Assembly: GCA_002238825.1 (NCBI GenBank)
Contig: MPNC01000010.1
Coordinates: forward strand, 1 to 64,000
Direction of reading: 5' to 3'
Origin: SAR202 cluster bacterium bin87
GTDB lineage: Bacteria; Chloroflexota; Dehalococcoidia; Lucifugimonadales; UBA3495
DNA length: 64,000 nt
Made by a program: the position numbers and the translations under genes. Numbering within the stretch: the first letter of the stretch is position 1; each line of letters opens with the position of its first letter. This document shows, one piece after another, positions 1-64,000 of this stretch. The notes under the pieces were generated by a model. It saw only the letters and a program-made list of their open reading frames with translations. It was not told the DNA's origin and did no database searches.

Positions 1-189
1 CTGCTGGTCGGTGGAACAACGCGCGTATCCGATGAGGGTTGCGGTCATGAGGGTTGCGGTCATGGGGGAAGTGTACGAATAGGGTCCCGCCCGCGCAATT
101 GTCTCCGTACCATTCATATGAGACGCTGCTGGCTCTGGTGTGGCGGAGGTCGGGGCGACAGGCTGGGCCGTCCGCTGGACGCTCCCCTT

Positions 190-485
190 ACGGACAGCGC
201 CGAGCCAACACCGGCCTGAACCAGGGCGAGGCTCATCACGCGCTCAAGAACGCGCTCCGGATCGGACGCCAGCGCGAAATCCGCTACCGCTCCAGCGACG
301 GCCAGCACTGCCGCATGGCTGGGCTCAACCTGCTCGCCGCCATCATCATTTACTGGAATACCGCCCATCTCGGAGCAGCAGTCAGACCGCGGAAACGCGT
401 CGGGCTGACCGTCGAGCCCGAGCTCCTGGCCCGCATCCCGCTCACCGGCGAATACCAGTGGCCAAAACGCCGATGGCGACCTTAG
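190..485 (+). pseudogene. Tn3-family transposase, C-terminal remnant (copy A)
   Basis: Only the last ~95 codons of a Tn3-family (DDE) transposase remain. The frame reads GLNQGEAHHALKNALRIGRQ, then EIRYRSSDGQHCRMAGLNLL and AAIIIYWNTAHL, the usual conserved C-terminal block, and ends LLARIPLTGEYQWP. The family's usual HISPLGW segment is missing here; copy B at 6.3 kb retains it, so copy A carries a small in-frame deletion. The full protein is ~1000 residues, so this is a relic. A 38-bp Tn3-like end follows immediately at 481-518. Confidence 0.75.
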
Positions 486-518
486 AGTACGATTCTGCCC
501 CCTACCGGAATCGACCCG
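481..518 (+). repeat. Tn3-like 38-bp terminal inverted repeat (copy A)
   Basis: It begins CTTAGAGTAC and ends TCGACCCG. The inner CTTAG..GTAC resembles the ACGCTAAG end of Tn3-family 38-bp repeats. It is shared with 6436-6472 and, inverted, 50361-50398. The element body lay to the left of this end. Confidence 0.7.
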
Positions 519-528
519 CATAGGCTCA

Positions 529-714
529 TCAGAGAAATGCGAGAACCAAAAAGGCGACCAGCACCGAAAGCGCCACGCCCAACCCCAAAAGCACCACCAT
601 GTCGCCCCCGCTTAGTATTCCCCTCCGCTCGCTTTTGTCTGATTCCTCCAACTTACGCTGAGTTCTGGCGTGCATGAGGTGTTCGTCAGGTGGGGGAGGC
701 GGCAACATGACCAT
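529..714 (-). CDS. small single-pass membrane protein, 61 aa
   Basis: Unrecognised family. A proline-rich N-terminus (MVMLPPPPPDEH) and a charged stretch (residues 15-31) precede one hydrophobic helix at about 38-61 (MVVLLGLGVALSVLVAFLVL), so it should be a C-terminally anchored membrane protein. The start is supported by GGAGG six bases upstream. It lies just outside the Tn3 end and reads towards it. No function can be assigned. Confidence 0.6.
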   Translation of the reverse strand: MVMLPPPPPDEHLMHARTQRKLEESDKSERRGILSGGDMVVLLGLGVALSVLVAFLVLAFL

Positions 715-750
715 CGTAATCCTCCGAAAGTCGGCGTATCGCCAATATAA

Positions 751-906
751 TCACCTCAGCGGAGCGGTGCTAGTAGTCAGCCAACGTTGGAATGGCATGG
801 GTAGAGCGGTGACCAGCTCGTTGATGTCCTCCTGCGTGTAGCCGGCTGAGCGCATGGCGCTGATGGCTTCAAGCATGAGTCGCAGTGCTTCGCTCTGGCT
901 GGCCAT
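751..906 (-). CDS. small hypothetical protein, 51 aa
   Basis: A short frame starts MASQSEALRLMLEAISAM and continues RSAGYTQEDINELVTALP. It is predicted helical and soluble. GGAG stands six to seven bases before the ATG. It is the next frame downstream of the coiled-coil gene at 1149-1856 on the same strand, with a gap of about 240 bases. The helical N-terminus and TQEDINELV suggest a small DNA- or protein-binding domain, but no family is recognised. Confidence 0.4.
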   Translation of the reverse strand: MASQSEALRLMLEAISAMRSAGYTQEDINELVTALPMPFQRWLTTSTAPLR

Positions 907-1148
907 GTTTACTCCATCCCCAGTGGAGGTTGCGTACGAAGCCCTGGTCGATGCCGCCCTGGGGGACGCGCCGGACGGGTCTTGAACGAGTCTCGGCCCG
1001 TTTTTCGCCGACTGGCAATCCCGGTGCCTTCCGTTTGTGTCCCGAACACGTCCCCACGGCCTTGGTGCCGCGCCATCGCGGTCTCCTGGCTTGGCTCGGT
1101 GTCTCTGGCGGCGGCTCGTTCATGGTCTCTTGCGCTCTGCCGGCGGGA

Positions 1149-1856
1149 CTACTGAGGCTGCAGATCCCTCGTCTGGAACTGGAACCAGTGGACGCTGCCG
1201 TCGTCGACCAGTTGTTGCACCGCGTGGTCGTTCTCCAGGCTGGCGACCACCGGCACGGCGGTCACGCCGGTGAACCGGGCGATGAGTTCTGCGTTGCGAA
1301 CAGCCCGGTTGCTGTCTCGTTCGTCGGCGGTGTATGACGCCTCGACGGCGATGAACAGCTCGTCGCCGTTTTGGTCCTGGACCTTGGCGACCAGGTCGGC
1401 AACGTAGAAGCTGCGCCGGACCCCCGGCGAGATGTCGTTGGCTGTGGATCCGCGCAGCATGTTCCGCAGGTCGTTGCCGCTGAGTTGCTGCATAACGATG
1501 TAGCCCAGCTGCTCCGCGATGTCGTCCGCCATCTCGCGCGCTATGCGGCCGGCCACGTGGCCCTTGAGGTCGCCCAGGTCGTCCGTGATGCGCTGTAGGC
1601 GGCTTTCTACTCTGGTGTTGGTTTCGAGCTGCCGAGCATTGAACTCTTCCTGCCGAGCATTGAACTCTTCCTGACGGGCATTGAACTCTTCCTGTCGCTC
1701 GATGAAGCCTGTCACGTGGGTGGCGAATTGGGCGAACCGTTCCGGCAGCTGGACGAGCTCTGCGGGCAGGATCAGGCTGCGGACTTGGGCGAGGAACACT
1801 GGGTCTTCCTGCAGCGTCAGAAGCAGGCGTTCCTTGTCCTGTTGGCTCATCGTCAT
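1149..1856 (-). CDS. coiled-coil protein with PD-(D/E)XK-like C-terminus
   Basis: 235 residues in two parts. Residues ~50-95 form a heptad coiled coil containing three direct QEEFNAR repeats. Residues ~125-230 resemble the restriction-endonuclease-like fold seen in many small proteins of Cyanobacteria and Chloroflexi, with FYVADLVAKV, then ELFIAVEASY, then AELIARFTGVTAVPVVAS. The D...ExS pattern replaces the canonical D...ExK, so nuclease activity is doubtful. Start: ATGACGATGAGC with GGAG seven bases upstream. Protein function is unknown; a DNA-binding or multimerising role is inferred from architecture only. Confidence 0.7.
   Translation of the reverse strand: MTMSQQDKERLLLTLQEDPVFLAQVRSLILPAELVQLPERFAQFATHVTGFIERQEEFNARQEEFNARQEEFNARQLETNTRVESRLQRITDDLGDLKGHVAGRIAREMADDIAEQLGYIVMQQLSGNDLRNMLRGSTANDISPGVRRSFYVADLVAKVQDQNGDELFIAVEASYTADERDSNRAVRNAELIARFTGVTAVPVVASLENDHAVQQLVDDGSVHWFQFQTRDLQPQ
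1631..1693. repeat. three 21-bp tandem repeats inside a coiled-coil gene
   Basis: Units 1631-1651 and 1652-1672 are identical (start GCCGAGCATTGAAC); 1673-1693 differs at two bases. Each encodes one heptad, so copy-number change would lengthen or shorten the coiled coil by exact heptads. Confidence 0.9.
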
Positions 1857-2141
1857 GGTGCTGCTCCGGGCTACGGTCTGATTTTATCACTCTGCTCGAG
1901 CGCGCCCCGAGCGCGACTATGCTGCGTCGTGCTGCTGTGCATGCTCTACGACGGCCCACCACGGCAGCCGGAGGGCGACGTGTACCGCGCGGGGCATGGC
2001 GGCTGCCCCTTTATCGTGGGATGCGCCACAAGCGGCTCTCCGTGGCTCTGATATCGCTGCGGCGGGTCGTTATTGGGAGGCATGAACGCAACGCGCCACA
2101 CGGTTCGGCAGGACTCTCAAAAGAGCAACGTTCCGGTTACT
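1857..2141. other. intergenic, no supported gene
   Basis: Between the coiled-coil gene and a decayed lipoprotein gene. Open frames here have no start signal or family likeness. Nothing recognised. Confidence 0.5.
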
Positions 2142-2698
2142 CTAACGAGGCCAGCGCAATGCGGCACGGGCGTCCAACCGCAGTCGGACGCCCATGCCAA
2201 TGGGTTCTATGATGGATCCGCGCTGGTCGTACAGGCGCGGGAGGAAGATGCCATCGTCCACCACAGACCCTGTTGCACCCGCCGTCATGGCGGTGTCCTC
2301 GTCCCCCACCAGCCAGAACGGGCCACCGCATTGCCCGACTTCGCCGTCTCCCCAATCCCACTCGTCAGCCGACACCAACCGATCCGAAACCTTTTTGGCC
2401 TATAGCCGAAGCGTCTGCCCCACGGCGGCGACCACGCGTCCGTCGGAACCGATCACCTCCACCACGCCGTCGCTGGTCCGCGTCCCGAAACCCATTGGCC
2501 ACACCACCATCAGGCCGTCCCGCGAGGCCTCGCGGTCAACCTGGTCAGAGTGGATATCCGCAAGCCGCCGCCGGCAATCGACAGCTCGCCATAGACGTAC
2601 TGATCGCCACGGTTGGCGGGAATTGCCTCTTCGTGGCGCGGGAACACCGCTCCTGCGGGCACGCCCGACGTTGCGCTGGCCACAGGAGAGGGCGTGGG
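2142..2698 (-). pseudogene. lipoprotein gene remnant, 5' end removed by TnpB element
   Basis: On the minus strand the frame from the element boundary reads ATPTPSPVASATSG, then QYVYGELSIAGGGLRIS. It shifts frame to DGLMVVWPMGFGTRTSDG and VVEVIGSDGRVVAAVGQTLR, meets TAG at 2400-2402, and continues AKKVSDRLVSADEWDW to a stop at 2142. The Thr/Pro linker followed by a small beta domain is typical of Chloroflexota lipoproteins. A frameshift, a nonsense codon and loss of the signal peptide at 2699 make it a pseudogene. Confidence 0.6.
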
Positions 2699-2810
2699 GG
2701 TTGCCAACTGTTCACGATTTGGTAGGTGATAGTAGGTCATGGTTGTTGATGGTCCGATCAGGCGATATGGGCTGGAAGTATCGGAACCCGCGTTCTGGTA
2801 CCCTATAGCC

Positions 2811-4436
2811 ATGGTGCTTGGCAAAAGGAACGGTCGCTCACCGACGCGAAGTGACATCGTTGGAAAGCGGTTGACCGCAACCTATCAGACGCGGGTCCGC
2901 GAGTACTCTGGTGTTGACCGTGAGGCTGGCGACGCGGCGTTATCGGCCTATGCCGAGCTTTATGGCCGGGTGGAGCGGAAGCTGTTTGCTGACGTTGCAG
3001 CCGGTCGGTCGGCGGGTTCGCTGAAGAGCGAGTGCCTGCAGCGGTACGGGATACCTGCCAGGATGTTCAACGCAGTGCGGGTGTCGCTGGAAGGGAAGGT
3101 GGCGTCAGTCAAGGAGCAGCAGAAGCCGCAGCTGGACAGCCTGTGCCGGCGGATTGCTCGGGCTGAGCGGCAGATTGCCGGCGCTGCTGAGCATGGACGG
3201 TGGGACCAGGTCCACCAGAAAAGGCACCGGTTGGCGAACTTGCAATCCCGGCTGGCGGCATTGGAAACCGACACGGAGGAGGCGCGGGTCAGGTTGTGCT
3301 TCGGGTCCAAGCGGCTCTGGCGTAAGCAACACAATCTCGAGACCAACGGTTACGCCAGCCACCAGGAATGGCTCAAAGACTGGCGGGAGGCTCGCAGCGA
3401 TGAATTCTTCGTGCTGGGCAGTCGTGACGAGACTGGCGGGTGCCAGTTGTGCGTGGCCAGTGTTGCTGATGACGGGACCATGACCCTGCGGCTTCGGATG
3501 CCGGATTGCCTCGCCACTCAGCATGGCAAATACTTGGCCATCGAAGGCGTGCGCTTCGCCTACGGCCACGAGCAGGTGCTGGCGGCGCTGGACAGCAACG
3601 CTGAGTACCGTCGTTACCGAGGCGAGCATGGTGATAAAGCGGCACGGGCCACCACTCTCAGTCAGGCCATCAGCTACCGGTTCAAGCGGGATCGCAAGGG
3701 CTGGCGGGTGTTCGTCAGTACCCAGATGATGGACGTGCCGGTGGTTACTGACCAAAGGCATGGGGCCATCGGCGTGGATTTGAACGTGGATCATCTGGCG
3801 GTTTGCGAAACCGATTCCAGCGGCAACTACATCAACGCGTTCAGTGTGCCGCTGGTGACCTACGGCAAGTCCCAGCACCAAGCTGAGGCCATCATCGGCG
3901 ACGCCGTGGCCAGCGTGGTGGAGCACGCCCGAGAGGTCGGCAAGCCCATCGTGATCGAGAAGTTGGACTTCCGGCGGAAGAAGGCGACACTCGAAGGTGA
4001 ATCGCACCGTTACAGCCGGATGCTGTCCAGCTTCAGCTACGGGAAGATCAAGGCGTACTTCCTGTCCCGCGGCAATCGCCAGGGAGTGGAAGTACATCAG
4101 GTGAGCCCGGCCTACAGCTCAGTGATAGGTCGGGTGAAGTTCATGGAGCGTTACGGGCTCAGCGTCCACCAGGCAGCGGCCTTGGTGCTGGCCCGACGTT
4201 TGCTCGGCTGCTCTGAGCGCATCCCCCGCCGCTGGGTTTGTCCCGTCGGCAATGACGTCCAGGTCGCCTTCACCGTACCTGCAAGGAAGCGCGTGAAGCA
4301 CGTGTGGACGCACTGGGGTGCGATCTCGGGACAGCTGAGACCGGCGCTTGCAGCGCAGCACCGGCTGGGGAAGCGGAGACGCCGACCCAATCCGGTTCAG
4401 GCTGTCGCGCGTGGTGAAACACGCGGGGTGGCTTGA
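2811..4436 (+). CDS. tnpB: TnpB-related RNA-guided nuclease, zinc-finger-less type
   Basis: 541 residues, about 80% identical by eye to the copy at 15.4 kb. It matches the lineage annotated as IS200/IS605 accessory TnpB-related protein. RuvC-I is AIGVDLNVDHLAV (Asp ~323) and RuvC-II is IVIEKLDFRRKK (Glu ~383). The RuvC-III region reads YGLSVHQAAALVLARR, with His where classical TnpB has Asp. The CxxC...CxxC zinc ribbon is absent; PAYSSVIGRVKFMERYG occupies the place of PxxTSxxCxxCG. An upstream in-frame ATG (2739) exists, but the second copy has a stop just before this ATG, so 2811 is the shared start. Family role: RNA-guided cleavage favouring element retention. Activity with a His-substituted site is inferred, not known. 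Confidence 0.85.
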   Translation: MVLGKRNGRSPTRSDIVGKRLTATYQTRVREYSGVDREAGDAALSAYAELYGRVERKLFADVAAGRSAGSLKSECLQRYGIPARMFNAVRVSLEGKVASVKEQQKPQLDSLCRRIARAERQIAGAAEHGRWDQVHQKRHRLANLQSRLAALETDTEEARVRLCFGSKRLWRKQHNLETNGYASHQEWLKDWREARSDEFFVLGSRDETGGCQLCVASVADDGTMTLRLRMPDCLATQHGKYLAIEGVRFAYGHEQVLAALDSNAEYRRYRGEHGDKAARATTLSQAISYRFKRDRKGWRVFVSTQMMDVPVVTDQRHGAIGVDLNVDHLAVCETDSSGNYINAFSVPLVTYGKSQHQAEAIIGDAVASVVEHAREVGKPIVIEKLDFRRKKATLEGESHRYSRMLSSFSYGKIKAYFLSRGNRQGVEVHQVSPAYSSVIGRVKFMERYGLSVHQAAALVLARRLLGCSERIPRRWVCPVGNDVQVAFTVPARKRVKHVWTHWGAISGQLRPALAAQHRLGKRRRRPNPVQAVARGETRGVA

Positions 4437-4580
4437 GCGGGGATCAGCTCGGTGTTCCCGGGTGAGTTTCCCGGGCGGAGCCGCCTTGCACTGTTGGGGC
4501 GGCGGCGCGGCTCAGACCGCGTCTCGAGGAATGGACGACAGCGGTCATGTAACCAAAGTCAACCATTTTTACAACGGTAT
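4437..4580 (+). ncRNA. predicted omega RNA (reRNA) at TnpB element 3' end, copy 1
   Basis: The non-coding 3' end is as conserved as the gene and foldable. Hairpin 1 is CCCGGG (4457-4462) with CCCGGG (4470-4475), separated by seven bases. The second copy has CTTGGG with CCCAAG at the same place, two compensatory changes. Hairpin 2 is GAGCCGC (4478-4484) with GCGGCTC (4507-4513). In TnpB systems the guide is the sequence just past the right end, here antisense to the tRNA-Gly 3' half. Confidence 0.65.
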
Positions 4581-4652
4581 GGAGCGGGGAATAGGAGTCG
4601 AACCCACGGCCTCCGCCCGGGCAGGGCGGCGCTCTACCACCGAGCCCCCCGC
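4580..4652 (-). tRNA. tRNA-Gly(GCC)-like gene lacking positions 8-9
   Basis: On the minus strand: acceptor GCGGGGG with TCCCCGC, D-arm GCTC-GGTGGTA-GAGC, anticodon arm CCGCC-CTGCCCG-GGCGG (anticodon GCC), T-arm loop TTCGACT, discriminator T and encoded CCA. Bases 8 and 9 between acceptor and D-stem are missing, and the T-stem has two G-T pairs. It may be a pseudo-tRNA, or a real one with a local sequence error. A TnpB element abuts its 3' end. Confidence 0.6.
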
Positions 4653-4664
4653 TCGGGATGAGGA

Positions 4665-5024
4665 TCATGCCTGTGGTAGCAGAGGCTCGAGCTTATCCAG
4701 TAGCGTCTCGACGTCTCGGATCCCGCGCTGGACCCGTCGGGCACGATACCAGTTTTCATAGAAATTGACGTGGAGCGCGCTGGCCACGTCGAAAAGCCGG
4801 TCGATCTCTTCGTCGCCGGTTTCGTCGCTGAGGTAGTCCACCGCTTCGAAGAGCAGATCGTGTGCACGATGTCTCCATCCGCGCTGTTCTGCGATGGCCT
4901 TGACCATCTGAGCGGCGGCGCCCCAGGCCTTCTCTGACGCCTGGCGCAGGTCCCCCGCGGCCAACTCAGTCTGAGCCTGGTTCAACAGTTGGCGGCTGGC
5001 TTGCTGGTACGTTTGGGTGGTCAT
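4665..5024 (-). CDS. PaREP1/HEPN-like protein, paralogue 1
   Basis: 119 residues, all helical. It resembles the PaREP1 family, HEPN-superfamily helical bundles found in archaea and bacteria. Shared blocks are LAAGDLRQASEKAWGAAAQM, VKAIAEQRGW and DVETLLDKLEPL. A close paralogue is at 43573-43929 on the other strand. Start: AGGAG four bases before ATG. No nucleotidyltransferase or obvious toxin partner is adjacent. Members often pair with antitoxins or act in RNA or stress pathways, but the role here is unknown. Confidence 0.75.
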   Translation of the reverse strand: MTTQTYQQASRQLLNQAQTELAAGDLRQASEKAWGAAAQMVKAIAEQRGWRHRAHDLLFEAVDYLSDETGDEEIDRLFDVASALHVNFYENWYRARRVQRGIRDVETLLDKLEPLLPQA

Positions 5025-5048
5025 CTGGCTCCTGCGCGGATTGGAATA

Positions 5049-5068
5049 ATGTTGACGCGCGTCAACAT
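5049..5068. promoter_or_regulatory. 20-bp perfect palindrome, candidate operator
   Basis: ATGTTGACGC meets its exact reverse complement with no spacer. It lies 25 bases upstream of the PaREP1-like start and just past the 3' end of the gene at 5070. A dimeric repressor site for the PaREP1-like gene is plausible; a transcript-end hairpin is the alternative. Confidence 0.5.
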
Positions 5069-5069
5069 C

Positions 5070-5561
5070 TTACGCCGGCGGCAGCGCGATCGCGCGGCGC
5101 TGGCCACCGACCGCCGGCAGCATGGGCGGCATCTCGCCGGTGCGGTACGCCTCTCCGATCTGCGGGATCATCCAGTCGCCGGCGGTGGTGTTGTCGGGCA
5201 GTACGATGTTGGCCAGGAACTCCTCTTCCAGCGTGGAGATACCCGACTCGATGGCCTCGAGCTTCGCCTTGATGACCAGCAGCAGCGCGCGCCACTTCTG
5301 CCGGCAGGCCTGGTCATAGGAATCCTCCCGGGCCTTCTGGCTGCGCTCCCGCGGCGGACTGTGGTTGGTGTAGCGGAACTCCTCGGGATCGGGCAGGGTC
5401 AGCACGAAGCGAATCCGCCGGCTTTCCATGCCGAAGATGACGGTGGCCATGTCGCCCTGGGCCGCGTACGCGAAGCCATCGGCGCCGTACCTGTTCAGCG
5501 TGCGCTCGATTTCCATGCGCGTCTGGATGGTGGAGACGCTGGTGTTCTGGGCGTAGACCAT
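5070..5561 (-). CDS. conserved phage-like hypothetical protein
   Basis: 163 residues from the preferred start MVYAQNTSVSTIQTRM, which has AAGGTGAG upstream. An in-frame start 23 codons earlier (5630) lacks a signal. Conserved-looking blocks are MEIERTLNRYGADGFAYAAQ, RRIRFVLTLPDPEEF and ACRQKWRALLLVIKAKLEAI, then IVLPDNTTAGDWMIPQIGEA. This pattern occurs in small prophage-type ORFs. It probably belongs with the zinc-ribbon, coiled-coil and HNH fragments just upstream as a degraded phage-like cluster. Function is unknown. Confidence 0.65.
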   Translation of the reverse strand: MVYAQNTSVSTIQTRMEIERTLNRYGADGFAYAAQGDMATVIFGMESRRIRFVLTLPDPEEFRYTNHSPPRERSQKAREDSYDQACRQKWRALLLVIKAKLEAIESGISTLEEEFLANIVLPDNTTAGDWMIPQIGEAYRTGEMPPMLPAVGGQRRAIALPPA

Positions 5562-5658
5562 CAATCTCACCTTGGGGATGGACGGGCTGTTTATACCGGT
5601 TTTGACAGTGTAGAAACCGACATATATCATACCCTAAAACCGGTTCGGAGCAGACCCC

Positions 5659-5814
5659 ATGCCTCCCTGTCGCCGCTGTTACCGGCGGAAGGTTCACATG
5701 TACGAGCGCGACGAGCATGTGTACTGCGCTTCCTGCATGTTGAAGACTCTCGTCGCTGAGCGCCTGATCTCCGTGGTCGAGCCGGACCGAACGCCGCGCC
5801 CGTCGGCGCGCTGA
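5659..5814 (+). CDS. small zinc-ribbon protein, 51 aa
   Basis: MPPCRRCYRRKVHMYERD continues to YCASCMLKTLVAERLISVVE. Two CxxC knuckles ~20 residues apart form a classic mini zinc ribbon. GGAG stands about eight bases before the ATG. Its stop overlaps the start of the next frame (TGATG at 5812-5816), so the two are translationally coupled. Role unknown; such proteins are common in phage and mobile clusters. Confidence 0.55.
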   Translation: MPPCRRCYRRKVHMYERDEHVYCASCMLKTLVAERLISVVEPDRTPRPSAR

Positions 5815-5989
5815 TGCCGACCCTGAGGATCAACACCAGAGCTGATTTGCAACGGCTGTTGCTGGACCTGCAGCGTGAGGAGACACGCCTGATTGAGGAA
5901 CCGGCAGCGATTCGCGCCGAGAAAGCGGAATGCGAGGCTCGGTTGAGATCTCTCCAAAACGGAAAATCCACACCTGGCATTTTATCCTG
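5813..5989 (+). CDS. small coiled-coil protein, 58 aa (possibly frameshifted)
   Basis: It starts inside the stop of the zinc-ribbon gene (TGATG) and reads MPTLRINTRADLQRLLLDLQ, then REETRLIEEPAAIRAEKAE, a single amphipathic helix. From about 5950 a different frame stays open to 6133 with protein-like sequence (HLAFYPEYWTGEQIVFAAEC, then EDDLWKGEDGRFHDSGGYPL). Either two overlapping genes or one frameshifted gene is present. Function is unknown. Confidence 0.4.
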
Positions 5990-6174
5990 AGTACTGGACC
6001 GGCGAGCAAATCGTGTTTGCTGCCGAATGCGACCACCCTGAGGATTGCTTCGAGGAAGATGACCTTTGGAAAGGCGAGGACGGCCGGTTTCACGATTCGG
6101 GCGGATACCCGCTGCTCCCGCGAGGAAGGTGATGAGTATGCGGCGTCCTCTTTCCAGTCGAGCAGGAATAGCTG

Positions 6175-6339
6175 ATGCCGATCTCTCCTGAAAAGGCCAG
6201 GCGTTATCCCGCCGACCGGGCTCGGCGCCGTCGGTTCATTATCAAGTACCGCGGCCGCGGCCGCTGTGAATGGTGTGGCGCCGTTAATTACGAACCCTTT
6301 GACACCCAGCGGTCAGACGGTGGCAACACGCCGGGCTGA
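6175..6339 (+). pseudogene. HNH endonuclease N-terminus, truncated by Tn3 remnant
   Basis: MPISPEKARRYPADRARRRR continues to GRCEWCGAVNYEPF, the start of a phage-type HNH nuclease family (MPISPE.RARYP.., zinc knuckle CEWCG). At about 6302 the frame runs into sequence matching the Tn3 transposase C-terminus (AGLTVEPELL in the shifted frame) and stops. The HNH catalytic core is missing. This dates the Tn3-type insertion or deletion after the phage-like cluster. Confidence 0.6.
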
Positions 6340-6418
6340 CCGTCGAGCCCGAGCTTCTGGCCCACATCTCGCCCCTTGGCTCGGCCTGCATCCCGCTCAC
6401 CGGTGAATACTGGTGACC
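6320..6418 (+). pseudogene. Tn3-family transposase C-terminal remnant (copy B)
   Basis: About 30 codons read AGLTVEPELLAHISPLGSAC and then IPLTGEYW before a stop. The HISPLG block typical of Tn3 transposases is retained, unlike copy A. A Tn3-like end follows at 6436. Confidence 0.65.
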
Positions 6419-6435
6419 ATAGCGCCGATAGCGGT

Positions 6436-6472
6436 CTTAGCGTACGATTCTGCCCCCACCGGAATCGACCCG
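6436..6472 (+). repeat. Tn3-like terminal inverted repeat (copy B)
   Basis: Starts CTTAGCGTACGATTC and ends TCGACCCG. It is one base shorter than copy A in the C-run. Confidence 0.7.
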
Positions 6473-6564
6473 TACCTGCTGACAACCCCGCGCCTCTCCT
6501 CAAGTCTGAACCGTTACGTCTTCCTCTGTGGCTTGTAAAACTGAATATCAACCGCTCCGAGCCA

Positions 6565-8946
6565 TCAGCGACTAAATTCATCGGCCTGGCCCAACCGGTA
6601 CCCGACCCTCGGCTCGTTGATTATGTAGGTCGGGTTCTCAGCACCGTCGCCCAATTTCCGCCTCAGGTTTTTCACGATGTTGCGCACTGGCCCGGTGCCT
6701 CCCGCGTGGGCCGGACCCCAGACACGCCTCAGGATGTCGGCGTGAATCACCACACGACCGGCGTCGGCCGCCAGTTCGGCCAGCACGCGGTACTCAATGT
6801 CCGTCAACTCTACCGCACGGCCGCCCAGGGTTATCCGTCGCCGTGCGAAGTTCACCACCAAATCTCCCACTACGCAGGGCTCCAACGGTTTCGGCGGTTC
6901 CGTCTGGGCTCTGCGCCGCAGCACCGCCTGAATGCGCGCGACCAGTTCCGTGGGCGAGAAGGGCTTCACGATGTAGGCGTCGGCCCCGGCCTCCAGCGCT
7001 CGGGCAATCATCTGGTCCCGTCCGTAGGCGGACAGAAAGATCACCGGCAACCGGGAGAGCTCGATCATGCTCTGCATGAGTTCGATGCCGTCGGTTCCGG
7101 GCAGCATCAGGTCCAGCAGGACCAGGTGGGGGTTCCCTTCTCGGATCAGCGTGTCCACAGCCTCCGGATCCCCGGTCACCATCGCCGTGTATCCCGCCTC
7201 AGTGAGCGTGTCCCGTACGTACCGGAGGGTCTGCGGATCGTCGTCGACAGTGAGAACCCGGATGCGTCTTCCAGCCCTTCGGGAGGAGTGAGCGCTTATC
7301 CCGGTCTCCACCGGCTCAACTTCCTCTACTCCTGGCAGGGTGAAGGTGAATCTGGCGCCCAGGCCCAGACCGCCGCTCTCGGCCCGGATGCGCCCGCCGT
7401 GGGCCTCCACTATGCCCTTGCAGATGGCCAGTCCCAGGCCCGAGCCTCCGGCCCATTCAGCCTGGTCGCCACGATCGTGAAGAGAGAACCGGCGAAACAA
7501 CTGGGGCAACCGCTCCGGTGATATTCCCACGCCGTCATCGGACACCGAGAGCTCCACCTGGACGCCCGCTGCTCGGCCCTCAACCCGGATGGTAGCCCCG
7601 CCCGGCGAGTGCCGCGCCGAATTTTCCAGCAGGTTGCCCAGCACCTGCGCGATCCGCCGCCGGTCCGCCATCACCCGGGGCAGGTCCGTCGCCAGGTCAA
7701 TCTGTATGTCGTGCCGGGCGCTGCCGCTCAGGAAGGCGGTCCTGGCCCGTTCCACCAGCGTAGCCACATCGGAGGGCTCGGAGTGCAACGTCAGGGTACC
7801 GGCGCCGATGTGGGCCACGTCCAATAGGTCGGTGATCAACCCCTGCATCTGGTCGGTCTGCTCACGGATGATCCGATGAAACTGCCGCATCTCCGCCGGG
7901 TCAAGGTTGTCCTGAGCATCCATCAGGGTGTCCACAGAACCCCTGATGGAGGTCAACGGCGCCCGCAACTCGTGGCTGACCATACTCAGGAAGTCAGCCC
8001 GCAGCCGCTCCTGCTCCTCGAGAGGAGACAGGTCCTGCAGCGTGACCACCATGGTCTCCACCGATCCGTCCTCCGTCGGAATGGGCGTGGCGTTGATGAT
8101 GGTCGTTATCGACCTGCCATCGGGCACCCGGATGACGATCTCCTCGGCGCGGACGGTCTCACCGCTGCTCAGCGCCTGGGCAAGGGGGAACTCACGAAGG
8201 GAGACCTCCCGACCGTCGGCGCGGCGGAAGGTTATCACCTCCAGCAGGTCCTCCGGCGACTGGTCGGGGTTCCGCAGGCTGTCCACGATCCTCCCCGCCT
8301 CTCTGTTGATCGACAAGAGGGCGCCGGTTCCAGCGTCGAACAACGCCACTCCCACCGGCGAGGTATTCACCAGAGTTTCAAGGTCGGCTCGGGCCCGCTG
8401 CTCCTCACGGTACCGGCGGGCGTTGGAGATGGCCATGGCCGCGTGAGCAGCGAACATCAACAGCGAACCTTCGTCCTCCTGAGTGAACTCCAGGTCTCCC
8501 TCTTTGTCAGCGAGGTAGAGGTTGCCTACGAAATGTCCCCGGTGTCGGACGGGCGCGCTCAGGAAGGTTTGGAGCAGTCCCGCCGGCCGGGGTATCTCCG
8601 GCAGGCCCATCGATGCGGCGAAGGCGGAGAAGTCTGCCACCCGGACAGGCTCGGTGATCTTCATCATGAAATCGAGGAACTCCAATCCGCCAGGTAGGTT
8701 GACGAACAGTCGTTGCTCCTCCGCCGTGAGCCCGGAGGTTACGAAAGCCTGAAGCTCTCCGGCTTCGTCCAGGACGGTGATCCCTCCCCTTTTCGCGCCG
8801 GTAACGGAGCGCGCACCGTCCGCCACCTCCTGCAACACGGTGTCAAGATCCAGGTCCTCGGTGATCCGCAGGCTTGCCTCGCTGAGGCGGGATAGCCGTT
8901 CCCGCAGGGCTTGAACTTCGCTTTCGGAATCATCTGTATTCAGCAA
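6565..8946 (-). CDS. single-polypeptide sensor kinase/response regulator with DNA-binding domain
   Basis: 793 residues. Domains in order: GAF (~25-180), PAS-like (~185-305), HisKA with SMVSHELRAP (His325), HATPase_c (N-box NLLENSARHS ~440; G-boxes DDGVGI ~470 and GSGLGLAI ~501), receiver domain (acidic DDD ~568-570, phospho-acceptor Asp612 in LDLMLPGTDG, Lys661 in VKPFSP), and an OmpR-type winged helix (~690-790, RNIVKNLRRKLG then VGYRLG). No transmembrane helix is visible, so it is probably a cytosolic sensor that phosphorylates its own DNA-binding output. Start appears to be TTG at 8944-8946 with GGGGA upstream. Targets are unknown. Confidence 0.9.
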   Translation of the reverse strand: MLNTDDSESEVQALRERLSRLSEASLRITEDLDLDTVLQEVADGARSVTGAKRGGITVLDEAGELQAFVTSGLTAEEQRLFVNLPGGLEFLDFMMKITEPVRVADFSAFAASMGLPEIPRPAGLLQTFLSAPVRHRGHFVGNLYLADKEGDLEFTQEDEGSLLMFAAHAAMAISNARRYREEQRARADLETLVNTSPVGVALFDAGTGALLSINREAGRIVDSLRNPDQSPEDLLEVITFRRADGREVSLREFPLAQALSSGETVRAEEIVIRVPDGRSITTIINATPIPTEDGSVETMVVTLQDLSPLEEQERLRADFLSMVSHELRAPLTSIRGSVDTLMDAQDNLDPAEMRQFHRIIREQTDQMQGLITDLLDVAHIGAGTLTLHSEPSDVATLVERARTAFLSGSARHDIQIDLATDLPRVMADRRRIAQVLGNLLENSARHSPGGATIRVEGRAAGVQVELSVSDDGVGISPERLPQLFRRFSLHDRGDQAEWAGGSGLGLAICKGIVEAHGGRIRAESGGLGLGARFTFTLPGVEEVEPVETGISAHSSRRAGRRIRVLTVDDDPQTLRYVRDTLTEAGYTAMVTGDPEAVDTLIREGNPHLVLLDLMLPGTDGIELMQSMIELSRLPVIFLSAYGRDQMIARALEAGADAYIVKPFSPTELVARIQAVLRRRAQTEPPKPLEPCVVGDLVVNFARRRITLGGRAVELTDIEYRVLAELAADAGRVVIHADILRRVWGPAHAGGTGPVRNIVKNLRRKLGDGAENPTYIINEPRVGYRLGQADEFSR

Positions 8947-9397
8947 CTTGTCATCCCCGGTTCTACCGAATCGACCGTCGTCGTCATTACGGATATCTGG
9001 TTGCTATGAAAGGCTTTTTTCAAAAAAACACCCAATCTGACGCTTATTATACGCTGATAAACCCGACGAACTACGCATCCTACACGGCCTAGACGGATAC
9101 ACTATCTCGTCATCCGAGCTTCCTCAATAGGAGACAGAGAACTTGGCATTTGGTAATTCAGCATCGACTCCTAATACGGCGCAAAACCTCTGGGATTGCA
9201 ACACGCCGGGCGCAGCGGAGAACAGCAGATCAGAGGGATTCCGTCGAACGGTCAGTCCGGGATGTGGGTCGCAGATGGATATTCCGGCAAGGTCTTCGCC
9301 CAACTCGGCGGCAGGCAGACCATATTCATGGCCCAGCGGATCAGCGAAAGTTGCCCGCTCTAACTCCCGATTGATGACGGTAACCCGGAGTGTGCTC
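8947..9397. other. intergenic region with AT-rich promoter segment
   Basis: 9010-9060 is strikingly AT-rich for this genome, with a T6-c-A6 stretch and CTTATTATACG. It is a likely promoter region for the sensor kinase gene. A minus-strand frame 9124-9399 (MSTLRVTVINRELERATF...) has coding-like codons but no ribosome site or family likeness, and is left uncalled. Confidence 0.45.
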
Positions 9398-9760
9398 ATG
9401 ACACAGTATCGGCAAGCCGCGGACAAAACGCTCCAAGCCATGTTCCTCATAGAGGAGGCCTGTCTCACGGCTCTGCTGGATCATCTGGTCCGAACCGGCG
9501 ACGAGGACGGGATGTCAACTCAAGAAATCGCGGAACGTATCGGCTTGGTCCGCTGGCTGGGTTCGGGTGTCAGCGAGGCCGTGGTGAGCAGGGTGTTGTG
9601 CAATCTCGCCAGGTCTGATCGGACCGAACCGGTCCCGGAGGCGCTGCCCGCCACCAAGTGGAGGATAGCCGAGGTAGAAGCAGCGATACGACCCATGCCC
9701 GTGACAGACGTTACGGCGCAACCTGGCCTGGACGGATCGCAGGGCCAGGAGCACGAGTGA
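9398..9760 (+). CDS. helix-turn-helix-like protein, 120 aa
   Basis: The start is MTQYRQAADKTLQAMFLIEE, preceded by GGAG seven bases upstream. Residues ~40-75 (MSTQEIAERIGLVRWLGSGV, then SEAVVSRVLCNLARS) look like a winged-helix or HTH module. A polar tail follows. The upstream in-frame extension to 9143 lacks a signal and looks non-coding. It is probably a small DNA-binding protein; targets are not evident. Confidence 0.5.
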   Translation: MTQYRQAADKTLQAMFLIEEACLTALLDHLVRTGDEDGMSTQEIAERIGLVRWLGSGVSEAVVSRVLCNLARSDRTEPVPEALPATKWRIAEVEAAIRPMPVTDVTAQPGLDGSQGQEHE

Positions 9761-9938
9761 CCACCAGTAACCCGACTGAGCGGTTCCTGTCCACACTGGC
9801 CTGCTATTCATGCGGCCGCCTGATGGTTAGGCCGGACCGACAACGGTGATGCCCGACCACATCGGCCCGACATCTAATGGTTCATGTAGGTAACAAGCAG
9901 GCGATAACCATCCTATCTGTGGTGAATGGATCAAGCGA

Positions 9939-10523
9939 ATGACGGCGTTGGGCTTTGTACTGGTTTTGGGGTTGATATTGATGCTGGGCACCACGACCGC
10001 CTGCTGGGGCGATTCTGGCCCCGAACCTGAACCAACGGCTGATATTCAGGCTACCATCCACGCCGCCAGGCCTACGGAGACTCCGACATCGGACCCGACG
10101 GCAACCCCGATCCCCACCCAGCCTCCGACACCGAACATCGCCACCACGGTCGAGGCCGCGATAGCGGCATCTCTGCCGACCGATACTCCGGTTCCCACAC
10201 TCACGCCCACGCCGGAACCGACGGCGACGCCCGAACCGACTCCCACGCCCCTGCCGGAACCGCCCAGGGGTCCGCCCTGCATCATAGCCGTCACCGTGAG
10301 AATCAACGGCGCGCCGGCGCCGGCGGGGGTCCCCGTTTTCGCCCACAGCCAGGACGCATCGGTGGTGGTCGAGGCCGTGACCGACAGCAACGGTCGCTAC
10401 GTTTTGCAAATCGCGTACTCCAACATGGTGTTCGACCTGTTCGTGCGCGACACCGACACCGGCGAGGATACGCCTGTGACATCGCGGGGATGTCGTGAGA
10501 TCAAGAATCTTTCCATCGGGTAG
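9939..10523 (+). CDS. PT-rich lipoprotein with carboxypeptidase-regulatory-like domain
   Basis: 194 residues. The type II signal peptide ends in a lipobox (MLGTTTAC, Cys22). A ~90-residue Thr/Pro linker follows, then a beta-sandwich resembling carboxypeptidase regulatory-like domains (~112-190: CIIAVTVRINGAPAPAGVPV, then DSNGRYVLQI). It should be anchored outside the membrane with the domain held away by the linker. Substrate and partner are unknown. There is no clear operon. Confidence 0.75.
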   Translation: MTALGFVLVLGLILMLGTTTACWGDSGPEPEPTADIQATIHAARPTETPTSDPTATPIPTQPPTPNIATTVEAAIAASLPTDTPVPTLTPTPEPTATPEPTPTPLPEPPRGPPCIIAVTVRINGAPAPAGVPVFAHSQDASVVVEAVTDSNGRYVLQIAYSNMVFDLFVRDTDTGEDTPVTSRGCREIKNLSIG

Positions 10524-10786
10524 GGGATTAGCACTGTACCGACCAGCTCGGTCTCAGCCAACAACTCTGTCATCAAGAAAGTCTCTGACCTGCCTTGTGC
10601 CAACGGTGCAGCCCGGGGAATTTGGTCAACCAACTTTGGGTGGCTATGCTGCGTAGCTTAATCACCGTCCCCAATCTCGCCGGCGCAGCTTGCATTGATG
10701 GATACTTACCCGTATCGGTGATGCAAGGGCAGATTTTTTATGCCGGCATCGCCTTTATGATCGCCGGCCAAGTCCACAAGAGCGAG

Positions 10787-11245
10787 ATGAGCAAGTCTCG
10801 ACACGCGCCGGGATCTTGGTATGAACGAATTCTGCGGGCGGTGTCCGCCCACAGCGGAACGGCGGCGCTGGCCCAAATTTACGACTGGATGCTGACCCAC
10901 AGACACCTGCGCCCCCGCGCCCTCGTGCTGAGCGCCAACGATCGCCCGCGCTATCACCACATCGTGCGAGGCTGCTGCCGCGAGTTGTGCGAGATGCGCG
11001 AACTGGACCGCGTGGGGCGCGGCATCTATAGGGTTACCACCGTTGAGCTGAGCGACGCCCTGGTACTTCACCTCCCCGATGAACCAGGCGCCCTTGCGAC
11101 CGTGGCCGGCAACCTGAAGGATGCTGGCGTCAATATCGAGAGCGTGCACATCCTGAGTCGGCAGTCGGGTCATGCGATAATCGCACTGAAAACCGACAAT
11201 CGGGCCGAGGCCATTGACGCAATCGGCACCGAGATCATCGTTTGA
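10787..11245 (+). CDS. winged-helix and ACT-domain protein
   Basis: 152 residues from MSKSRHAPGSWYERIL; longer upstream in-frame starts to 10595 lack support. Residues ~8-80 form a helical, HTH-like segment ending RELDRVGRGIYRVT. Residues ~87-152 are an ACT domain (LVLHLPDEPGALATVAGNL, then GVNIESVHILS). ACT domains bind amino acids, so a ligand-responsive regulator is inferred. The combination on one small chain, without an enzyme, is uncommon. No amino-acid biosynthesis gene is nearby. Confidence 0.65.
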   Translation: MSKSRHAPGSWYERILRAVSAHSGTAALAQIYDWMLTHRHLRPRALVLSANDRPRYHHIVRGCCRELCEMRELDRVGRGIYRVTTVELSDALVLHLPDEPGALATVAGNLKDAGVNIESVHILSRQSGHAIIALKTDNRAEAIDAIGTEIIV

Positions 11246-11375
11246 CGGCCACACAGCTGCGGAAGCCGAACTGCCTTCTAACCCATGACGTCGGAACATC
11301 GGCGGCCACGCCGTCGGGCGGCGTCCTCTGCGGCCTGGTTGCGGAGCGGTGAACGAGCATAGCGGAGTGTTTGGC

Positions 11376-11897
11376 ATGACGAAGATGAGGGTGGAGATCG
11401 AGGGCAGCGTTGACGAGGTGATCGGTGTCCTGCGGCGGCTCGGGACCGCGGGTGATGCTGACCGGTCAACCGAGCAGCCTGCTGCTGGCGTCAGGGAGAC
11501 CACGCCAGCAGCAGGGACGCAGGGGATGGCGGTAGCCCACGAGGCTCCTCCCGAGGAATGGACAGAGGCCCTCGCCCGCGATTTCCTGTCCGGTCTGCAG
11601 CCGGCTGCCCGGCGGATGGCGCTGCACGTCTGGCGGGCCGATGCGGCGGGCATCCACCGGAGCGACCTGTGCCAGCGTGCGCAGCTGACGCCCATGGAGT
11701 TGCGCTTGCTGTCGATGCGGATGGGCCGCGCGCTGGCAAGGTTCCAGCGGGAGCGGAGAATGACCCTGGCCCGGCCAGTGGCGGCCAACAGCCCGCTGCA
11801 GAGCTACTTCGTCGACCTCGATTTCGCCGCGGTGGCGACGGCCCAGATGTTCGGTGATGGGATGCCGGACCGGCTGGTCAATGGCGGAGGCCGCTGA
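11376..11897 (+). CDS. hypothetical protein with C-terminal HTH-like region
   Basis: 173 residues starting MTKMRVEIEGSVDEVIGVLR, with GGAG about eight bases upstream. The N-terminal ~30 residues look like a small alpha/beta unit. An Ala/Pro-rich linker follows. Residues ~75-150 are helical (RDFLSGLQPAARRMALHVW, then IHRSDLCQRAQLTPMELRLL), as in winged-helix folds. No family recognised; a regulatory role is only a guess. Confidence 0.55.
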   Translation: MTKMRVEIEGSVDEVIGVLRRLGTAGDADRSTEQPAAGVRETTPAAGTQGMAVAHEAPPEEWTEALARDFLSGLQPAARRMALHVWRADAAGIHRSDLCQRAQLTPMELRLLSMRMGRALARFQRERRMTLARPVAANSPLQSYFVDLDFAAVATAQMFGDGMPDRLVNGGGR

Positions 11898-11974
11898 GAC
11901 CGACCTGAGCATGTTAGAGATCATCAGTCGGTTGTTGGGCTGAAGGTATCGCCCGCCATGGTCCCGGGAAATTC

Positions 11975-14674
11975 TTGGTGTTCGGCAACAACATAAGACA
12001 ATGTCTACGGCCGGCGGCACTGGCATCGGCGGCGGCGGTCTCCCTTGCCTTGGTCGCTCTGGCGATTTTCGCGCCACTGCAGGGTGCGGCGCTATCCCAG
12101 GGGCCGCACCCTCCGGTGACGCCGCCGCCCGTGCCGACGCCCACGCCGGTGGTTTTGGGAGTCCCGGCGAAGGTGGAAGCCACGCCCACCGGTCGTACCG
12201 GAGAGGTTTTCGTGGTATGGAAACCCGCGCAAAACGCCACCATCCACTGGGTCTGGTCGGCGAAGTGGGACAACACCGGCGGCAAATGGACCCGGGGCGA
12301 AGATGGTTCCGTGATTGTAACCGGCCTGGAAGCTGAACAGGATTACTGGTTCAGAGTCATCGCCGGCCGGGAAATATCAGGGGAATCTACTCAATGGTCC
12401 AGATGGAGCAACTGGGCCAAAGCCACGCCCAGGGAGCAGGTGTTCACCATTGAATTGGTGTGCATCAACGCCGTGCGCAAGCCCTGCCAGGAGCTTGCCG
12501 CAACCGACGCATCCTCGGGGCTGGGCGGGTTCATTCAGCGGGTCAAACATCGCACTGTCGGTCGCGTGACATTCGAACTCACCTCCTACCCGGAACTCGG
12601 ATTGCACGACACCGGGGCTGTGGATCTGCTCAAGGACGGCGCTCTGGACATGGCGGAAATCTATCCTGCCTACGTCTCCGGCGATCTGGCCGTAATTGAA
12701 GCATTGAACCTTTGGGGCCTCTATCCCGACTTGGAAACGCAATTCTCTGCGGTCAATAAGAGTCGCGACGCCGTCCGCTCCATCATCGAGCGCGCCACCA
12801 ACGTTGTTGTCATCACCGAACACTACACGGACAGCAGCTATATCTTCTCCTCCCGTCCCCTGCGTTCGTTGGATGACTTCAAGGGTTTGCGAACGCGCAG
12901 CTACCGTCCTCCATTGGACGAGATGCTGGCCGGTATTGGCGCCGACCCCCATTTTGTTGAGTATCTTGACGTGTACGGCGCGCTGGAAGATGGGCTGGTC
13001 GAGGCCGCCATCTCCTGCGGGACTTGCGGTTTCAGCCAGCGTTGGTACGAGGGTGCCGACTATCTTTACGGACCGATCAAAGGCTCATCCAGCATTTCCT
13101 GGGTCGTTATGAACGGTGACCTCTGGGACGAAATGCCACCGGAGTTCCAAGCCATCATCATTGAAGAGGGAAATCGCCATTGGGAGCATGTGGCGAGTTT
13201 GGCGGCAGAAAAATGGGAGCGGGACGGCATCATCGGAAACATCCTCGGCGGCATGACCTACGATGGTCTGCCTACGGAAGTCCACGACGCGATATTCCAG
13301 GCTAACCTCGACAGCGTGCTGCCCCGCTGGGTGGAGCGCGCCGGCGGCCCTCACTCGGAGGCGGTCCGCGTTTTCAACGAGGTCATCGGCCCCATCGTCG
13401 ACGTCCAAATCTATGCCGACGGCTCCGTGGCATACCCGGTACCGCCAAAGCCAAAGGCAATGCCGGGCGTTCCGGGGCCGGTCGCCATCAGCGTCACCGA
13501 TACTGCCAACGGTCCCGAAGCCATGGCCATCACGCCCTGCGACGGCCCAACCGCTCCTGTCTTTCCAGTGGCTCACGGCGGAGGCAGCCCTGCCGGCGAA
13601 TCCTGCGGCAATCTCGGGGCCATCAACTTCAACCTGACACCGTTGGTATCCAGTGGTCACAATTTCAAGATCCCGATGGCCTGCATTGATCGCTCATCGA
13701 TGGATTGCGGGTTGGCAGCGGGCGGCTACGGCCATATTTGGGATCTTGGCTTTATCGAGAGAGTCAAACGCCGTACCGAAGGCCAGGTGCAATTTGAGGC
13801 CACGTCGTTCCTTGAACTGGGCGTGTCCGGCGCGGACTCGCTGCGCCTTATTGAGGACGGCGCACTGTCAGCAGCGCAGATCTATCCACCGTACATCAGG
13901 GGCGACCACCCCATTGTGGATATCAGCGGACTCTGGGGCCTGCATCCCAATCGGGCGACCAACCTCGCCGTTATTGACGTAGTTTGGCCGGCAATGCACG
14001 AACTGACCGCGGCAAACGGCGGTGTGCAGGTCGCCTACATGATGAGTGGCGATTACTATCTGTTCTCCCGGAAGGAAGTTCACGATGACCCGCGCGATTG
14101 GCAGGGTTTCAAAGTGTTCAGCCACGACGACGTCCTCAGCGACCTGCTGGAAGGCATGGGCGCCGAACCGCAGTACATGGCCTACTCCGATGTGTACTCT
14201 GCCTTGGAGCGCGGCGCGATTGACGGCGCGATTGCATGCGCTTCATGCGGATATGAACAACGTTGGTACGAGGTTGCCGATTACATCGTCGGCCCGTTCT
14301 ACAACCTCTCCCACAGCTGGCTAACCGTCAACCAGGAGCTTTGGGACACGATGCCGCGGGACCTGCAGAACATCATCCTGGAGGAAGGCGCGCGTCATGC
14401 CTACCTCAACCGCTATTTCCTGCTGGCGCACTTCGAGCCGGAATCGGTTCAGAAGAACGTTGCCGAGGGTCTGAAATCCGCGCAGCTTTCCTACGCGATA
14501 CGGGACGAGATGCGCCTGGCCGCCGTCAAAAATGTCATTCCCCGCTGGGTTGACCGCGCCGGCGGCCCGTACTCCGAGGGACTCGACCGTATCAACGCAC
14601 TCTTCAACGGATACGTGTACCCAATCGTCAACGTCTATATCAATCCCGATGGTTCTGCATCGATAGAACCGTAA
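11975..14674 (+). CDS. secreted protein with FN3 and two TRAP solute-binding (DctP-like) domains
   Basis: 899 residues from TTG (11975) or GTG (11978). A signal anchor (~12-41) and PT linker (~45-58) precede a fibronectin-type module (~62-152). Two DctP-like domains follow at ~155-480 and ~560-899. The pair is clearly duplicated: FIQRVKHRTVGRVTFELTSY matches FIERVKRRTEGQVQFEATSF, AISCGTCGFSQRWYEGADY matches AIACASCGYEQRWYEVADY, and VLPRWVERAGGPHSEA matches VIPRWVDRAGGPYSEG. DctP proteins normally bind organic acids for TRAP permeases, but no dctQ/dctM is present. A sensing or scavenging role is possible. Confidence 0.8.
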   Translation: MVFGNNIRQCLRPAALASAAAVSLALVALAIFAPLQGAALSQGPHPPVTPPPVPTPTPVVLGVPAKVEATPTGRTGEVFVVWKPAQNATIHWVWSAKWDNTGGKWTRGEDGSVIVTGLEAEQDYWFRVIAGREISGESTQWSRWSNWAKATPREQVFTIELVCINAVRKPCQELAATDASSGLGGFIQRVKHRTVGRVTFELTSYPELGLHDTGAVDLLKDGALDMAEIYPAYVSGDLAVIEALNLWGLYPDLETQFSAVNKSRDAVRSIIERATNVVVITEHYTDSSYIFSSRPLRSLDDFKGLRTRSYRPPLDEMLAGIGADPHFVEYLDVYGALEDGLVEAAISCGTCGFSQRWYEGADYLYGPIKGSSSISWVVMNGDLWDEMPPEFQAIIIEEGNRHWEHVASLAAEKWERDGIIGNILGGMTYDGLPTEVHDAIFQANLDSVLPRWVERAGGPHSEAVRVFNEVIGPIVDVQIYADGSVAYPVPPKPKAMPGVPGPVAISVTDTANGPEAMAITPCDGPTAPVFPVAHGGGSPAGESCGNLGAINFNLTPLVSSGHNFKIPMACIDRSSMDCGLAAGGYGHIWDLGFIERVKRRTEGQVQFEATSFLELGVSGADSLRLIEDGALSAAQIYPPYIRGDHPIVDISGLWGLHPNRATNLAVIDVVWPAMHELTAANGGVQVAYMMSGDYYLFSRKEVHDDPRDWQGFKVFSHDDVLSDLLEGMGAEPQYMAYSDVYSALERGAIDGAIACASCGYEQRWYEVADYIVGPFYNLSHSWLTVNQELWDTMPRDLQNIILEEGARHAYLNRYFLLAHFEPESVQKNVAEGLKSAQLSYAIRDEMRLAAVKNVIPRWVDRAGGPYSEGLDRINALFNGYVYPIVNVYINPDGSASIEP

Positions 14675-14700
14675 CCGGCGTTGTACGCCCCAACACCACC

Positions 14701-14976
14701 GTGAGCTATTGGGATGAACTTCGAGACCATCGCCGCGCAGGCGACCCACCAAGCAAGCGTGAGATAGATTTCGCCTCCATGGAATATTTTTACTGGGATA
14801 CTGCAATTCATCAAAGAAGCGACCGCGATGACGAGGAGAGATGGTCCAGTTTCGGATTGATCGGATCCCGATTGCATCATGTTGTTTGGACGGAACGCGG
14901 AGATCGCATTCGGATCATCAGCTTGCGCAGGGCGAACGCGAGGGAGGCCCACAAGTATGTCGAGTCAACGAAGTAA
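14701..14976 (+). CDS. brnT: BrnT family toxin
   Basis: 91 residues with the BrnT pattern: REIDFASMEYFYWDTAI, then ERWSSFGLIGSRLHHVVWTE, then RGDRIRIISLRRANAREAHK. BrnT is a RelE-like ribonuclease that inhibits translation and is held by BrnA. The start is GTG at 14701, with no strong ribosome site. It overlaps brnA by 20 bases in the usual toxin-first order. Confidence 0.8.
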   Translation: MSYWDELRDHRRAGDPPSKREIDFASMEYFYWDTAIHQRSDRDDEERWSSFGLIGSRLHHVVWTERGDRIRIISLRRANAREAHKYVESTK

Positions 14977-15340
14977 GATCATCATTCCGACGCCGGAGGA
15001 GAACGCGGCCATCAACGCCGGCATTGCAGAGGACCCCGATGCTTTTGAGGCTGACGACGAGTGGTTCGCCACGGCCAAACCTTCCAGTGAGGCGGTACCC
15101 CATATTCTGGAGCGCTGTCGCCGAACACGAGGCAGACAGAAAGCTCCCACCAAGGAGCAGGTCCACATCCGGCTGGATGCGGATCTTGTCGAGCACTTTC
15201 GGCGTGGTGGCTGCGGCTGGCAGACCAGGCTGAACGAAACCCTGCGTGAAGCCGTATTCGGACAGGGCAGTGATGCCGTTGCAAAAATGGTTGATTTTAG
15301 TTACAGACTATCGTCAGCCATTCTTGAAGACGCGATCTGA
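14957..15340 (+). CDS. brnA: BrnA family antitoxin with C-terminus replaced by TnpB element
   Basis: The real start is MSSQRSKIIIPTPEENAAIN; the open frame before it is the brnT overlap. Blocks KEQVHIRLDADLVEHFRRGG and CGWQTRLNETLREAV are typical of BrnA, a ribbon-helix-helix antitoxin and autorepressor. After EAVFGQGS (codon ending 15272) the last ~22 codons lie in the right end of TnpB copy 2, so the native tail is gone. The DNA-binding and dimer region is intact, so it may still function. Confidence 0.75.
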   Translation: MSSQRSKIIIPTPEENAAINAGIAEDPDAFEADDEWFATAKPSSEAVPHILERCRRTRGRQKAPTKEQVHIRLDADLVEHFRRGGCGWQTRLNETLREAVFGQGSDAVAKMVDFSYRLSSAILEDAI

Positions 15341-15418
15341 GCCGCGCCGCCGCCCCAACAGTGCAAGGCGGCTCCGCTTGGGAATCTCACCCAAGAACAC
15401 CGAACAGGTCCCCGCTCA
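15273..15418 (-). ncRNA. predicted omega RNA (reRNA) at TnpB element 3' end, copy 2
   Basis: Hairpin 1 pairs the segments at 15390-15395 and 15377-15382 (CTTGGG with CCCAAG on the minus strand). These replace the CCCGGG pair of copy 1 by two compensatory changes. The GAGCCGC/GCGGCTC hairpin is unchanged. The guide beyond the right end would be antisense to the 3' coding part of brnA. Confidence 0.65.
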
Positions 15419-17026
15419 AGCCACCACGTGGGTAGCCTGAACCGGATTGGGTCGGCGTCTCCGCTTCCCCGGCCGGTGTTGCGCTGCAAGCGCCGGTCTC
15501 AGCTGTCCAGAGATCGCGCCCCAGTACGTCCACACGTGCTTAACTCGCTTCCTTGCAGGTACGGTAAAGGCGACTTGGACGCCATTGCCGGTGGGACAGA
15601 CCCATCGGCGCGGGATGCGCTCGGAGCAGCCGAGCAAGCGTCGGGCCAGCACCAGGGCCGCGGCCTGGTGGACGCTGAGCCCGTAACGCTCCATGAACTT
15701 GACCCGGCCAATCACCGAACTGAAGGCCGGGCTCACCTGTTGTACTTCCACTCCCTGCCGGTATCCGCGGGAGAGGAAGCACGCCTTGGTCTTGCCGTAG
15801 CTGAAAGATGAAAGCATCCGGCTGTACTTGCGGGACTCGCCCTCCAAAGCGGCTTTCTTCTGCCGGAAGTCCAGCCTCTCGATGACGATGGGCTTGCCCG
15901 CCTCGCGGGCGTAGGCCGCCACGGTGGCAACGGCGTCGCCGACAATGGCCTCGGCCTGGTGCTGCGACTTGCCGTAGGTGACCAACGGCACACTGAAAGA
16001 GTGCAGCGGATTGCCCGACGCGTCGGTTTCCGCCACCGCCAAGTGGTCGGCGTTCAGGTCCACGCCGATGGCGCCACGCCGGTGGTCCGTTACTACCGGC
16101 ACGTCCATCATGTGGGTGGTGGCGAACACCCGCCAACCCCTCTCGTCCCGCTTGAACCGGTAGCTGATGGCCTGACCCAGTTCGGTCTCGCGCACTGCCT
16201 GTTCCCCATGCTCACGCCGGTGCCGAGCGTACTCAGCGTTGTTGCCCAACGCGGCGAGCATCTGCTCGTGACCGTGGGTGAAGCGCACGCCCTCGATGGT
16301 TAGGTACTTGCCATGCTGTACCGGCAGGCAGTCCGGCATCCTGAGCCGCAGGGTCAGCGTGCCGTCATCAGCCACGGTGGCCACGCAGAGCTGACACCCC
16401 GCCGTCTCGTCCCGGCTGCCCAGCACGAAGAACTCGTCGCTGCGCACCTCACGCCAGTCCCTGAGCCATTCCTCGTGGCTGCCGTAACCGTTGACCTTGA
16501 GGTGGTGCTGCTTACGCCACAGCCGCTTCGACCCGAAACACAGCCGCACCCGCTCCTCCGCAATGTCATCTTCCAGTGCAGCCAGCCTGTGTCGAAGACT
16601 GGCCAACCGCCGTTTCTTCTGGTGAACCTGATCGAGGCGGCCATGTTCGACGGCATCGGAAACCTGCCGCTCAGCCCGAGCAATCCGCCGGCCCAGGCTG
16701 TCCAGCCGCAGCTTCTGCTGCTCCTTGACCGACGCCACCTTGCCTTCCAGCGACACCCGCACTCCGTTGAACTTCCTGGCCGGTATCCCGTATCGCTTCA
16801 GGTACTCGCTCTTCAGGGACGTGGCCGACCGGCCAGCCAACACTGCGGCGAACAACTTCCGTTGCACGCGACCGTAAAGCTCGCCGTAAGCCGATAACGC
16901 CGCGTCGCCAGCCTCAAGATCAGTGCCCGCGTACTCGCGGACCCGCGTATGATAGGTTGCGGTAAACCGCTTTCCACCGGAGCTACTTTGAGTAGATGAC
17001 CGGACGTTCCTTTTGCCGAGTACCAT
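15416..17026 (-). CDS. tnpB: TnpB-related RNA-guided nuclease, zinc-finger-less type
   Basis: 536 residues. RuvC-I is AIGVDLNADHLAVAETD (Asp323), RuvC-II is IVIERLDFRQKK (Glu383), and the RuvC-III region is YGLSVHQAAALVLARRLLG with His453 at the usual Asp place. There is no zinc ribbon. The basic C-terminus (PGKRRRRPNPVQ) is shared with copy 1. Differences from copy 1 are spread over the whole protein while length, motifs and the 3' RNA stay intact. That suggests separately maintained elements rather than a recent duplication. Confidence 0.85.
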   Translation of the reverse strand: MVLGKRNVRSSTQSSSGGKRFTATYHTRVREYAGTDLEAGDAALSAYGELYGRVQRKLFAAVLAGRSATSLKSEYLKRYGIPARKFNGVRVSLEGKVASVKEQQKLRLDSLGRRIARAERQVSDAVEHGRLDQVHQKKRRLASLRHRLAALEDDIAEERVRLCFGSKRLWRKQHHLKVNGYGSHEEWLRDWREVRSDEFFVLGSRDETAGCQLCVATVADDGTLTLRLRMPDCLPVQHGKYLTIEGVRFTHGHEQMLAALGNNAEYARHRREHGEQAVRETELGQAISYRFKRDERGWRVFATTHMMDVPVVTDHRRGAIGVDLNADHLAVAETDASGNPLHSFSVPLVTYGKSQHQAEAIVGDAVATVAAYAREAGKPIVIERLDFRQKKAALEGESRKYSRMLSSFSYGKTKACFLSRGYRQGVEVQQVSPAFSSVIGRVKFMERYGLSVHQAAALVLARRLLGCSERIPRRWVCPTGNGVQVAFTVPARKRVKHVWTYWGAISGQLRPALAAQHRPGKRRRRPNPVQATHVVA

Positions 17027-17138
17027 GGCTACAGGATACCAGAACGCGGGTTCCGATACTCTCAGCCCATGTCACCTCATCGAACCGTCAACAACCATAG
17101 CGTACTATCACCTACTAAATCTCGAACAGTTGGCAACC

Positions 17139-18107
17139 CTACAGGTACCTGAGCGCTGACCCGGCGGTTTCGCCGCGGGTGTAGCGGCCGACCATGCCGC
17201 CGCCCTGTTTCCAGCGGCCCTGGCGTTCGATCTCGTGGGTGGGGGCGCCGTTCTGGGCCATACGCCGGGCCATGCCGACGCGCCCGCTGTGGCCGCTGAA
17301 GAACTCCCAGTTCTCCAGCCCCGCGGCCCGGGCGATGGCCTTCACCCGCCGGGCGATCTGCGACTCCGACACCCCGAACACCTTCTCCCCGCCGGCCACC
17401 CCCGCCGGCCGGATGGCGGAAAGGGCCTTCATCGCGGCGGGGGTGATAGCGACGGTGGCGCCCTGGGCCTCGACGTCGGTCTTCGAGCGAATGACGGTGA
17501 TGCGGCCCGAGCCGTCCTCCCAGCCCTGCACGTCGCCCCAGGTCAGCGCGGCCGCCTCGGAACGCCGCAATCCTGCGTCGGACAGCACGGCCACCAATGC
17601 CACGTCAAACTGCCCTCTTTCCTCGGCCTGCTTCGCCGTCTCGAACCCGCGGCCTCGCCGTCTGGGCTGGACGGCGGTGAGGCGGATCACGGCGAGCACG
17701 TCGGCGGTGAGGGCGCCGGACTGGCGCTGGGGTTTCGAGAGGCGCCGTCCCCATCCCTTCAGGGAGGCGCGCACACCCGGGTCCCGGCAGGGAGACTCCA
17801 GCTTCGCCCACTCGTGCGCTTTCGAGATGGCGGAGGTAGCCAGGCGCAGGGTGGCGATGGAGGCGTCGGAGTTTGCCCGGGCGGCCAGGTAGCGGGCCAC
17901 GGTGAGGGGCTCGGCGGGCAGGGACGTGAGGCCCACCTCGTCGCACCAGCCGGTGAAGATGCGCCACTGGGTCCCGTAGGTCCGGCGAGTGTTGTCGGCG
18001 AGTACTGACTCCAGAGACGAAGCCACGCCCTGGTCGGCGGCCCGCAGCGCCGGCGCCGACGGAGTCTGCTGGGGAACTATCTGCGAGTGGCTGGCGGCGG
18101 TGGTCAT
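17139..18107 (-). CDS. tyrosine recombinase (phage-integrase family)
   Basis: 322 residues. The N-terminal SAM-like core-binding domain is at ~30-125 (NTRRTYGTQWRIFTGWCDEV). In the catalytic domain: Arg181 in SDAGLRRSEAAAL, Lys209 in SKTD, HxxR at His273-Arg276 in FSGHSGRVG, Trp299 in GRWK, and nucleophile Tyr309 in GRYTRGE. All catalytic positions are present, so it should be active. GGAG precedes the start by seven bases. No attachment site or cargo boundary is evident. The TnpB element begins right after its stop codon. Confidence 0.88.
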   Translation of the reverse strand: MTTAASHSQIVPQQTPSAPALRAADQGVASSLESVLADNTRRTYGTQWRIFTGWCDEVGLTSLPAEPLTVARYLAARANSDASIATLRLATSAISKAHEWAKLESPCRDPGVRASLKGWGRRLSKPQRQSGALTADVLAVIRLTAVQPRRRGRGFETAKQAEERGQFDVALVAVLSDAGLRRSEAAALTWGDVQGWEDGSGRITVIRSKTDVEAQGATVAITPAAMKALSAIRPAGVAGGEKVFGVSESQIARRVKAIARAAGLENWEFFSGHSGRVGMARRMAQNGAPTHEIERQGRWKQGGGMVGRYTRGETAGSALRYL

Positions 18108-18164
18108 AAGGGCGCTCCATCAAAATGAAACGGGAAACGGGTTATTGGTGCGGGGCGATGCGGC

Positions 18165-19094
18165 TCACGGTCCATGGCCGGACCTTTCATTGCAGGCGGC
18201 CAGGTCGTACCCGTTGAGCTGGCGGATGCGTTCCCACAGGGCGCCCCGGTCGATTTCCAGGTCACGCCACATGGCGGGCACGTCCGCAATGGGATCGGTC
18301 ACCACCACCTCGCAGCCACAGTCGGAGTATTGGTCAATCTGGCCAAGATCGCTCCGGAACCGGTGGTTCCAGCCGGCGTCGTGCCGGGCGATTGATCCGG
18401 CCGTCTCCGCCACCGAGTCCCGGGGGTAGATGACGCCCAGGATGGACAAAAGCGCCGCGCCCGAGTTCCAGAGCAGTCCATGGGCGTCCCGTCCCTGGTC
18501 GGTGTGGACGTTGCTGCGGTGGCGGCCCTCGGGCAGGTCGCCCTGGGCGTACCAGGGGAAGTGGGTTCGCTGCGCCCGGATGCCATCATGTAACCGGGCC
18601 GCGCGCCGGAGGCGCTCCAGGGTAACCAGCTCCCACTCGTTGGATGTGTCGCCATCGTGTCGGAACCGGACCTCCGCGCCGGGATCCCTGGTGTAGATGA
18701 GTCCTTCTCGGGCCGCTCTGGCCATGACGTGGTTCAGGGTGCGGCGCCCGGCGATGTACTCCGCCGGCGTCTTGACCATCTGTCCATCCACCACCCCGTG
18801 ATGGGGGCTGTGGTAGTCACGGTATCCCGGGTAGTGTCGTTCCCTGAGCTGCCAGAGAACTTCGAGAACGCTTTCGCGCTCCTCTTCACCGTCACCGGCG
18901 CCGTGGACGATGATCATGTCCAGATCGGACTGCTCATCCCAGCCGCCGGTGGCCCGGGAGCCGAATAGGACGACGGCCTGGGCGTCGGTCTCGGCCACCA
19001 GGTCCCGACAGAGATCGATTGCGGCCGGGTCGGGGTCCGGGTGGACCAAGGCCGGCATCTGGTCAAAGGTGCGGTGTCGTCTCACCGGCGGCAT
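18165..19094 (-). CDS. MNT nucleotidyltransferase-HEPN fusion protein
   Basis: 309 residues. The N-terminal minimal nucleotidyltransferase has the signature VVLFGSRATGGWDEQSDLDM (Gly45-Ser46; Asp57, Asp59). A helical C-terminal half (~130-300) is HEPN-like. In MNT-HEPN toxin-antitoxin systems the MNT protein modifies and silences a HEPN RNase; here both appear on one chain. GGAGA precedes the ATG by about eight bases. It is upstream of and codirectional with the recombinase gene. The HEPN RxxxxH motif is not obvious, so RNase activity is uncertain. Confidence 0.7.
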   Translation of the reverse strand: MPPVRRHRTFDQMPALVHPDPDPAAIDLCRDLVAETDAQAVVLFGSRATGGWDEQSDLDMIIVHGAGDGEEERESVLEVLWQLRERHYPGYRDYHSPHHGVVDGQMVKTPAEYIAGRRTLNHVMARAAREGLIYTRDPGAEVRFRHDGDTSNEWELVTLERLRRAARLHDGIRAQRTHFPWYAQGDLPEGRHRSNVHTDQGRDAHGLLWNSGAALLSILGVIYPRDSVAETAGSIARHDAGWNHRFRSDLGQIDQYSDCGCEVVVTDPIADVPAMWRDLEIDRGALWERIRQLNGYDLAACNERSGHGP

Positions 19095-19204
19095 GGGATG
19101 GTCTCCGGCCGGCCGGAGCGCCGGCGGGCGGGCTGTAGGTGGTTGTCAACGGCGTTCACGGGCGAGCCTCCGGCGGTGGGTTTTTAGGGGCAGTCTGGGG
19201 GGCA

Positions 19205-19505
19205 AAAAATGCGCGATAACCCTGATTATCGCGCAGCGAACGCGCGTGCGCAACCGGGCATTTTCACCGTTGTTTGCCTGACCACGGCGGGCCGAAATAG
19301 CCCCGATGACGGGTTTTATGCCGCCGACCCCGCCGTGACCATCCGGTCGCGCCCCGCGACCACGTTCAGGACCGCGTCGGCGCCCACGGCCACCAATGCT
19401 TGGGCATCCATTCCATTGGTATCCATACCGATCCATTGGAATGGACGCCGTCATGGAATGGATCGCCATCCATTGCATTGGAATCCAATGGATAACAATG
19501 GAGAC
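19205..19505. repeat. palindrome-rich intergenic repeat, copy 1
   Basis: It opens with a hairpin GCGCGATAA-ccctga-TTATCGCGC (19212-19235), shares ATTATCGCGC.GCGAACG and TTTGCCTGACCAC with copy 2 (28415-28720), and ends in a dense run of CCATT/AATGG palindromes (19403-19502, for example TCCATTGGAATGGA). Open frames through it are low-complexity translations of the repeat. Confidence 0.6.
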
Positions 19506-19569
19506 CAGTCCACGGCCCGGGGAAGGGAACAAACCGAGCCTCGGGGCGTGCCCACTACACTTCCGGCTA

Positions 19570-19850
19570 CGAATGTCCCGCGTCAACCATTCTTGCCGAT
19601 TTATCGTCGATTGGTTTTGCCGGTTCACCTCCTCGGCCGCGGCAGTCTCGCCGCGCTGCTGGGCTGCATCGGTCTGGTAGCTGGGGACGTCAAACTCCAG
19701 GATGACGGAGTGGTGGACGACCCGGTCAATCGCCGCGGCGGTGGCCATGGGGTTCGCGAAGATGCGCTCCCACTCCGAGAAGACCAGGTTGGACGTGATG
19801 CCCAGCGACCTGCGTTTGTAGCGTTCTGCGATGAGGCAACGGGACGGGCA
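19570..19850 (-). pseudogene. IS21-type istB ATPase, C-terminal fragment
   Basis: In frame: LIAERYKRRSLGITSNLVFS, EWERIFANPMATAAAIDRVV, HHSVILEFDVPSYQTDAAQ. This is the C-terminal third of IstB, the AAA+ transposition helper of IS21 elements. The Walker motifs and istA are absent. It is joined directly to the 3' part of the TIGR00725 gene, and downstream it runs into the palindromic repeat. Confidence 0.7.
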
Positions 19851-20247
19851 GGCCGTCGCCGCGCAAAGTCAGCGGCCAGCTGTGCAGCGAGACCACCGGT
19901 ATGCCATAGCTGAGGGCGTAGGCGATTTCCGACAGGGTTCCGAAGGCTCCGCCGCCGGCGATGACCGCCTGTCCCGTGCTGACCACCGCGACGTTCCGGG
20001 CAAACCCCATGTTGGTGGCCACGGGGAAGTCCACCCACTCGTTTGCGGTGCACGGCGACCCGCCCGGCAGGATGCCGATGGTGGTGCCGTTCTCTGACTT
20101 GGATCCCTTGCACACCGCTTCCATCACACCGGTGAGACCGCCGCATACCAGCGTGATGCCCCGGCGGGCTAACTCCTGGCCGACGCCCTCGGCCAGCGCG
20201 TACACGTGGGGCGGCGGGTCGTAGTTGCCGATTACTGCGATGATCAT
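19726..20247 (-). CDS. TIGR00725/LOG-like Rossmann protein, C-terminus replaced
   Basis: The first ~125 residues are a good TIGR00725-type nucleotide-binding protein, related to the LOG/lysine-decarboxylase-like family: MIIAVIGNYDPPPHVYALAE, ITLVCGGLTGVMEAVCKG, NVAVVSTGQAVIAGGGAFGT, LSEIAYALSYGIPVV. The PGGxGTxxE-type loop is represented by AGGGAFGTLSE. After GDGLPVPL the frame enters istB-fragment DNA out of frame, so the last ~40 residues are foreign. GAGG lies about nine bases upstream of ATG. Function is probably impaired. Confidence 0.7.
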   Translation of the reverse strand: MIIAVIGNYDPPPHVYALAEGVGQELARRGITLVCGGLTGVMEAVCKGSKSENGTTIGILPGGSPCTANEWVDFPVATNMGFARNVAVVSTGQAVIAGGGAFGTLSEIAYALSYGIPVVSLHSWPLTLRGDGLPVPLPHRRTLQTQVAGHHVQPGLLGVGAHLREPHGHRRGD

Positions 20248-20274
20248 TGCGTTTTACCTCTGCTTGAATGGAAA

Positions 20275-20302
20275 TCGTCACTCCGGCGAAAGCCGGAATC
20301 CA
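20275..20302. repeat. REP-like short palindrome (1 of 3)
   Basis: The minus strand reads TGGATTCCGGCTTTCGCCGG then AGTGACG, a ~27-bp imperfect hairpin. Relatives lie at 40137-40163 and 56340-56366. Confidence 0.6.
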
Positions 20303-20517
20303 AGTAGTGGGCTACTGCCAACTAGGCCCGGCGAACATCTTCTCCCCGGCGTCACCGGCGAAGTAACGCCAGCGCCTACGCAGTCGGGGCTGTGACTGGG
20401 AAGACCCGGTCGGCGGATACTCGTTCGGGCGCATAACCCATCGCCCACTGCACCTGACGCAGCAATTACCTGAGCTTGGCCCAGGGCATCCACTGCCCTA
20501 AACCGGTTGCCTCCATC
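20303..20517. other. intergenic, nothing recognised
   Basis: No gene or structured element recognised between the REP-like hairpin and the 3' end of the FN3/IPT gene. Confidence 0.4.
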
Positions 20518-22647
20518 TCACGGGAGGACGGTGACTTCGCCAGTGGCGATGATGCCATCAACGTTGATGACCACGCTGTACACCCGAGGATTCAGATTGG
20601 GGGTCGGTACGCTAATGGTGACGTTGCCGTTGCGGTCGGTGCTGGCGCCGAGATCGCCGTAGCGAAAGCCGCCGACATCCACGTAGTTAACCCCCGCGTT
20701 CACCGGCATGTTGCTGGCGGTGATGGTGAGCATGTCACCGGGCCGGCCTTCGGCGGGGGACACCTCGATGGTCGCGGCAGGCACCGTAAAGGAGGTTATC
20801 TTGACCACGTCTTCGTAGGTCATCCTCACTTGGACGGTGCTGGGAATCGCCACGTAGAGATGCACCCGGTGCTCCTGGGTGACTCGCCCTGACGCGTCGG
20901 CGTAGAGGATGTATGCCCGGCCGCGGCCGGAGTCCGCTACCTCGAGTATGATGGCCACCAATGCAGGACTATCGGGGTTGTCTACGGGCCAGTTCTGGCC
21001 GGTGATGGTGATAAGGTCTGTGGGGCCGGCTACGTCGGGGGTTACCGTGACGGTGGGTTCGGGGATGTTGATGTTCACGTCGGCGACGAAGCCCTCGCTG
21101 TCTTCAACGCTCAGCGTGTGAGTGCCGGGAATCAGGGTCGGGTTGGTGCCATGATAGAAAGCAGGCCACAGAATGATGGTAGCCACGAACTGGCCGGAGT
21201 TGGAAACCTGCACACCTTTCATCCCGCCGATGGAGCAACTCGCAGAAGTGGAGCCATCGTTAACTATCACCGGCACGCCGGACAATTGGATGTTTTCGGC
21301 AGGGATGCAGGACTGGGTGCCGAAGCGGCTGCCAGTGATGGTGATGGTCTCGTTGGGCAGCACTTCGGTCTTGCTGACACTGAGTTCACTGCCGTTGATG
21401 ATAATCTTGCTGTTCGCGCTGACGTTGCCCCACCTGGCGTCGATGCGAAACGTGCCTTCAAAACCGCCGGGGACATTGAAGGTGGCCGTGCCGGAACCGT
21501 CCGTGTGGATGGCGCTGCTGTTGACTCTGACGCTGTTATTCCTCCCACCGGCCACGTACAAGCTCTGGTCAGCGATTTTCAGCTCGCTGAAGGCAGCACC
21601 GGGATTGGGAAAGTCTTGGGCGAACACGCTCACCGTGTCGCCGGAGCTGACTTCGCTGGGAACCACCGTGATCCTTGCTTCCAGCTTGAACTGTTCAATA
21701 TCGGTGTCAGACATCTGGCCTTCGTCATCAATCATGCAGATGTAGTTTTGATCCCCGGGCCTGAATGTGGGTACCGTGACCTCGAAGGTTAAGGCGACCC
21801 TGCCTTCGCTATCAACCACGGACTGGCCTGCCAGAGCACCGTTGCGGACGATGTCCTCACATGCCATTCCTGGCGTGGGTGCTTGGCTAAGGACATACAC
21901 TGAAGCGGTTGCACCGCTGTTGAAACCGGCGCCGATGACAGTCAGCAGATAGCCTCGGGTGTTGTCCATGTCGGACAAGCTGATTCTGGCCGTAGCCCCG
22001 GGGACGTTGAGAGTGATATCCGGCTCACAGGCGATGCCGTCTCCATCAGGGTCAAGTGCCGGGCGGTAAATCGGGCTGCCGCGCTTCACTCCACCAGGGT
22101 AATGCGCTCGCACCGCGTCGCAGTCCGGGTACATGCTGACGAAATCAAAACTGGGCGCGGGTCCGGGAGCGCCGCCGCGGTCGGTTACCGTATGGAACGT
22201 CCAGCGGGGGTTGCTCGGCCAGGAAAATTCGCTGCTGACGCCGCCGGCGGCACCGGTGTCAACGAAATTGCTACTGGTCAACACCGTAAAGGCGTGGTAG
22301 GCATCCTGCTCTAATCTTCTGACGGTGTATTCTGCCCGGCCATTGGAAACCTGGATGTTACGGGCGTTTTCATCAACATAGATGAATGCACTGATCCAAT
22401 CGCCGGTCACGCTGGCTTTGGCCAGCGGGTAATCCGTTTCCATGTTGACGTACCCGATGCGGTAATGCGTGGTACCGAGCACGGCGTCCCAGGACACCAC
22501 AACCTCCCCAGGATTTATGCCGTCGCGGATCGCAATGTTGCCGGTGGCCGGAGCGCCGGCGCCGGATTGGGCGAGGGCGATGCTGCCACCCACGAGAAAG
22601 ACAGCAGCCATAACCAGCACGACAATGATCGTTTTCAGCGATTTCAT
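20518..22647 (-). CDS. secreted multi-domain FN3/Excalibur/IPT-like protein
   Basis: 709 residues. A signal peptide (1-26, ending ALAQ) precedes a fibronectin-like module (~35-160, GEVVVSWDAV then THYRIGYVNM). An Excalibur-type calcium-binding motif follows (~170-208, YPDCDAVRAHYPGG then DPDGDGIACEP). Several IPT/TIG-like beta-sandwich repeats make up the rest (~215-705, for example RGYLLTVIGAGFNSGATASV and TDLITITGQNW). It has no anchor, so it is secreted or surface-associated. Close relatives of the FN3 and IPT modules are in the genes at 24.5 and 31-34 kb. Binding target unknown. Confidence 0.8.
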   Translation of the reverse strand: MKSLKTIIVVLVMAAVFLVGGSIALAQSGAGAPATGNIAIRDGINPGEVVVSWDAVLGTTHYRIGYVNMETDYPLAKASVTGDWISAFIYVDENARNIQVSNGRAEYTVRRLEQDAYHAFTVLTSSNFVDTGAAGGVSSEFSWPSNPRWTFHTVTDRGGAPGPAPSFDFVSMYPDCDAVRAHYPGGVKRGSPIYRPALDPDGDGIACEPDITLNVPGATARISLSDMDNTRGYLLTVIGAGFNSGATASVYVLSQAPTPGMACEDIVRNGALAGQSVVDSEGRVALTFEVTVPTFRPGDQNYICMIDDEGQMSDTDIEQFKLEARITVVPSEVSSGDTVSVFAQDFPNPGAAFSELKIADQSLYVAGGRNNSVRVNSSAIHTDGSGTATFNVPGGFEGTFRIDARWGNVSANSKIIINGSELSVSKTEVLPNETITITGSRFGTQSCIPAENIQLSGVPVIVNDGSTSASCSIGGMKGVQVSNSGQFVATIILWPAFYHGTNPTLIPGTHTLSVEDSEGFVADVNINIPEPTVTVTPDVAGPTDLITITGQNWPVDNPDSPALVAIILEVADSGRGRAYILYADASGRVTQEHRVHLYVAIPSTVQVRMTYEDVVKITSFTVPAATIEVSPAEGRPGDMLTITASNMPVNAGVNYVDVGGFRYGDLGASTDRNGNVTISVPTPNLNPRVYSVVINVDGIIATGEVTVLP

Positions 22648-22689
22648 GATTCATCCTATTGCAGCAGGCCCTGGATCCCATTTCCCCGG

Positions 22690-23046
22690 TCAGTACCGCA
22701 GCAGGTGGGTCGGTATCAGTTGCCCACCCACCGGGTCGACAGCCAGCCCTGCTTCCTCCAGGGTGACTACCCCCAACAAGCTGGGTTCGCCCGGTTCGGC
22801 GAATATGACCGGCGTGGGGAACTCCAAACCCTCCAGCCTGACGGTGGTGTGGGCGACGTCCACTGGGACGATCCGTCCGTCGGCTGTCACTGAGGGCATT
22901 GACCTTTCAACCCGCACGCCCAGCCTTTGCAGCATTTCTCTGGGCACCGCGGTGAACGTTGAGCCGGTATCGACAGTGACCTCGAGTTCCTCGAACTGCC
23001 GTTCCTGTAGGGCGCCGACTCCTATGGTCACTGTTACCGTTCCCAT
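22690..23046 (-). CDS. retropepsin-like aspartic protease (clan AA)
   Basis: 118 residues from MGTVTVTIGVGALQE, with a strong GAGGAGGA five bases upstream; a start 16 codons earlier lacks support. The catalytic motif is LEVTVDTGSTFTAVPREML (DTGS), followed by the flap and the closing LLGVVTLEEAGLAVDP. Like other single-domain clan AA proteases it should act as a homodimer. It lies downstream of hicA on the same strand. Substrate unknown. Confidence 0.8.
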   Translation of the reverse strand: MGTVTVTIGVGALQERQFEELEVTVDTGSTFTAVPREMLQRLGVRVERSMPSVTADGRIVPVDVAHTTVRLEGLEFPTPVIFAEPGEPSLLGVVTLEEAGLAVDPVGGQLIPTHLLRY

Positions 23047-23169
23047 CGTGTTCCTCCTCAGACTGTAACCCTTGATTGCTTTGCGCCCCACCACGACTCC
23101 AGTTTTGTGGGTTGGCGTCCACGGCGACTGCGGCCTCCGCGTTCAAATACGCGCACAACTGGTGATGCG

Positions 23170-23415
23170 CTACCAACCAGGACGGTTGCGTCGGCGAACC
23201 AAGCTGCGAAACTCGGCCACGGTCCAGCCGGCCTGCACGATGATGCTGCCCATGGTGCCGGGCGCGATGTCCCTCCCGGGGTGGCGAGGGATTGGTACCC
23301 TCCTGCCGTCCTTTTCCGCAATGGCGTGTTTCGAGCCCTGCGTAATGGTCCAGCCGTCGTTGCGAAAAGCGCGCAGGACCTCGGTGATGGTGAATCCCGG
23401 GACTCGCGGCGGCAT
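23170..23415 (-). CDS. hicA: HicA family mRNA interferase toxin
   Basis: 81 residues with the dsRBD-like HicA fold: FTITEVLRAFRNDGWTITQG, catalytic His30 in GSKHAI, and RVPIPRHPGRDIAPGTMGSI. HicA cleaves mRNA when free of HicB. Its start overlaps the stop of the upstream HicB-TPR gene (TGATG), so toxin translation depends on antitoxin translation. Confidence 0.85.
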   Translation of the reverse strand: MPPRVPGFTITEVLRAFRNDGWTITQGSKHAIAEKDGRRVPIPRHPGRDIAPGTMGSIIVQAGWTVAEFRSLVRRRNRPGW

Positions 23416-24050
23416 CAGGCGCCCGAGACCTGGTCCCGGAGCGCGACGTAGGTTGTCTCCAGACTGCCGAGAACCGCTTCGTCGTACGGATCTCGCCGGA
23501 GGGCGGCGTCATAATCGGCAATGGCCCGGTCGTAATCCCTCTTGTTGAAGTAGGCGTCGCCCCGTCTGCCGTAGGCTGCGGCACAGTTGGGGTCGAGGGA
23601 TATCGCAGTATCGTAGTCGGCGACGGCCCGGTCGTCATCTCCCTTGTTCAGGTAGGCGTTACCCCGTTCCACGAAGGTCTTGGGGTTGGCGGCGTCCCGG
23701 AGCAAGACCTCGTCGCAACGGCGAATAATCGCGTCCCAATCCACGGGGCGCACGGTGGATTTCTCGACCGTACAACCATCGCTGGAGTACTCGGCGAGCG
23801 CGCGGGCCATGGCGTCAGGGTCGCGCGGCGCTTCCTCGCCGTCGCCGGCAAAGCCGTCCAGGTAAAGAGCAATGGCCTCGGCAATCATTTCCAGCGCTTC
23901 CTCGCGGGTGTCGCCTTGGCTGGCGCAGCCGAGCGTGGGACAGACTACCGCGTAGCCCGGCTCCTCGGGGTGACTGAGCAGCAGTACGCCGTACTCATAC
24001 GGCCCGGCCGACGGCTCGGCGTCCGGGTTCTGCCGGATGCAGGTCGACAT
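23415..24050 (-). CDS. hicB: HicB-like antitoxin fused to TPR repeats
   Basis: 211 residues starting MSTCIRQNPD, with GGAGG five bases upstream; the open frame extends further but has no signal. Residues ~18-66 are the HicB partial RNase H fold (YEYGVLLLSHPEEPGYAVVC, then QGDTREEALEMIAEAIALYL). Residues ~108-195 are tetratricopeptide repeats (FVERGNAYLNKGDDDRAVAD, AYGRRGDAYFNKRDYDRAIA). HicB normally ends in a DNA-binding domain; TPRs replace it, so autoregulation or partner recognition should differ. It forms a one-base-overlapping operon with hicA. Confidence 0.8.
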   Translation of the reverse strand: MSTCIRQNPDAEPSAGPYEYGVLLLSHPEEPGYAVVCPTLGCASQGDTREEALEMIAEAIALYLDGFAGDGEEAPRDPDAMARALAEYSSDGCTVEKSTVRPVDWDAIIRRCDEVLLRDAANPKTFVERGNAYLNKGDDDRAVADYDTAISLDPNCAAAYGRRGDAYFNKRDYDRAIADYDAALRRDPYDEAVLGSLETTYVALRDQVSGA

Positions 24051-24486
24051 AGGATCCTCCGTCGGACGTGGTGGATACAACAGCGCGGGGTCTAAAGTCA
24101 CGTCCAGTGTATCAGCAGCGGATACCCATTCCAAAACCCCCAAATATATCAAAAGACATATAAAATGGGACCTTAAAAATACTCTAACAATACGGTTGAT
24201 GGTATAGCGTCCGGACAGTCTTTCCTGCCCGGACGGAGACTGTGGGGCTGGGGCAGACGGGCCGGGATGGAGCCTGATCCGGGTGTCCTGGCTGGACAAG
24301 TCACCGCGACGCTTGGGTTTAAAACGCCGCGTTGAACCAGCCGGAAGGCCGGCTAACTGGACGAGGAGCACGGCACAAGAATGTGTGACTTCCGTTGCAC
24401 AGGGCATGAAAGCGCTCGGCCTGCTGTAGCTTGTCCTCCCCCCAGCATTGCGCCCTCATTCTCGGAATGCGAGGAGTTTACAAGAC
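24051..24486. other. divergent intergenic region
   Basis: It separates hicBA (minus) from the GLUG adhesin (plus). 24120-24200 is AT-rich, with several TATAT/TATAAA segments able to serve as promoters either way. No gene is supported. Confidence 0.45.
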
Positions 24487-26373
24487 ATGAAACGCATACT
24501 TGCTCCTGCCGTCGTCTTCATACTGCTGGCCACCATCGTTGCTGCTGGCGGGTTGACCCTTTCCGGCATCGTCCTCGCCGAGCAGAACGGCGTGCCGCCC
24601 GTCAGCAACTTTGCGGTTTGCAGCGGGCCACAAGCGGGCGAGGTCATCATCTCCTGGGACTCCGTGCCCCAAGCCACCTACTACCGCATCGGATACGTCA
24701 ACATGGTGAAGGACTATCCCCGGGCCAAGGCTAGCGCGACGGGCGAATGGATTGAGGCTTTCGTCTATGTTGACGTGAACGCGCGGAACATCCCGGTGAG
24801 CGGCGGGCGGGGACAGTACGCCCTGCGCCGGCTGGTCCAGGGCGACCGTCACGCCTTCACCGTGCTGACCAGCAACAACGTGGTCAACACGGCTGAGACC
24901 ATCAGCGGCGCGTACTCTTGGCCCCAGAACCCGCGCTGGGAGTTTTTGACGGTTGCCGACCCGGAGCCTGGTTGCACTGACGCCACAGCGGGACCTGCAG
25001 CTGCTCCAACCTCACCGCCCGAAGGTGATTACGACGTCGACAACGACGGGCTTGTTGCGATATCCAACCTGGCGCAACTGGACGCCATGAGGCACGATCT
25101 GGACGGTGATGGCTCAGCCACCCACCCGGACTATGCCTTGGCCTTCCCCAATGCCCTTGCAGACATGGGCTGCCCGGGTACGGGTTGCATCGGATACGAG
25201 CTAACCGCCAACCTGGATTTTGACACCAACGGCAGCGACCATGCCGACGCCGGTGATGCTTACTGGAACGGCGGATGGGGCTGGACGCCTATCGGCGATC
25301 CTGATGAATCATTCCGCTGGAACGCGGTTTTCGACGGTGGCGGGCATACCATCTCCAACCTGTACATCGATTGGGGAGATACCAACCACGTCGGGTTGTT
25401 CCGGGCTACCGGCTCCGACAGCGAGATTCGAAATGTGGGGCTGGATGCGGTTAATGTAACCGGCAACACCGGCGTGGGAGGCCTGGTCGGCAGCAATAAC
25501 GGTGCGATCGCCAGCAGCTATACTACAGGCAAAGTCACCGGCAATGGCAGTTCTGTAGGCGGCTTGGTCGGAGGCAGCCACGGGGCAATCGCTGACAGCT
25601 ACTCCACTGCCAATGTATCCGGCAAAGGCAATGATGTCGGCGGCCTGGCAGGTAGTATCGGCGGTGATGTTGCAATCACTGCCAACTATGCTACCGGGGA
25701 CGTCGCCGGCGAGGGCGATTACGCCGGCGGGTTGATCGGAAGGAATGGCAACAACGTTGCAATCACCGCCAGTTATGCTACCGGCAACGTGTCCGGCAAG
25801 AACTACGTGGGTGGCCTGGTAGGGAGCAGTAACCCGGGCAGCAGCATCAGAGCCAGCTATGCAATGAGCCATGTAACGGGCCGCTACAGTGTTAGGCGCT
25901 TTCGCACCAGTGGAAACGTAAGGTCTGTGTCGCACGGCGAAAATATCGGTGGCTTGGTTGGTTATAGCAATGACACTGCGATCAGCGCCAGCTACGCCAT
26001 GAGTACCGTATCCGGCGGCGACACGGCAGTCGGCGGTCTGGTTGGCGGCACCTCTGGTGGAGCGGTTGTAACCAGCTACTCTGCTACTGGAGGAACGTAT
26101 AACTATGCGTCTGAAGGCAGGTTGAAGAGCGCACGTGTTGGAGGTTTGACCGGCCAAACTGACGACGAAACCTCCTTCACTGACAGTTATTGGGACACCC
26201 AAGTTGCCGGGCTAACGGGCGGAAGAGGTAAGACCACACGCGAGTTGCAAGCACCCACCGCCAACACCGGCATCTATGTCAACTGGAGCCCGGACTGGTG
26301 GGATTTTGGCACGGTGCGCCAGTACCCGGCACTGAAGTACGGCGGCCTGGACGTTGCCCGCCAGCGCCGATAA
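24487..26373 (+). CDS. surface protein with FN3 module and GLUG repeats
   Basis: 628 residues from MKRILAPAVVFILLATIV, with GAGGAG about ten bases upstream. Signal peptide ~1-28; FN3-like module ~33-160 (GEVIISWDSVPQATYYRIGY); a DxDxDG segment ~178. A beta-helical region of GLUG motifs spans ~325-560 (GGLVGSNNGAIASSYTTGKV, GGLVGGSHGAIADSYSTANV and more). GLUG repeats occur in bacterial adhesins and surface proteins. There is no sortase or PEP-CTERM anchor. An adhesive or matrix role is inferred. Confidence 0.8.
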   Translation: MKRILAPAVVFILLATIVAAGGLTLSGIVLAEQNGVPPVSNFAVCSGPQAGEVIISWDSVPQATYYRIGYVNMVKDYPRAKASATGEWIEAFVYVDVNARNIPVSGGRGQYALRRLVQGDRHAFTVLTSNNVVNTAETISGAYSWPQNPRWEFLTVADPEPGCTDATAGPAAAPTSPPEGDYDVDNDGLVAISNLAQLDAMRHDLDGDGSATHPDYALAFPNALADMGCPGTGCIGYELTANLDFDTNGSDHADAGDAYWNGGWGWTPIGDPDESFRWNAVFDGGGHTISNLYIDWGDTNHVGLFRATGSDSEIRNVGLDAVNVTGNTGVGGLVGSNNGAIASSYTTGKVTGNGSSVGGLVGGSHGAIADSYSTANVSGKGNDVGGLAGSIGGDVAITANYATGDVAGEGDYAGGLIGRNGNNVAITASYATGNVSGKNYVGGLVGSSNPGSSIRASYAMSHVTGRYSVRRFRTSGNVRSVSHGENIGGLVGYSNDTAISASYAMSTVSGGDTAVGGLVGGTSGGAVVTSYSATGGTYNYASEGRLKSARVGGLTGQTDDETSFTDSYWDTQVAGLTGGRGKTTRELQAPTANTGIYVNWSPDWWDFGTVRQYPALKYGGLDVARQRR

Positions 26374-26557
26374 CCTCGGTGGCGGGATTTGACAATCGCG
26401 ATTGGTGGTGGTGGTGCGCTTGGTACTTGCCCCTAACCCCCAATCCACCGAAAGGATGAGTGTGGCGGCGTGATGCAGGGATGAGAAAGTGCTCCCGGCT
26501 TCGGGGTTAATGGTTTTTGAAACAAGAAACCAGCCCGAAACGAGGAGCACCCAACGG
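26374..26557. other. non-coding segment before IS1380-like remnant
   Basis: May include the lost left end of the IS. No gene supported. Confidence 0.35.
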
Positions 26558-26815
26558 ATGCCACCGCCTGAGCACCCCGACCGCATCCACGTTGCCTTTG
26601 ATGACTACCTCCTGGTGGCCAATGCCGGATTGCTGTTGCCGGTCGCCTTGGCCCGCCACCTGGGACTGGTGGATCGCAACGTTGACTTGGACCACGCCCC
26701 CGGGCAAGCCAACGCCGGCGACAAGATGCAGATCCTTCCCGAATTGCTGCTACGGTTGCATCTTCTTCCGATACTTCTCCGCCGTTTGATGGAGGTCAGC
26801 CATCTACACGGCTGA
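26558..26815 (+). pseudogene. IS1380-family transposase, N-terminal remnant
   Basis: MPPPEHPDRIHVAFDDYLLV continues NAGLLLPVALARHLGLVD, then VDLDHAPGQANAGDKM, the usual N-terminus of IS1380 DDE transposases. After GDKM the reading diverges and stops within ~30 codons, so the catalytic domain is missing. A purine-rich GAGGAG precedes the start. Confidence 0.6.
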
Positions 26816-27035
26816 ATTTGCCATCGCCGTTCACATTATGTTGGCAACCACGCTGGTACTGCGTTTGGTTCGCCCAACATCCATTACATCGGGCAGGGCG
26901 GACTGGTCCGTGACGACGGCGCCCGCGATCCGGCTGATGAGCAGCCGTGGCCACATTGGTTCGGGCAGACATAGGCCTCGTCCGGGCCGTCACGCCGGCG
27001 GTCCAGAGACCGGCCGCAGCTTCCGCTCTGATCAC
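26816..27035. other. intergenic, IS-flank debris
   Basis: No supported gene. It contains a ~30-bp string (near GGTTCGC.CAAC.TCCATTAC) that recurs approximately at 44090. Confidence 0.3.
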
Positions 27036-27521
27036 TTACCTACGGTTTGTGCCTGGCTCTTCGGGCATTTCTTGGCCGGACTGGCGAGACTCCCGAAATT
27101 GCGCGTCGTCCAGTATCTCGAATGTGGTCTGCGGATTAATCGACAGCTGGTCTTCGTCACGGGTGATCAAGCATTCGGCCATGCCCGTGATGGCCAGATC
27201 AATGAATTTCTGGTCACTCGTGTCCCTGCATTGGGGAGCGTTTTCGGGCACTGAGAGTTCCACCGTCTCGCACCACGGTTCGTAATGGGCCATTGCCCTT
27301 CTGACGAATTGTCGCGCGCGCATCGGATGTGGGGTCGGGCTGTGGCGGAGGAGTGGCTCCCTCAGTTCGGTCATCGTTTCGGCATTTACAAGCGGCTTGA
27401 TTATCCCTGACTTCCAGAGTTGCACCAGCCAATGGTTGTCGATGCCCTCGTGGGTCAGTATCGGGACGGTTACGCTGCTGTCTATCACTGCTCTTAGCTG
27501 AGGGCTACGCGGCTCCCTCAT
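27036..27521 (-). CDS. PIN-domain putative ribonuclease
   Basis: 161 residues. PIN features: AVIDSSVTVPIL (Asp14) near the N-terminus, an acidic residue in ETMTELREPL, DTSDQKFIDLAI, and CLITRDEDQLS, giving the usual Asp/Glu cluster. PIN proteins are Mg-dependent RNases, often toxins. Its ATG overlaps the TGA of the upstream TPR gene by four bases, a tight operon. No classical antitoxin is present, so the TPR protein may be the partner. Confidence 0.75.
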   Translation of the reverse strand: MREPRSPQLRAVIDSSVTVPILTHEGIDNHWLVQLWKSGIIKPLVNAETMTELREPLLRHSPTPHPMRARQFVRRAMAHYEPWCETVELSVPENAPQCRDTSDQKFIDLAITGMAECLITRDEDQLSINPQTTFEILDDAQFRESRQSGQEMPEEPGTNRR

Positions 27522-28318
27522 CCATATGCCTGCTGCATTTCTGCATCGAATTGGAGATCTTCCAGTTCGGCGGCTTTCCTGAAGTCCGAGTAGGCGTGTT
27601 GCAGGCGGCCCATCTCTTCGAGTGCGATGCCGCGGTTTTGGTACAGCAGTGGGTTGTTGGGGTCCAGCAGGACTGCTGCGTCGAACAGGTCATGGGCTTT
27701 GGCCGGCAATCCCACTTCCAGGAAAAGGACACCAGCGTTGTTGTAATGGATCGGATCGTCGGGCGCCAGTTCCAGTGCCTGCAACAAGTCAAGGCGGGCG
27801 GCCTCGAACTCTTCTTTCTCGATGAGGGTCAGGGCGCGGTTGGTGTAGGCGATGTCGAGGTCCGGCTCCAGGCGGATCGCCATGTTCAGATGGACCAGCG
27901 CATTCTCGACGTCGCCGATTTCCAGGTAGAGCAGACCGATGTTGTTGTACGGCAGCGCGAAGTCTTCGTCCTGCGCTATGGCTGCCATGAAGTTGCGGAA
28001 GGCCCCGGGGTAGTCCTGCATATTCAGGCACTGCATACCCAGGTTGTTGCGTCGCAGGGCCAGTTCGTCGGTGGGAATCTCGTACTCTCTGTACGGCTGT
28101 TGCATGAGGTAGAGGCCACGGCCCGCCTTCGCAATCCGCAGCATGATGTCGTCCTGCCTTCCCGGTGGTGCATGGACGTTCAGTTGCAACAGCGCCGCGC
28201 GGCTTCTCCGGTGGAACTGAGAGGCCCAGTCAGGGACGCTCGCCGGCAGTGGAACGTCATCTCCTTCCACGGGCTTCGGGAACCGTCGGTAGTTGTAGTC
28301 GCTGCGCACGTGTCTCAT
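27518..28318 (-). CDS. tetratricopeptide-repeat protein
   Basis: 266 residues. A polar N-terminus (~1-85) is followed by about five TPRs (~88-260), such as ALPYNNIGLLYLEIGDVENA, IAYTNRALTLIEKEEFEAAR and IHYNNAGVLFLEVGLPAKAH. It has no signal peptide and is probably cytosolic. TPRs mediate protein binding. The four-base overlap with the PIN gene suggests joint translation and perhaps control of the PIN RNase. GGAG lies ~10 bases upstream of the start. Confidence 0.8.
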   Translation of the reverse strand: MRHVRSDYNYRRFPKPVEGDDVPLPASVPDWASQFHRRSRAALLQLNVHAPPGRQDDIMLRIAKAGRGLYLMQQPYREYEIPTDELALRRNNLGMQCLNMQDYPGAFRNFMAAIAQDEDFALPYNNIGLLYLEIGDVENALVHLNMAIRLEPDLDIAYTNRALTLIEKEEFEAARLDLLQALELAPDDPIHYNNAGVLFLEVGLPAKAHDLFDAAVLLDPNNPLLYQNRGIALEEMGRLQHAYSDFRKAAELEDLQFDAEMQQAYG

Positions 28319-28414
28319 CGTTGCCGCGCTCCGCGCTGGTGGGGTAGTTGAGGCTTTTCAGATCACGTTTCCACCGTTCAGTATCTGTTTTGGTACGATC
28401 GGTTCATTGATGAT

Positions 28415-28720
28415 CATTTGCCCAATTATCGCGCGGCGAACGAAAGTGCGCAAGCGGATGCGAGACGGCGGTTTCACCGTCGTTTGCCTGACCACCGGAG
28501 GCCGCGAAACCGCTCGTCGCGGAGGACCGCCGTGGTCCGCCCGCGGCGGAGCGCCGGATCCTGCCGCGGGAACACGTCGTCAACCGCCCGGGCGGCGGCG
28601 GCGACGAATGGATAGGCATCCATTGCAATGGTATCCATACCTGTCCATTGGAATGGACGGCGGCATGGATTGGATTGGTTACCAATCCAATTGAGTCCAT
28701 TGCATACCATTGGGTGGGAT
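28415..28720. repeat. palindrome-rich intergenic repeat, copy 2
   Basis: It shares ATTATCGCGCGGCGAACG, TTTCACCGTCGTTTGCCTGA and the CCATT/AATGG palindrome cluster (28615-28712) with copy 1. It contains the near-perfect hairpin GGATTGGT-t-ACCAATCC. The middle ~90 bp differ between copies. Confidence 0.6.
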
Positions 28721-28807
28721 TGCGTGCCGGGCGCCCTCCCGGGATAACCGCAAAGGGGCGCCGGAGGGTTTCACTACAATCCGGTTGACGCGACCAATCA
28801 CCCGGAG

Positions 28808-29029
28808 GTGAAGACCGTGCCCCAATGTGTTGCCTGCGGCGCCGAGCTGGAGCCGCCCGTGCGTGTGCCCCACACCATCTACGTCAAGAAGCTCTACCGG
28901 ATCGGCGGCCAGGACTACTGCCGCCATCACGTCATCAGGCCCTCGGTGGCCGCCGGCGTCATCGCCGAGGTCAGAGCCGGCGCCGGACCAGTGGCGCCAG
29001 TTTCCCGGGGAGTAGTAGGTCCGCCGTAA
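28808..29029 (+). CDS. small zinc-binding protein, 73 aa
   Basis: VPQCVACGAELEPPVRVPH, then QDYCRHHVIRPSVAAGVI. A CxxC knuckle and a later CxxH can bind zinc, as in the 51-residue protein at 5659. It starts at ATG (28808) or the GTG three codons later; GGAGG lies just upstream (CCGGAGGTGAAG). It sits right after the palindromic repeat. Function unknown. Confidence 0.55.
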   Translation: MKTVPQCVACGAELEPPVRVPHTIYVKKLYRIGGQDYCRHHVIRPSVAAGVIAEVRAGAGPVAPVSRGVVGPP

Positions 29030-29363
29030 CGTGCCCGACGCCGTGTCCATATGGACTGGTATGCGTCATCACCCATCACTTGTCCTGAAGATCAGAACCG
29101 CCGAGATCAAGTCTTGGCCCATGCCGGAGAACGGGTAGAACAGACCGTCGTTGTCCACTCCGGCAAACGAGCGGTCAAGCAGCCGCGCAGTGTCGTCGCT
29201 GGGAGGTGACTGATGCCGGGCATGCCGATGGGCGCGGCGCCGGTCAACAACGTCCTCAGGATGGTGCACGGCGACCTCTCCACAGCTCCGTCAGCCGGCC
29301 TTTTGGTATCATCAAACGCGCGCCCGTTTCCGTTTCGTCACGGCCGGCCATAGGAATGATGAA
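29030..29363. other. intergenic, no supported gene
   Basis: A 66-codon minus frame (29069-29269, GTG start, GGAGAG upstream) exists but has no family likeness and is not called. The region should carry the promoter of the ATPase/PIN pair. Confidence 0.4.
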
Positions 29364-30620
29364 ATGACCGATACCTACACCCTCCATTTACATAATTTCA
29401 GGTCGATCCGGGACGCCAAAGTTGAAATAGCGCCGCTGACCGTGGTGTACGGTCCAAACGGCTCGGGCAAGTCCTCGCTGATCTACGGCCTGCTGACGCT
29501 GAAGAACTTCCTGACCAATCCCAGTCAGAACCTGGCCAGCCTGTTCTCCTACCCGTCAATCAGCCTGGGCGGGTGGCAGGAAGTCGTGCATCGCCACGCT
29601 GTGGACAAGGAAGTGTCGCTCTCCATCGGCTTCTCAAACAATACAGAGGACTTTTCCCCCAGGTTCACCCTGACGCTGGGTCAATCCGGTGGATCCGCCG
29701 AGGTGGCTTTTGAAATTATTGACCGCGACCACATCCCCGTATGGCCCGAACGCCTGGACCTGTCCATAGCGATCCCCTACGACGCCAATCAACAGGTCGA
29801 CCACAACGTCAAAATGGTTGGGGAGAGCGGGTCCGCCAGTCTGGAAGGTACGCTGATCTGGAACGGCATAGCGCTTTCGACCCAAACGTCCGGCGGTCCC
29901 GGCGAACTTCCCGTTCTGGTCAGATTGCTCAACGAGAGAATCAACCTGCCGATGGAGTTGGCGAGACAGACCGGGTTCGTGCCGCTGCGGCGCGGATTTT
30001 CAAAGCCGACCTATGGTCTGTCCAGCGTGACATCCGCGCTGGCCACCGAGGATGAGGTCGCCTCTCTATTGGCATCGACCAGCGAGAGGTTCCGGCAGTA
30101 TGACGTCAGCAGATACATTGAGCGCATTGCGCATCGGCGGGTGATGACCCAGGCTCAGATCGGCACGTCGGTGTTCACCATTGACTCCATACCAACCGGC
30201 TCCGGAGTGGCGGCTTCGATCGTCAACGAGGGCTTCGGGATCAACCAGCTGCTGTATCTGCTGACCATCTGCCTGTACTCCCCGTTCAAAATCGTGGCGA
30301 TTGAGGAGCCCGAAATCCACCTTCATCCGTCGATGGTGAGAGAACTCGCCCGCGCGATGGTCACAATCGCCGCCAACGAGGACCGGCGGCTGATCGTATC
30401 CACCCACAGCGAGGTGTTCGTCACCGCGCTATTGGCACAGATCGCGGCAGGCGAGGCCAGCGTTGACGACATCTCATTCATCCTGGCGGAGAACCGGGAT
30501 GGGGAGAGCACGTTCACGCCGCAGAGGGCGACGCCGGACGGACAGATTGAAGGAGGGCTGGGAGCGTTCATGGCGTCGGAGGTCGGAGACCTGGCGGCGC
30601 TGCTGGGCATCAGTGATTAG
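29364..30620 (+). CDS. AAA ATPase of the RecF/OLD-like (AAA_15/AAA_21) type
   Basis: 418 residues. N-terminal HNFRSIRDAKVEIAPLTVVY leads to Walker A GPNGSGKSS (30-38, Lys36). The C-terminal half has the ABC-like signature region and Walker B IVAIEEPEIHLHPSMV (~307-322) followed by the switch His in RLIVSTHSEVFVTALL. There is no fused TOPRIM or nuclease domain. Proteins of this shape are the sensor ATPases of several anti-phage systems (OLD/Gabija-, PARIS- and Septu-like). The PIN-like gene begins 17 bases downstream and probably supplies the effector. Confidence 0.85.
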   Translation: MTDTYTLHLHNFRSIRDAKVEIAPLTVVYGPNGSGKSSLIYGLLTLKNFLTNPSQNLASLFSYPSISLGGWQEVVHRHAVDKEVSLSIGFSNNTEDFSPRFTLTLGQSGGSAEVAFEIIDRDHIPVWPERLDLSIAIPYDANQQVDHNVKMVGESGSASLEGTLIWNGIALSTQTSGGPGELPVLVRLLNERINLPMELARQTGFVPLRRGFSKPTYGLSSVTSALATEDEVASLLASTSERFRQYDVSRYIERIAHRRVMTQAQIGTSVFTIDSIPTGSGVAASIVNEGFGINQLLYLLTICLYSPFKIVAIEEPEIHLHPSMVRELARAMVTIAANEDRRLIVSTHSEVFVTALLAQIAAGEASVDDISFILAENRDGESTFTPQRATPDGQIEGGLGAFMASEVGDLAALLGISD

Positions 30621-30637
30621 GGGAAGGCCTGCCGGCC

Positions 30638-31099
30638 ATGTTACTGGTACTGAATGAGTGGGTGTTCCACGACCTGCTGTTCGATAACGGTGATCCGGCC
30701 TTTCGGGAGACGGCGCGGTTTCTGATAGCGTTGCAGGCATCCGAAGACGTTCTGGTCATCCCGGCCGAGGAACGGTGGAAGCGAAAGGCATTCCAGCTCA
30801 TGACAATGTCCGACACGCGCCGGAGACTGATCAGCAGGTTGTTGCACAGCCTGCTGCGGAATTCGGACCGTACCATTCGCATTCAACCCGAGGAGAACCC
30901 GCAGATCCCCCAGGAACTGCTCGACCTGCTGCCCCGCGAGGACGTCTACCTGGTGCAGGCTTACGTCGCAGCCGGGGCGGACCTTCTCGTCACCACTGAC
31001 CAGGGACTTTACTGTGCCATCGGTGATCACGGTGTCGTCAACTGCCGGATGCGCGAAGACTTCCTGGCGGAGTATCCATCGCCAAGCAGCAGCAAGTGA
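30638..31099 (+). CDS. PIN-like putative effector nuclease
   Basis: 153 residues: MLLVLNEWVFHDLLFDNG, a helical middle, then LPREDVYLVQAYVAAGADLL and VTTDQGLYCAI. The spacing of acidic residues (Glu7/Asp12, Glu100-Asp101, Asp121) and the VTTD strand resemble PIN-domain RNases, although the canonical first Asp motif is weak. It follows the AAA ATPase by 17 bases on the same strand and should be cotranscribed. A two-gene ATPase-nuclease module is inferred. Confidence 0.65.
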   Translation: MLLVLNEWVFHDLLFDNGDPAFRETARFLIALQASEDVLVIPAEERWKRKAFQLMTMSDTRRRLISRLLHSLLRNSDRTIRIQPEENPQIPQELLDLLPREDVYLVQAYVAAGADLLVTTDQGLYCAIGDHGVVNCRMREDFLAEYPSPSSSK

Positions 31100-31118
31100 A
31101 TCATCGGAGTGGACCACC

Positions 31119-32588
31119 ATCAAGAGCCGGACCATCATAGCCTTCGCAGTTTTGCTGTTAGTTGTCATCTGCGCGGTAGCAAGCCAGCATTCCCCGCCGG
31201 TATCGGTCTCGGCGCAGGGGCCGAACCCGGGCGGCGGCGGGGCACCCGTTCCGGCTGATGGCATCTTCAGCCGCAGCACCTCTGCCCATGCCAACGTGAA
31301 GTTGCGATTGACCGTAGGCAGCCTGCCCGCAGACATGGCCGTCGGCAGCTCCGTGGAATTGTATCTGGAGGACGACTTCCAGGTGCCGGACGCGGTCGGC
31401 TCAAGCAGTGTGTACTTCGTGCTTGCCAACCCGACTTCTCGCCAAACCGGTTCTGGCGCCCGCATCTACGCCGCTAACGCAGCGGTGATACGCGACGGTC
31501 CTCATCTGGGGGGCAACCGTGACTGGTCTCTACAGGTGACCATTCCCGATTTGTGCACCAGCCCGGCCAACGAGTGCGCAGGCCCCAATGGACCCATGCA
31601 GGGACAGACGCTGACGCTGGTTATCGACGATGACGCTGGCATCAAGAACCCCAGCGAGGCGGGCAGCTACCGAGTGGGCTACTCGCTGCTTGGTCCGGCA
31701 GATGATGGCAACCGGGGACCGGAATTTCTTCTGGAAGACTTGCCGATCAATGCGAAGATTTCCCTGTCCGATGCTGACAACAGACGCGGCTATGCGCTCA
31801 CTGTGACCGGGTCGGGCTTCAACGACGGAACCGCCGCCGAGGTGTACGTCCTGCACGATCCGGGCGTGGGCGCTGACGCGTTTGACAACGGCGCCAACGA
31901 GGCCGCCCTATGCGAGAGGATCGTTCAATGGGGTACCCAGGTCGGCGGGGCTCCAGTAAGCAGTGATGACCGGGTTTCGGTCACCTTCAAGGTTGCGGCG
32001 CCGACCTTCGCTCCCGGAAACGCCAACTATATCTGCATGGTTGACGGCGAAGGCAGAATGTCTCAAACCGACGTGGAGCGGTTCCACCTGGAGCCTTCGA
32101 TTCGCGTCAGCCCATCCACTGTCCGGGCTGGCGACGCTGTCACCATCTTTGCGCACGATTTTCCCAACGCAGGAGCCGGGTTCACCGAGCTGGAACTGGC
32201 TGGCCGAACGGCGGCCGCCTCAGTGACCAGTTGGAGCTTCATCAGCGGCGATGCCTCCGCCACGGCGACGTTCACCGTTCCCGACGATCTGGTGGGCGCC
32301 GTCAGCGTGGAAGCCGCCTGGGGTGAAACTTCCACGAGCGCCAGTTTGACCATAGTTGATCCAGACCAATCGCCGGTGCCCGAACCGGGTTATCCGCCCC
32401 CGGTCACAAACATCGCGATGCGCGACGGCAGTCAGCCCGGAGAAGTGGTCATCGCCTGGGATGCGGTACCGGAAGCGACCCATTACCGCATCGGCTACGT
32501 GAATATGGTTGCGGACTATCCCCTGGCCAAGGCCAGCCAGACCGGCAACTGGCTGGAGGCCTTTGTCTATGTGGATGTGGAAGCGTAG
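31119..32588 (+). CDS. FN3/IPT/LRR surface protein, N-terminal part (ends at in-frame TAG)
   Basis: The mature-looking start would be KSRTIIAFAVLLLVVICAVA, a classic signal peptide, but the codon before it (31119-31121) is ATC, not ATG. GGAG lies nine bases upstream. The only in-frame ATG is at 31014, inside the PIN gene. IPT-like domains follow (ISLSDADNRRGYALTVTGSG), close to those at 20.5-22.6 kb, then a fibronectin-like module cut by TAG at 32586-32588. The frame continues past TAG. Start loss plus nonsense suggests decay; readthrough is the alternative. Confidence 0.65.
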   Translation: MKSRTIIAFAVLLLVVICAVASQHSPPVSVSAQGPNPGGGGAPVPADGIFSRSTSAHANVKLRLTVGSLPADMAVGSSVELYLEDDFQVPDAVGSSSVYFVLANPTSRQTGSGARIYAANAAVIRDGPHLGGNRDWSLQVTIPDLCTSPANECAGPNGPMQGQTLTLVIDDDAGIKNPSEAGSYRVGYSLLGPADDGNRGPEFLLEDLPINAKISLSDADNRRGYALTVTGSGFNDGTAAEVYVLHDPGVGADAFDNGANEAALCERIVQWGTQVGGAPVSSDDRVSVTFKVAAPTFAPGNANYICMVDGEGRMSQTDVERFHLEPSIRVSPSTVRAGDAVTIFAHDFPNAGAGFTELELAGRTAAASVTSWSFISGDASATATFTVPDDLVGAVSVEAAWGETSTSASLTIVDPDQSPVPEPGYPPPVTNIAMRDGSQPGEVVIAWDAVPEATHYRIGYVNMVADYPLAKASQTGNWLEAFVYVDVEA

Positions 32589-32757
32589 AACTTCACGGTG
32601 GTTGGAGGCCGGACCGAATACACCGTCCGCCGGCTGGCGCAGGGAGTGCGTCACGCGTTCACGGTGAGGACCGGCAATTCTCCCTATGGCGACTACACCT
32701 GGCCCAGCAATCCCCACTGGAAGTTCCACACGGTGGCTGATCGGGGTGGCGCCTGTC
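32420..32757 (+). repeat. 338-bp direct repeat encoding an FN3-like module (unit 1)
   Basis: Nearly identical to 32981-33318, at a 561-bp period (187 codons). Unit 1 has TAG where unit 2 has CAG. Confidence 0.9.
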
Positions 32758-34820
32758 CAACTGCTGACACTGCGCAATCCAACACCGAACCGGCTTCGCC
32801 CGGACAATCGACCCCGACAGATTATTTGGACCAATTGTGGGACCGGTCTTGGAGCGGTCCCAGTCGCTCCCAGCGGGCCATTCAATGGGCGGGCACTCAT
32901 TGGAACATCGCAGCGGTGGTTAGTGGCGGCGCGGTTCCGAGGGCGGGCATCATCGTCGCCCCTACCGGCGACTTCGCGGTGCGCGACGGCAGTCAGCCCG
33001 GAGAAGTGGTCATCGCCTGGGACGCGGTACCGGAAGCGACCCATTACCGCATCGGCTACGTGAATATGGTTGCGGACTATCCCCTGGCCAAGGCCAGCCA
33101 GACCGGCAACTGGCTGGAGGCCTTTGTCTATGTGGATATGGAAGCGCAGAACTTCACGGTAGTTGGGGGCCGGACCGAATACACCATCCGCCGGCTGGCG
33201 CAGGGAGTGCGTCACGCGTTCACGGTGAGGACCGGCAATTCTCCCTATGGCGACTACACCTGGCCCAGCAATCCGCGCTGGAAGTTCCACACGGTGGCTG
33301 ATCGGAGTGGCTCCTGTCCGTCCGTGTCCCCGATGCCGGACCCGACATTTGAGACCGAGCGAGCTGCGTTGGCGGCTCTCTACGAAGCCACGGGAGGTGC
33401 ACACTGGAGCAACAACACGAACTGGCTCAGCGAAAAACCCGTCGGAGATTGGTACGGGGTAGCCACAGACGACGCTGGACGGGTAATCCACGTCCATCTC
33501 CCCACTAACCAACTGAGCGGGTCGATCCCGTCCCAGCTGGCCAACCTGGCCAGCCTGTGGAGCTTGCAGATCGGCGGCAACGAACTGAGCGGGCCAATCC
33601 CGCCGCAGCTGGGCAACCTGGCCAGCCTGGGGTACCTGCATCTCGACGGCAACGAGCTGAGTGGGTCGATCCCGCCGCAGCTGGCCAACCTCGTGAACTT
33701 GGAGTATTTGGAGTTGGGTGGCAATGAGTTCTCAGGTTGCGTCCCGAGAGAACTGCGGGATGTGCGACTGCACGGCGTATCCCTGCCCGTCTGCGATGGC
33801 GCTTTGGTATGCACCGTGCACACCACCACCGATGGAATATTTGCGGAAGCCAAGTGGTCCGATGTTCCCACAGAACTCAACGGCAACCCTCTCACCGGTT
33901 ATGAAGTTGTGTGGACCGTTTCCGGCATTGGCGGAACACGCAGTGAGCCTCTGGTCAGGTTGGGGAAGAGCCACACACAAACCTCTCTTACCGTTCCGGG
34001 AGCCGCGACGACACAGGCCGTACAGTTCTCACTCCGAGGAGTCTACATCCAGCAATCGGGAGAATACATCCATGAGTCCTGCGTGGACCACCAGTTGGAG
34101 CGCGCCACGTTGGTCTCGCTATACATCGCCACCGGCGGTGAGAGCTGGACGTACGATCACAACTGGCTCAGTCACCAGGAAGTCGGAGCATGGTCCGAGG
34201 TAAGAACCGGCCACAACGGCCGCGTGATCGGCCTGTCTTTCCATTATCGAGGTCTCAGCGGAGAGCTGCCAAAAAGTCTGGCCAACCTCCGCAGCCTGCG
34301 CAAGCTGGAACTCGTCGGCAACCAGCTGACCGGACCAATACCGGTGGAACTAAGCGAGCTCACCGGTCTCACGAGCTTGGATCTCAGTCAGAACCGGCTG
34401 AGCAGTCAGGTGCCGCTGCGGCTGGGCAACCTCCACGACTTGAGAGAGCTAAATCTCCACGGCAACCAGCTGACCGGACCGATCCCGCCGGAACTGGGTA
34501 TGCTCGGCGACCTCACCGTACTGGACCTCGGAGACAACCTACTCACCGGTACGATTCCGCGGGAGTTGGCCGATTTAGCCGAACTGCAAGTTTTGGCCTT
34601 GGGGTACAACAAACTGAGCGGGGAAATTCCATCGGAACTCGGCAACCTTACAAAATTGCATACGCTATTCCTCAACTGGAATCAGCTGAGCGGGGAAATT
34701 CCGAAAGAATGGGGCAACATCCGAACCTGGCGAGAGTGGCGCATCATGTCATTTGCCGCGGTCTTTGACCCAGTAGACCACGAAAAAATGTTGCTGTTCT
34801 ACGATTCTGTCATCCACTAA
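32598..34820 (+). CDS. FN3/LRR surface protein, C-terminal part (same frame after TAG)
   Basis: It continues the frame of 31119-32588. It finishes the first FN3-like module, then a ~75-residue spacer, a second module (GEVVIAWDAVPEATHYRIGY, AEAQNF-type codon intact), and two blocks of plant-type leucine-rich repeats (LASLWSLQIGGNELSGPIPP, LRSLRKLELVGNQLTGPIPV and others) separated by an FN3-like domain. LRRs mediate protein binding. The last residues (LLFYDSVIH) and the TAA lie in the left end of the ISNCY element, so the native C-terminus is lost. Confidence 0.65.
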   Translation: MVGGRTEYTVRRLAQGVRHAFTVRTGNSPYGDYTWPSNPHWKFHTVADRGGACPTADTAQSNTEPASPGQSTPTDYLDQLWDRSWSGPSRSQRAIQWAGTHWNIAAVVSGGAVPRAGIIVAPTGDFAVRDGSQPGEVVIAWDAVPEATHYRIGYVNMVADYPLAKASQTGNWLEAFVYVDMEAQNFTVVGGRTEYTIRRLAQGVRHAFTVRTGNSPYGDYTWPSNPRWKFHTVADRSGSCPSVSPMPDPTFETERAALAALYEATGGAHWSNNTNWLSEKPVGDWYGVATDDAGRVIHVHLPTNQLSGSIPSQLANLASLWSLQIGGNELSGPIPPQLGNLASLGYLHLDGNELSGSIPPQLANLVNLEYLELGGNEFSGCVPRELRDVRLHGVSLPVCDGALVCTVHTTTDGIFAEAKWSDVPTELNGNPLTGYEVVWTVSGIGGTRSEPLVRLGKSHTQTSLTVPGAATTQAVQFSLRGVYIQQSGEYIHESCVDHQLERATLVSLYIATGGESWTYDHNWLSHQEVGAWSEVRTGHNGRVIGLSFHYRGLSGELPKSLANLRSLRKLELVGNQLTGPIPVELSELTGLTSLDLSQNRLSSQVPLRLGNLHDLRELNLHGNQLTGPIPPELGMLGDLTVLDLGDNLLTGTIPRELADLAELQVLALGYNKLSGEIPSELGNLTKLHTLFLNWNQLSGEIPKEWGNIRTWREWRIMSFAAVFDPVDHEKMLLFYDSVIH
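32981..33318 (+). repeat. 338-bp direct repeat encoding an FN3-like module (unit 2)
   Basis: Partner of 32420-32757; carries the intact CAG codon. Confidence 0.9.
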
Positions 34821-36462
34821 CTGGTCAGCGAAAATGTCCTGGTGAAGGACGTTACGTTGAACCAAAAAGAACAAGCCAGACTCTCCGTGCTCAACTCCGT
34901 TTTGGAATACCAGGTTCCCATCGCCGATGCCGCCGAGTTGCTGGGCGTGACCCAGCGCCATGCGCGGCGGATGCTGGCCGCCTACCGCGAGCGTGGCGCC
35001 GCCGCGCTGGCCCACGGCAACCGGGGCCGCCGTCCCCACAACGCCACTTCACCAGGCGAGGCCGCCGCCGTGGTGCAACTGGCGACGGAGCGTTACGAGG
35101 GCGCCAACCACACCCACCTCACCGAGCCGCTCAGTGAGCGAGAAGGCATCGACCTGAGCCGGCCCACGGTGCGCCGCATTCTCACCAGGGCGGGCATCGG
35201 CAGTCCCCGCAGCCGGCGCTCTCCGCAGCACCGTTTTCGCCGCCAGCGGATGCCCCAGGCGGGGATGCTGATCCAGTTGGATGGCAGTCATCATGCCTGG
35301 TTGGAGGACCGAGGGCCCAAGTTCGCGCTGCTGCTGGCCGTGGACGACGCCACCAGCGCCGTGGTCAACGCCGTGTTTTGCACCAGCGAGACCACCGCTG
35401 GCTACTTCACCCTGCTGGAGGGCCTGATCGAGGGCTGGGGCATTCCATTGGCGCTGTACAGCGACCGCCACGCCGTGTTCAAGTACAACGCCCGAAAGCC
35501 GGAAACCGCCGCGGAGGCCACCCAGTTCACGAGATCATTGCAGGAACTGGGGATCCGGCAGATCTTCGCTCGCTCGCCGCAGGCCAAGGGCCGTGTGGAA
35601 CGCGCGGCGGGGACCTTCCAGGACCCGCTGGTAACCGAACTGCGCCTGGCCGGCGCCAGGACCATGGATCAGGCCACGGCGGTGTTGCAGGAATTCCTGC
35701 CCCGCTACAACGCCCGCTTCGCCGTGCAACCCGACCATCCGGAATCGGCCTACCCTCCGGTGGACCCCGACCTGACCCTCTCCGAGATCCTGTGCTTCAA
35801 GGACACCCGCAAGGTGGGACGGGACAACACGGTGCAGTACAACTGGCGGGTCCTGCAGCTGCTGCCCGATCAGGAACGCACCAGCTACGCCGGACTGCGG
35901 GCGGAGGTGCTGGAACGTCCCGACGGAGAGCTCATCGTCAGGTACGAAGGCCGTCGCGTGGCCACACAGGAACCGCCGCCGCGCATGGGCGCCCTGTGGG
36001 CAGGCGTCACCGCCTGGTCTCCGGGGCCCGAACTGCGCGGGTGGTCAGCAGCGTGGGGGATCACCACATCAGCAGGTCGCAGCAGCAACACCTGGCCGCC
36101 CTGGAACCAGTGCGTCCGGCCGAGGCCGCAGCCAGGGGTAACGCCGACAAGATCGCCGGTGAGAAGGACGCTGCCAGCAAGGTATCTGACCCTTGGGAAC
36201 GTACACCGACACCCACCCAGTTGGCCCGGTGGAAGGCGATCCGGCAGGCCAGGCTGAAAAGGCTATCCCTGCAGGCCATCTCACGGGAACTGGGCATTGC
36301 TCGAAACACTGTGCGCAAGTACGTCCACGCCGAAAAGCCGCCCACCAAGAAACTCAGCGCCAAAGAACGCGACAGGCTGATGGCCCTACGCAAATCCACC
36401 ACCGTTGCCAACTAGCCATGCGGACATTTTCGCTTTCCATTTAATGGGACAGAATCGCTGGA
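34797..36462 (+). mobile_element. ISNCY/IS1202-like insertion sequence
   Basis: Ends are inferred from an imperfect inverted repeat. The left side has CGATTCTGTC...AGCGAAAATGTCC (34802-34840), and the right side, reverse-complemented, has CGATTCTGTC...AGCGAAAATGTCC (36421-36457). It encloses one frameshifted transposase gene. It inserted in the 3' end of the LRR gene. The target duplication was not identified. Confidence 0.65.
34842..36415 (+). pseudogene. ISNCY-type DDE transposase, frameshifted
   Basis: HTH at ~20-60 (VPIADAAELLGVTQRHARRM). Catalytic triad: QLDGSHHAW, ALYSDRHAVF, SPQAKGRVERAAG. The main frame degenerates after EPPPRMGALWAGVTAW (~36030), while the next frame carries the family's C-terminal HTH (LQAISRELGIARNTVRKYVH, then PPTKKLSAKERDRLMAL) to 36415. 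A single frameshift around 36030-36070 separates them. GTG start at 34842. Whether the shift is a mutation or programmed cannot be told from sequence; no slippery A-run is evident. Confidence 0.75.
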
Positions 36463-36639
36463 CAACAACAAATCTCGGTCAATGACGGTGAAAATTCACA
36501 TGCTGACCGCGCTTTCGCATGCTACCTGAATCCGGAGTGTAAATCGTTCGGTCCCAGAGACTTTCGGAACCGTTCCACTTGGCCGGGCGTACTGGTGGTC
36601 GGGTCGGATGGTGCCCTATCAGTTGAACCGTCCGAGTGG
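36463..36639. other. short intergenic region
   Basis: Between the IS right end and the TolB-like gene; nothing recognised. Confidence 0.35.
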
Positions 36640-37866
36640 TCAGTCGAGGAACAAAGCGTAACGTCGGGATGGCATATGGCAACCCTCGGTAATGACCGCC
36701 ATGTCGTCATGCAGCAGGGTTTGCGCTTCCACATAGTTGGACAACCGACGGACCTGGCCGGTGTCCAGCCGGTAGACGAAGGCGCCGGCTGCGGATCTGT
36801 TGGCCAGTAATCTCGGGAAACCGCCGACGTCGCAAGGTTCTTTCTCCGCCCAGACCACATGATCCGCGGAAACCAGGGGCCGGGTATTCGAACGTCCCCC
36901 GGTGCCGACGTCGCGCTGTTCTCCGGTGCCCATGTCCAGGAGGACGATAAGCGACGAGCAGCTTTCCAGATACTGCTGCCAGACAACCAGATCACCGTGT
37001 ATGGCAGGCGAGCCATTGTTGGTGCCCGTTTGCGCCAGCAGTTTCTCCTCGCCGGTAGCGAGGTTGTAGGAGTAGATGTCGCAGTGGCGGTCGGGCAGAT
37101 TGTGGCAGCCTTCGTCGCGGGTCCCAATCTGGGGACTATCGCGATTATCGGACCACACCACGACATCGCCGTGTATTGACGGTTGCTTCTGGTTGCCAGC
37201 AATGACTGCGATCGGGATTTCACGGTCGTGGCTCAGATCATAAGCGTAGATGTCATAGCGCTCGCGGCGTTCTCGCAGCTCGTTGCGGTTGTCCTGCCAG
37301 ACCAGCCAGGAGCCGGAGATGCGGAGGTGGCTCCGGTTGGCCGGCATGTCGGTGATACGGCGTTGCTCGCCGGTGAGCAGGTCCATCACGAACACGTCGG
37401 CGGTGTTTTTTGACCGACCATCGTCGCCAGGCAGCTGGATATCCTCACCTTCCTCGATCCATGCAATGTGGGCGTCGGACAACACAGGACCCCGCTTGTA
37501 GTGGCCGTCGTTCGTTAGTTGGCGCATGTCAGCGGTGCGGACGTTCACCAGCCACAATTCACCGTCTTCGTCCATGCCCACGGCGCTGTCGCCGTGCATG
37601 TCGGTAAGCATGCCGCGGGTGTCCAACTCCAAAACTCTGAACTCGGACGAGGACAACGGCGTCGGACGCGGTGTGCCAGGCGCAACAATGTGACACGCCA
37701 GGATGCCCACCAAGATTGCGAAAAGGATAGCCCAGTTTGTTCCTTTCACCCGCATCATCCCCGGCGCTGGGCGCTCCATCAAGCCAATACGTGCGAATTT
37801 CCGGATTGGTTGCGCCGCCTGTCGGAAAGGATTGCCGTCGCCGAACATATCCAGTATATCCGCCAT
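36640..37866 (-). CDS. TolB-like beta-propeller lipoprotein
   Basis: Up to 408 residues. A lipoprotein signal (ILFAILVGILAC, lipobox Cys59 in this numbering) suggests the true start may be the ATG pair at 37758/37755; the longest frame starts at 37866. The mature part has repeated propeller blades: GDSAVGMDEDGELWLVNV, SDAHIAWIEEGEDIQ, SGSWLVWQDNRNE, HGDVVVWSDNRDSP, HGDLVVWQQYLESC, SADHVVWAEKEP. This resembles periplasmic TolB-type propellers. A truncated paralogue lies at 40.3 kb. Ligand unknown. Confidence 0.75.
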   Translation of the reverse strand: MADILDMFGDGNPFRQAAQPIRKFARIGLMERPAPGMMRVKGTNWAILFAILVGILACHIVAPGTPRPTPLSSSEFRVLELDTRGMLTDMHGDSAVGMDEDGELWLVNVRTADMRQLTNDGHYKRGPVLSDAHIAWIEEGEDIQLPGDDGRSKNTADVFVMDLLTGEQRRITDMPANRSHLRISGSWLVWQDNRNELRERRERYDIYAYDLSHDREIPIAVIAGNQKQPSIHGDVVVWSDNRDSPQIGTRDEGCHNLPDRHCDIYSYNLATGEEKLLAQTGTNNGSPAIHGDLVVWQQYLESCSSLIVLLDMGTGEQRDVGTGGRSNTRPLVSADHVVWAEKEPCDVGGFPRLLANRSAAGAFVYRLDTGQVRRLSNYVEAQTLLHDDMAVITEGCHMPSRRYALFLD

Positions 37867-37991
37867 GATCAGCCAGCTCTCCGTACCAATGTCCTTTGCC
37901 TTCCCGCCACATGTACCGGCCGGAAACCCGATTTCACGTTCAACAGGCCGGCGACCCAGGAAAGATGCCGGATGGGTTCAACACGGCCCTG

Positions 37992-38677
37992 CTATTCGGC
38001 GCTGCCGGAGACCGACGCCACCAACTTCCTCACGTCGTGGGTCGTCAATTCAAACGGGGCCCCAGAACCGCTAACTGGCTTGAAACCCAGGTCCTTCAAC
38101 GCCGCCCGGTAGTAGCTGTTAACCTGGAAAGAGAGGCGGCCCTGAGCGTCCACCAGCGCGACTTCCAACCCCGGTGGCGTTTGCCAGACGCTGGTTGCAC
38201 GGTCATCCGGATGGCGCGACCTGGACCACCTCGGATTGAGGAACAGCGCGTAGTCTGCGTCCTCTGACATAGCGGGAACCTCGTGCGGTCTGAACTCGGG
38301 CTTCCCGGTCTCCTCGTTGACGATGGTGTGTCCAACGTCCCACCCGACGTAGACGGTATCGCCAGGCTCGAAGCCGCCCTTCAGGGATTCGACCACCTCG
38401 AACCGGCGGTACACGTCGGAAAGGATGTGGGAGCGTCCGGATACAACGAGGAGTTGGGGGTGTCGTGGACCGCTTCGCCCTGGTAGCGCGCTACGACGAT
38501 GTGCTCGGAATACTCCACCAGGGTATCGGGGGCCACGTGGACGAACCGGTCTTTGTGCGAAATGGCGCGTCCAAACAATCCGGGGTCGACCACGATGCCG
38601 ATCACGACGGCCAGGACCGCGAGGACGAACGACGCGACCAACGCGGACCTGATGTTTCGCCTGCGGATTTCACGCAT
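37992..38677 (-). pseudogene. membrane-anchored hypothetical protein, frameshifted
   Basis: The first frame (from 38677) gives MREIRRRNIRSALVASFVLA with a membrane anchor, then HVAPDTLVEYSEHIVVARYQ and NSSLYPDAPTSF. The second frame takes over near 38415 with DVYRRFEVVESLKGGFEPGD, then TVYVGWDVGHTIV and ADYALFLNPRW to 37992. The two are continuous in sense but differ by a one-base shift. The product looks like an extracytoplasmic protein with a small beta domain. Family not recognised. Confidence 0.65.
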
Positions 38678-38769
38678 CCCGTGTACCTCGAACCGTGTGG
38701 CTGTATCGGCGACGCTGTGACCGTCCGCCTCAATCGAGATGGACCGCGTATTGCCTCCTCACCCCGAAG

Positions 38770-38925
38770 CAAACCTCCGGCGGCGAGGTCGGGCAGCAGG
38801 TGGCGGAAGGAGTACGCGTGGTCGGGGAAGCCGTGGAGTCAGATGGCCAAGGAACCGTCGCCCATTTCGAGGTAGTGGAAGTCGATGCCGTTGGCTTGTA
38901 CGGAGCCAGTGTTGAAATCAGTCTT
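38770..38925 (-). pseudogene. alpha/beta-hydrolase N-terminal remnant
   Basis: The minus strand reads VQANGIDFHYLEMGDGSLAI, then TGA (38839-38841), then LHGFPDHAYSFRHLLPDLAA. This is the start of an epoxide-hydrolase-like alpha/beta hydrolase (NGI.FHY...HGFPD..YSFRH.LP.LA) with a nonsense codon just before the oxyanion-hole HGFP. The nucleophile and everything downstream are gone. Confidence 0.55.
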
Positions 38926-38963
38926 GGAGGCCGCCTCGCGATAGATTTTGGTTGGTGGAGTGT

Positions 38964-39962
38964 CTAATTGAGGTCGTAGGACACCTGCAGGCCGACTGAC
39001 ACCTCCACCTCGGGTTCTGCATCGAAGGGCCGCAGAACGGCGAACCGGTAAGAGGTATCCCCGCCGCAACGGTTGGGGGCACCGCCAAGGATGCGGTATG
39101 GGTCGCTCTGAAGGGGGTACTCCAGCGCCCCGTTGACCGCACCCCGGCCAACTCCCAGGGCGTCGGCGAGATCGTCGGCGGCTTTTTCGGCGGCCGGTAC
39201 CGCTTCACGACGGGCATGGGCAATGGCCTGGTCGCAGTTCTCATCGGTGAGGCTGAAACGCACGCCAAAGGACTCGGACCGGCGCACGACTTCCTCCACC
39301 TGATCCACGATTGATTCGCCCAAGGCGGCGAAGTCGTCGACGTCCACCTCCACCGAGATGGTGGTTGGTTCGTACCTGCCGACGCTTTCGAAAGCCACAG
39401 CTTCCTCAGCCAGGCCGATGGATACCAGATTGGCGCGTATGTCCTCGCGGTCCTTGTCGGACAACTGCTCAGGGCCGGAGGGGCCAAAGCCCATCTCCGG
39501 TATCACGACCACATAGGCCTCGTCGGCGGCGACAGTAACGGAACCGATGGCGGAAACGGTGAGGCTGCCCTGGGCCGCAAAGGTCTGGGGACCCCGGGAT
39601 AAGCTGAACCCGCCGAGACCGCCCGACCCTGACGGGGCCGCCACGGAGTGGGAGCCCAGCAGCACCAGAGACCCCTGGCTGCCACTGGGCCGCCGATCCG
39701 ACGCGGCAGATCGGGTAGGTGCGGGCATAGTGGGCGTGGGGGCGGGTGCTGCGGTTGCGTCAGGCTTCGGCGGGACCGTCGGTGGGAGCGGCGTTTCGGT
39801 TGGAGGGCCGGTTTCGGGAGTCGCTGCCGGCGCGCTGGCTTCGGACGTTGCCGCCGGGGTGGGCTCCGCTACCTCCTGCCCGCACGCAAGCGCAACCGCG
39901 GCCACTACGAGCACTAGCACAAACAGGCCCGCCATTTTCACCCTACCTGACAATCGTTTCAT
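38964..39962 (-). CDS. SIMPL-domain (DUF541) lipoprotein
   Basis: 332 residues from MKRLSGRVKMAGLFVLVLV, with AAGGGAG five bases upstream. The lipobox is VALAC (Cys27). A Thr/Pro/Ala linker (~30-95) leads to a SIMPL domain (~130-330): LTVSAIGSVTVAADEAYVVV, then AALGESIVDQVEEVVRRSE, then FGVRFSLTDENCDQAIAHAR. SIMPL/DUF541 proteins are periplasmic or outer-surface and poorly understood. There is no operon partner. Confidence 0.8.
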   Translation of the reverse strand: MKRLSGRVKMAGLFVLVLVVAAVALACGQEVAEPTPAATSEASAPAATPETGPPTETPLPPTVPPKPDATAAPAPTPTMPAPTRSAASDRRPSGSQGSLVLLGSHSVAAPSGSGGLGGFSLSRGPQTFAAQGSLTVSAIGSVTVAADEAYVVVIPEMGFGPSGPEQLSDKDREDIRANLVSIGLAEEAVAFESVGRYEPTTISVEVDVDDFAALGESIVDQVEEVVRRSESFGVRFSLTDENCDQAIAHARREAVPAAEKAADDLADALGVGRGAVNGALEYPLQSDPYRILGGAPNRCGGDTSYRFAVLRPFDAEPEVEVSVGLQVSYDLN

Positions 39963-40136
39963 ACCAACTCCCTTACCGATGGACATATTGTTCGACAAGG
40001 CTCGCGACGACGTTGTGTACATCCCGGGTTCAGTATAGCAACCACGAGTGCGCGGCGACTCTGTGGCACTGGCGAAACTGTGCGTTTCCCACATCGGCGG
40101 TGGTCTGGTTCTTTGCCCTTCGCTGTCGTCGAGGTT

Positions 40137-40163
40137 TTTCTGGATTCCTGCTTCCGTAGGAAT
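40137..40163. repeat. REP-like short palindrome (2 of 3)
   Basis: TTCTGGATTCCTGCTTCCGT then AGGAATGACG. It lies inside the truncated TolB-like frame, where it translates as SFLRKQESRKTS. Confidence 0.6.
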
Positions 40164-40259
40164 GACGGTAGGGGTTGGGGATGTTCGAACGACGCCTGGC
40201 GAGAGTCAAACGATAGCGAGAGGTCAAGACTCATGGATTGAGGGAGGACTGCTCTGCCG

Positions 40260-40561
40260 AAGAGTTCGATTTGGGTCATGACGTCTTTAATGTTGACCAA
40301 CCATAACTGACCGTCCGGGCCGATGCCCACCGCGTCGTCGCCGAAAACGTCGACCAACCAGACGCTGGTATCCAGGTCCACTGTCCCGGTTACTGCAGTC
40401 GGCGCCGGAGTGGGCATCGGCGGAGGCCGTTCAACTCCGCTGCAGGCCAAAACCGTCGCCGCTACAGCGAGGCAAAAGACAAGCGCCAACCTTTGAGGCC
40501 CCACATACGGCCAGCGGGTTCTTGTGTGCAGGACGGCGCCATTGATGGGCTGCAAGGTCAC
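40260..40561 (-). pseudogene. TolB-like lipoprotein, N-terminal remnant
   Basis: MTLQPINGAVLHTRTRWPYV leads to a lipobox (VLAC), a short Pro/Thr linker and the first blade (SVWLVDVFGDDAVGIGPDGQ, LWLVNIKDVM), matching the start of the protein at 36640-37866 (GDSAVGMDEDGELWLVNV). After ~100 residues the frame enters a REP-like repeat and unrelated DNA. All other propeller blades are missing. Confidence 0.6.
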
Positions 40562-40952
40562 ATCCCGACCGGTCAGTTACCGCGCTTCCGACGGACGGCC
40601 AACTGAAACCGTGTCAGGCCTGAGTATCTTGATACACTCACAACTATTCAACGGCGCTGAGCGAAGTCTCTGTTGGCATCGCGTGGGGTTCCGTGCAAGC
40701 TGGGCGCGAGTCGGCAGCGCAAATCCATCAGGGCGGATTGTAAACTCATGGGCACTCGACCGGCCGTGGAAGCCGCCGCCGGCAAACGTTGAACCTGCGA
40801 TTTCGAGTGTCGTCAACACTGGATCGCCAGCCGCCTCCGGCAAAATGGGGCACATGTCGTTGTAACTCGTGAATGCCGCCGTGGCCGGAATCCCGGCCGA
40901 GAAAAGGAACACCGAGGAAGTGGAGTTCGTCCATATTACCGGGTCGCGGCTG
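40562..40952. other. intergenic, divergent promoters
   Basis: Between the TolB remnant and the META lipoprotein. It may contain a longer N-terminus of the latter (in-frame GTG at 40869), but no ribosome site supports it. Confidence 0.4.
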
Positions 40953-42914
40953 ATGCGCTGCGTGTTGGACCATGGACCGTCAGTGCTGCTGGCCATCGTT
41001 CTCCTGATGACGGTCGGCGTTGCCTGCACCGGCACGAGGGCCGCGCCGCAGTCCGAGACTGTCGTGGCAGACGCAATCACCGAACCCACTCCCGTCGCGG
41101 ACTCCATTGACGGCGCGACATGGATCCTGGAAACCATCGACGGGCAGCCGCCCGTTGCCGGAACACGCCTGACGCTGACGATCCACGGCCCGCGGTTCGG
41201 CGGGTTCGACGGCTGCAATACCTTCGGCGGCCAACACCAGTCGGGAACCCCGGTAGTCGAACCGGACGGGTCCATCTCGGCGCCGGAGTTCGTCATCACC
41301 GATGCAGGCTGCCCGTCGGACGCCGTGCTCGACCAGGCGAACCGGTACCTCGAAGCCCTGACCCAGGAGGCCAGGGCCCAAGTCGTCGACGATCACCTGC
41401 ACATCGTCAACGATGCGGGAGAGGTTGCGCTGGTGTTTGCCAGGGATGATAACCGAGTAATCGTACGACGCATCGAGCTGGCCGGCACCGGCTGGCGGCT
41501 CGTGGATCGCGACCGGATCTACGGTCAACGACCCACGATCCTGGTGTTCCTTGATGACCGGGCCGCCGTCGCCACCTCCTGTCGCGACTATGCCCTGGGT
41601 TACACGGCGAACGCGGGTCGCATGAGGATCCTCTACACGCGCACGGCCGGCTCCGCCGAAGCGTGCTCAAGGGACGCCATCGACCGAGAACACCTCTTCG
41701 TCGAGGACTTCGGATGGGCCAATGAATACTCAGCGCACTTCGTCCAAGGGGTCCTGCGATCACTGCGGATGGTGGTCCGTACCAGCAGGGGCAAGACGCT
41801 CACCTTCGCACCGTTATCCAAACTATCACTGCCAGATGCCATGTTTGACGGGCAATGGACCTTCATCCGGTCCCTGGAGCCCCGTTCGGGCCGGCCCGGC
41901 ATGAGGTGGGTTGAGCCCACCCACGCGGCTCCCGGCTCAGACATCACCGCCGCGTTCGACGGGCAGACCGTCGCAGGAGAGCTCGGGTGCCACCAGTACG
42001 TCTACCGCGCCGCCGGCGGCGAAGCGACCACCTTGGTCGGACCGAACGGATCAATGTCCATGTCCGAGGCAACCCTGAGCACCAACAACACTTGCGACGG
42101 TCAGGCCGACTTCTCTCCTCGCCAGCGCCATTACCTCGACCTCCTGGCGACCGCTGAGCGCTACCACGTCTTCGATGACCGGTTGGTGATCCGAACCAAC
42201 AAGAGCGAAGCGCTCATGTTTCGGGCGGAGGACAGTCCGCCTCCAACACGGCCGGCGCCTGCGGGAGCCGATTACAGCATCAAAGACCTGGAGGCATGGC
42301 TAACGGCCGTGGAAGAAGCGGCCGGGCGAGATTCCGGCATCTTCATGACCAGCATTGATGAGAGGAACCAACGCCTCCGAATCGGCATGCGGCCGTTGCG
42401 TGGAGCCCTCGAACGGATGGAAGCTGCCATAGCCGCCTCAGATGTCCCACGGGAAGCTGTCGTGATCGAAATGGGCTGCGACGCCGACGGGCTGAGCCGC
42501 TTCGACAAGGGCGAATCCCCGAACCAGGCGTTCCTCGCCGCCATCAGTTACTCGCTTGAGGCCCCATCCCAAGTGGCTTACGGGGAAACGGTGCACATGA
42601 ACCTGACACTCCGGAACATCAGCGACGAACCCGTCCTGGTCCCCATGGGAGGCATACCTGCCCACGATTTCGCAGTGGCTACCGCCGATGGCGAGAACAT
42701 CTGGCGCTGGCAGTGTGGGCAAATCATCCTGGGTGCTATGGTCGGCGAAACCCTGGAACCCGGTGAGGAGCTGGAACTGAGCGGCCAGTGGGAACAGGTG
42801 GACCACCGGGGAGAACCGGTTCCCCCCGGGGCCCACCTGATCAAAGGCATACTGGAAATGGAGCACCCGGAGAGACTGGTGACGCCATCCCATGAACTGC
42901 AGGTGCTTACGTGA
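40953..42914 (+). CDS. lipoprotein with META/HslJ-like domains and BsuPI-like C-terminus
   Basis: 653 residues from MRCVLDHGPSVLLAIVLLM; the lipobox is VGVAC. Three META/HslJ-like domains follow: ATWILETIDGQPPVAGTRLT with FGGFDGCNTFGG, then GWRLVDRDRI, then FDGQTVAGELGCHQYVY. The C-terminus (~545-650, VHMNLTLRNISDEPVLVPMG, then PPGAHLIKGILEME) resembles the BsuPI/intracellular proteinase inhibitor fold. META domains occur in stress and resistance lipoproteins. In-frame GTG at 40869 is an alternative start. Function is inferred as cell-envelope stress. Confidence 0.75.
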   Translation: MRCVLDHGPSVLLAIVLLMTVGVACTGTRAAPQSETVVADAITEPTPVADSIDGATWILETIDGQPPVAGTRLTLTIHGPRFGGFDGCNTFGGQHQSGTPVVEPDGSISAPEFVITDAGCPSDAVLDQANRYLEALTQEARAQVVDDHLHIVNDAGEVALVFARDDNRVIVRRIELAGTGWRLVDRDRIYGQRPTILVFLDDRAAVATSCRDYALGYTANAGRMRILYTRTAGSAEACSRDAIDREHLFVEDFGWANEYSAHFVQGVLRSLRMVVRTSRGKTLTFAPLSKLSLPDAMFDGQWTFIRSLEPRSGRPGMRWVEPTHAAPGSDITAAFDGQTVAGELGCHQYVYRAAGGEATTLVGPNGSMSMSEATLSTNNTCDGQADFSPRQRHYLDLLATAERYHVFDDRLVIRTNKSEALMFRAEDSPPPTRPAPAGADYSIKDLEAWLTAVEEAAGRDSGIFMTSIDERNQRLRIGMRPLRGALERMEAAIAASDVPREAVVIEMGCDADGLSRFDKGESPNQAFLAAISYSLEAPSQVAYGETVHMNLTLRNISDEPVLVPMGGIPAHDFAVATADGENIWRWQCGQIILGAMVGETLEPGEELELSGQWEQVDHRGEPVPPGAHLIKGILEMEHPERLVTPSHELQVLT

Positions 42915-43177
42915 TGAAGCCACTACTGACGTTTGCGACGCGAGACATTCATTGGGAAAAACCATCGCGGCGGAAAGTCCGGCTGGATGGCGGGGTGCGG
43001 CCAGGCGACCACGCAATGTGTCGCGAAAGGTGTCAACCGAATGGATGGTGTGGCAGCCTCGGTGTGCTTCCGTTTGACTTCAGATGATGGTGCGCTCGGC
43101 GCTGCCGTTGCGGTCATGCAATTCCAAACGAAACCCTACGCCCGCAGGTTGCGTTGCCACCGTCGCCTCCCGTGGAT

Positions 43178-43372
43178 TCACATCAGCACCAGCGCTACCC
43201 CCACGCCGGCCAACACCAACAGGACCGCTCCGATCAAGAAATACGTCAGGCGAACCCGGCGCGGAGGATTCCAGATGCTGATCGGTGGTTCCGGTGGCTC
43301 CCACGCCAAACAGGACATTAACAGCAAAATGATCCCCGGCGCCACGGCAAATATCGCCCAGTCCATCGTCAC
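43178..43372 (-). CDS. small two-helix membrane protein, 64 aa
   Basis: GTG start with GGAGG ten bases upstream, reading MTMDWAIFAVAPGIILLLMS, a Pro-rich cytosolic or external loop (WEPPEPPISIWNPPRR), and a second helix (LIGAVLLVLAGVGVALVLM). No family recognised. Neighbours give no hint. Confidence 0.55.
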   Translation of the reverse strand: MTMDWAIFAVAPGIILLLMSCLAWEPPEPPISIWNPPRRVRLTYFLIGAVLLVLAGVGVALVLM

Positions 43373-43572
43373 CAGTGCATGTCCTCCAACATCATCTCAA
43401 TCGCGTGGGCATTGTACCTAGCCAATGCAGGATGGCGGAGGCGGAGACCTGGAACCACGGCACCCATGGCATGAGCGAAACCCCCATGCTGACGGGACAG
43501 TCAGATTGTCCATCAGGACAGCGCGGCCATAACCGGTGGTTCCACACGTGCTATTCTTGTGGTCGAGGATTC

Positions 43573-43929
43573 ATGTCCACGCAGAAGTACCGCGACGACA
43601 GCCGCCACCTTCTGGCCCAGGCCAGGAGCGAGCTTGCCGCCGGCGACGTGCGCCAAGCCTCCGAGAAGGGCTGGGGCGCCGCTGCTCAGATCCTCAAGGC
43701 TGTCGCCGAACAGCGGGGTTGGGACCACGGCAAACATCGCCACCTGTCCCGCGTGGCCAGCCGCCTGCGGTCAGAGACCGGCGACCGCGATGTCTTCCGC
43801 CTGTACCAAGTGGCCGACTCTCTCCACGGCAACTTCTATGAGGACGAATTCCCGCCCGAGAACGTCGCCGAGGCCCTGGACGACGTGGAGACGCTCCTGG
43901 ACAAGCTGGAGCCGCTGACCGGAGCGTAG
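43573..43929 (+). CDS. PaREP1/HEPN-like protein, paralogue 2
   Basis: 118 residues starting MSTQKYRDDSRHLLAQARSE; upstream in-frame sequence to 43375 is not supported. It matches the protein at 4665-5024 over its whole length (LAAGDVRQASEKGWGAAAQI, LKAVAEQRGWDHGKH, DVETLLDKLEPL). It is all-helical and cytosolic. Two strong palindromes lie just after its stop. HEPN relatives are often RNA-acting, but no RxxxxH site is clear. Confidence 0.75.
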   Translation: MSTQKYRDDSRHLLAQARSELAAGDVRQASEKGWGAAAQILKAVAEQRGWDHGKHRHLSRVASRLRSETGDRDVFRLYQVADSLHGNFYEDEFPPENVAEALDDVETLLDKLEPLTGA

Positions 43930-43939
43930 TCTGGCCATT

Positions 43940-43976
43940 GTTTCCCGGGAAACGGGTAAGCCTGTCCTGGGACAGG
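43940..43976. promoter_or_regulatory. two adjacent palindromes after PaREP1 gene
   Basis: GTTTCCCGGGAAAC (43940-43953, perfect) and CCTGTCC-tg-GGACAGG (43961-43976). Candidate terminator hairpins, though no T-run follows, or an operator. Confidence 0.4.
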
Positions 43977-44399
43977 ACACCAGGATGGCTCATATCCGAA
44001 CAACCTCGCCCTGGTTCCCGCAGATTGCTAAAAGCCGAGCCTCCGCTCCAGGGCGAAAGTCCGGTTGTTATGGTTCGCGCAACCTCCATTACGTCGGGCA
44101 GCATATTCGCGCCGAATACGAACCCAGTGCAACGGTCACCGCGTTCCCGAAGTCGCCCTTCGATGACGGAAGGGCCCAGAAATAGACACGGCGCCGCCGG
44201 AACACGATAATAATCACTGGGGCACCATCATCGGGCTTCCCAGGAAGTGAAACGGAAGCCTGCCAGCGTAAATTTACCCGCAGCCCTGCTCAAACCCCGC
44301 GTCGCGCCCCTTGAGCAGAAAGATCCTATCCGTCCATCGGAGCGCAACAGACGGTTCAGGCGGTCCAGCCACTGACTCCCGATATCACGAGGTTTCGCC
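43977..44399. other. intergenic, no supported gene
   Basis: About 420 bases. Short frames lack start signals. No RNA gene recognised. Confidence 0.4.
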
Positions 44400-45005
44400 A
44401 TGACAACCCTTCTCCCAGTGCTGGAGCGCGAAAGCCGACGGCGCAACCTGGCCGCGGCGGATGAAACGCTCACCGCGGCCACGTGCTTCACGCTGATCCG
44501 GGATATGCCCTACCGGCGTGCCAGTTCCCGACAACCGGAAGCCATCATCCGGGAATGGCAAGGCACCTGCTCCGGGAAGCACTACGCGTTGCACCAGATC
44601 TTTGGCGAACTGGGCCTCGGGTGCCGTGTCATCATGTGCACCCATCGGTTCACACGGGACAACACTTTGCACTTCCCCGTTGAGCTGCGTGCCTTGGTGG
44701 AACGGGAACCGGTCCCGGATGTCCACACCTGCGTCAAGCTCGAGACCGACCGGGGTCTGATGGTGGTTGACGCCACCTGGCCCAGCAGCGCCGCGCCGCT
44801 GGGTATGCCCGTCAATCGACACTTCGAAGCCGGACGGGACATGACCATCGCCTGCGACCCGATTGACACTTACGAGGTGCCGGCCGGCCAGGACCCGCAG
44901 GTCTTCAAGGAGCGACTGATCGAGGAGTTCTGCGGCGCATCCAGCCAGGTCAGGGACGACTTCATCGAGGGTATGGGCCGTTGGCTCAGCCACGCCGCCG
45001 GATGA
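44400..45005 (+). CDS. transglutaminase-like cysteine protein
   Basis: 201 residues, with GAGG seven bases before ATG. A papain-like transglutaminase-core triad is visible: Cys57 in WQGTCSGKHYALHQIFGE, His109 in PVPDVHTCVKLE, Asp124 in LMVVDATWP. There is no signal peptide. Such cytosolic members are peptidases or amidases, or of unknown substrate. Nothing in the neighbourhood suggests a peptide substrate. Confidence 0.7.
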   Translation: MTTLLPVLERESRRRNLAAADETLTAATCFTLIRDMPYRRASSRQPEAIIREWQGTCSGKHYALHQIFGELGLGCRVIMCTHRFTRDNTLHFPVELRALVEREPVPDVHTCVKLETDRGLMVVDATWPSSAAPLGMPVNRHFEAGRDMTIACDPIDTYEVPAGQDPQVFKERLIEEFCGASSQVRDDFIEGMGRWLSHAAG

Positions 45006-45174
45006 AGACCGCGGAACCCGCTGCAAGCAGGCTCTTTCTGCTGCGAGCACATGATGTCCTGGGACGGAATGCCCATCGGCGAGCCGGACTACGATTTCTG
45101 ACGCCAGCGAAACGGCCACCGTTGCACCCGGAAGCGGCAGCCCACAGGCAATCGCACGCGGATAAAGGTGGGCA

Positions 45175-45510
45175 TCAATCGACGGCCCGGGTGGCATCCT
45201 CCCGCGACGGCCGTATGTCAACCAACCGGTCAAGGCCGCTGGTCCTGAACACGGACCGGACATCATCCGACAGGGAGCAGAAGACCAGGCCGGCGTTCCG
45301 GCCCCGGGCCTTCCTCGCGGCCTGCATGATCACCCGCAGGCCCGCGTTGCTGATGTGGACCAGGTCCGCCATGTCGATGACCACGACCCCCGGGGCCGCC
45401 TCGGCGGCGGCGTCCAGTTGGTCATGAAAGACCTGAGCGTCGACGCCCACCAGCCGGCGCGGAGCCCGAATGACCGGAACCCGATGCTCGCGACCGATTT
45501 GCGTCACCAT
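45175..45510 (-). CDS. STAS-domain protein (anti-sigma antagonist-like)
   Basis: 111 residues from MVTQIGREHRVPVIRAPRRL, with a strong GGAGAGGCGG upstream; the longer frame to 45624 is unsupported. STAS core: VVVIDMADLVHISNAGLRVI, then GLVFCSLSDDVRSVFRTSGL, then DRLVDIRPS. The Ser in HISNAG is the usual phospho-site position. These proteins bind anti-sigma kinases in partner-switching cascades; no kinase or phosphatase gene is adjacent. Confidence 0.8.
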   Translation of the reverse strand: MVTQIGREHRVPVIRAPRRLVGVDAQVFHDQLDAAAEAAPGVVVIDMADLVHISNAGLRVIMQAARKARGRNAGLVFCSLSDDVRSVFRTSGLDRLVDIRPSREDATRAVD

Positions 45511-45694
45511 ATCACCGCCTCTCCACACATCGTTATGTACACCATAACCGGCCGGTTGACCAGCGCGGGGACCTCTCTCGGATACGGGGAGAGTTGACCG
45601 GAAATCTGATTGCAGACCCGGCAACCGACGCGCGGCTACCGTAGCTGGAGCGACTGACCAGGTTATGGTCAGCGCGTCGGGCAGGTTATTATGG

Positions 45695-45720
45695 CATTAT
45701 TCCTTTACGGGAATATAATG
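45695..45720 (+). promoter_or_regulatory. inverted repeat upstream of toxin-antitoxin operon
   Basis: CATTATTCC-tttac-GGAATATAATG. Its near-symmetric arms end just before the toxin start, typical for an autoregulatory HigA-type operator. TATAAT within the right arm could be the -10 box. Confidence 0.5.
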
Positions 45721-45725
45721 AACCC

Positions 45726-46088
45726 ATGCCATGGCAGGTCGAGTACACGGACCAGTTCAAGGAGTGGTGGGATACGCTCAGCGAAGAACAGCAGGAGGAT
45801 CTGGCCGACACCGTGGAACTGCTGATGGAGCGCGGACCCACGATGCCGTATTCCTACTCTTCTGGGATAGCGACCTCGCGGCACAGCCACATGAGAGAGC
45901 TCAGGACGCAGAGCGGGGGTGAGCCCCTGCGCACTTTCTATGCCTTTGATCCCAGGCGGGTATCGATCCTGTTGATCGGCGGGATCAAAACCGGAAACGA
46001 CCTAATCTACCCGGCATACGTGCCCATCGCCGACGCGTTGTACGACGACCATCTTGAAGAACTGCGTGAGGAGGGCATCATCCCATGA
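45726..46088 (+). CDS. HigB/RelE-type toxin (Gp49-like)
   Basis: 120 residues: MPWQVEYTDQFKEWWDTLSE, then SRHSHMRELRTQSGGEPLRT, then FYAFDPRRVSILLIGGIKTG. This is the Gp49/HigB family of ribosome-dependent RNases. The ATGA overlap with the downstream HTH antitoxin and the operator upstream complete a toxin-first HigBA-like module. Confidence 0.85.
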   Translation: MPWQVEYTDQFKEWWDTLSEEQQEDLADTVELLMERGPTMPYSYSSGIATSRHSHMRELRTQSGGEPLRTFYAFDPRRVSILLIGGIKTGNDLIYPAYVPIADALYDDHLEELREEGIIP

Positions 46089-46432
46089 GCGGACGCCATC
46101 AATTCCAGGGACTGACCAGGGACTTCACACCGGAACGGCGCCGGCGGGTGGATACGAAGAAGGCGGAGCTTGCCGCGGAAATGCCGCTGCGCGAGTTGCG
46201 ACGTGCCATGGACCTGACCCAGCAGGACCTGGCGGACCGCCTGCAGGTGAACCAGCCCGCCGTTGCCAAGATGGAACAGCGGACCGACATGTACATCTCG
46301 AGCCTGCGTGCCTACATCGAGTCCATCGGCGGGCAACTGCGCATCGTGGCGTCGTTCCCCACCGGCGAGGTGGCCATCACCAACTTCTCCAGCGTGTCGG
46401 AGGAGGAAACCGCCACTGGCGATGAGGTTTGA
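46085..46432 (+). CDS. HigA-type XRE antitoxin
   Basis: 115 residues. The N-terminus carries a toxin-wrapping helix; the XRE helix-turn-helix is at ~35-75 (MPLRELRRAMDLTQQDLADR, then LQVNQPAVAKMEQRTDMYIS), and ends IGGQLRIVASFPTGEVAITN. It neutralises the toxin and represses the operon. Overlap with the toxin gene is four bases. Confidence 0.85.
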   Translation: MSGRHQFQGLTRDFTPERRRRVDTKKAELAAEMPLRELRRAMDLTQQDLADRLQVNQPAVAKMEQRTDMYISSLRAYIESIGGQLRIVASFPTGEVAITNFSSVSEEETATGDEV

Positions 46433-46436
46433 TGGC

Positions 46437-46697
46437 ATGACCATGCACAGTATCGGGGACGTGAAGGTCAACCTCGGCAGGATACTTCGAGACCTGAACC
46501 ACGGCGCGGAGGTGATCATCACGCGCCAGGGTGGCCGTGCGGCCGGCTCAATGCGGTGGCTGACGGTGGCGTCGACGACAAATCTTCCCTTGCCACGCTG
46601 AGGGGAGCCTTTACTCAGTTGCCCGATGCCGACTACCAGGATTTCCAGAGCATCAGGAGAATGTCTGCGGAAAGATGTGGAGGCCACGATGACCGAT
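46437..46697 (+). pseudogene. Phd/YefM-like antitoxin, frameshifted
   Basis: Frame 1 reads MTMHSIGDVKVNLGRILRDL, then NHGAEVIITRQGGRAAG, the DNA-binding part of a Phd-type antitoxin. It should then shift at ~46545 to LNAVADGGVDDKSSLATLRG and AFTQLPDADYQDFQSIRRM, which stays open to 46697 and overlaps the next gene's start by nine bases. A one-base shift breaks it. No Doc or VapC toxin follows. Confidence 0.5.
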
Positions 46698-46988
46698 GAC
46701 CAGGCCCGCCGTTTCGCCCAGTGGCAGGACGGCTTGACCATCGACATAATGGAGCGGTCGATCCCGGCCATTGCCGACGACCTGGCCGACTGGTACTGCC
46801 GCAATCACCGGCCCGCGCTGGACCCGGCGTCGTTTCCTGACCAACTGCGCGCCGAGCTGCTGCGGAGGATCTGCGCCTGGTGCGGCGAGCGGATCCCGGC
46901 CGGCCACAGCTTCGACACCCGTGCCGGTGACCTGAAAGCCTGCGGGCCGGCGTGCTGCGACCGCATCAACGAAGCCCACGGTGTCTGA
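46689..46988 (+). CDS. cysteine-rich hypothetical protein, 99 aa
   Basis: MTDDQARRFAQWQDGLTIDI is preceded by GTGGAGG. A helical N-terminus is followed by a zinc-knuckle region: ICAWCGERIPAGHSF, then DLKACGPACCDRI (CxxC...CxxxC). It partly overlaps the broken Phd-like gene and may have formed a pair with it. No recognised toxin motif. Confidence 0.6.
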   Translation: MTDDQARRFAQWQDGLTIDIMERSIPAIADDLADWYCRNHRPALDPASFPDQLRAELLRRICAWCGERIPAGHSFDTRAGDLKACGPACCDRINEAHGV

Positions 46989-47022
46989 CCCGACGTTGAC
47001 GATGCCCGTTGCCTTCGGCTAT

Positions 47023-47063
47023 GGTGATTGCAGCCAATGTCGATGACATCAATGGCAATCACC
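47023..47063 (+). promoter_or_regulatory. inverted repeat upstream of RHH/RelE pair
   Basis: GGTGATTGC (47023-47031) and GCAATCACC (47055-47063) are exact complements, with inner arms ATGTC/GACAT. It sits 20 bases before the antitoxin start, so it is a probable RHH operator. Confidence 0.5.
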
Positions 47064-47082
47064 CCCACTCGAGGTTCCTGAA

Positions 47083-47304
47083 ATGGCGCAGATCACCGCC
47101 CGGGTATCCGATGAAGTGGCCGAGGCGTTGGATGCCGCGGCGGCGACTCTGAACCGCAGCCGCGCCCAGGTGATCCGTCAGGCCCTGGAGAGCTACCTGG
47201 AGGACTTCGACGACCTGACCGTAGCCCTGGAGCGGCTGCGCGATCCCTCGGACCCGGTGCTGGACTGGGATGAGGTCCGGCGTGAGCTACTCGATCCGGA
47301 TTAG
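47083..47304 (+). CDS. ribbon-helix-helix antitoxin
   Basis: 73 residues: MAQITARVSDEVAEALDAAA (strand plus helix), then LNRSRAQVIRQALESYLEDF, a typical RHH/CopG fold. The C-terminal tail (DWDEVRRELL) would wrap the toxin. GAGG precedes ATG. It overlaps the RelE gene by 23 bases. Confidence 0.8.
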   Translation: MAQITARVSDEVAEALDAAAATLNRSRAQVIRQALESYLEDFDDLTVALERLRDPSDPVLDWDEVRRELLDPD

Positions 47305-47542
47305 GGGCAGCGCCCGGCGGGAACTGGCGCAGCTACCACGGGAAATCAGGGAACGGGTGATTGACGCCATCGACGCGTTGGGCGAACAGCCGTTGGCCGG
47401 CAGCCCGCTGAAGGGAGGGTTGCGGGGTCTGCGCCGCCAACGGGTGGGCGATTACCGCATCCTGTACGAGTTGCTGAACGACGAGCTGGTCATCCTGGTG
47501 GTCCGCGTTGCTCATCGGCGCGAGTCGTACCGCCGCCGGTAG
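47282..47542 (+). CDS. RelE/ParE-family toxin
   Basis: 86 residues from GTG (47282; an ATG four codons earlier is possible): VSYSIRIRGSARRELAQLPR, then PLKGGLRGLRRQRVGDYRIL, then YELLNDELVILVVRVAHRRE. All RelE superfamily hallmarks are present. It pairs with the overlapping RHH antitoxin. Confidence 0.85.
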   Translation: MSYSIRIRGSARRELAQLPREIRERVIDAIDALGEQPLAGSPLKGGLRGLRRQRVGDYRILYELLNDELVILVVRVAHRRESYRRR

Positions 47543-47548
47543 CGCCAA

Positions 47549-48829
47549 GTGAACATTCACGACGAAATCACCATCCTCGGCCAGGAGGCCCGCCACGGCG
47601 ACGCTCCCGCCTGGCTGACCGCCAGCCCGGCCTGGCCGGCGGTGCAGGCCCAGACGGGCGACGGCCAGCTGTATCTGCACCAGGCCATGGCACTGGAGCT
47701 CTTGGGCCAGGGCCACAACCTGGTGATCAGCACCGGCACCGCCAGCGGCAAGTCCCTGGTTTTCCAGGCCCCCACCCTGCACCATCTGGCCGCCAATCCC
47801 AACGCCACGGCCATTGCCATCTATCCCATCAAGGCCCTGGCCCGCGACCAGGTCATCCGCTGGCAGGAAATGGCCGAGGTCGCCGGCCTAGACCCCGCCG
47901 CCATCAACCGCATCGACGGCGACGTGCGCGACCTCAACGAGCGACGACAGATCCTGCAGCGCACCCGCTTGGCCCTGATGACCCCCGACGTGATCCAGCA
48001 GTGGCTGATGGCGTACTCGGAACCCCTCTACGGCAGGCGGCCGCTGCGCCACGACCTCAGGGAGGTCCAGAACACCCAGTACAACGTGCGCCGGTTCATC
48101 TCAAACCTAGCGTTCCTGATCCTGGACGAGGCCCACACCTACGACGGGGCGCTGGGCACCCACTGCCTCTACCTGCTGCACCGCCTGCAGCAGAAGCGCA
48201 AGGAGCTGATGTCCCAGTTCGAGCCGCTGCGGGTCATCGCCGCCAGCGCCACCGTCCACAATCCCGCTCAGCATCTCGAGACGCTGACCGGCCTGCCCTT
48301 CCAGGTGGTGGACGACCGCTACAACGGCAGCCCACGGGCCGAGCTCACCGTGCAGCACGTCGTCGGCCGTGAGCCCCACGACGAGGGCTGGCGGGACCTG
48401 CAGGCGGCGGTGCGGGAGGTGATCAGCGAGGACCCCGAACGGTCGTATATTGCCTTCATCGACGACCGGCAGCTGGCGGAGCGCGCCGCGGCGGGCATCG
48501 AGGCGGCCAGGAGCATCACCGAGGACGCCATCATCGTGGAGTCCCGGGACGCCATGGCCTACCGGTCCGGGCTGATGCGACGGGAGCGCATCGAGGAGGC
48601 GCTCAGGGCCGGAGACATTCGGGGGTTGGCCAGCACCAGCGCCATGGAGATAGGCATGGACATCCCCGACCTGCAGGTGGGCTTCAACCTGGGATTGCCC
48701 CACTCGGTGGGACGGGTCAAGCAACGGGCCGGACGGGTCGGAAGGACCGGTCCGGGGCGGTTCATCATCGTAGCGCCGCGCCACTCCCTCCAGTTCCACG
48801 AGAACAGCCTGGCGGCGTACTGGGAGTAG
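47549..48829 (+). CDS. DEAD/DEAH helicase core (MrfA/YprA-like), ends at in-frame TAG
   Basis: 426 residues from GTG, six bases after the RelE stop. Walker A is STGTASGKSLVFQAP (Lys68), motif II is ILDEAHTYDG (193-196), motif III is AASATVHNP (~231), and RecA2 carries ASTSAMEIGMDIPDLQVGFN and GRVKQRAGRVGRTGPGR. It is like YprA/MrfA repair helicases. Translation ends at TAG 48827-48829 after SLAAYWE, yet the same frame continues PVEPARLYPSNPNIRNTHG without interruption, as expected for one ~885-residue protein. Confidence 0.8.
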   Translation: MNIHDEITILGQEARHGDAPAWLTASPAWPAVQAQTGDGQLYLHQAMALELLGQGHNLVISTGTASGKSLVFQAPTLHHLAANPNATAIAIYPIKALARDQVIRWQEMAEVAGLDPAAINRIDGDVRDLNERRQILQRTRLALMTPDVIQQWLMAYSEPLYGRRPLRHDLREVQNTQYNVRRFISNLAFLILDEAHTYDGALGTHCLYLLHRLQQKRKELMSQFEPLRVIAASATVHNPAQHLETLTGLPFQVVDDRYNGSPRAELTVQHVVGREPHDEGWRDLQAAVREVISEDPERSYIAFIDDRQLAERAAAGIEAARSITEDAIIVESRDAMAYRSGLMRRERIEEALRAGDIRGLASTSAMEIGMDIPDLQVGFNLGLPHSVGRVKQRAGRVGRTGPGRFIIVAPRHSLQFHENSLAAYWE

Positions 48830-48832
48830 CCG

Positions 48833-50206
48833 GTGGAGCCGGCCCGGCTCTACCCGTCCAATCCCAACATCAGGAACACCCACGGCCGCTGCCTGGCCAA
48901 GGAGACCGACCTGAACGGCATGGAGCGCGCCATACCGTCGCCCACCGACGCCTGGCCGGAACAGTTGCCCCAGACGCTCAAGGAGATTGCTCGGGGTGAC
49001 CACTACGCGCCGGAGTTCCAGACCGGTGATCCCCAACAGCCCCACCGCAATGATATTCGTGATGCCGCCGATGGCAGGGCGCGCATCGTGCAGCTGATGC
49101 CGGGCGGTGAGGGCGAATCCCTGACCACCGAACTGCTCACCAGCGAGGTGACCCGTCGGGAGGCGGCAAGGGACGCCTATCCGCTGGCCACCTACCTCCA
49201 CGCCAAGCAGAGCTACACCGTCCTGGCCTGGCGGGAGACCGGCGGCGAGACGGTGATCACGGCGCGCCACGCTCCGCCGAGAGAAACTCGCCCCATCATG
49301 CGCAGCGGCGCCACGGTCACCCTGCAGCAGCCTCGAATGTCCACCCGGGGACACCTGGAGTACTGCACCCACGCCCAGGCGGTGGCCTGGGAGCGCATCG
49401 TGGGCTGCTCCATGCGCGAGCCGGGCGACGGCGAGTGGCGGGATGTTCACTACGGCGCCGAGGGCATCCCCGAGGTGGAAACCAACCTGCGGACCACGGC
49501 CACGGTGATCATCATCTGGGAGGACTGGTTCGACGACGTGAACACGCGCCGGGACGTGGCCCGGGCGCTCAGGACGGTGCTGTGCAGCCGGGAGTCGATC
49601 CATCCGGCCGACATCCGCACCACGCACCAGAACGTCCAGGTTGTGCGGGACGGACGCAGCAGCGAGGTGGGCCGCGCCATCGTCCTCTGGGACAAGGTGG
49701 GCGGCGGATTGGGACTGTCGAAGGCCCTGGCCGACAACCTGGGCCGCTACACCCAGGCGCTCCTGGAGATCGCCCGCTCGTCCGAACCGCGCGCGGAGCG
49801 GGAGCGTCTACTGCGGGATGATACCGCAGCCCTCCTGCACCGGTGGGCGGTCAACGTGGCGCCTGACACGCTGGCCCCCGAGCAGACTCCCGCCATCACC
49901 GAGTACGGCGGCACGGTCTTCCGCAGCCAGCTGGAGGCCCGGTGGGCGGCCTGGTTCGATCGACGCGGCATCGCGTGGGAGTACGAGCCGGCCCGGTTCG
50001 GCGGCTGGACGCCTGATTTCCGCATCGTCCTGAACGGTGACGATGTCTACGCCGAGGTCAAGCCGGTGGACGAATTCCCCATGGACGTGGCCCAGCGGAT
50101 CCTGAACGCCGGCTGTGATGCTGACGTGCTCATCCTGGGTCAGGGACCCGGTCACGCCTGGCGGTACCGGGGAGACGGATGGGCGACCATGGACTTTCCC
50201 GCATGA
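48833..50206 (+). CDS. helicase C-terminal domain plus PD-(D/E)XK nuclease (continuation after TAG)
   Basis: In frame with 47549-48829. The middle part corresponds to the MrfA/YprA C-terminal region (SYTVLAWRETGGETVITAR, then LRTTATVIIIWEDWFDD, IVLWDKVGGGLGLSKALAD). The last ~100 residues form a TnsA-like PD-(D/E)XK nuclease: VFRSQLEARWAAWFDRRGIA, GGWTPDFRIVL, DVYAEVKP (D and ExK present). Helicase plus nuclease on one chain suggests DNA processing or defence. The first possible start after the stop is GTG at 48833, without a ribosome site. Confidence 0.75.
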   Translation: MEPARLYPSNPNIRNTHGRCLAKETDLNGMERAIPSPTDAWPEQLPQTLKEIARGDHYAPEFQTGDPQQPHRNDIRDAADGRARIVQLMPGGEGESLTTELLTSEVTRREAARDAYPLATYLHAKQSYTVLAWRETGGETVITARHAPPRETRPIMRSGATVTLQQPRMSTRGHLEYCTHAQAVAWERIVGCSMREPGDGEWRDVHYGAEGIPEVETNLRTTATVIIIWEDWFDDVNTRRDVARALRTVLCSRESIHPADIRTTHQNVQVVRDGRSSEVGRAIVLWDKVGGGLGLSKALADNLGRYTQALLEIARSSEPRAERERLLRDDTAALLHRWAVNVAPDTLAPEQTPAITEYGGTVFRSQLEARWAAWFDRRGIAWEYEPARFGGWTPDFRIVLNGDDVYAEVKPVDEFPMDVAQRILNAGCDADVLILGQGPGHAWRYRGDGWATMDFPA

Positions 50207-50360
50207 CGACGACCTCCCTGATGACGGCCATCTCCCCGAGGGTTGGAACGTCAGCAGACGAAGAGCGAACACCCGCTGCGAAGATGAAGCTCACCGAGCA
50301 CCGGGCGACCCTGGGCCCGGTGGCGTTGCCGCGCACCATCCGGGAAGCCGGAAGCCCGGT

Positions 50361-50398
50361 CGGATCGATTCCGGTAGGGGGCAGAAGCGTACGCTAAG
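50361..50398 (-). repeat. Tn3-like terminal inverted repeat (copy C)
   Basis: Inverted relative to copies A and B. On the minus strand it starts CTTAGCGTACGCTTC. The element body lay to the right. Confidence 0.7.
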
Positions 50399-50402
50399 GC
50401 CG

Positions 50403-50500
50403 CTATGGACGCTTTGTCCACCGGTATTCGCCGGCGAGCAGGATGTGGGCCCGCCCAAGGGGTGAGATGTGGGTCAGCAGCTGGGGCTCGACCGGTAGGC
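50403..50500 (-). pseudogene. Tn3-family transposase C-terminal remnant (copy C)
   Basis: About 30 codons: GLPVEPQLLTHISPLGRAHI, then LLAGEYRWTKRP and a stop, matching the Tn3 transposase end (LLTHISPLGWEHI.LTGEY.W). It is bounded on the far side by the IS110 element. Confidence 0.65.
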
Positions 50501-50516
50501 CAGAGCTGTCCGCAAG

Positions 50517-51600
<1,084 letters not shown>

Positions 51601-51887
51601 ATTTTATGACCAAGTTGTGGTCGGTCTGCCGCACCCGGATCACTCCGGCGTAAGGATTGTCCCACGCCACTATCAAGATACAAGCTGACGCGGGACAACA
51701 GGGTTTCATACGGATTGTTCATGATGTAGTAGAAGATGTCGTTGGTCGTTACCTCCCCGTCGACCTTGAAGAGCGGCGCCGTGCCCAGCGCCGTCCCGCT
51801 GTTGGCGTTGGCCCGGATGTCGATGCCGTCACTGTCCAAGTCCCCGGCCCGCACTTCGTAGTGGCACTCCCGCGTGCCGGTGGGCAT
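51601..51887 (-). pseudogene. fragment of a secreted repeat protein
   Basis: ECHYEVRAGDLDSDGIDIRA then NANSGTALGTAPLFKVDGEV resembles the AGDLDSDGI.I.AN modules of large Chloroflexota surface proteins. It is cut downstream by IS110 and starts without a signal peptide. A related fragment lies on the other side of katG (54361-54545). Confidence 0.5.
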
Positions 51888-51926
51888 GGCTGCCCCAACG
51901 CCGGGGAGCCTCGTTGGATTGTTGCC

Positions 51927-51976
51927 ATAATCATTATTGGCAGATAATCATTAGCAGTTTATAATCATTATAAACT
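51927..51976 (+). promoter_or_regulatory. three PerR/Fur-like boxes upstream of katG
   Basis: ATAATCATTA cores are centred at 51932, 51949 and 51966, exactly 17 bp apart. The last lies in a 21-bp perfect inverted repeat (51956-51976) that matches the PerR consensus TTATAATnATTATAA at every position. They lie 22-71 bases before the katG start, so a peroxide-responsive repressor site is strongly suggested. Confidence 0.75.
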
Positions 51977-51997
51977 GCTTCAAGGAGGAACCGCTGC

Positions 51998-54205
51998 ATG
52001 GTCGCTGTCAAACCGAGAAACTGCACGCCAACGGTAGATGAATGTCAATACGAGGCCCGGCACATGGTCGAAATCGCTTCGCGCCAGGACCGGTGGCCGG
52101 ATCAACTGGACCTGAGGACCCTCCGCCGGAACTCGCCTGCGTCGGATCCCATGGGGCCGAGCTTCAACTACGCCGAGGCGTTCCAGGACCTCGACATTGA
52201 CGCGCTGAAGCGCGACATCAAGGAGGTGATGACCACGTCGCAAGACTGGTGGCCCGCCGACTACGGCCACTATGGGCCGCTCTTCATCCGCATGGCCTGG
52301 CACGCCGCCGGGACCTACCGCGTCAGTGACGGCCGCGGCGGGGGCGGCGCCGGCCAACTGCGCTTTGCGCCCCTCAACGGCTGGCCGGACAATGCCAACC
52401 TGGACAAGGCGCGCCGCCTGCTGTGGCCGGTCAAGCGGAAGTACGGCCGGAAGATCTCCTGGGCCGATCTGATTATCTTCGCCGGCAACTGCGCCCTGGA
52501 GTCCATGGGCTTCAGGACCCTTGGGTTCGCCTTCGGTCGCCCGGACGCGTGGGAAGCCGACGAGACCTGCTGGGGGCCGGAGGACAGCTGGCTTGGTGAC
52601 GAGCGCCACGACGCTGACGGAGTGCTTGACGAACCCTACGGCGCCGACCAGATGGGGCTGATCTACGTGAACCCGGAGGGGCCCGACGGCAACCCCGACC
52701 CGCTGGAGGCGGCACGGCACATTCGCCAAACCTTCCGTCGGATGGCGATGAACGACGAGGAGACGGTGGCGCTGATCGCCGGCGGGCACACCTTCGGCAA
52801 GGCGCATGGTGCCGGCTCCGAGAATTTCGTCGGGCCCGAACCCCAGGACGCCGGCATAGAGGAGCAGGGCCTGGGCTGGAAAAACGGCTTTGGCTGCGGC
52901 AACGGCCGTGATACGTTCACCAGTGGGCTGGAAGGCGCCTGGACCAGTAATCCGGTGCAATGGGACAACGAGTTCGTCGAGAACCTGCACTCCTACGATT
53001 GGGAACTGACCAAAAGCTCGGCGGGCAAATGGCAGTACGCCCCCCGCGATGCCGTCGCGGCGGCCACCGTGCCGGACGCGCACGATCCGTCCCGGATGCA
53101 CGCTCCCATGATGCTCACCACGGACCTTTCGCTAGTGGCGGACCCTGACTACGCGCCAATCGCGGCGCGCTTCCTCGAGAGTCCGGCGGATCTTGAAGAC
53201 GCCTTCGCCCGGGCGTGGTTCAAGCTGACCCACCGCGACATGGGACCCCGCAGTCGGTATCTCGGTCCGCTGGCCCCCACGGAACCGCTGTTGTGGCAGG
53301 ACCCCGTGCCCGACTTCAATCACCGGTTGATCGGTACGCAGGACGTCGAGGCCCTCAAGGCCAGTATCCTGGCCTCGGGGTTGTCCGTTAGTCAGCTGGT
53401 ATCGACCGCTTGGGCTTCGGCGGCGACGTTCCGCGGCACCGACATGCGGGGTGGAGCCAACGGGGCGCGGATCCGCCTGGCGCCGCAGAAGGACTGGGCA
53501 GTGAACGACCCGGACCAACTGCAGAAGGTTCTGAATATCCTGGAGCGGATCCGGTGGGAGTTCAACCGGGCTCGGACGGACGGGAAGTGGGTGTCCTGCG
53601 CCGATCTGATCGTCTTGGCCGGGTGCGCCGGCGTCGAGCAGGCGGCAAAAAACGCCGGCCAGAACGTGCTGGCGCCGTTCACGCCCGGGCGCACGGACGC
53701 ATCGCAGGAGTGGACCGACGTCGGGTCGTTCGGTGTGCTGGAGCCCACCGCCGACGGGTTCCGCAACTACCTCCAGGCCGGACACCGGGCGTCGGCGGAG
53801 GCGTCGCTGGTGGAGCGGGCATACCTGCTGACGCTGACGCCTCCCCAGATGACGGCGCTGGTGGGCGGTCTGCGGGTCCTGAACGCTAACGTCGGGCAAT
53901 CGCAACACGGCGTTTTCACCGACCGGCCCGGGGCGTTGACCAATGACTTCTTCGTGAACCTGCTTGACATGAACACCCAGTGGCGACTGTCAGCAGCCGA
54001 CGAGGGAGTATTCGAGGGTCGCGACCGGCGAACCGGCGAGCTCAGGTGGACCGGCACCAGGGCGGACCTGGTCTTCGGTTCCAACTCCGAGCTCCGGGCC
54101 ATCGCCGAGGTCTACGGGTGCGACGACGGCCAGGAGGTCTTCGTCCGCGAGTTCGTGGCCGCCTGGGATAAGGTCATGAACCTGGATCGGTTTGACCTGG
54201 CCTGA
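51998..54205 (+). CDS. katG: catalase-peroxidase KatG
   Basis: 735 residues, normal family length, two tandem peroxidase domains. The active site is [15 protein letters not shown] (Arg98, Trp101, His102), with [10 protein letters not shown] supplying the Tyr of the Met-Tyr-Trp adduct and [13 protein letters not shown] the proximal heme His. It detoxifies H2O2 in the cytosol. AAGGAGG precedes the ATG. PerR-like boxes lie upstream, and a strong hairpin follows at 54297. This is the best-preserved metabolic gene in the window and the only oxidative-stress gene. Confidence 0.97.
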
Positions 54206-54296
54206 CCCCGGCGCGGGACTACGAGCCGCCATTGTCCAGAGGTTCTCCGCATTTCGGAATCGGCGGCGAACCGGGGGTTTGACCAAGAACCAAAAA

Positions 54297-54329
54297 CTGC
54301 GGGGGCGTTCCGTCAGGACGCCCCCGCAG
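54297..54329 (+). terminator. strong hairpin downstream of katG
   Basis: CTGCGGGGGCGT (54297-54308) pairs perfectly with ACGCCCCCGCAG (54318-54329) over a nine-base loop. No T-run follows on the plus strand; an A5 run precedes it, so it could also terminate minus-strand transcripts. Confidence 0.55.
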
Positions 54330-54360
54330 TTAATCGCCGTCCGGCGTGCTGCCGCAGCCG

Positions 54361-54545
54361 TCAGCGCGACCGTTTCCCCACCGGGTAGTCGGGATTATCC
54401 GGCGTGCCGGAATAGGTGATCACGGCGTCCACGCCCGAGGCTGAGCGAATTGTTCCGCCCTCGCCAAGGGTGATGGATTGACCGGGATGCTCACGCCGTC
54501 GCGGTCGGTCTGGCCTTCCGTCGACGTCTTCCGGCGGGCCGTATC
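54361..54545 (-). pseudogene. secreted repeat-protein fragment
   Basis: The minus strand reads EGQTDRDGVSIPVN, shifts frame, then SITLGEGGTIRSASGVDAVI and TYSGTPDNPDYPV to a stop. Same style as the fragment at 51601-51887, in the same orientation. It may be part of one surface-protein gene interrupted by the katG segment. Confidence 0.4.
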
Positions 54546-54708
54546 CGGTCCCCGTTTTCTGTCCCTTATGTGACGGGAGCCAATTGCCGGCTCGAACGCT
54601 TACCGTGATGACATCGGGTTGTTCTGGCCAGGGTCAGCGCTGGGTTGGCAGGATCTGCCCTGGCTATGTATCATCCTGCTCCCCTACTCTGATTTTCGGT
54701 CATAACGC
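54546..54708. other. intergenic, nothing recognised
   Basis: Leader of the solute-binding protein gene. No clear promoter seen. Confidence 0.35.
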
Positions 54709-55791
54709 ATGATTGTCGTGCTCGCCCGATTGACAGGCAAACTGGCGTTCATCGTCATTTTCGGCGCTTTACGCCGGAGAGCTGCGGTGGCGGCTGTTTG
54801 CCTTTCGATTCTGCCGATTGCGTGCGCTCCCGGCGTCGCGCCGCCGGAGGCGTGCGTGGACGACGACCGGGAACTCAGTTTGGGCTTCTACGTGTACTTC
54901 GCCCCGGTCAGCCACAGCGCGGACGGTGAGCCGGGTTCTCCAGGCTTCGACGTTCACCGGGGGTACGAAGCCGACCTGCTGACCGCGTTGGAAGCCATGG
55001 ACGGGGTGGGGGTGTCCTTCTCCCGGCGGGGCATCAGCAGCTGGGACGACATCTGGCTGGCCTCGGCGGGCCCCGAGTTCGACGTCATCGGCGGCGGCAT
55101 AACCATACTGGATTCCCGGACCCGCGACGCCCAGGGGCGGGAAGCGGTGGTCTTCACGTCGGGGCACATCGCCTTTCGTCAATCGCTGCTGGTGCGTGTC
55201 AGTGAGGAAAGCCGCTTCACAGACTACGACGACCTGACGTCGGACGTGCGGGTCGGCGCGTTGGCCGGTACCACCGGAGAGGCGCGGCTGCTGGAATTAT
55301 CTGGCTTGACCAACCCCGACGGCGCGCTTGTTGCCGGCGCTAGCATCGACACTCCGCGTGGCGAGGTCGTCGCGGACGGCACACCGAACTACTTCATCAC
55401 CGCCGCCGCCGCGTCGGAGAACCTGGCGGGAAGACGCCGCATTCGGCCACCTGCCGGCAACATGCCCGAGGTCGTGTATTTGGGCGACCGACTGGGTGAG
55501 GAAGAGCTGCTCACCGCGCTGTCCGACGGTAGGATTGACGCGCTGGCCCGGGGCGAGGTCGGCAATCGGGAAGCCGAGCATGCCTCTGGGGATACTTTCG
55601 TGGTGGCGCTGCTTGATGACGCGGTCGAACGCGGCGGCTTTACCTTCGATGTTGAAGATGTCGAACTCGCCGCGTGTTTGAGCAACCGGATTGACTTCCT
55701 GACGGACGAGATGACCATCGGCTATGCCGATTGGCTCCAGGACCCGTCAGTGTTCATGGGCCGCGCCGACGTGTGGAACGGTATACAGTAG
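54709..55791 (+). CDS. family 3 solute-binding lipoprotein
   Basis: 360 residues. The n-region RRR and hydrophobic core lead to a lipobox (LPIAC). SBP_bac_3-like body: ELSLGFYVYFAPVS, YEADLLTALEAMDGVGVSFS, DIWLASAGPEFDVIGGGITI, DVRVGALAGTTGEARLLELS, then ELLTALSDGRIDALARGEVG. It binds amino acids or similar small polar ligands in homologues. No ABC permease or ATPase is adjacent, so it is an orphan. An internal GTG at 54787 has a better ribosome site (GGAGA), but starting there would drop the basic n-region. Confidence 0.7.
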   Translation: MIVVLARLTGKLAFIVIFGALRRRAAVAAVCLSILPIACAPGVAPPEACVDDDRELSLGFYVYFAPVSHSADGEPGSPGFDVHRGYEADLLTALEAMDGVGVSFSRRGISSWDDIWLASAGPEFDVIGGGITILDSRTRDAQGREAVVFTSGHIAFRQSLLVRVSEESRFTDYDDLTSDVRVGALAGTTGEARLLELSGLTNPDGALVAGASIDTPRGEVVADGTPNYFITAAAASENLAGRRRIRPPAGNMPEVVYLGDRLGEEELLTALSDGRIDALARGEVGNREAEHASGDTFVVALLDDAVERGGFTFDVEDVELAACLSNRIDFLTDEMTIGYADWLQDPSVFMGRADVWNGIQ

Positions 55792-56081
55792 CCGGCCACC
55801 GGCCACCGGCCACTGGGCACCACCGGGTCGGTGTCAGTTGTAATCCTCAACGGACCACGACACCGGCTTGCCGTACGCTGCGGCTGGCCTGGGCGGCGCT
55901 GGTGGCTTGCAGGCGGCTCGGAGCCGGGTGTCCGGTGGTAATTTTCACTGCGGTCCTTCCGGCTGCCTTCCGGGCAGTTCTGTAAAGGTGTTAGGGGGAT
56001 CCGGCGCCGGTAGTGAAACCGGACGCCCGGTTGTCGGTGGCGGCCCGGGTCTTCATCACAAGCCGAGGGGCTTGGCAGCGG
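55792..56081. other. intergenic with 7-bp tandem repeat
   Basis: CCGGCCA occurs three times in tandem at 55792-55812. No gene is supported. Confidence 0.5.
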
Positions 56082-56340
56082 ACCACCGTGTCAGCCCGGT
56101 CATACTCATTTGGGACACCCCCCAGGACAGTAGCATTGCCGGATACCAGCATCGCGGAAGGACGGCGTCCGCAGCTACGGCGGCCGGATGAACATCATGA
56201 GCAGCGGGGCGCCCACCGTGACATACACGGTGTCGGGCCCTGCCTCCGGCGCGATCTACACTTTTCAGATCCGGCGGGTGAATAGCCTGGGGGATGGAGC
56301 CGCTTTGCCGGGAGTAAGGTTTCAACGCAGCGGGGGTTAG
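56082..56340 (+). pseudogene. fibronectin type III fragment, frameshifted
   Basis: HRVSPVILIWDTPQDSSIAG then YQ in one frame, and after a shift TVTYTVSGPASGAIYTFQIR then RVNSLGDGAALPG, ending at TAG. Together these are the first and last strands of one FN3 domain of the Chloroflexota type. The rest of the gene is missing. Confidence 0.5.
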
Positions 56341-56366
56341 ATTCCGTCTTTCGCCGGAATGGCGAC
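56340..56366. repeat. REP-like short palindrome (3 of 3)
   Basis: GATTCCGTCTTTCGCCGGAA then TGGCGACG. Related to 20275-20302 and 40137-40163. Confidence 0.5.
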
Positions 56367-56452
56367 GGGTGTTGGGATCTTGAGTTGGGTACAGTAGCCT
56401 CGCAATAAATTAACCAAAAAAATCACTGATTATCACCTGTAATTCACGTCAT

Positions 56453-56463
56453 TTTGCTATAAT
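56453..56463 (+). promoter_or_regulatory. extended -10 promoter of the NHLP precursor operon
   Basis: TTTGCTATAAT: a perfect TATAAT (56458-56463) with the TGn extension, in an AT-rich stretch (56401-56465). The -35 is weak. Distance to the first precursor ATG is about 157 bases, leaving a long 5' leader. Confidence 0.55.
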
Positions 56464-56619
56464 GACAGCCAGCTACCGCGTCTTCCGGCGATGGGGAGGG
56501 CGGTAGAAGCGCGCAGCTTGCCGTGCTCGCACTGGGAGAGGATGCCAGCCTCAACCACTGGATGGGGCTGCGCTTGAGCAAGCGGTATTGACAACCAACT
56601 CGAATAAAGAGGGTGAGTC

Positions 56620-56877
56620 ATGATGAATACCAGAGCGGAACTGGAAGCGGAGTTGATTGCACGGGTGGCGGATGATGACGCCTTCCGCGCGCGTCTGCTG
56701 GAAAATCCCCGGGACGTGATCCGGGAGGCGACAGGGATAGCCATTCCCGAGGATTTCACCATCCACGTACATGAAGAGAACGCAACGACTGCTCACGTAG
56801 TGCTGCCGCAAAGCGACGAGTTGACCCGGGAGGAGTTGGCTGTCGTTGCCGGCGGTTTCGGAGCGTTCTGGGGATAA
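56620..56877 (+). CDS. NHLP-type RiPP precursor peptide 1
   Basis: 85 residues. The leader resembles the nitrile-hydratase alpha-subunit-like (NHLP, TIGR03793-type) leader: TRAELEAELIARVADDDAFR, LLENPRDVIREATGIAIPED, FTIHVHEENATTAHVVLP, ending ELAVVAGG. The double-Gly site is followed by only FGAFWG, an aromatic six-residue core without Cys, Ser or Thr. That rules out lanthionine or azoline chemistry in this core. GAGGGTGAG lies upstream of the ATG pair. First gene of a three-gene operon. Confidence 0.85.
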   Translation: MMNTRAELEAELIARVADDDAFRARLLENPRDVIREATGIAIPEDFTIHVHEENATTAHVVLPQSDELTREELAVVAGGFGAFWG

Positions 56878-56919
56878 TTCGTTCCCAATAGGAATGTTTG
56901 AAAGGAAGGAGGTAGAACC

Positions 56920-57192
56920 ATGACTATGAAGACCAGGGCGGAACTGGATGCGGAGCTCATTGCCCGTGTGGCGGATGACGAGGAATTCCGCGCGCTGCTT
57001 TTGGAAAACCCCAAAGAGGCGATCCAGCAGGCGACGGGTATAGATATTCCCGAAGATTTCACCATCCAGGTGCATGAAGAGAACAGCATGACGGCACACG
57101 TGGTGCTGCCGGCCAGCGGCCAGTTGACCGAGGCCGATCTGGCGGTGATTGCCGGTGGCAATGGTCTCATTTCCAGCTGGGCGCGTGCGTGA
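56920..57192 (+). CDS. NHLP-type RiPP precursor peptide 2
   Basis: 90 residues, leader ~65% identical by eye to precursor 1 (TRAELDAELIARVADDEEFR, TGIDIPEDFTIQVHEENSMT), ending LAVIAGG. The core is NGLISSWARA, ten residues with two Ser and one Trp. GGAGG lies eight bases upstream of the ATG. The gene is 42 bases downstream of precursor 1, and its stop overlaps the start of the next gene. Confidence 0.87.
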   Translation: MTMKTRAELDAELIARVADDEEFRALLLENPKEAIQQATGIDIPEDFTIQVHEENSMTAHVVLPASGQLTEADLAVIAGGNGLISSWARA

Positions 57193-58259
57193 TGGCTGAG
57201 GAGTTCCGAGACATTGCTCCGGAACTCCAACCTTTTGTGCCACGTTCCCTCATTGATGGCCGGGGTTGGGAACGACTGCTGGACCGGGTGGGCAGTCTGC
57301 CCGGTTGGGTTGCGGCGGAGGGCGTCGGGTTCGAGTTTCGGCTCGTTGGGGATGCCAGCGCGGACATCGCCGTATCGGTGGTTCCGGGTTTTCCCCTGTT
57401 TGAATATTACGTCGCCCGGGGCAAGGAAGCGAGACCGGGTTCCGCGGCGAGGTGCCTGGGCAGGTTCTTCTCCCAGGCAACCAATACCGAAACTATCTCC
57501 GGATGCCCGGCCTCCGGCTGGTTCGAGTCGGCGATGCTGGAACACGACGTCGCCGGAGCGTTTCCCGGACAGCCCGCTGACCCCGGCCTGTTCGTCAGGC
57601 TGGTACACGATAGGCCCGACTGGCCCAGCCTCCCTCCTCCCGGGGTCCTGGCGGCCACGCTGGCAAACGCAGTGGGGTGGACCGAGCACGACGACGAGGT
57701 CCGCGCCGTGGAACGTGTCTTTGCCGCCCTGCCTCCGGGCGGCCGAGTCGGCCAGATGGGCGCCATGCCGGGCCGTGGACTGCGGGCAATCCGGTTGATT
57801 GTGGATGGCCTGGCGGAGGAGGAGGTCCCGGACTGCCTGGGACGGCTGGGTTGGCCGGGTCAGGCCGGTAAAGCGATGGTCGTGCTGGACGAGATGGGCG
57901 ACGTCACTGCCGTCTTCCGTTTGTCGCTGGACGTTTCCGTTGACGGCCTGTCGCCGCGCCTAGGCCTGGAATTTTATCCTCCGGGAGAGCGGAAGGATCT
58001 AGATCATTGGCTGACGACGGGACGCAGCGCTTGGCGGCCCATCATCAAGCGTCTGGAAGCCCGGCAATGGTGTCAGCCGGACAAAGCGCGCGGCCTGCTC
58101 GATTTTCCGGGGCTTGACCGGCTCTTCGATGAGAGCGGCATCTCTGTCCTGTACCGGGGAATCAATCACGTGAAAGTTACGATTGAAGGTGACGACCTGC
58201 AGGCCAAGGCCTATGCCGGCTTGAGATTATTCCGCCCCGAGTCCGTGTCCGACCGGTAG
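57192..58259 (+). CDS. unknown protein coupled to NHLP precursors
   Basis: 355 residues from ATG 57192, sharing one base with the precursor stop (TGATG); GTG at 57189 is possible. No ribosome site, so translation is coupled to precursor 2. No catalytic motif is recognised: no LanM, YcaO, radical-SAM CxxxCxxC, methyltransferase or ATP-grasp signature. Visible blocks: ELQPFVPRSLIDGRGWERLL, AVSVVPGFPLFEYYV, RAIRLIVDGLAEEEVPDCLG, LGLEFYPPGERKDLDHWL, RGINHVKVTIEGDDLQAKAY. The coupling implies 1:1 expression with the precursor, as for a leader-binding chaperone, tailoring enzyme or immunity factor. Function is unknown. Confidence 0.8.
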   Translation: MAEEFRDIAPELQPFVPRSLIDGRGWERLLDRVGSLPGWVAAEGVGFEFRLVGDASADIAVSVVPGFPLFEYYVARGKEARPGSAARCLGRFFSQATNTETISGCPASGWFESAMLEHDVAGAFPGQPADPGLFVRLVHDRPDWPSLPPPGVLAATLANAVGWTEHDDEVRAVERVFAALPPGGRVGQMGAMPGRGLRAIRLIVDGLAEEEVPDCLGRLGWPGQAGKAMVVLDEMGDVTAVFRLSLDVSVDGLSPRLGLEFYPPGERKDLDHWLTTGRSAWRPIIKRLEARQWCQPDKARGLLDFPGLDRLFDESGISVLYRGINHVKVTIEGDDLQAKAYAGLRLFRPESVSDR

Positions 58260-58271
58260 GCAACGATTCCG

Positions 58272-58299
58272 TTGGGGCGCGATCTCCCTTAAGCCCCAA
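58272..58299. terminator. hairpin between convergent NHLP operons
   Basis: TTGGGGC (58272-58278) pairs with GCCCCAA (58293-58299) over a 14-base loop. Possible bidirectional terminator. Confidence 0.45.
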
Positions 58300-58325
58300 G
58301 TCCGGTTCAGCATGGCGAACCCCTA

Positions 58326-61262
58326 TCACGTCATCTGTCGCCGCACCAGTTCACGGAACGTGCCTTCGGTTTCATACAGCTCGTCGAAGGTGCCTTGTTG
58401 CACCACCCGCCCGGCCTCCAGCACGTAGATACGGTCTGCCTTGCGGATAGTGGACAGCCGATGGGCGATCATGATACGGGTGGCCGCCACGCTCTCAATC
58501 CCCTGCATAACCCGCGCCTGGCTGCTGGCGTCGAGCCAGCTCGTGGCCTCGTCGAGGACGATGACCCGCGGGTTGCGGACCAGGGCCGCCGCCACCATAA
58601 TCCGTTGCATCTGACCGCCGGAGAAGGTCGCCACGCTGTCGTTCACGACGGTGAACATCCCCATGGGCATGGCCTCGATGTCCCCGGCGGCGTCGGCGAG
58701 GCGCGCCGCCCGCCAGGCGTCGTCAATCGTCAGGTCATCATTCATGCCCACGATGTTGTCCAGGATGTTGCCCGGGAGCAAGGCCCCGTCCTGCACCACC
58801 ACTCCGATTTGGCGCCTTACCGAGCTCCGGTCCAGGTTGGCGAGGTCGCGCCCGTCGTAGTACACCGCCCCACCCGTCGGTTCCTCCAGCCCCAACGCCA
58901 GCCGCAGCAGCGTGGTCTTTCCGGAGCCGGACTCGCCGACCAGGGCGACGAACTCCCCGGGGCGCGCCTCAATGGAAATGGCGTCGAGGATTAGGGGGCC
59001 GTCTTCCGAGTAACGGAAACTCACCCGGTCAAAGTGGATTTCCCCGCTCAACGACGCAGGAGCGGCCAATGCCGACCCGTTGTCCGGCGGCGTCAGGAGC
59101 ATTGGCCTGATCTGTTCGTAGGCCACGATGACCGCGGCCAGCAATTCAAACGAGCGTCCCAGAGCAACCACCGCCGCGTAGAACACCATGGACACAGCGT
59201 AGATGACGAGGAAGTCCCCCGCGGTCAGGCTGCCGGGGCCTTGCCAGACCACAACCGCGAACAGCGCCCCTCCTGCCAGGGCCGGCACGGCAGCGCTGAA
59301 GGCGACCAGGTGTTTGTTCAAGTCGTCGCTCTCCCGCCTGGCCATGATCTGCTCGCGGTAGCCTCGGGCCCACGCAGCGAACGCCGACCCTTCCGCGCCG
59401 GCCGAACGCAACTTGCTCATACCGCCGATGAACTGGAACAGTTCCCCGGCCAGCAAGCGAGCCGCCGCGTAGCGGCGGCGCTGGGGAACAATCTGCCAAA
59501 ATCCCAGGAGAGAAGTAACCGCCAGCGCGAACAGTCCGATGCCCAGGCTGGTCCAGGCCAGCGCCTTATCGTAAAGGAACAGCAGCCCCAGGGCCGGCAA
59601 GAGAAAGATGACCCCCAGCAGAGCGCTGGCGAGCAGCCCCGACACTTGGTCCCGCAGCGTCCAGAATACCGCCATCCGCGCCGTTAACTCTCCCGCCGTG
59701 AACCGACGGAAGAACCCCGGCGGAAGACCCAGCAGGCGATCCCAGATGGCCGCTCCCATCCGCGTCATGGCGCGCCCTTCCAGGCGCATCAGCGCCATCC
59801 CCTGCAGCGTCAGCAGCAGCCCGCCGACGACGGCCAGGGCGCACAGAGCGACAACGGCGCGCAATAGCGTCGCGCCGGCCCCGGCCGGAAGCGCCCAATT
59901 AACCAAAATACCCAGCATGATTGCCGGCGCCAGCGACAGGAGGCTCGCCAGGAGCCCCGTGATCGCGAACCGACTCCAGTCCGCCGTCATGTTCTTCACT
60001 GCAAAACTGAACAGCTCTTTTACGCCTACCGGGGCATCCCCCGGCAATGGGTCATAGAAGCACCAGGCGTTCTCATCCAGGTCCTGCGCCCGGTTGGCGT
60101 CAAGACGCGCCGAGCGTCCCGAGGCCGGGTCAACCACGCGATACCGCCCGACAACGCTGGGCAAAAGGGCGACGGGACGGCCATCGTCGCGCCGGAAACC
60201 CAGCATCGCGCCGCTGTCGCCAACCCACCACTTGTCTTCAGGGGTAAGCCGCACCTTCCTGGAGCGAAGCCCCGACACGTTGACGATGTCTTGCAGTGAA
60301 GGGCCTTCACCGCCCTGCGCCCGTGAAGGTGGCGGCGGCCGGAAAGCGATGCCCTGATGTTTGCCGACCACTTCCAGCGCAGCCAGAAGAGGGAAATCGC
60401 TCTGCTCACTCCCCGTGCGGGTAGGACCCAAGACGGTGAACAAACTCTGTCGCGCCCTTTCCTCGTCCCGGCGGCGGTGAGAAGCGCGGGCAGTCTGCTC
60501 GTTGACCTCGTCGGCCACCAGCAGCAGGCGGTTGAACTGCTCCACGGCAAGGGTCAGACGATGAAACTCCTCCAGGGCCGGCAACAACCGTCCATCGCGG
60601 TTCAGCTCCCGGGAGGAGACACCGGTCACACGGGCCGGACTGCGCAGGGTAATCCAGGTGTCCGAGGTCAGCGGAACCGGCCCAGCTTTACCTGCCTCAA
60701 TGTCTTCCGTGTCCATGTAAACCGCCGCCTCTTCTCCCTGAACCCAAACGACGTTGCCGGGGTGGGCCGAAAGCACACATCCGGCTTCGGCGTCCAGCGA
60801 TTCCCCGGGACTGATCAGCAGACCGGTGCGGGGGCGCACTTCGATCTGCCTCGAGACGGCTGCGGCGAACTTCGACAGCCAGATGTCAACCTGGTCGGCC
60901 AGAGCGTCGTCAATACCGTTACTCCGCAGGTCCTCCAGTCGTAGGTGCCGGACTCGTGAGTTCGGGATCCCCTTGGCAATGATTCCAAGCTGACCGCCCC
61001 AATCTCCCACGCAGAACACCAGGCTGCCCTGGTCGGCCCGCAGCAGGTGTTTCAAACTGGATGTTGGCTCTCCGTCGCGGTACTCGACGAGGAACACGTC
61101 AAGTTCGCCCTGCTCCACGAACCAGGCCGTTTGCGGGTCGTCCAGCCGGATGGGCCGGTTGGCGGCGCTGGCAATGGGCTCTCCCAGCGTCATTGCCAAT
61201 CTAGTTAGCTGGTCTGACCGGTGAAGCGTCATTGCGTCCTTCTCGGATTGCAGGAGCGTCAT
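58326..61262 (-). CDS. NHLP bacteriocin export ABC transporter permease/ATPase (ABC2 type)
   Basis: 978 residues. The long N-terminal region (~1-430) is typical of the NHLM-type second transporter. Six-helix permease ~440-720. ATPase ~745-975: Walker A VGESGSGKTTLLRLALG, signature FSGGQMQRIMVAAAL, Walker B RVIVLDEATSWLD, switch His MIAHRLSTIR. There is no peptidase domain. It overlaps the C39-type transporter gene by four bases (ATGA), so they are coexpressed and probably form a heterodimer. An internal ATG (61232) has a better ribosome site. Confidence 0.88.
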   Translation of the reverse strand: MTLLQSEKDAMTLHRSDQLTRLAMTLGEPIASAANRPIRLDDPQTAWFVEQGELDVFLVEYRDGEPTSSLKHLLRADQGSLVFCVGDWGGQLGIIAKGIPNSRVRHLRLEDLRSNGIDDALADQVDIWLSKFAAAVSRQIEVRPRTGLLISPGESLDAEAGCVLSAHPGNVVWVQGEEAAVYMDTEDIEAGKAGPVPLTSDTWITLRSPARVTGVSSRELNRDGRLLPALEEFHRLTLAVEQFNRLLLVADEVNEQTARASHRRRDEERARQSLFTVLGPTRTGSEQSDFPLLAALEVVGKHQGIAFRPPPPSRAQGGEGPSLQDIVNVSGLRSRKVRLTPEDKWWVGDSGAMLGFRRDDGRPVALLPSVVGRYRVVDPASGRSARLDANRAQDLDENAWCFYDPLPGDAPVGVKELFSFAVKNMTADWSRFAITGLLASLLSLAPAIMLGILVNWALPAGAGATLLRAVVALCALAVVGGLLLTLQGMALMRLEGRAMTRMGAAIWDRLLGLPPGFFRRFTAGELTARMAVFWTLRDQVSGLLASALLGVIFLLPALGLLFLYDKALAWTSLGIGLFALAVTSLLGFWQIVPQRRRYAAARLLAGELFQFIGGMSKLRSAGAEGSAFAAWARGYREQIMARRESDDLNKHLVAFSAAVPALAGGALFAVVVWQGPGSLTAGDFLVIYAVSMVFYAAVVALGRSFELLAAVIVAYEQIRPMLLTPPDNGSALAAPASLSGEIHFDRVSFRYSEDGPLILDAISIEARPGEFVALVGESGSGKTTLLRLALGLEEPTGGAVYYDGRDLANLDRSSVRRQIGVVVQDGALLPGNILDNIVGMNDDLTIDDAWRAARLADAAGDIEAMPMGMFTVVNDSVATFSGGQMQRIMVAAALVRNPRVIVLDEATSWLDASSQARVMQGIESVAATRIMIAHRLSTIRKADRIYVLEAGRVVQQGTFDELYETEGTFRELVRRQMT

Positions 61263-63475
61263 AATGTCTGGATGAGCTGGAAGTACAAGCCCCGTTCGTC
61301 GGCGATCAACTCCTCGTGCGTGCCGCGTTGGATCTCGCGTCCGCGCTCCAGGACTATGATCTGGTCGCAGTCGCGGATCGTGCTGAGCCGGTGAGCGACG
61401 ATGAGACAGGTGCAGCCGCGCCGCCGCAGGGAGTCGTCTATGCCCATTTCAGTCACCGCGTCGAGCCTGCTGGTGGCCTCATCGAGGAACATCACCGATG
61501 GATTGGTGACCAGCGCCCTCCCGATCTCCATCCTCTGGCGTTGACCGCTGCTGAAGTTTCCGCCGGCCTCCTCTACCGGCGAGTCATAGCCCGCCGGACG
61601 GCTCATAATCGCATCGTGGATCAAGGCGTCCCGGGCCGCGGCGACCAGTTGATGGTCCGGAACCGTGGGGTTCCACATGGTCAGGTTGTCGCGCACCGTG
61701 CCCCGGAACAGGAAGATATGCTGGTCAACGATGGCGACGGAGCCGGTCAATATCCGGCGCGGCACCTCGCTGATCGGCACACCGTCGAACAGGATCTCTC
61801 CCGACCATGGCGTGTACTCCCCGCTGACCAGTTTCAGAAGAGTTGACTTGCCCGAACCGGTGGGGCCGATTACGGCAATCCGCTGGCCGGGCTCGACCGT
61901 CAGGCTGAAATTTTCGATGAGCGGGGGATGATTGGGTCGATAACCGAAAGTCACGTTCCGCAGCTCAACCCGCCCCTCGAGGCGCAACCGCCCGTTCAGG
62001 GTCGCGACCTGTCCCGTCGCGCCGCCGCGCTGCGCCCGAAACGCCGGGTCCTCGGGCGCGCTGGTAACGTCTTCGATCCGCTGCAGGTCAGCCTCCAGCA
62101 TCTGGAACAGGTCGGCAAACTGCACGAACCGCCCTATCGGCTGCAGGAAGTTGCCCGCCACCACGTAGAACCCCATCAGCATACCGATGGTCATGTCTCC
62201 CGACATGACCCGCAGCCCTCCCAACCCGAACACTGCCGCCGCTCCCAAGATCAGGAACAGCATCGGCAACGACGATGTGACGTGCCCCAGTTCCGAGAAC
62301 TTTTGCCGCGCGGTCAACTCACGCGCCTGGTAACCACTCCAGCGGGCGAAGAAATTATTCTCGCTTGCGGTCGCCCGCAGGGATTCCATGTGGCGCAGGC
62401 CGAACGCGCCGACGCCGTTCAGTAGAGCCTGCTCGCGCCGCACTTGCCGGTTTTCGTCGTTCCGCAGTCGGCTCAACGCTCGTGTCACCGCCGCGTTGAT
62501 GAACCCCAGAGCCGCTATGATCGCCGCCAACAGCGGGTCAAAGATAATCATCAACACCAGGAAGAGGCCGCTCATCACCAGTTCGATCATCACTCCGGTG
62601 AACTGCTTCGATGCGTTGGCCGCAACCTCGTCAACCAATTGCACCCGCAGCGTCAGGTCGCCGGAGAAACGATGGGCGAAGAACTGGGCCGGCAGCCGGA
62701 ACAGCTGCGACAGCAGGCGCTCCGCATGCACCACCGACAGGCGGATGGCCAGGTTTTGCAGACTCTGCTGCTGCAGCCAGGTCAGTGCGTAGGTCAGCCC
62801 GGCGGCCGCCACCGCCATCGCCGCCACATACGCGCCCCACGCGCCGGCTTGTTGCCCCAGCACATGGTCAACGAAAACGCTAAGCAGAACCGGCAGGATG
62901 AGGCCCGGCAGCGCCAGCAGGAGCCCGCACAACGACGCGAACGCCAGCGGCCTCTTGACGTCTCGCAGCCATGGCCACAATTGGCGCACGATCCCAGGGC
63001 GGGGTCCGCCGCGCTGGAAATCCGGCCCCGGCTGCATCACCATCACCACGCCCGTGAACGACTTGTCGAAGGTTTCCTCGCTGACGGTGCGGCGGCCGTT
63101 GGCCGGGTCGTTCAGGTAGTACACCCCTGGGCCGAACCCTTCCAGGACCACGAAGTGGTTGAACTCCCAGAAGAGGATCGCCGGCAGCCCCAGCTCCCGA
63201 AGCTCCTCCGGCTCTTTGCTCCACGCGCTGACCAACAGGCCGTACCTATTAGCCGCGGCGGATAGATCGGCGGCAGTGCTCCCGTCCCGGCTAACTGCGC
63301 ACGCCTCGCGCAACTCCTCTATCGAAACCCAGCGCCCGAAGTGGCCCAGCACGGCGCCCAGGCAAGCCGCGCCGCATTCCGTTGCCTCGTGCTGCGGGAA
63401 AATTGGAGTGCGCAAACGGCGGCTTCTCATTATTATGCGAAACGGCCCGCCTCGTGGACCCTGCGCTGCACTCAT
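61259..63475 (-). CDS. NHLP bacteriocin export ABC transporter with C39 peptidase (ABC1 type)
   Basis: 738 residues. N-terminal C39 peptidase (~24-150): Gln28, Cys34 in PQHEATECGAACLGAVL, His107 in LFWEFNHFVVLEGFG, Asp123 in YLNDPANGRRT. All catalytic residues are present, so it can cut after Gly-Gly. Permease ~160-460; ATPase with GPTGSGKSTLLKLVSG, FSSGQRQRMEIGRAL, MFLDEATSRLD. It exports and matures the NHLP peptides. The start is 23 bases after the HlyD stop, with GAGG somewhat far upstream. Confidence 0.92.
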   Translation of the reverse strand: MSAAQGPRGGPFRIIMRSRRLRTPIFPQHEATECGAACLGAVLGHFGRWVSIEELREACAVSRDGSTAADLSAAANRYGLLVSAWSKEPEELRELGLPAILFWEFNHFVVLEGFGPGVYYLNDPANGRRTVSEETFDKSFTGVVMVMQPGPDFQRGGPRPGIVRQLWPWLRDVKRPLAFASLCGLLLALPGLILPVLLSVFVDHVLGQQAGAWGAYVAAMAVAAAGLTYALTWLQQQSLQNLAIRLSVVHAERLLSQLFRLPAQFFAHRFSGDLTLRVQLVDEVAANASKQFTGVMIELVMSGLFLVLMIIFDPLLAAIIAALGFINAAVTRALSRLRNDENRQVRREQALLNGVGAFGLRHMESLRATASENNFFARWSGYQARELTARQKFSELGHVTSSLPMLFLILGAAAVFGLGGLRVMSGDMTIGMLMGFYVVAGNFLQPIGRFVQFADLFQMLEADLQRIEDVTSAPEDPAFRAQRGGATGQVATLNGRLRLEGRVELRNVTFGYRPNHPPLIENFSLTVEPGQRIAVIGPTGSGKSTLLKLVSGEYTPWSGEILFDGVPISEVPRRILTGSVAIVDQHIFLFRGTVRDNLTMWNPTVPDHQLVAAARDALIHDAIMSRPAGYDSPVEEAGGNFSSGQRQRMEIGRALVTNPSVMFLDEATSRLDAVTEMGIDDSLRRRGCTCLIVAHRLSTIRDCDQIIVLERGREIQRGTHEELIADERGLYFQLIQTL

Positions 63476-63498
63476 GCCATACCGTGCGCCTCAGAGCG

Positions 63499-64000
63499 TC
63501 AGAACGGCCCCAGCAGACGCACCGGCCGCTCTCTGCCCAAGATGATGCGGAGACGACACTGGGTGCCGTCGGAGGGCAGAGCTTCCGGCGCCTCCCGCAA
63601 TGTCGCCCAGACCATGCGGCTGTGAACGGGGGAGTCAAACCCCAGGGCCATGAGCCAGCCGGGTCGGGTAGCGGGTGGCCCCGGAACCTCGATGACCTCG
63701 GCCTCCAGCGCCCGCTGGTGGCTCAAGCCGCCGGCCAAAACGCCCGCCTCCATCCCCGGCGCAATCCGCTGCGCGCTTTCTGCCGGGAAGGACGCTACCG
63801 CCTGCAACTCGCCGTCAACTCCGTCGTGCAGGCCGGCAACTTCCGTGCCCACCGTCACCCCCTGTCCCACGGTCAAGCTATGCCACGTAACCGTGCCCGC
63901 ATAGGGACTGACGATGTATTCGCCGGAGGTTTGCATCGCTTCCAGGTCCAGCAGTTCGGCATGGGCCAGCGCGAGGGGATCGTCATCCGGTTTCCCGGCC
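63499..64000 (-). CDS. NHLM-type HlyD secretion adaptor, C-terminal part (runs off window)
   Basis: The frame is open to the window edge. Visible C-terminal ~167 residues: ALAHAELLDLEAMQTSGEYI, VSPYAGTVTWHSLTVGQGVT, VGTEVAGL (biotinyl-lipoyl-like half), then a beta-barrel (LQAVASFPAESAQRIAPGME) and QCRLRIILGRERPVRLL. It is the periplasmic adaptor linking the ABC exporter to outward export and the first gene of the transport operon in the window. The true start lies beyond 64000. Confidence 0.85.
   Translation of the reverse strand, partial: AGKPDDDPLALAHAELLDLEAMQTSGEYIVSPYAGTVTWHSLTVGQGVTVGTEVAGLHDGVDGELQAVASFPAESAQRIAPGMEAGVLAGGLSHQRALEAEVIEVPGPPATRPGWLMALGFDSPVHSRMVWATLREAPEALPSDGTQCRLRIILGRERPVRLLGPF

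What the first reader, a model, noticed from the sequence alone, without database searches (positions are those of the whole stretch)
4437..4580. Compensatory base changes prove a folded RNA at the TnpB 3' end
At the same place copy 1 has CCCGGG/CCCGGG and copy 2 has CTTGGG/CCCAAG. Two base pairs changed on both sides with pairing kept. A second stem (GAGCCGC/GCGGCTC) is invariant. Together with its position past the stop codon, this is direct evidence for an omega-RNA-like transcript.
Basis: seen in the sequence. Interest (0 to 1): 0.65.

Follow-up and report, generated by a model that had tools for sequence, protein, structure and literature searches.

The report
Folded guide-RNA scaffold of IS607-type transposon
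The 3' end of this transposon's TnpB-like gene encodes a strongly conserved folded RNA that very probably serves as the guide-RNA scaffold of an RNA-guided DNA-targeting protein with an unusual active site; the general kind is known, but this RNA and protein type look uncharacterised.

Summary
The first stem is real. Copy 1 (4457-4462/4470-4475) reads CCCGGG/CCCGGG and copy 2 CTTGGG/CCCAAG; in 28 aligned copies 21 keep all six pairs and 19 hold at least one two-sided change that keeps pairing. The fold is larger than reported, about 258 nt (4320-4577), running about 115 nt into the tnpB coding sequence. The single-sequence fold of copy 1, tested on 15 other copies, gave 47 kept two-sided changes against 12.5 in a tree-based null (0 of 1000), and fewer A-C mismatches than expected on the tnpB strand, as for RNA of that strand. 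Seven coding windows showed no excess of two-sided changes. The RNA ends at the right end of an IS607-type element (GG ends, IS607 transposase in a sister copy), its last hairpin 7 nt from the end, as in known omega-RNAs. The protein lacks the zinc finger and has His where TnpB has its third catalytic Asp (26 of 28 family members). Transcription, processing and cleavage are untested. Verdict: very probably an omega-RNA-like scaffold, a new variant of a known kind.

The parts
2698..4577 (+). IS607-type element, copy 1 (tnpB-like gene only, no tnpA), GG at both ends
   Evidence: Similarity between copies starts and stops here; a relative (G010) has the left flank uninterrupted
2811..4436 (+). 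TnpB-like protein, 541 aa; RuvC residues D323, E383, H453; no zinc finger
   Evidence: AlphaFold2 model mean pLDDT 79.3
4320..4577 (+). Predicted folded RNA scaffold (omega-RNA-like), overlapping the last ~115 nt of the coding sequence
   Evidence: Fold and covariation
4357..4456 (+). Long-range helix 4357-4363/4450-4456 joining coding sequence to the stretch after the stop; two-sided changes in L036a and L038
   Evidence: pair table; alignment
4392..4441 (+). Hairpin spanning the stop codon, with a variable apical hairpin (4408-4425)
   Evidence: pair table; alignment
4457..4475 (+).
4480..4503 (+).
4504..4523 (+). Stem C; in several copies a different CCGC/GCGG stem at the same place
4527..4570 (+). 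Right-end hairpin with two internal loops; ends 7 nt before the element end; one inner pair is A-U in 8 and G-C in 7 of 18 copies
4578..4597 (+). Predicted guide stretch (host DNA after the right end; overlaps the 3' end of a tRNA-Gly gene)
   Evidence: Inference from known TnpB guide position; tRNA at 4580-4654 on -
15276..17139 (-). Copy 2 of the element, tnpB-like gene 15416-17026, inserted just after a tyrosine integrase gene
15276..15517 (-). Copy 2 of the RNA scaffold (CTTGGG/CCCAAG version of stem A)

Best explanation
The stretch 4320-4577 encodes the scaffold of a guide RNA (omega-RNA, also called reRNA) of an IS607-type element. Inferred mechanism: transcription through tnpB continues past the right end; the structured 3' part of the transcript (at least five hairpins, about 258 nt) is bound by the TnpB-like protein and probably trimmed from the mRNA; the host sequence after the terminal GG serves as guide, directing the protein to DNA carrying the element-free site next to a GG-ending motif and so favouring retention of the element. 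Shown here: conserved, strand-specific RNA structure; its place at the element end; a TnpB-family protein on the same strand; GG ends and an IS607 transposase in a sister copy. Inferred: transcription, processing, protein binding, guide use, cleavage. Because the third RuvC residue is His and the zinc finger is missing, cleavage may be weak or altered.
For: Single-sequence fold of copy 1 tested on 15 other copies: 47 kept two-sided changes against null 12.5 +/- 5.4 (0 of 1000), kept fraction 0.60 against 0.36 (0 of 1000); new A-C mismatches 30 against 61 (5 of 1000 as low) while new G-U 70 against 67, favouring a single-stranded RNA of the + strand. Tail only, 20 copies with tnpB remains: 36 against 5.6 (0 of 500). 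Seven coding control windows: two-sided changes not significantly above null; 4320-4577: 36 against 11.2 (0 of 300). A covariance model of the tail found 18 matches in 8 of 14 genus genomes and 20 in 5 of 5 genomes reached through loci. Last hairpin 7 nt from the scaffold end, matching the conserved feature reported for TnpB omega-RNAs (PMC10278001 passages). IS607 transposase NF033518, 179.7 bits, cut-off 110, in the C40 copy. All 8 left ends recovered are preceded by G, giving GGGTTG/GGGCTG, and 15 of 19 right ends read CAACGG, fitting the GG target of IS607 (PMC6188088 passages). NCBIfam TIGR01766 above cut-off in copy 1.
Against: No transcript data. In the 12 copies added later, the excess of two-sided changes was not significant (12 against 6.7, 77 of 500), though the kept fraction was (0.56 against 0.31, 2 of 500). 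The model of the tail found nothing convincing in the records of four more distant relatives (best E 0.26). guided_TnpB (NF040570) scores 54.7 and 30.2, below its cut-off of 100. The canonical third Asp and zinc finger are absent. No complete empty site was found. Copy 2's tail alone folds little better than shuffles (z -1.14).
Confidence: 0.82

Rival explanations
1. The hairpins are DNA features of the transposon end (transposase binding sites), not RNA.
For: They lie at the right end of a mobile element, and the last hairpin is subterminal like IS200/IS605 right-end hairpins.
Against: Pairing tolerates G-U but avoids A-C on the tnpB strand, a strand bias that a DNA hairpin would not give; helices reach over 100 nt into the gene; the IS607 transposase is a serine recombinase whose ends carry short directly repeated motifs (PMC6188088 passages).
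Confidence: 0.05
2. The RNA is a guide for a binding protein rather than a nuclease: a naturally weakened TnpB that represses or marks targets, as TldR and Cas12m2 do.
For: RuvC-III His instead of Asp in 26 of 28 family members and no zinc finger; nuclease-dead TnpB relatives that regulate genes exist (PMC13418256 passages), and Cas12m2 with an HDD site binds without cutting (PMC10442227 passages).
Against: Asp and Glu of RuvC-I and -II are kept in 28 of 28; natural RuvC resolvases with His at the third place are active (PMC3834835 and PMC9228767 passages); the gene still travels in a multi-copy element next to its right end.
Confidence: 0.2
3. The structure is an mRNA terminator or stability element of tnpB without guide function.
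For: It sits at the 3' end of the gene and the last hairpin has a T-rich 3' arm.
Against: No terminator-like site in 4000-4800 (0 found, 0.4 expected); in copy 2 the scan's only hit within the tail is not this hairpin; a ~258 nt multi-hairpin fold reaching into the gene is more than a terminator needs.
Confidence: 0.05
4. Chance GC-rich pairing plus shared ancestry.
For: GC-rich sequence; two copies and a palindromic CCCGGG arm are weak by themselves; the shuffles of the counting tool are liberal for related sequences.
Against: Tree-aware null 0 of 1000 and coding control windows.
Confidence: 0.02

Closest known systems
omega-RNA / reRNA of IS200/IS605 and IS607 TnpB (PMC10278001 and PMC10711439 passages; PMC8612924 search listing only)
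   Same: Same strand as tnpB, 3' end of the gene into the right end, hairpin-rich, last hairpin within 10 nt of the scaffold end, length within the reported 79-466 nt range
   Different: Sequence and fold match no Rfam family up to E 1; expression not shown
RAGATH-18-derived RNA of IS607 TnpB (PMC11061315 passages)
   Same: Structured RNA at the 3' side of an IS607 tnpB; G-rich sequence at the junction
   Different: No Rfam match; here the RNA overlaps the coding sequence, whereas RAGATH-18 reRNA is reported to be independent of it; those TnpBs average 390 aa
Non-canonical TnpB clade with RuvC-III rearrangement (RIII-r4, PMC10278001 passages)
   Same: TnpB-family protein with an altered RuvC-III motif
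   Different: Whether this protein belongs to RIII-r4 could not be told; the defining survey (doi 10.1073/pnas.2308224120) is not held
Cas12k / Cas12f / ISDra2 TnpB by fold
   Same: Model matches Cas12k 8rdu (Z 16.0, rmsd 9.2, 392 aligned), Cas12f1 9i8y (Z 14.9, rmsd 6.2, 328 aligned) and ISDra2 TnpB 8exa (Z 13.3, rmsd 6.2, 286 aligned)
   Different: No zinc finger, His at RuvC-III; CRISPR arrays nearby were not looked for
Thermus/Deinococcus RuvC resolvases with His as third active-site residue (PMC3834835, PMC9228767 passages)
   Same: D-E-H arrangement; RuvC region of the model matches 4ep5 (Z 13.1, rmsd 2.6, 126 aligned) with spacing that would put H453 at H143 (inference from range ends)
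   Different: Those are Holliday-junction resolvases; Deinococcus RuvC has a further Asp three residues on (His139, Asp142), where this family has Ala

Membership tests
TnpB omega-RNA | Encoded on the tnpB strand from the gene's 3' end to the right end, with a sharp drop in conservation where the guide begins | tested here: met
   Alignment of 20 tails: conserved to ...CAACGG, unrelated afterwards
TnpB omega-RNA | Conserved secondary structure with covariation | tested here: met
TnpB omega-RNA | Stem-loop within 10 nt of the scaffold's 3' end | tested here: met
   Last hairpin ends at 4570, element end 4577; criterion from PMC10278001
TnpB omega-RNA | Transcribed, processed and bound by TnpB; guide directs target recognition next to a TAM | not testable with these tools
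   No RNA or protein data; left flanks share only G before the element
IS607 family | Serine-recombinase TnpA of IS607 type | tested here: met
   C40 copy NF033518 179.7 bits against cut-off 110; L031 PF00239 61.5 bits, L033 no Pfam match. The two window copies carry no tnpA
IS607 family | GG at ends and target, no target-site duplication | tested here: inconclusive
   GG ends fit; no complete empty site found, so absence of duplication was not shown
Canonical TnpB nuclease | RuvC D-E-D triad | tested here: not met
   D and E in 28 of 28, third residue His in 26 of 28, Asp in 2 (L046, L064); canonical control L053 has Asp
Canonical TnpB nuclease | CxxC..CxxC zinc finger between RuvC-II and -III | tested here: not met
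   0 of 28 family members; control L053 has two CxxC
TnpB/Cas12 superfamily | Shared overall fold including the RuvC domain | tested here: met
   AlphaFold2 model, pTM 0.57; matches Cas12f, Cas12k and TnpB across residues 20-468
RAGATH-18 reRNA | Rfam covariance-model match | tested here: not met
   No such match up to E 1 in window 2600-4800 or six loci
TldR (nuclease-dead TnpB repressor) | Inactivated RuvC and association with a cargo gene | tested here: inconclusive
   Asp and Glu kept, third residue changed; cargo association was not surveyed

The most novel reading that the evidence does not exclude
A widespread, zinc-finger-less lineage of TnpB-like proteins uses a D-E-H RuvC site (as Thermus/Deinococcus RuvC does) with its own large guide-RNA family overlapping the gene's 3' end, and the stand-alone 3' ends without tnpB found in these Chloroflexota genomes are guide RNAs served in trans.
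Probability: 0.15. Interest if true: 0.65.

Novelty: new variant of a known kind. Interest (0 to 1): 0.42.

Why it matters
TnpB elements are held to be the source of Cas12 and of compact genome editors. A guide-RNA scaffold supported by covariation lets the zinc-finger-less, D-E-H TnpB lineage be reconstituted and tested: if it cuts, a His-type RuvC works in an RNA-guided nuclease; if it only binds, it is a transposon-borne repressor. The alignment also gives the guide boundary needed for such tests.

Tried and rejected
RAGATH-18 or any other Rfam family on the tail: no match. Intrinsic terminator: no supporting site. Empty donor sites: joined flanks of copy 2 hit only the separate flanks and many integrase genes; joined flanks of copy 1 gave an uninterrupted left flank in G010 but not the tRNA side. 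Stand-alone tails as conserved functional guides: two-sided changes in 8 such tails were not above null (10 against 6.1, 84 of 500), orthologous pairs carry arm-breaking changes, and 18-base guide patterns of two of them found no second site within 2 mismatches in their genomes; most look like decaying remnants, so trans action stays a possibility only. Guides of the two window copies: no second match of 14 of 16 bases or better within the window. Family spread: 9 of 60 relatives, 2 of 294 class genomes and 9 of 400 phylum genomes sampled matched the protein, own genome counted. Cas12m2 parallel: its site is HDD, changed at the first and second residues, so not the same change. Families missing from the fold list were not taken as excluded.

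Dropped rows: the main tree test left out L036b (cut by a contig end) and L015 (atypical right end), so 16 of the 18 extended sequences were counted; alignment A1 holds 18 of the 20 tails extracted (L036b and L042 left out). Of the viral-contig relatives, L063, L066, L069 and L074 (one split, three duplicates or near-duplicates) were left out of the 28-protein count. One search used 12 of the tails found by the model and left out weak or partial ones (L082, L090, L097, L101, L109, L111, L112) and the C39 tail. One coding control window (4010-4269) had a high kept fraction (0.53 against 0.37, 5 of 300) without extra two-sided changes (8 against 8.1).

Papers: searches listed no paper that I recognised as being about this element; only the held open-licence library was searched. 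PMC10442227, PMC11061315, PMC6188088, PMC10278001, PMC13418256, PMC3834835 and PMC9228767: passages only; PMC10711439: passages and one section; PMC8612924: search listing only. Trans-acting guide RNAs of IscB are recalled, not read.

Full report
The finding concerns the 3' end of a TnpB-like gene. The window holds two copies of one element, 2698-4577 (+) and 15276-17139 (-), 82-86% alike. The window's genome has a third copy on contig C40 and an isolated 3' end on C39. Named relatives are metagenome assemblies of Dehalococcoidia, Caldilineaceae and other Chloroflexota.

Stem 1 is as described: CCCGGG/CCCGGG in copy 1 and CTTGGG/CCCAAG in copy 2. In 28 aligned copies, 21 keep all six pairs, 4 break one, 3 break more, and 19 hold at least one two-sided change that keeps pairing. 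Copy C40 reads CTTGGG/CCCGGG, an intermediate held by two G-U pairs; L033, L034 and L035 among others read CCCTGG/CCAGGG, a different compensated change. The conserved hairpin uses 4480-4487/4496-4503.

The fold is larger than reported. The single-sequence fold of 4320-4580 of copy 1 is more stable than all 200 shuffles (z -3.79), while the tails alone are weaker (z -2.09 and -1.14). It begins about 115 nt before the end of the coding sequence; the stop codon (4434-4436) lies inside a hairpin arm. Coding-side helices also show compensation, for example 4360-4453 (A-U to G-C in one copy) and 4361-4452 (C-G to A-U and to U-A).

To avoid circularity I took the fold of copy 1 alone and counted what happens at its pairs in 15 other copies. 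The null kept each column's parsimony number of changes and placed them on the tree of the copies. Observed: 47 two-sided changes that keep pairing, against 12.5 +/- 5.4 (0 of 1000); kept fraction 0.60 against 0.36 (0 of 1000). A-C mismatches on the tnpB strand were 30 against 61 expected (5 of 1000 as low), while G-U pairs were as expected (70 against 67). This asymmetry points to RNA from the tnpB strand rather than a DNA hairpin. Two cautions: the region overlaps a gene, and the null is approximate. Counting only pairs in the tail after the stop, the excess remains (46 against 11.7, 0 of 500, 28 copies). Seven coding windows analysed identically show no excess of two-sided changes.

In 12 copies added later the kept fraction was again high (0.56 against 0.31, 2 of 500), but the two-sided count was not significant (12 against 6.7, 77 of 500). 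The signal sits mainly in copies with tnpB remains (36 against 5.6, 0 of 500, 20 copies) and is weaker in 8 tails without a tnpB match (10 against 6.1, 84 of 500). That is what loss of constraint after losing the gene would give.

The element is IS607-type. The C40 copy carries a transposase matching NF033518 with 179.7 bits (cut-off 110). Every one of 8 recovered left ends is preceded by G, giving GGGTTG or GGGCTG (the first G of the motif itself was required by my pattern). Fifteen of 19 right ends read CAACGG. IS607 inserts at GG without duplication (PMC6188088 passages). In G010 the gene interrupted on the left of copy 1 continues unbroken at the expected point; the right side abuts a tRNA-Gly gene (4580-4654, -) and no full empty site was found.

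The protein matches NCBIfam TIGR01766 above cut-off in copy 1 (36.7 against 32) and slightly below in copy 2 (29.8); guided_TnpB is below cut-off in both; Pfam gives nothing above cut-off. Its AlphaFold2 model (mean pLDDT 79.3) matches Cas12k, Cas12f and ISDra2 TnpB across residues 20-468. In 28 family members (10 close, 18 distant) RuvC-I Asp and RuvC-II Glu are invariant, the third position is His in 26 and Asp in 2, and none has a CxxC between RuvC-II and -III; a canonical TnpB in the same alignment has Asp and two CxxC motifs. Natural RuvC resolvases of Thermus and Deinococcus have His at the third place and are active; changing it to Asp raised the activity of the Thermus enzyme (PMC3834835, PMC9228767 passages). 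The model's RuvC region aligns with Thermus RuvC over 317-468 against 1-158, which by spacing puts E383 and H453 at E70 and H143 and D323 near the first Asp (inference; no coordinates were available to me). So the site may well be active, perhaps attenuated. TnpB clades with altered RuvC-III are already known (RIII-r4, PMC10278001 passages); I could not tell whether this is one of them, because the classification paper is not held.

Compared with known guide RNAs: position, strand, length (about 258 nt within the reported 79-466) and the 3' hairpin 7 nt from the end match TnpB omega-RNAs. No Rfam family matches. It differs from RAGATH-18 reRNA, which is reported to lie wholly outside the coding sequence.

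This is very probably the guide-RNA scaffold of an IS607-type element with a non-canonical TnpB. Structure and position are shown; transcription, processing, guide use and cleavage are inferred.

Noticed in passing
L104/L105, L107/L110, L100/L108, L086, L089, L081, L091, L112: 3' ends of the element without a full tnpB in the held flank (L081 keeps only the last 38 codons); similarity often starts at element positions 1623-1665 (window 4320-4362), near the start of the RNA fold; three pairs look like the same loci in two genomes, G695 and G697. L100 and L108 have only 224 and 270 nt of contig upstream.
   Followed up: partly
window 4580-4654 (-): tRNA-Gly (gcc) gene whose 3' end lies 2 nt beyond the right end of copy 1, so the predicted guide overlaps it; the stretch is about 76-79% alike to places in other genus genomes.
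   Followed up: partly
window 17142-18107 (-): Tyrosine integrase (PF00589) with copy 2 inserted directly after its stop; its 3' end has nine further similar places in the genome.
   Followed up: no
L003 1-870: The C40 element appears to be inserted into or beside a canonical zinc-finger TnpB gene on the opposite strand (read by eye).
   Followed up: no
window 54-485 and 50361-50451: Remnant of a Tn3-family transposase (PF01526); part of it recurs inverted at 50361-50451.
   Followed up: no
L059-L074 (IMG/VR contigs): Contigs classed as viral encode zinc-finger-less relatives of this protein (23-43% identity), nearly all with the RuvC-III His.
   Followed up: partly
window 24608-33727: Direct repeats of 300 nt (three copies) and a 72-nt-spaced repeat that looks like leucine-rich repeats by eye.
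   Followed up: no
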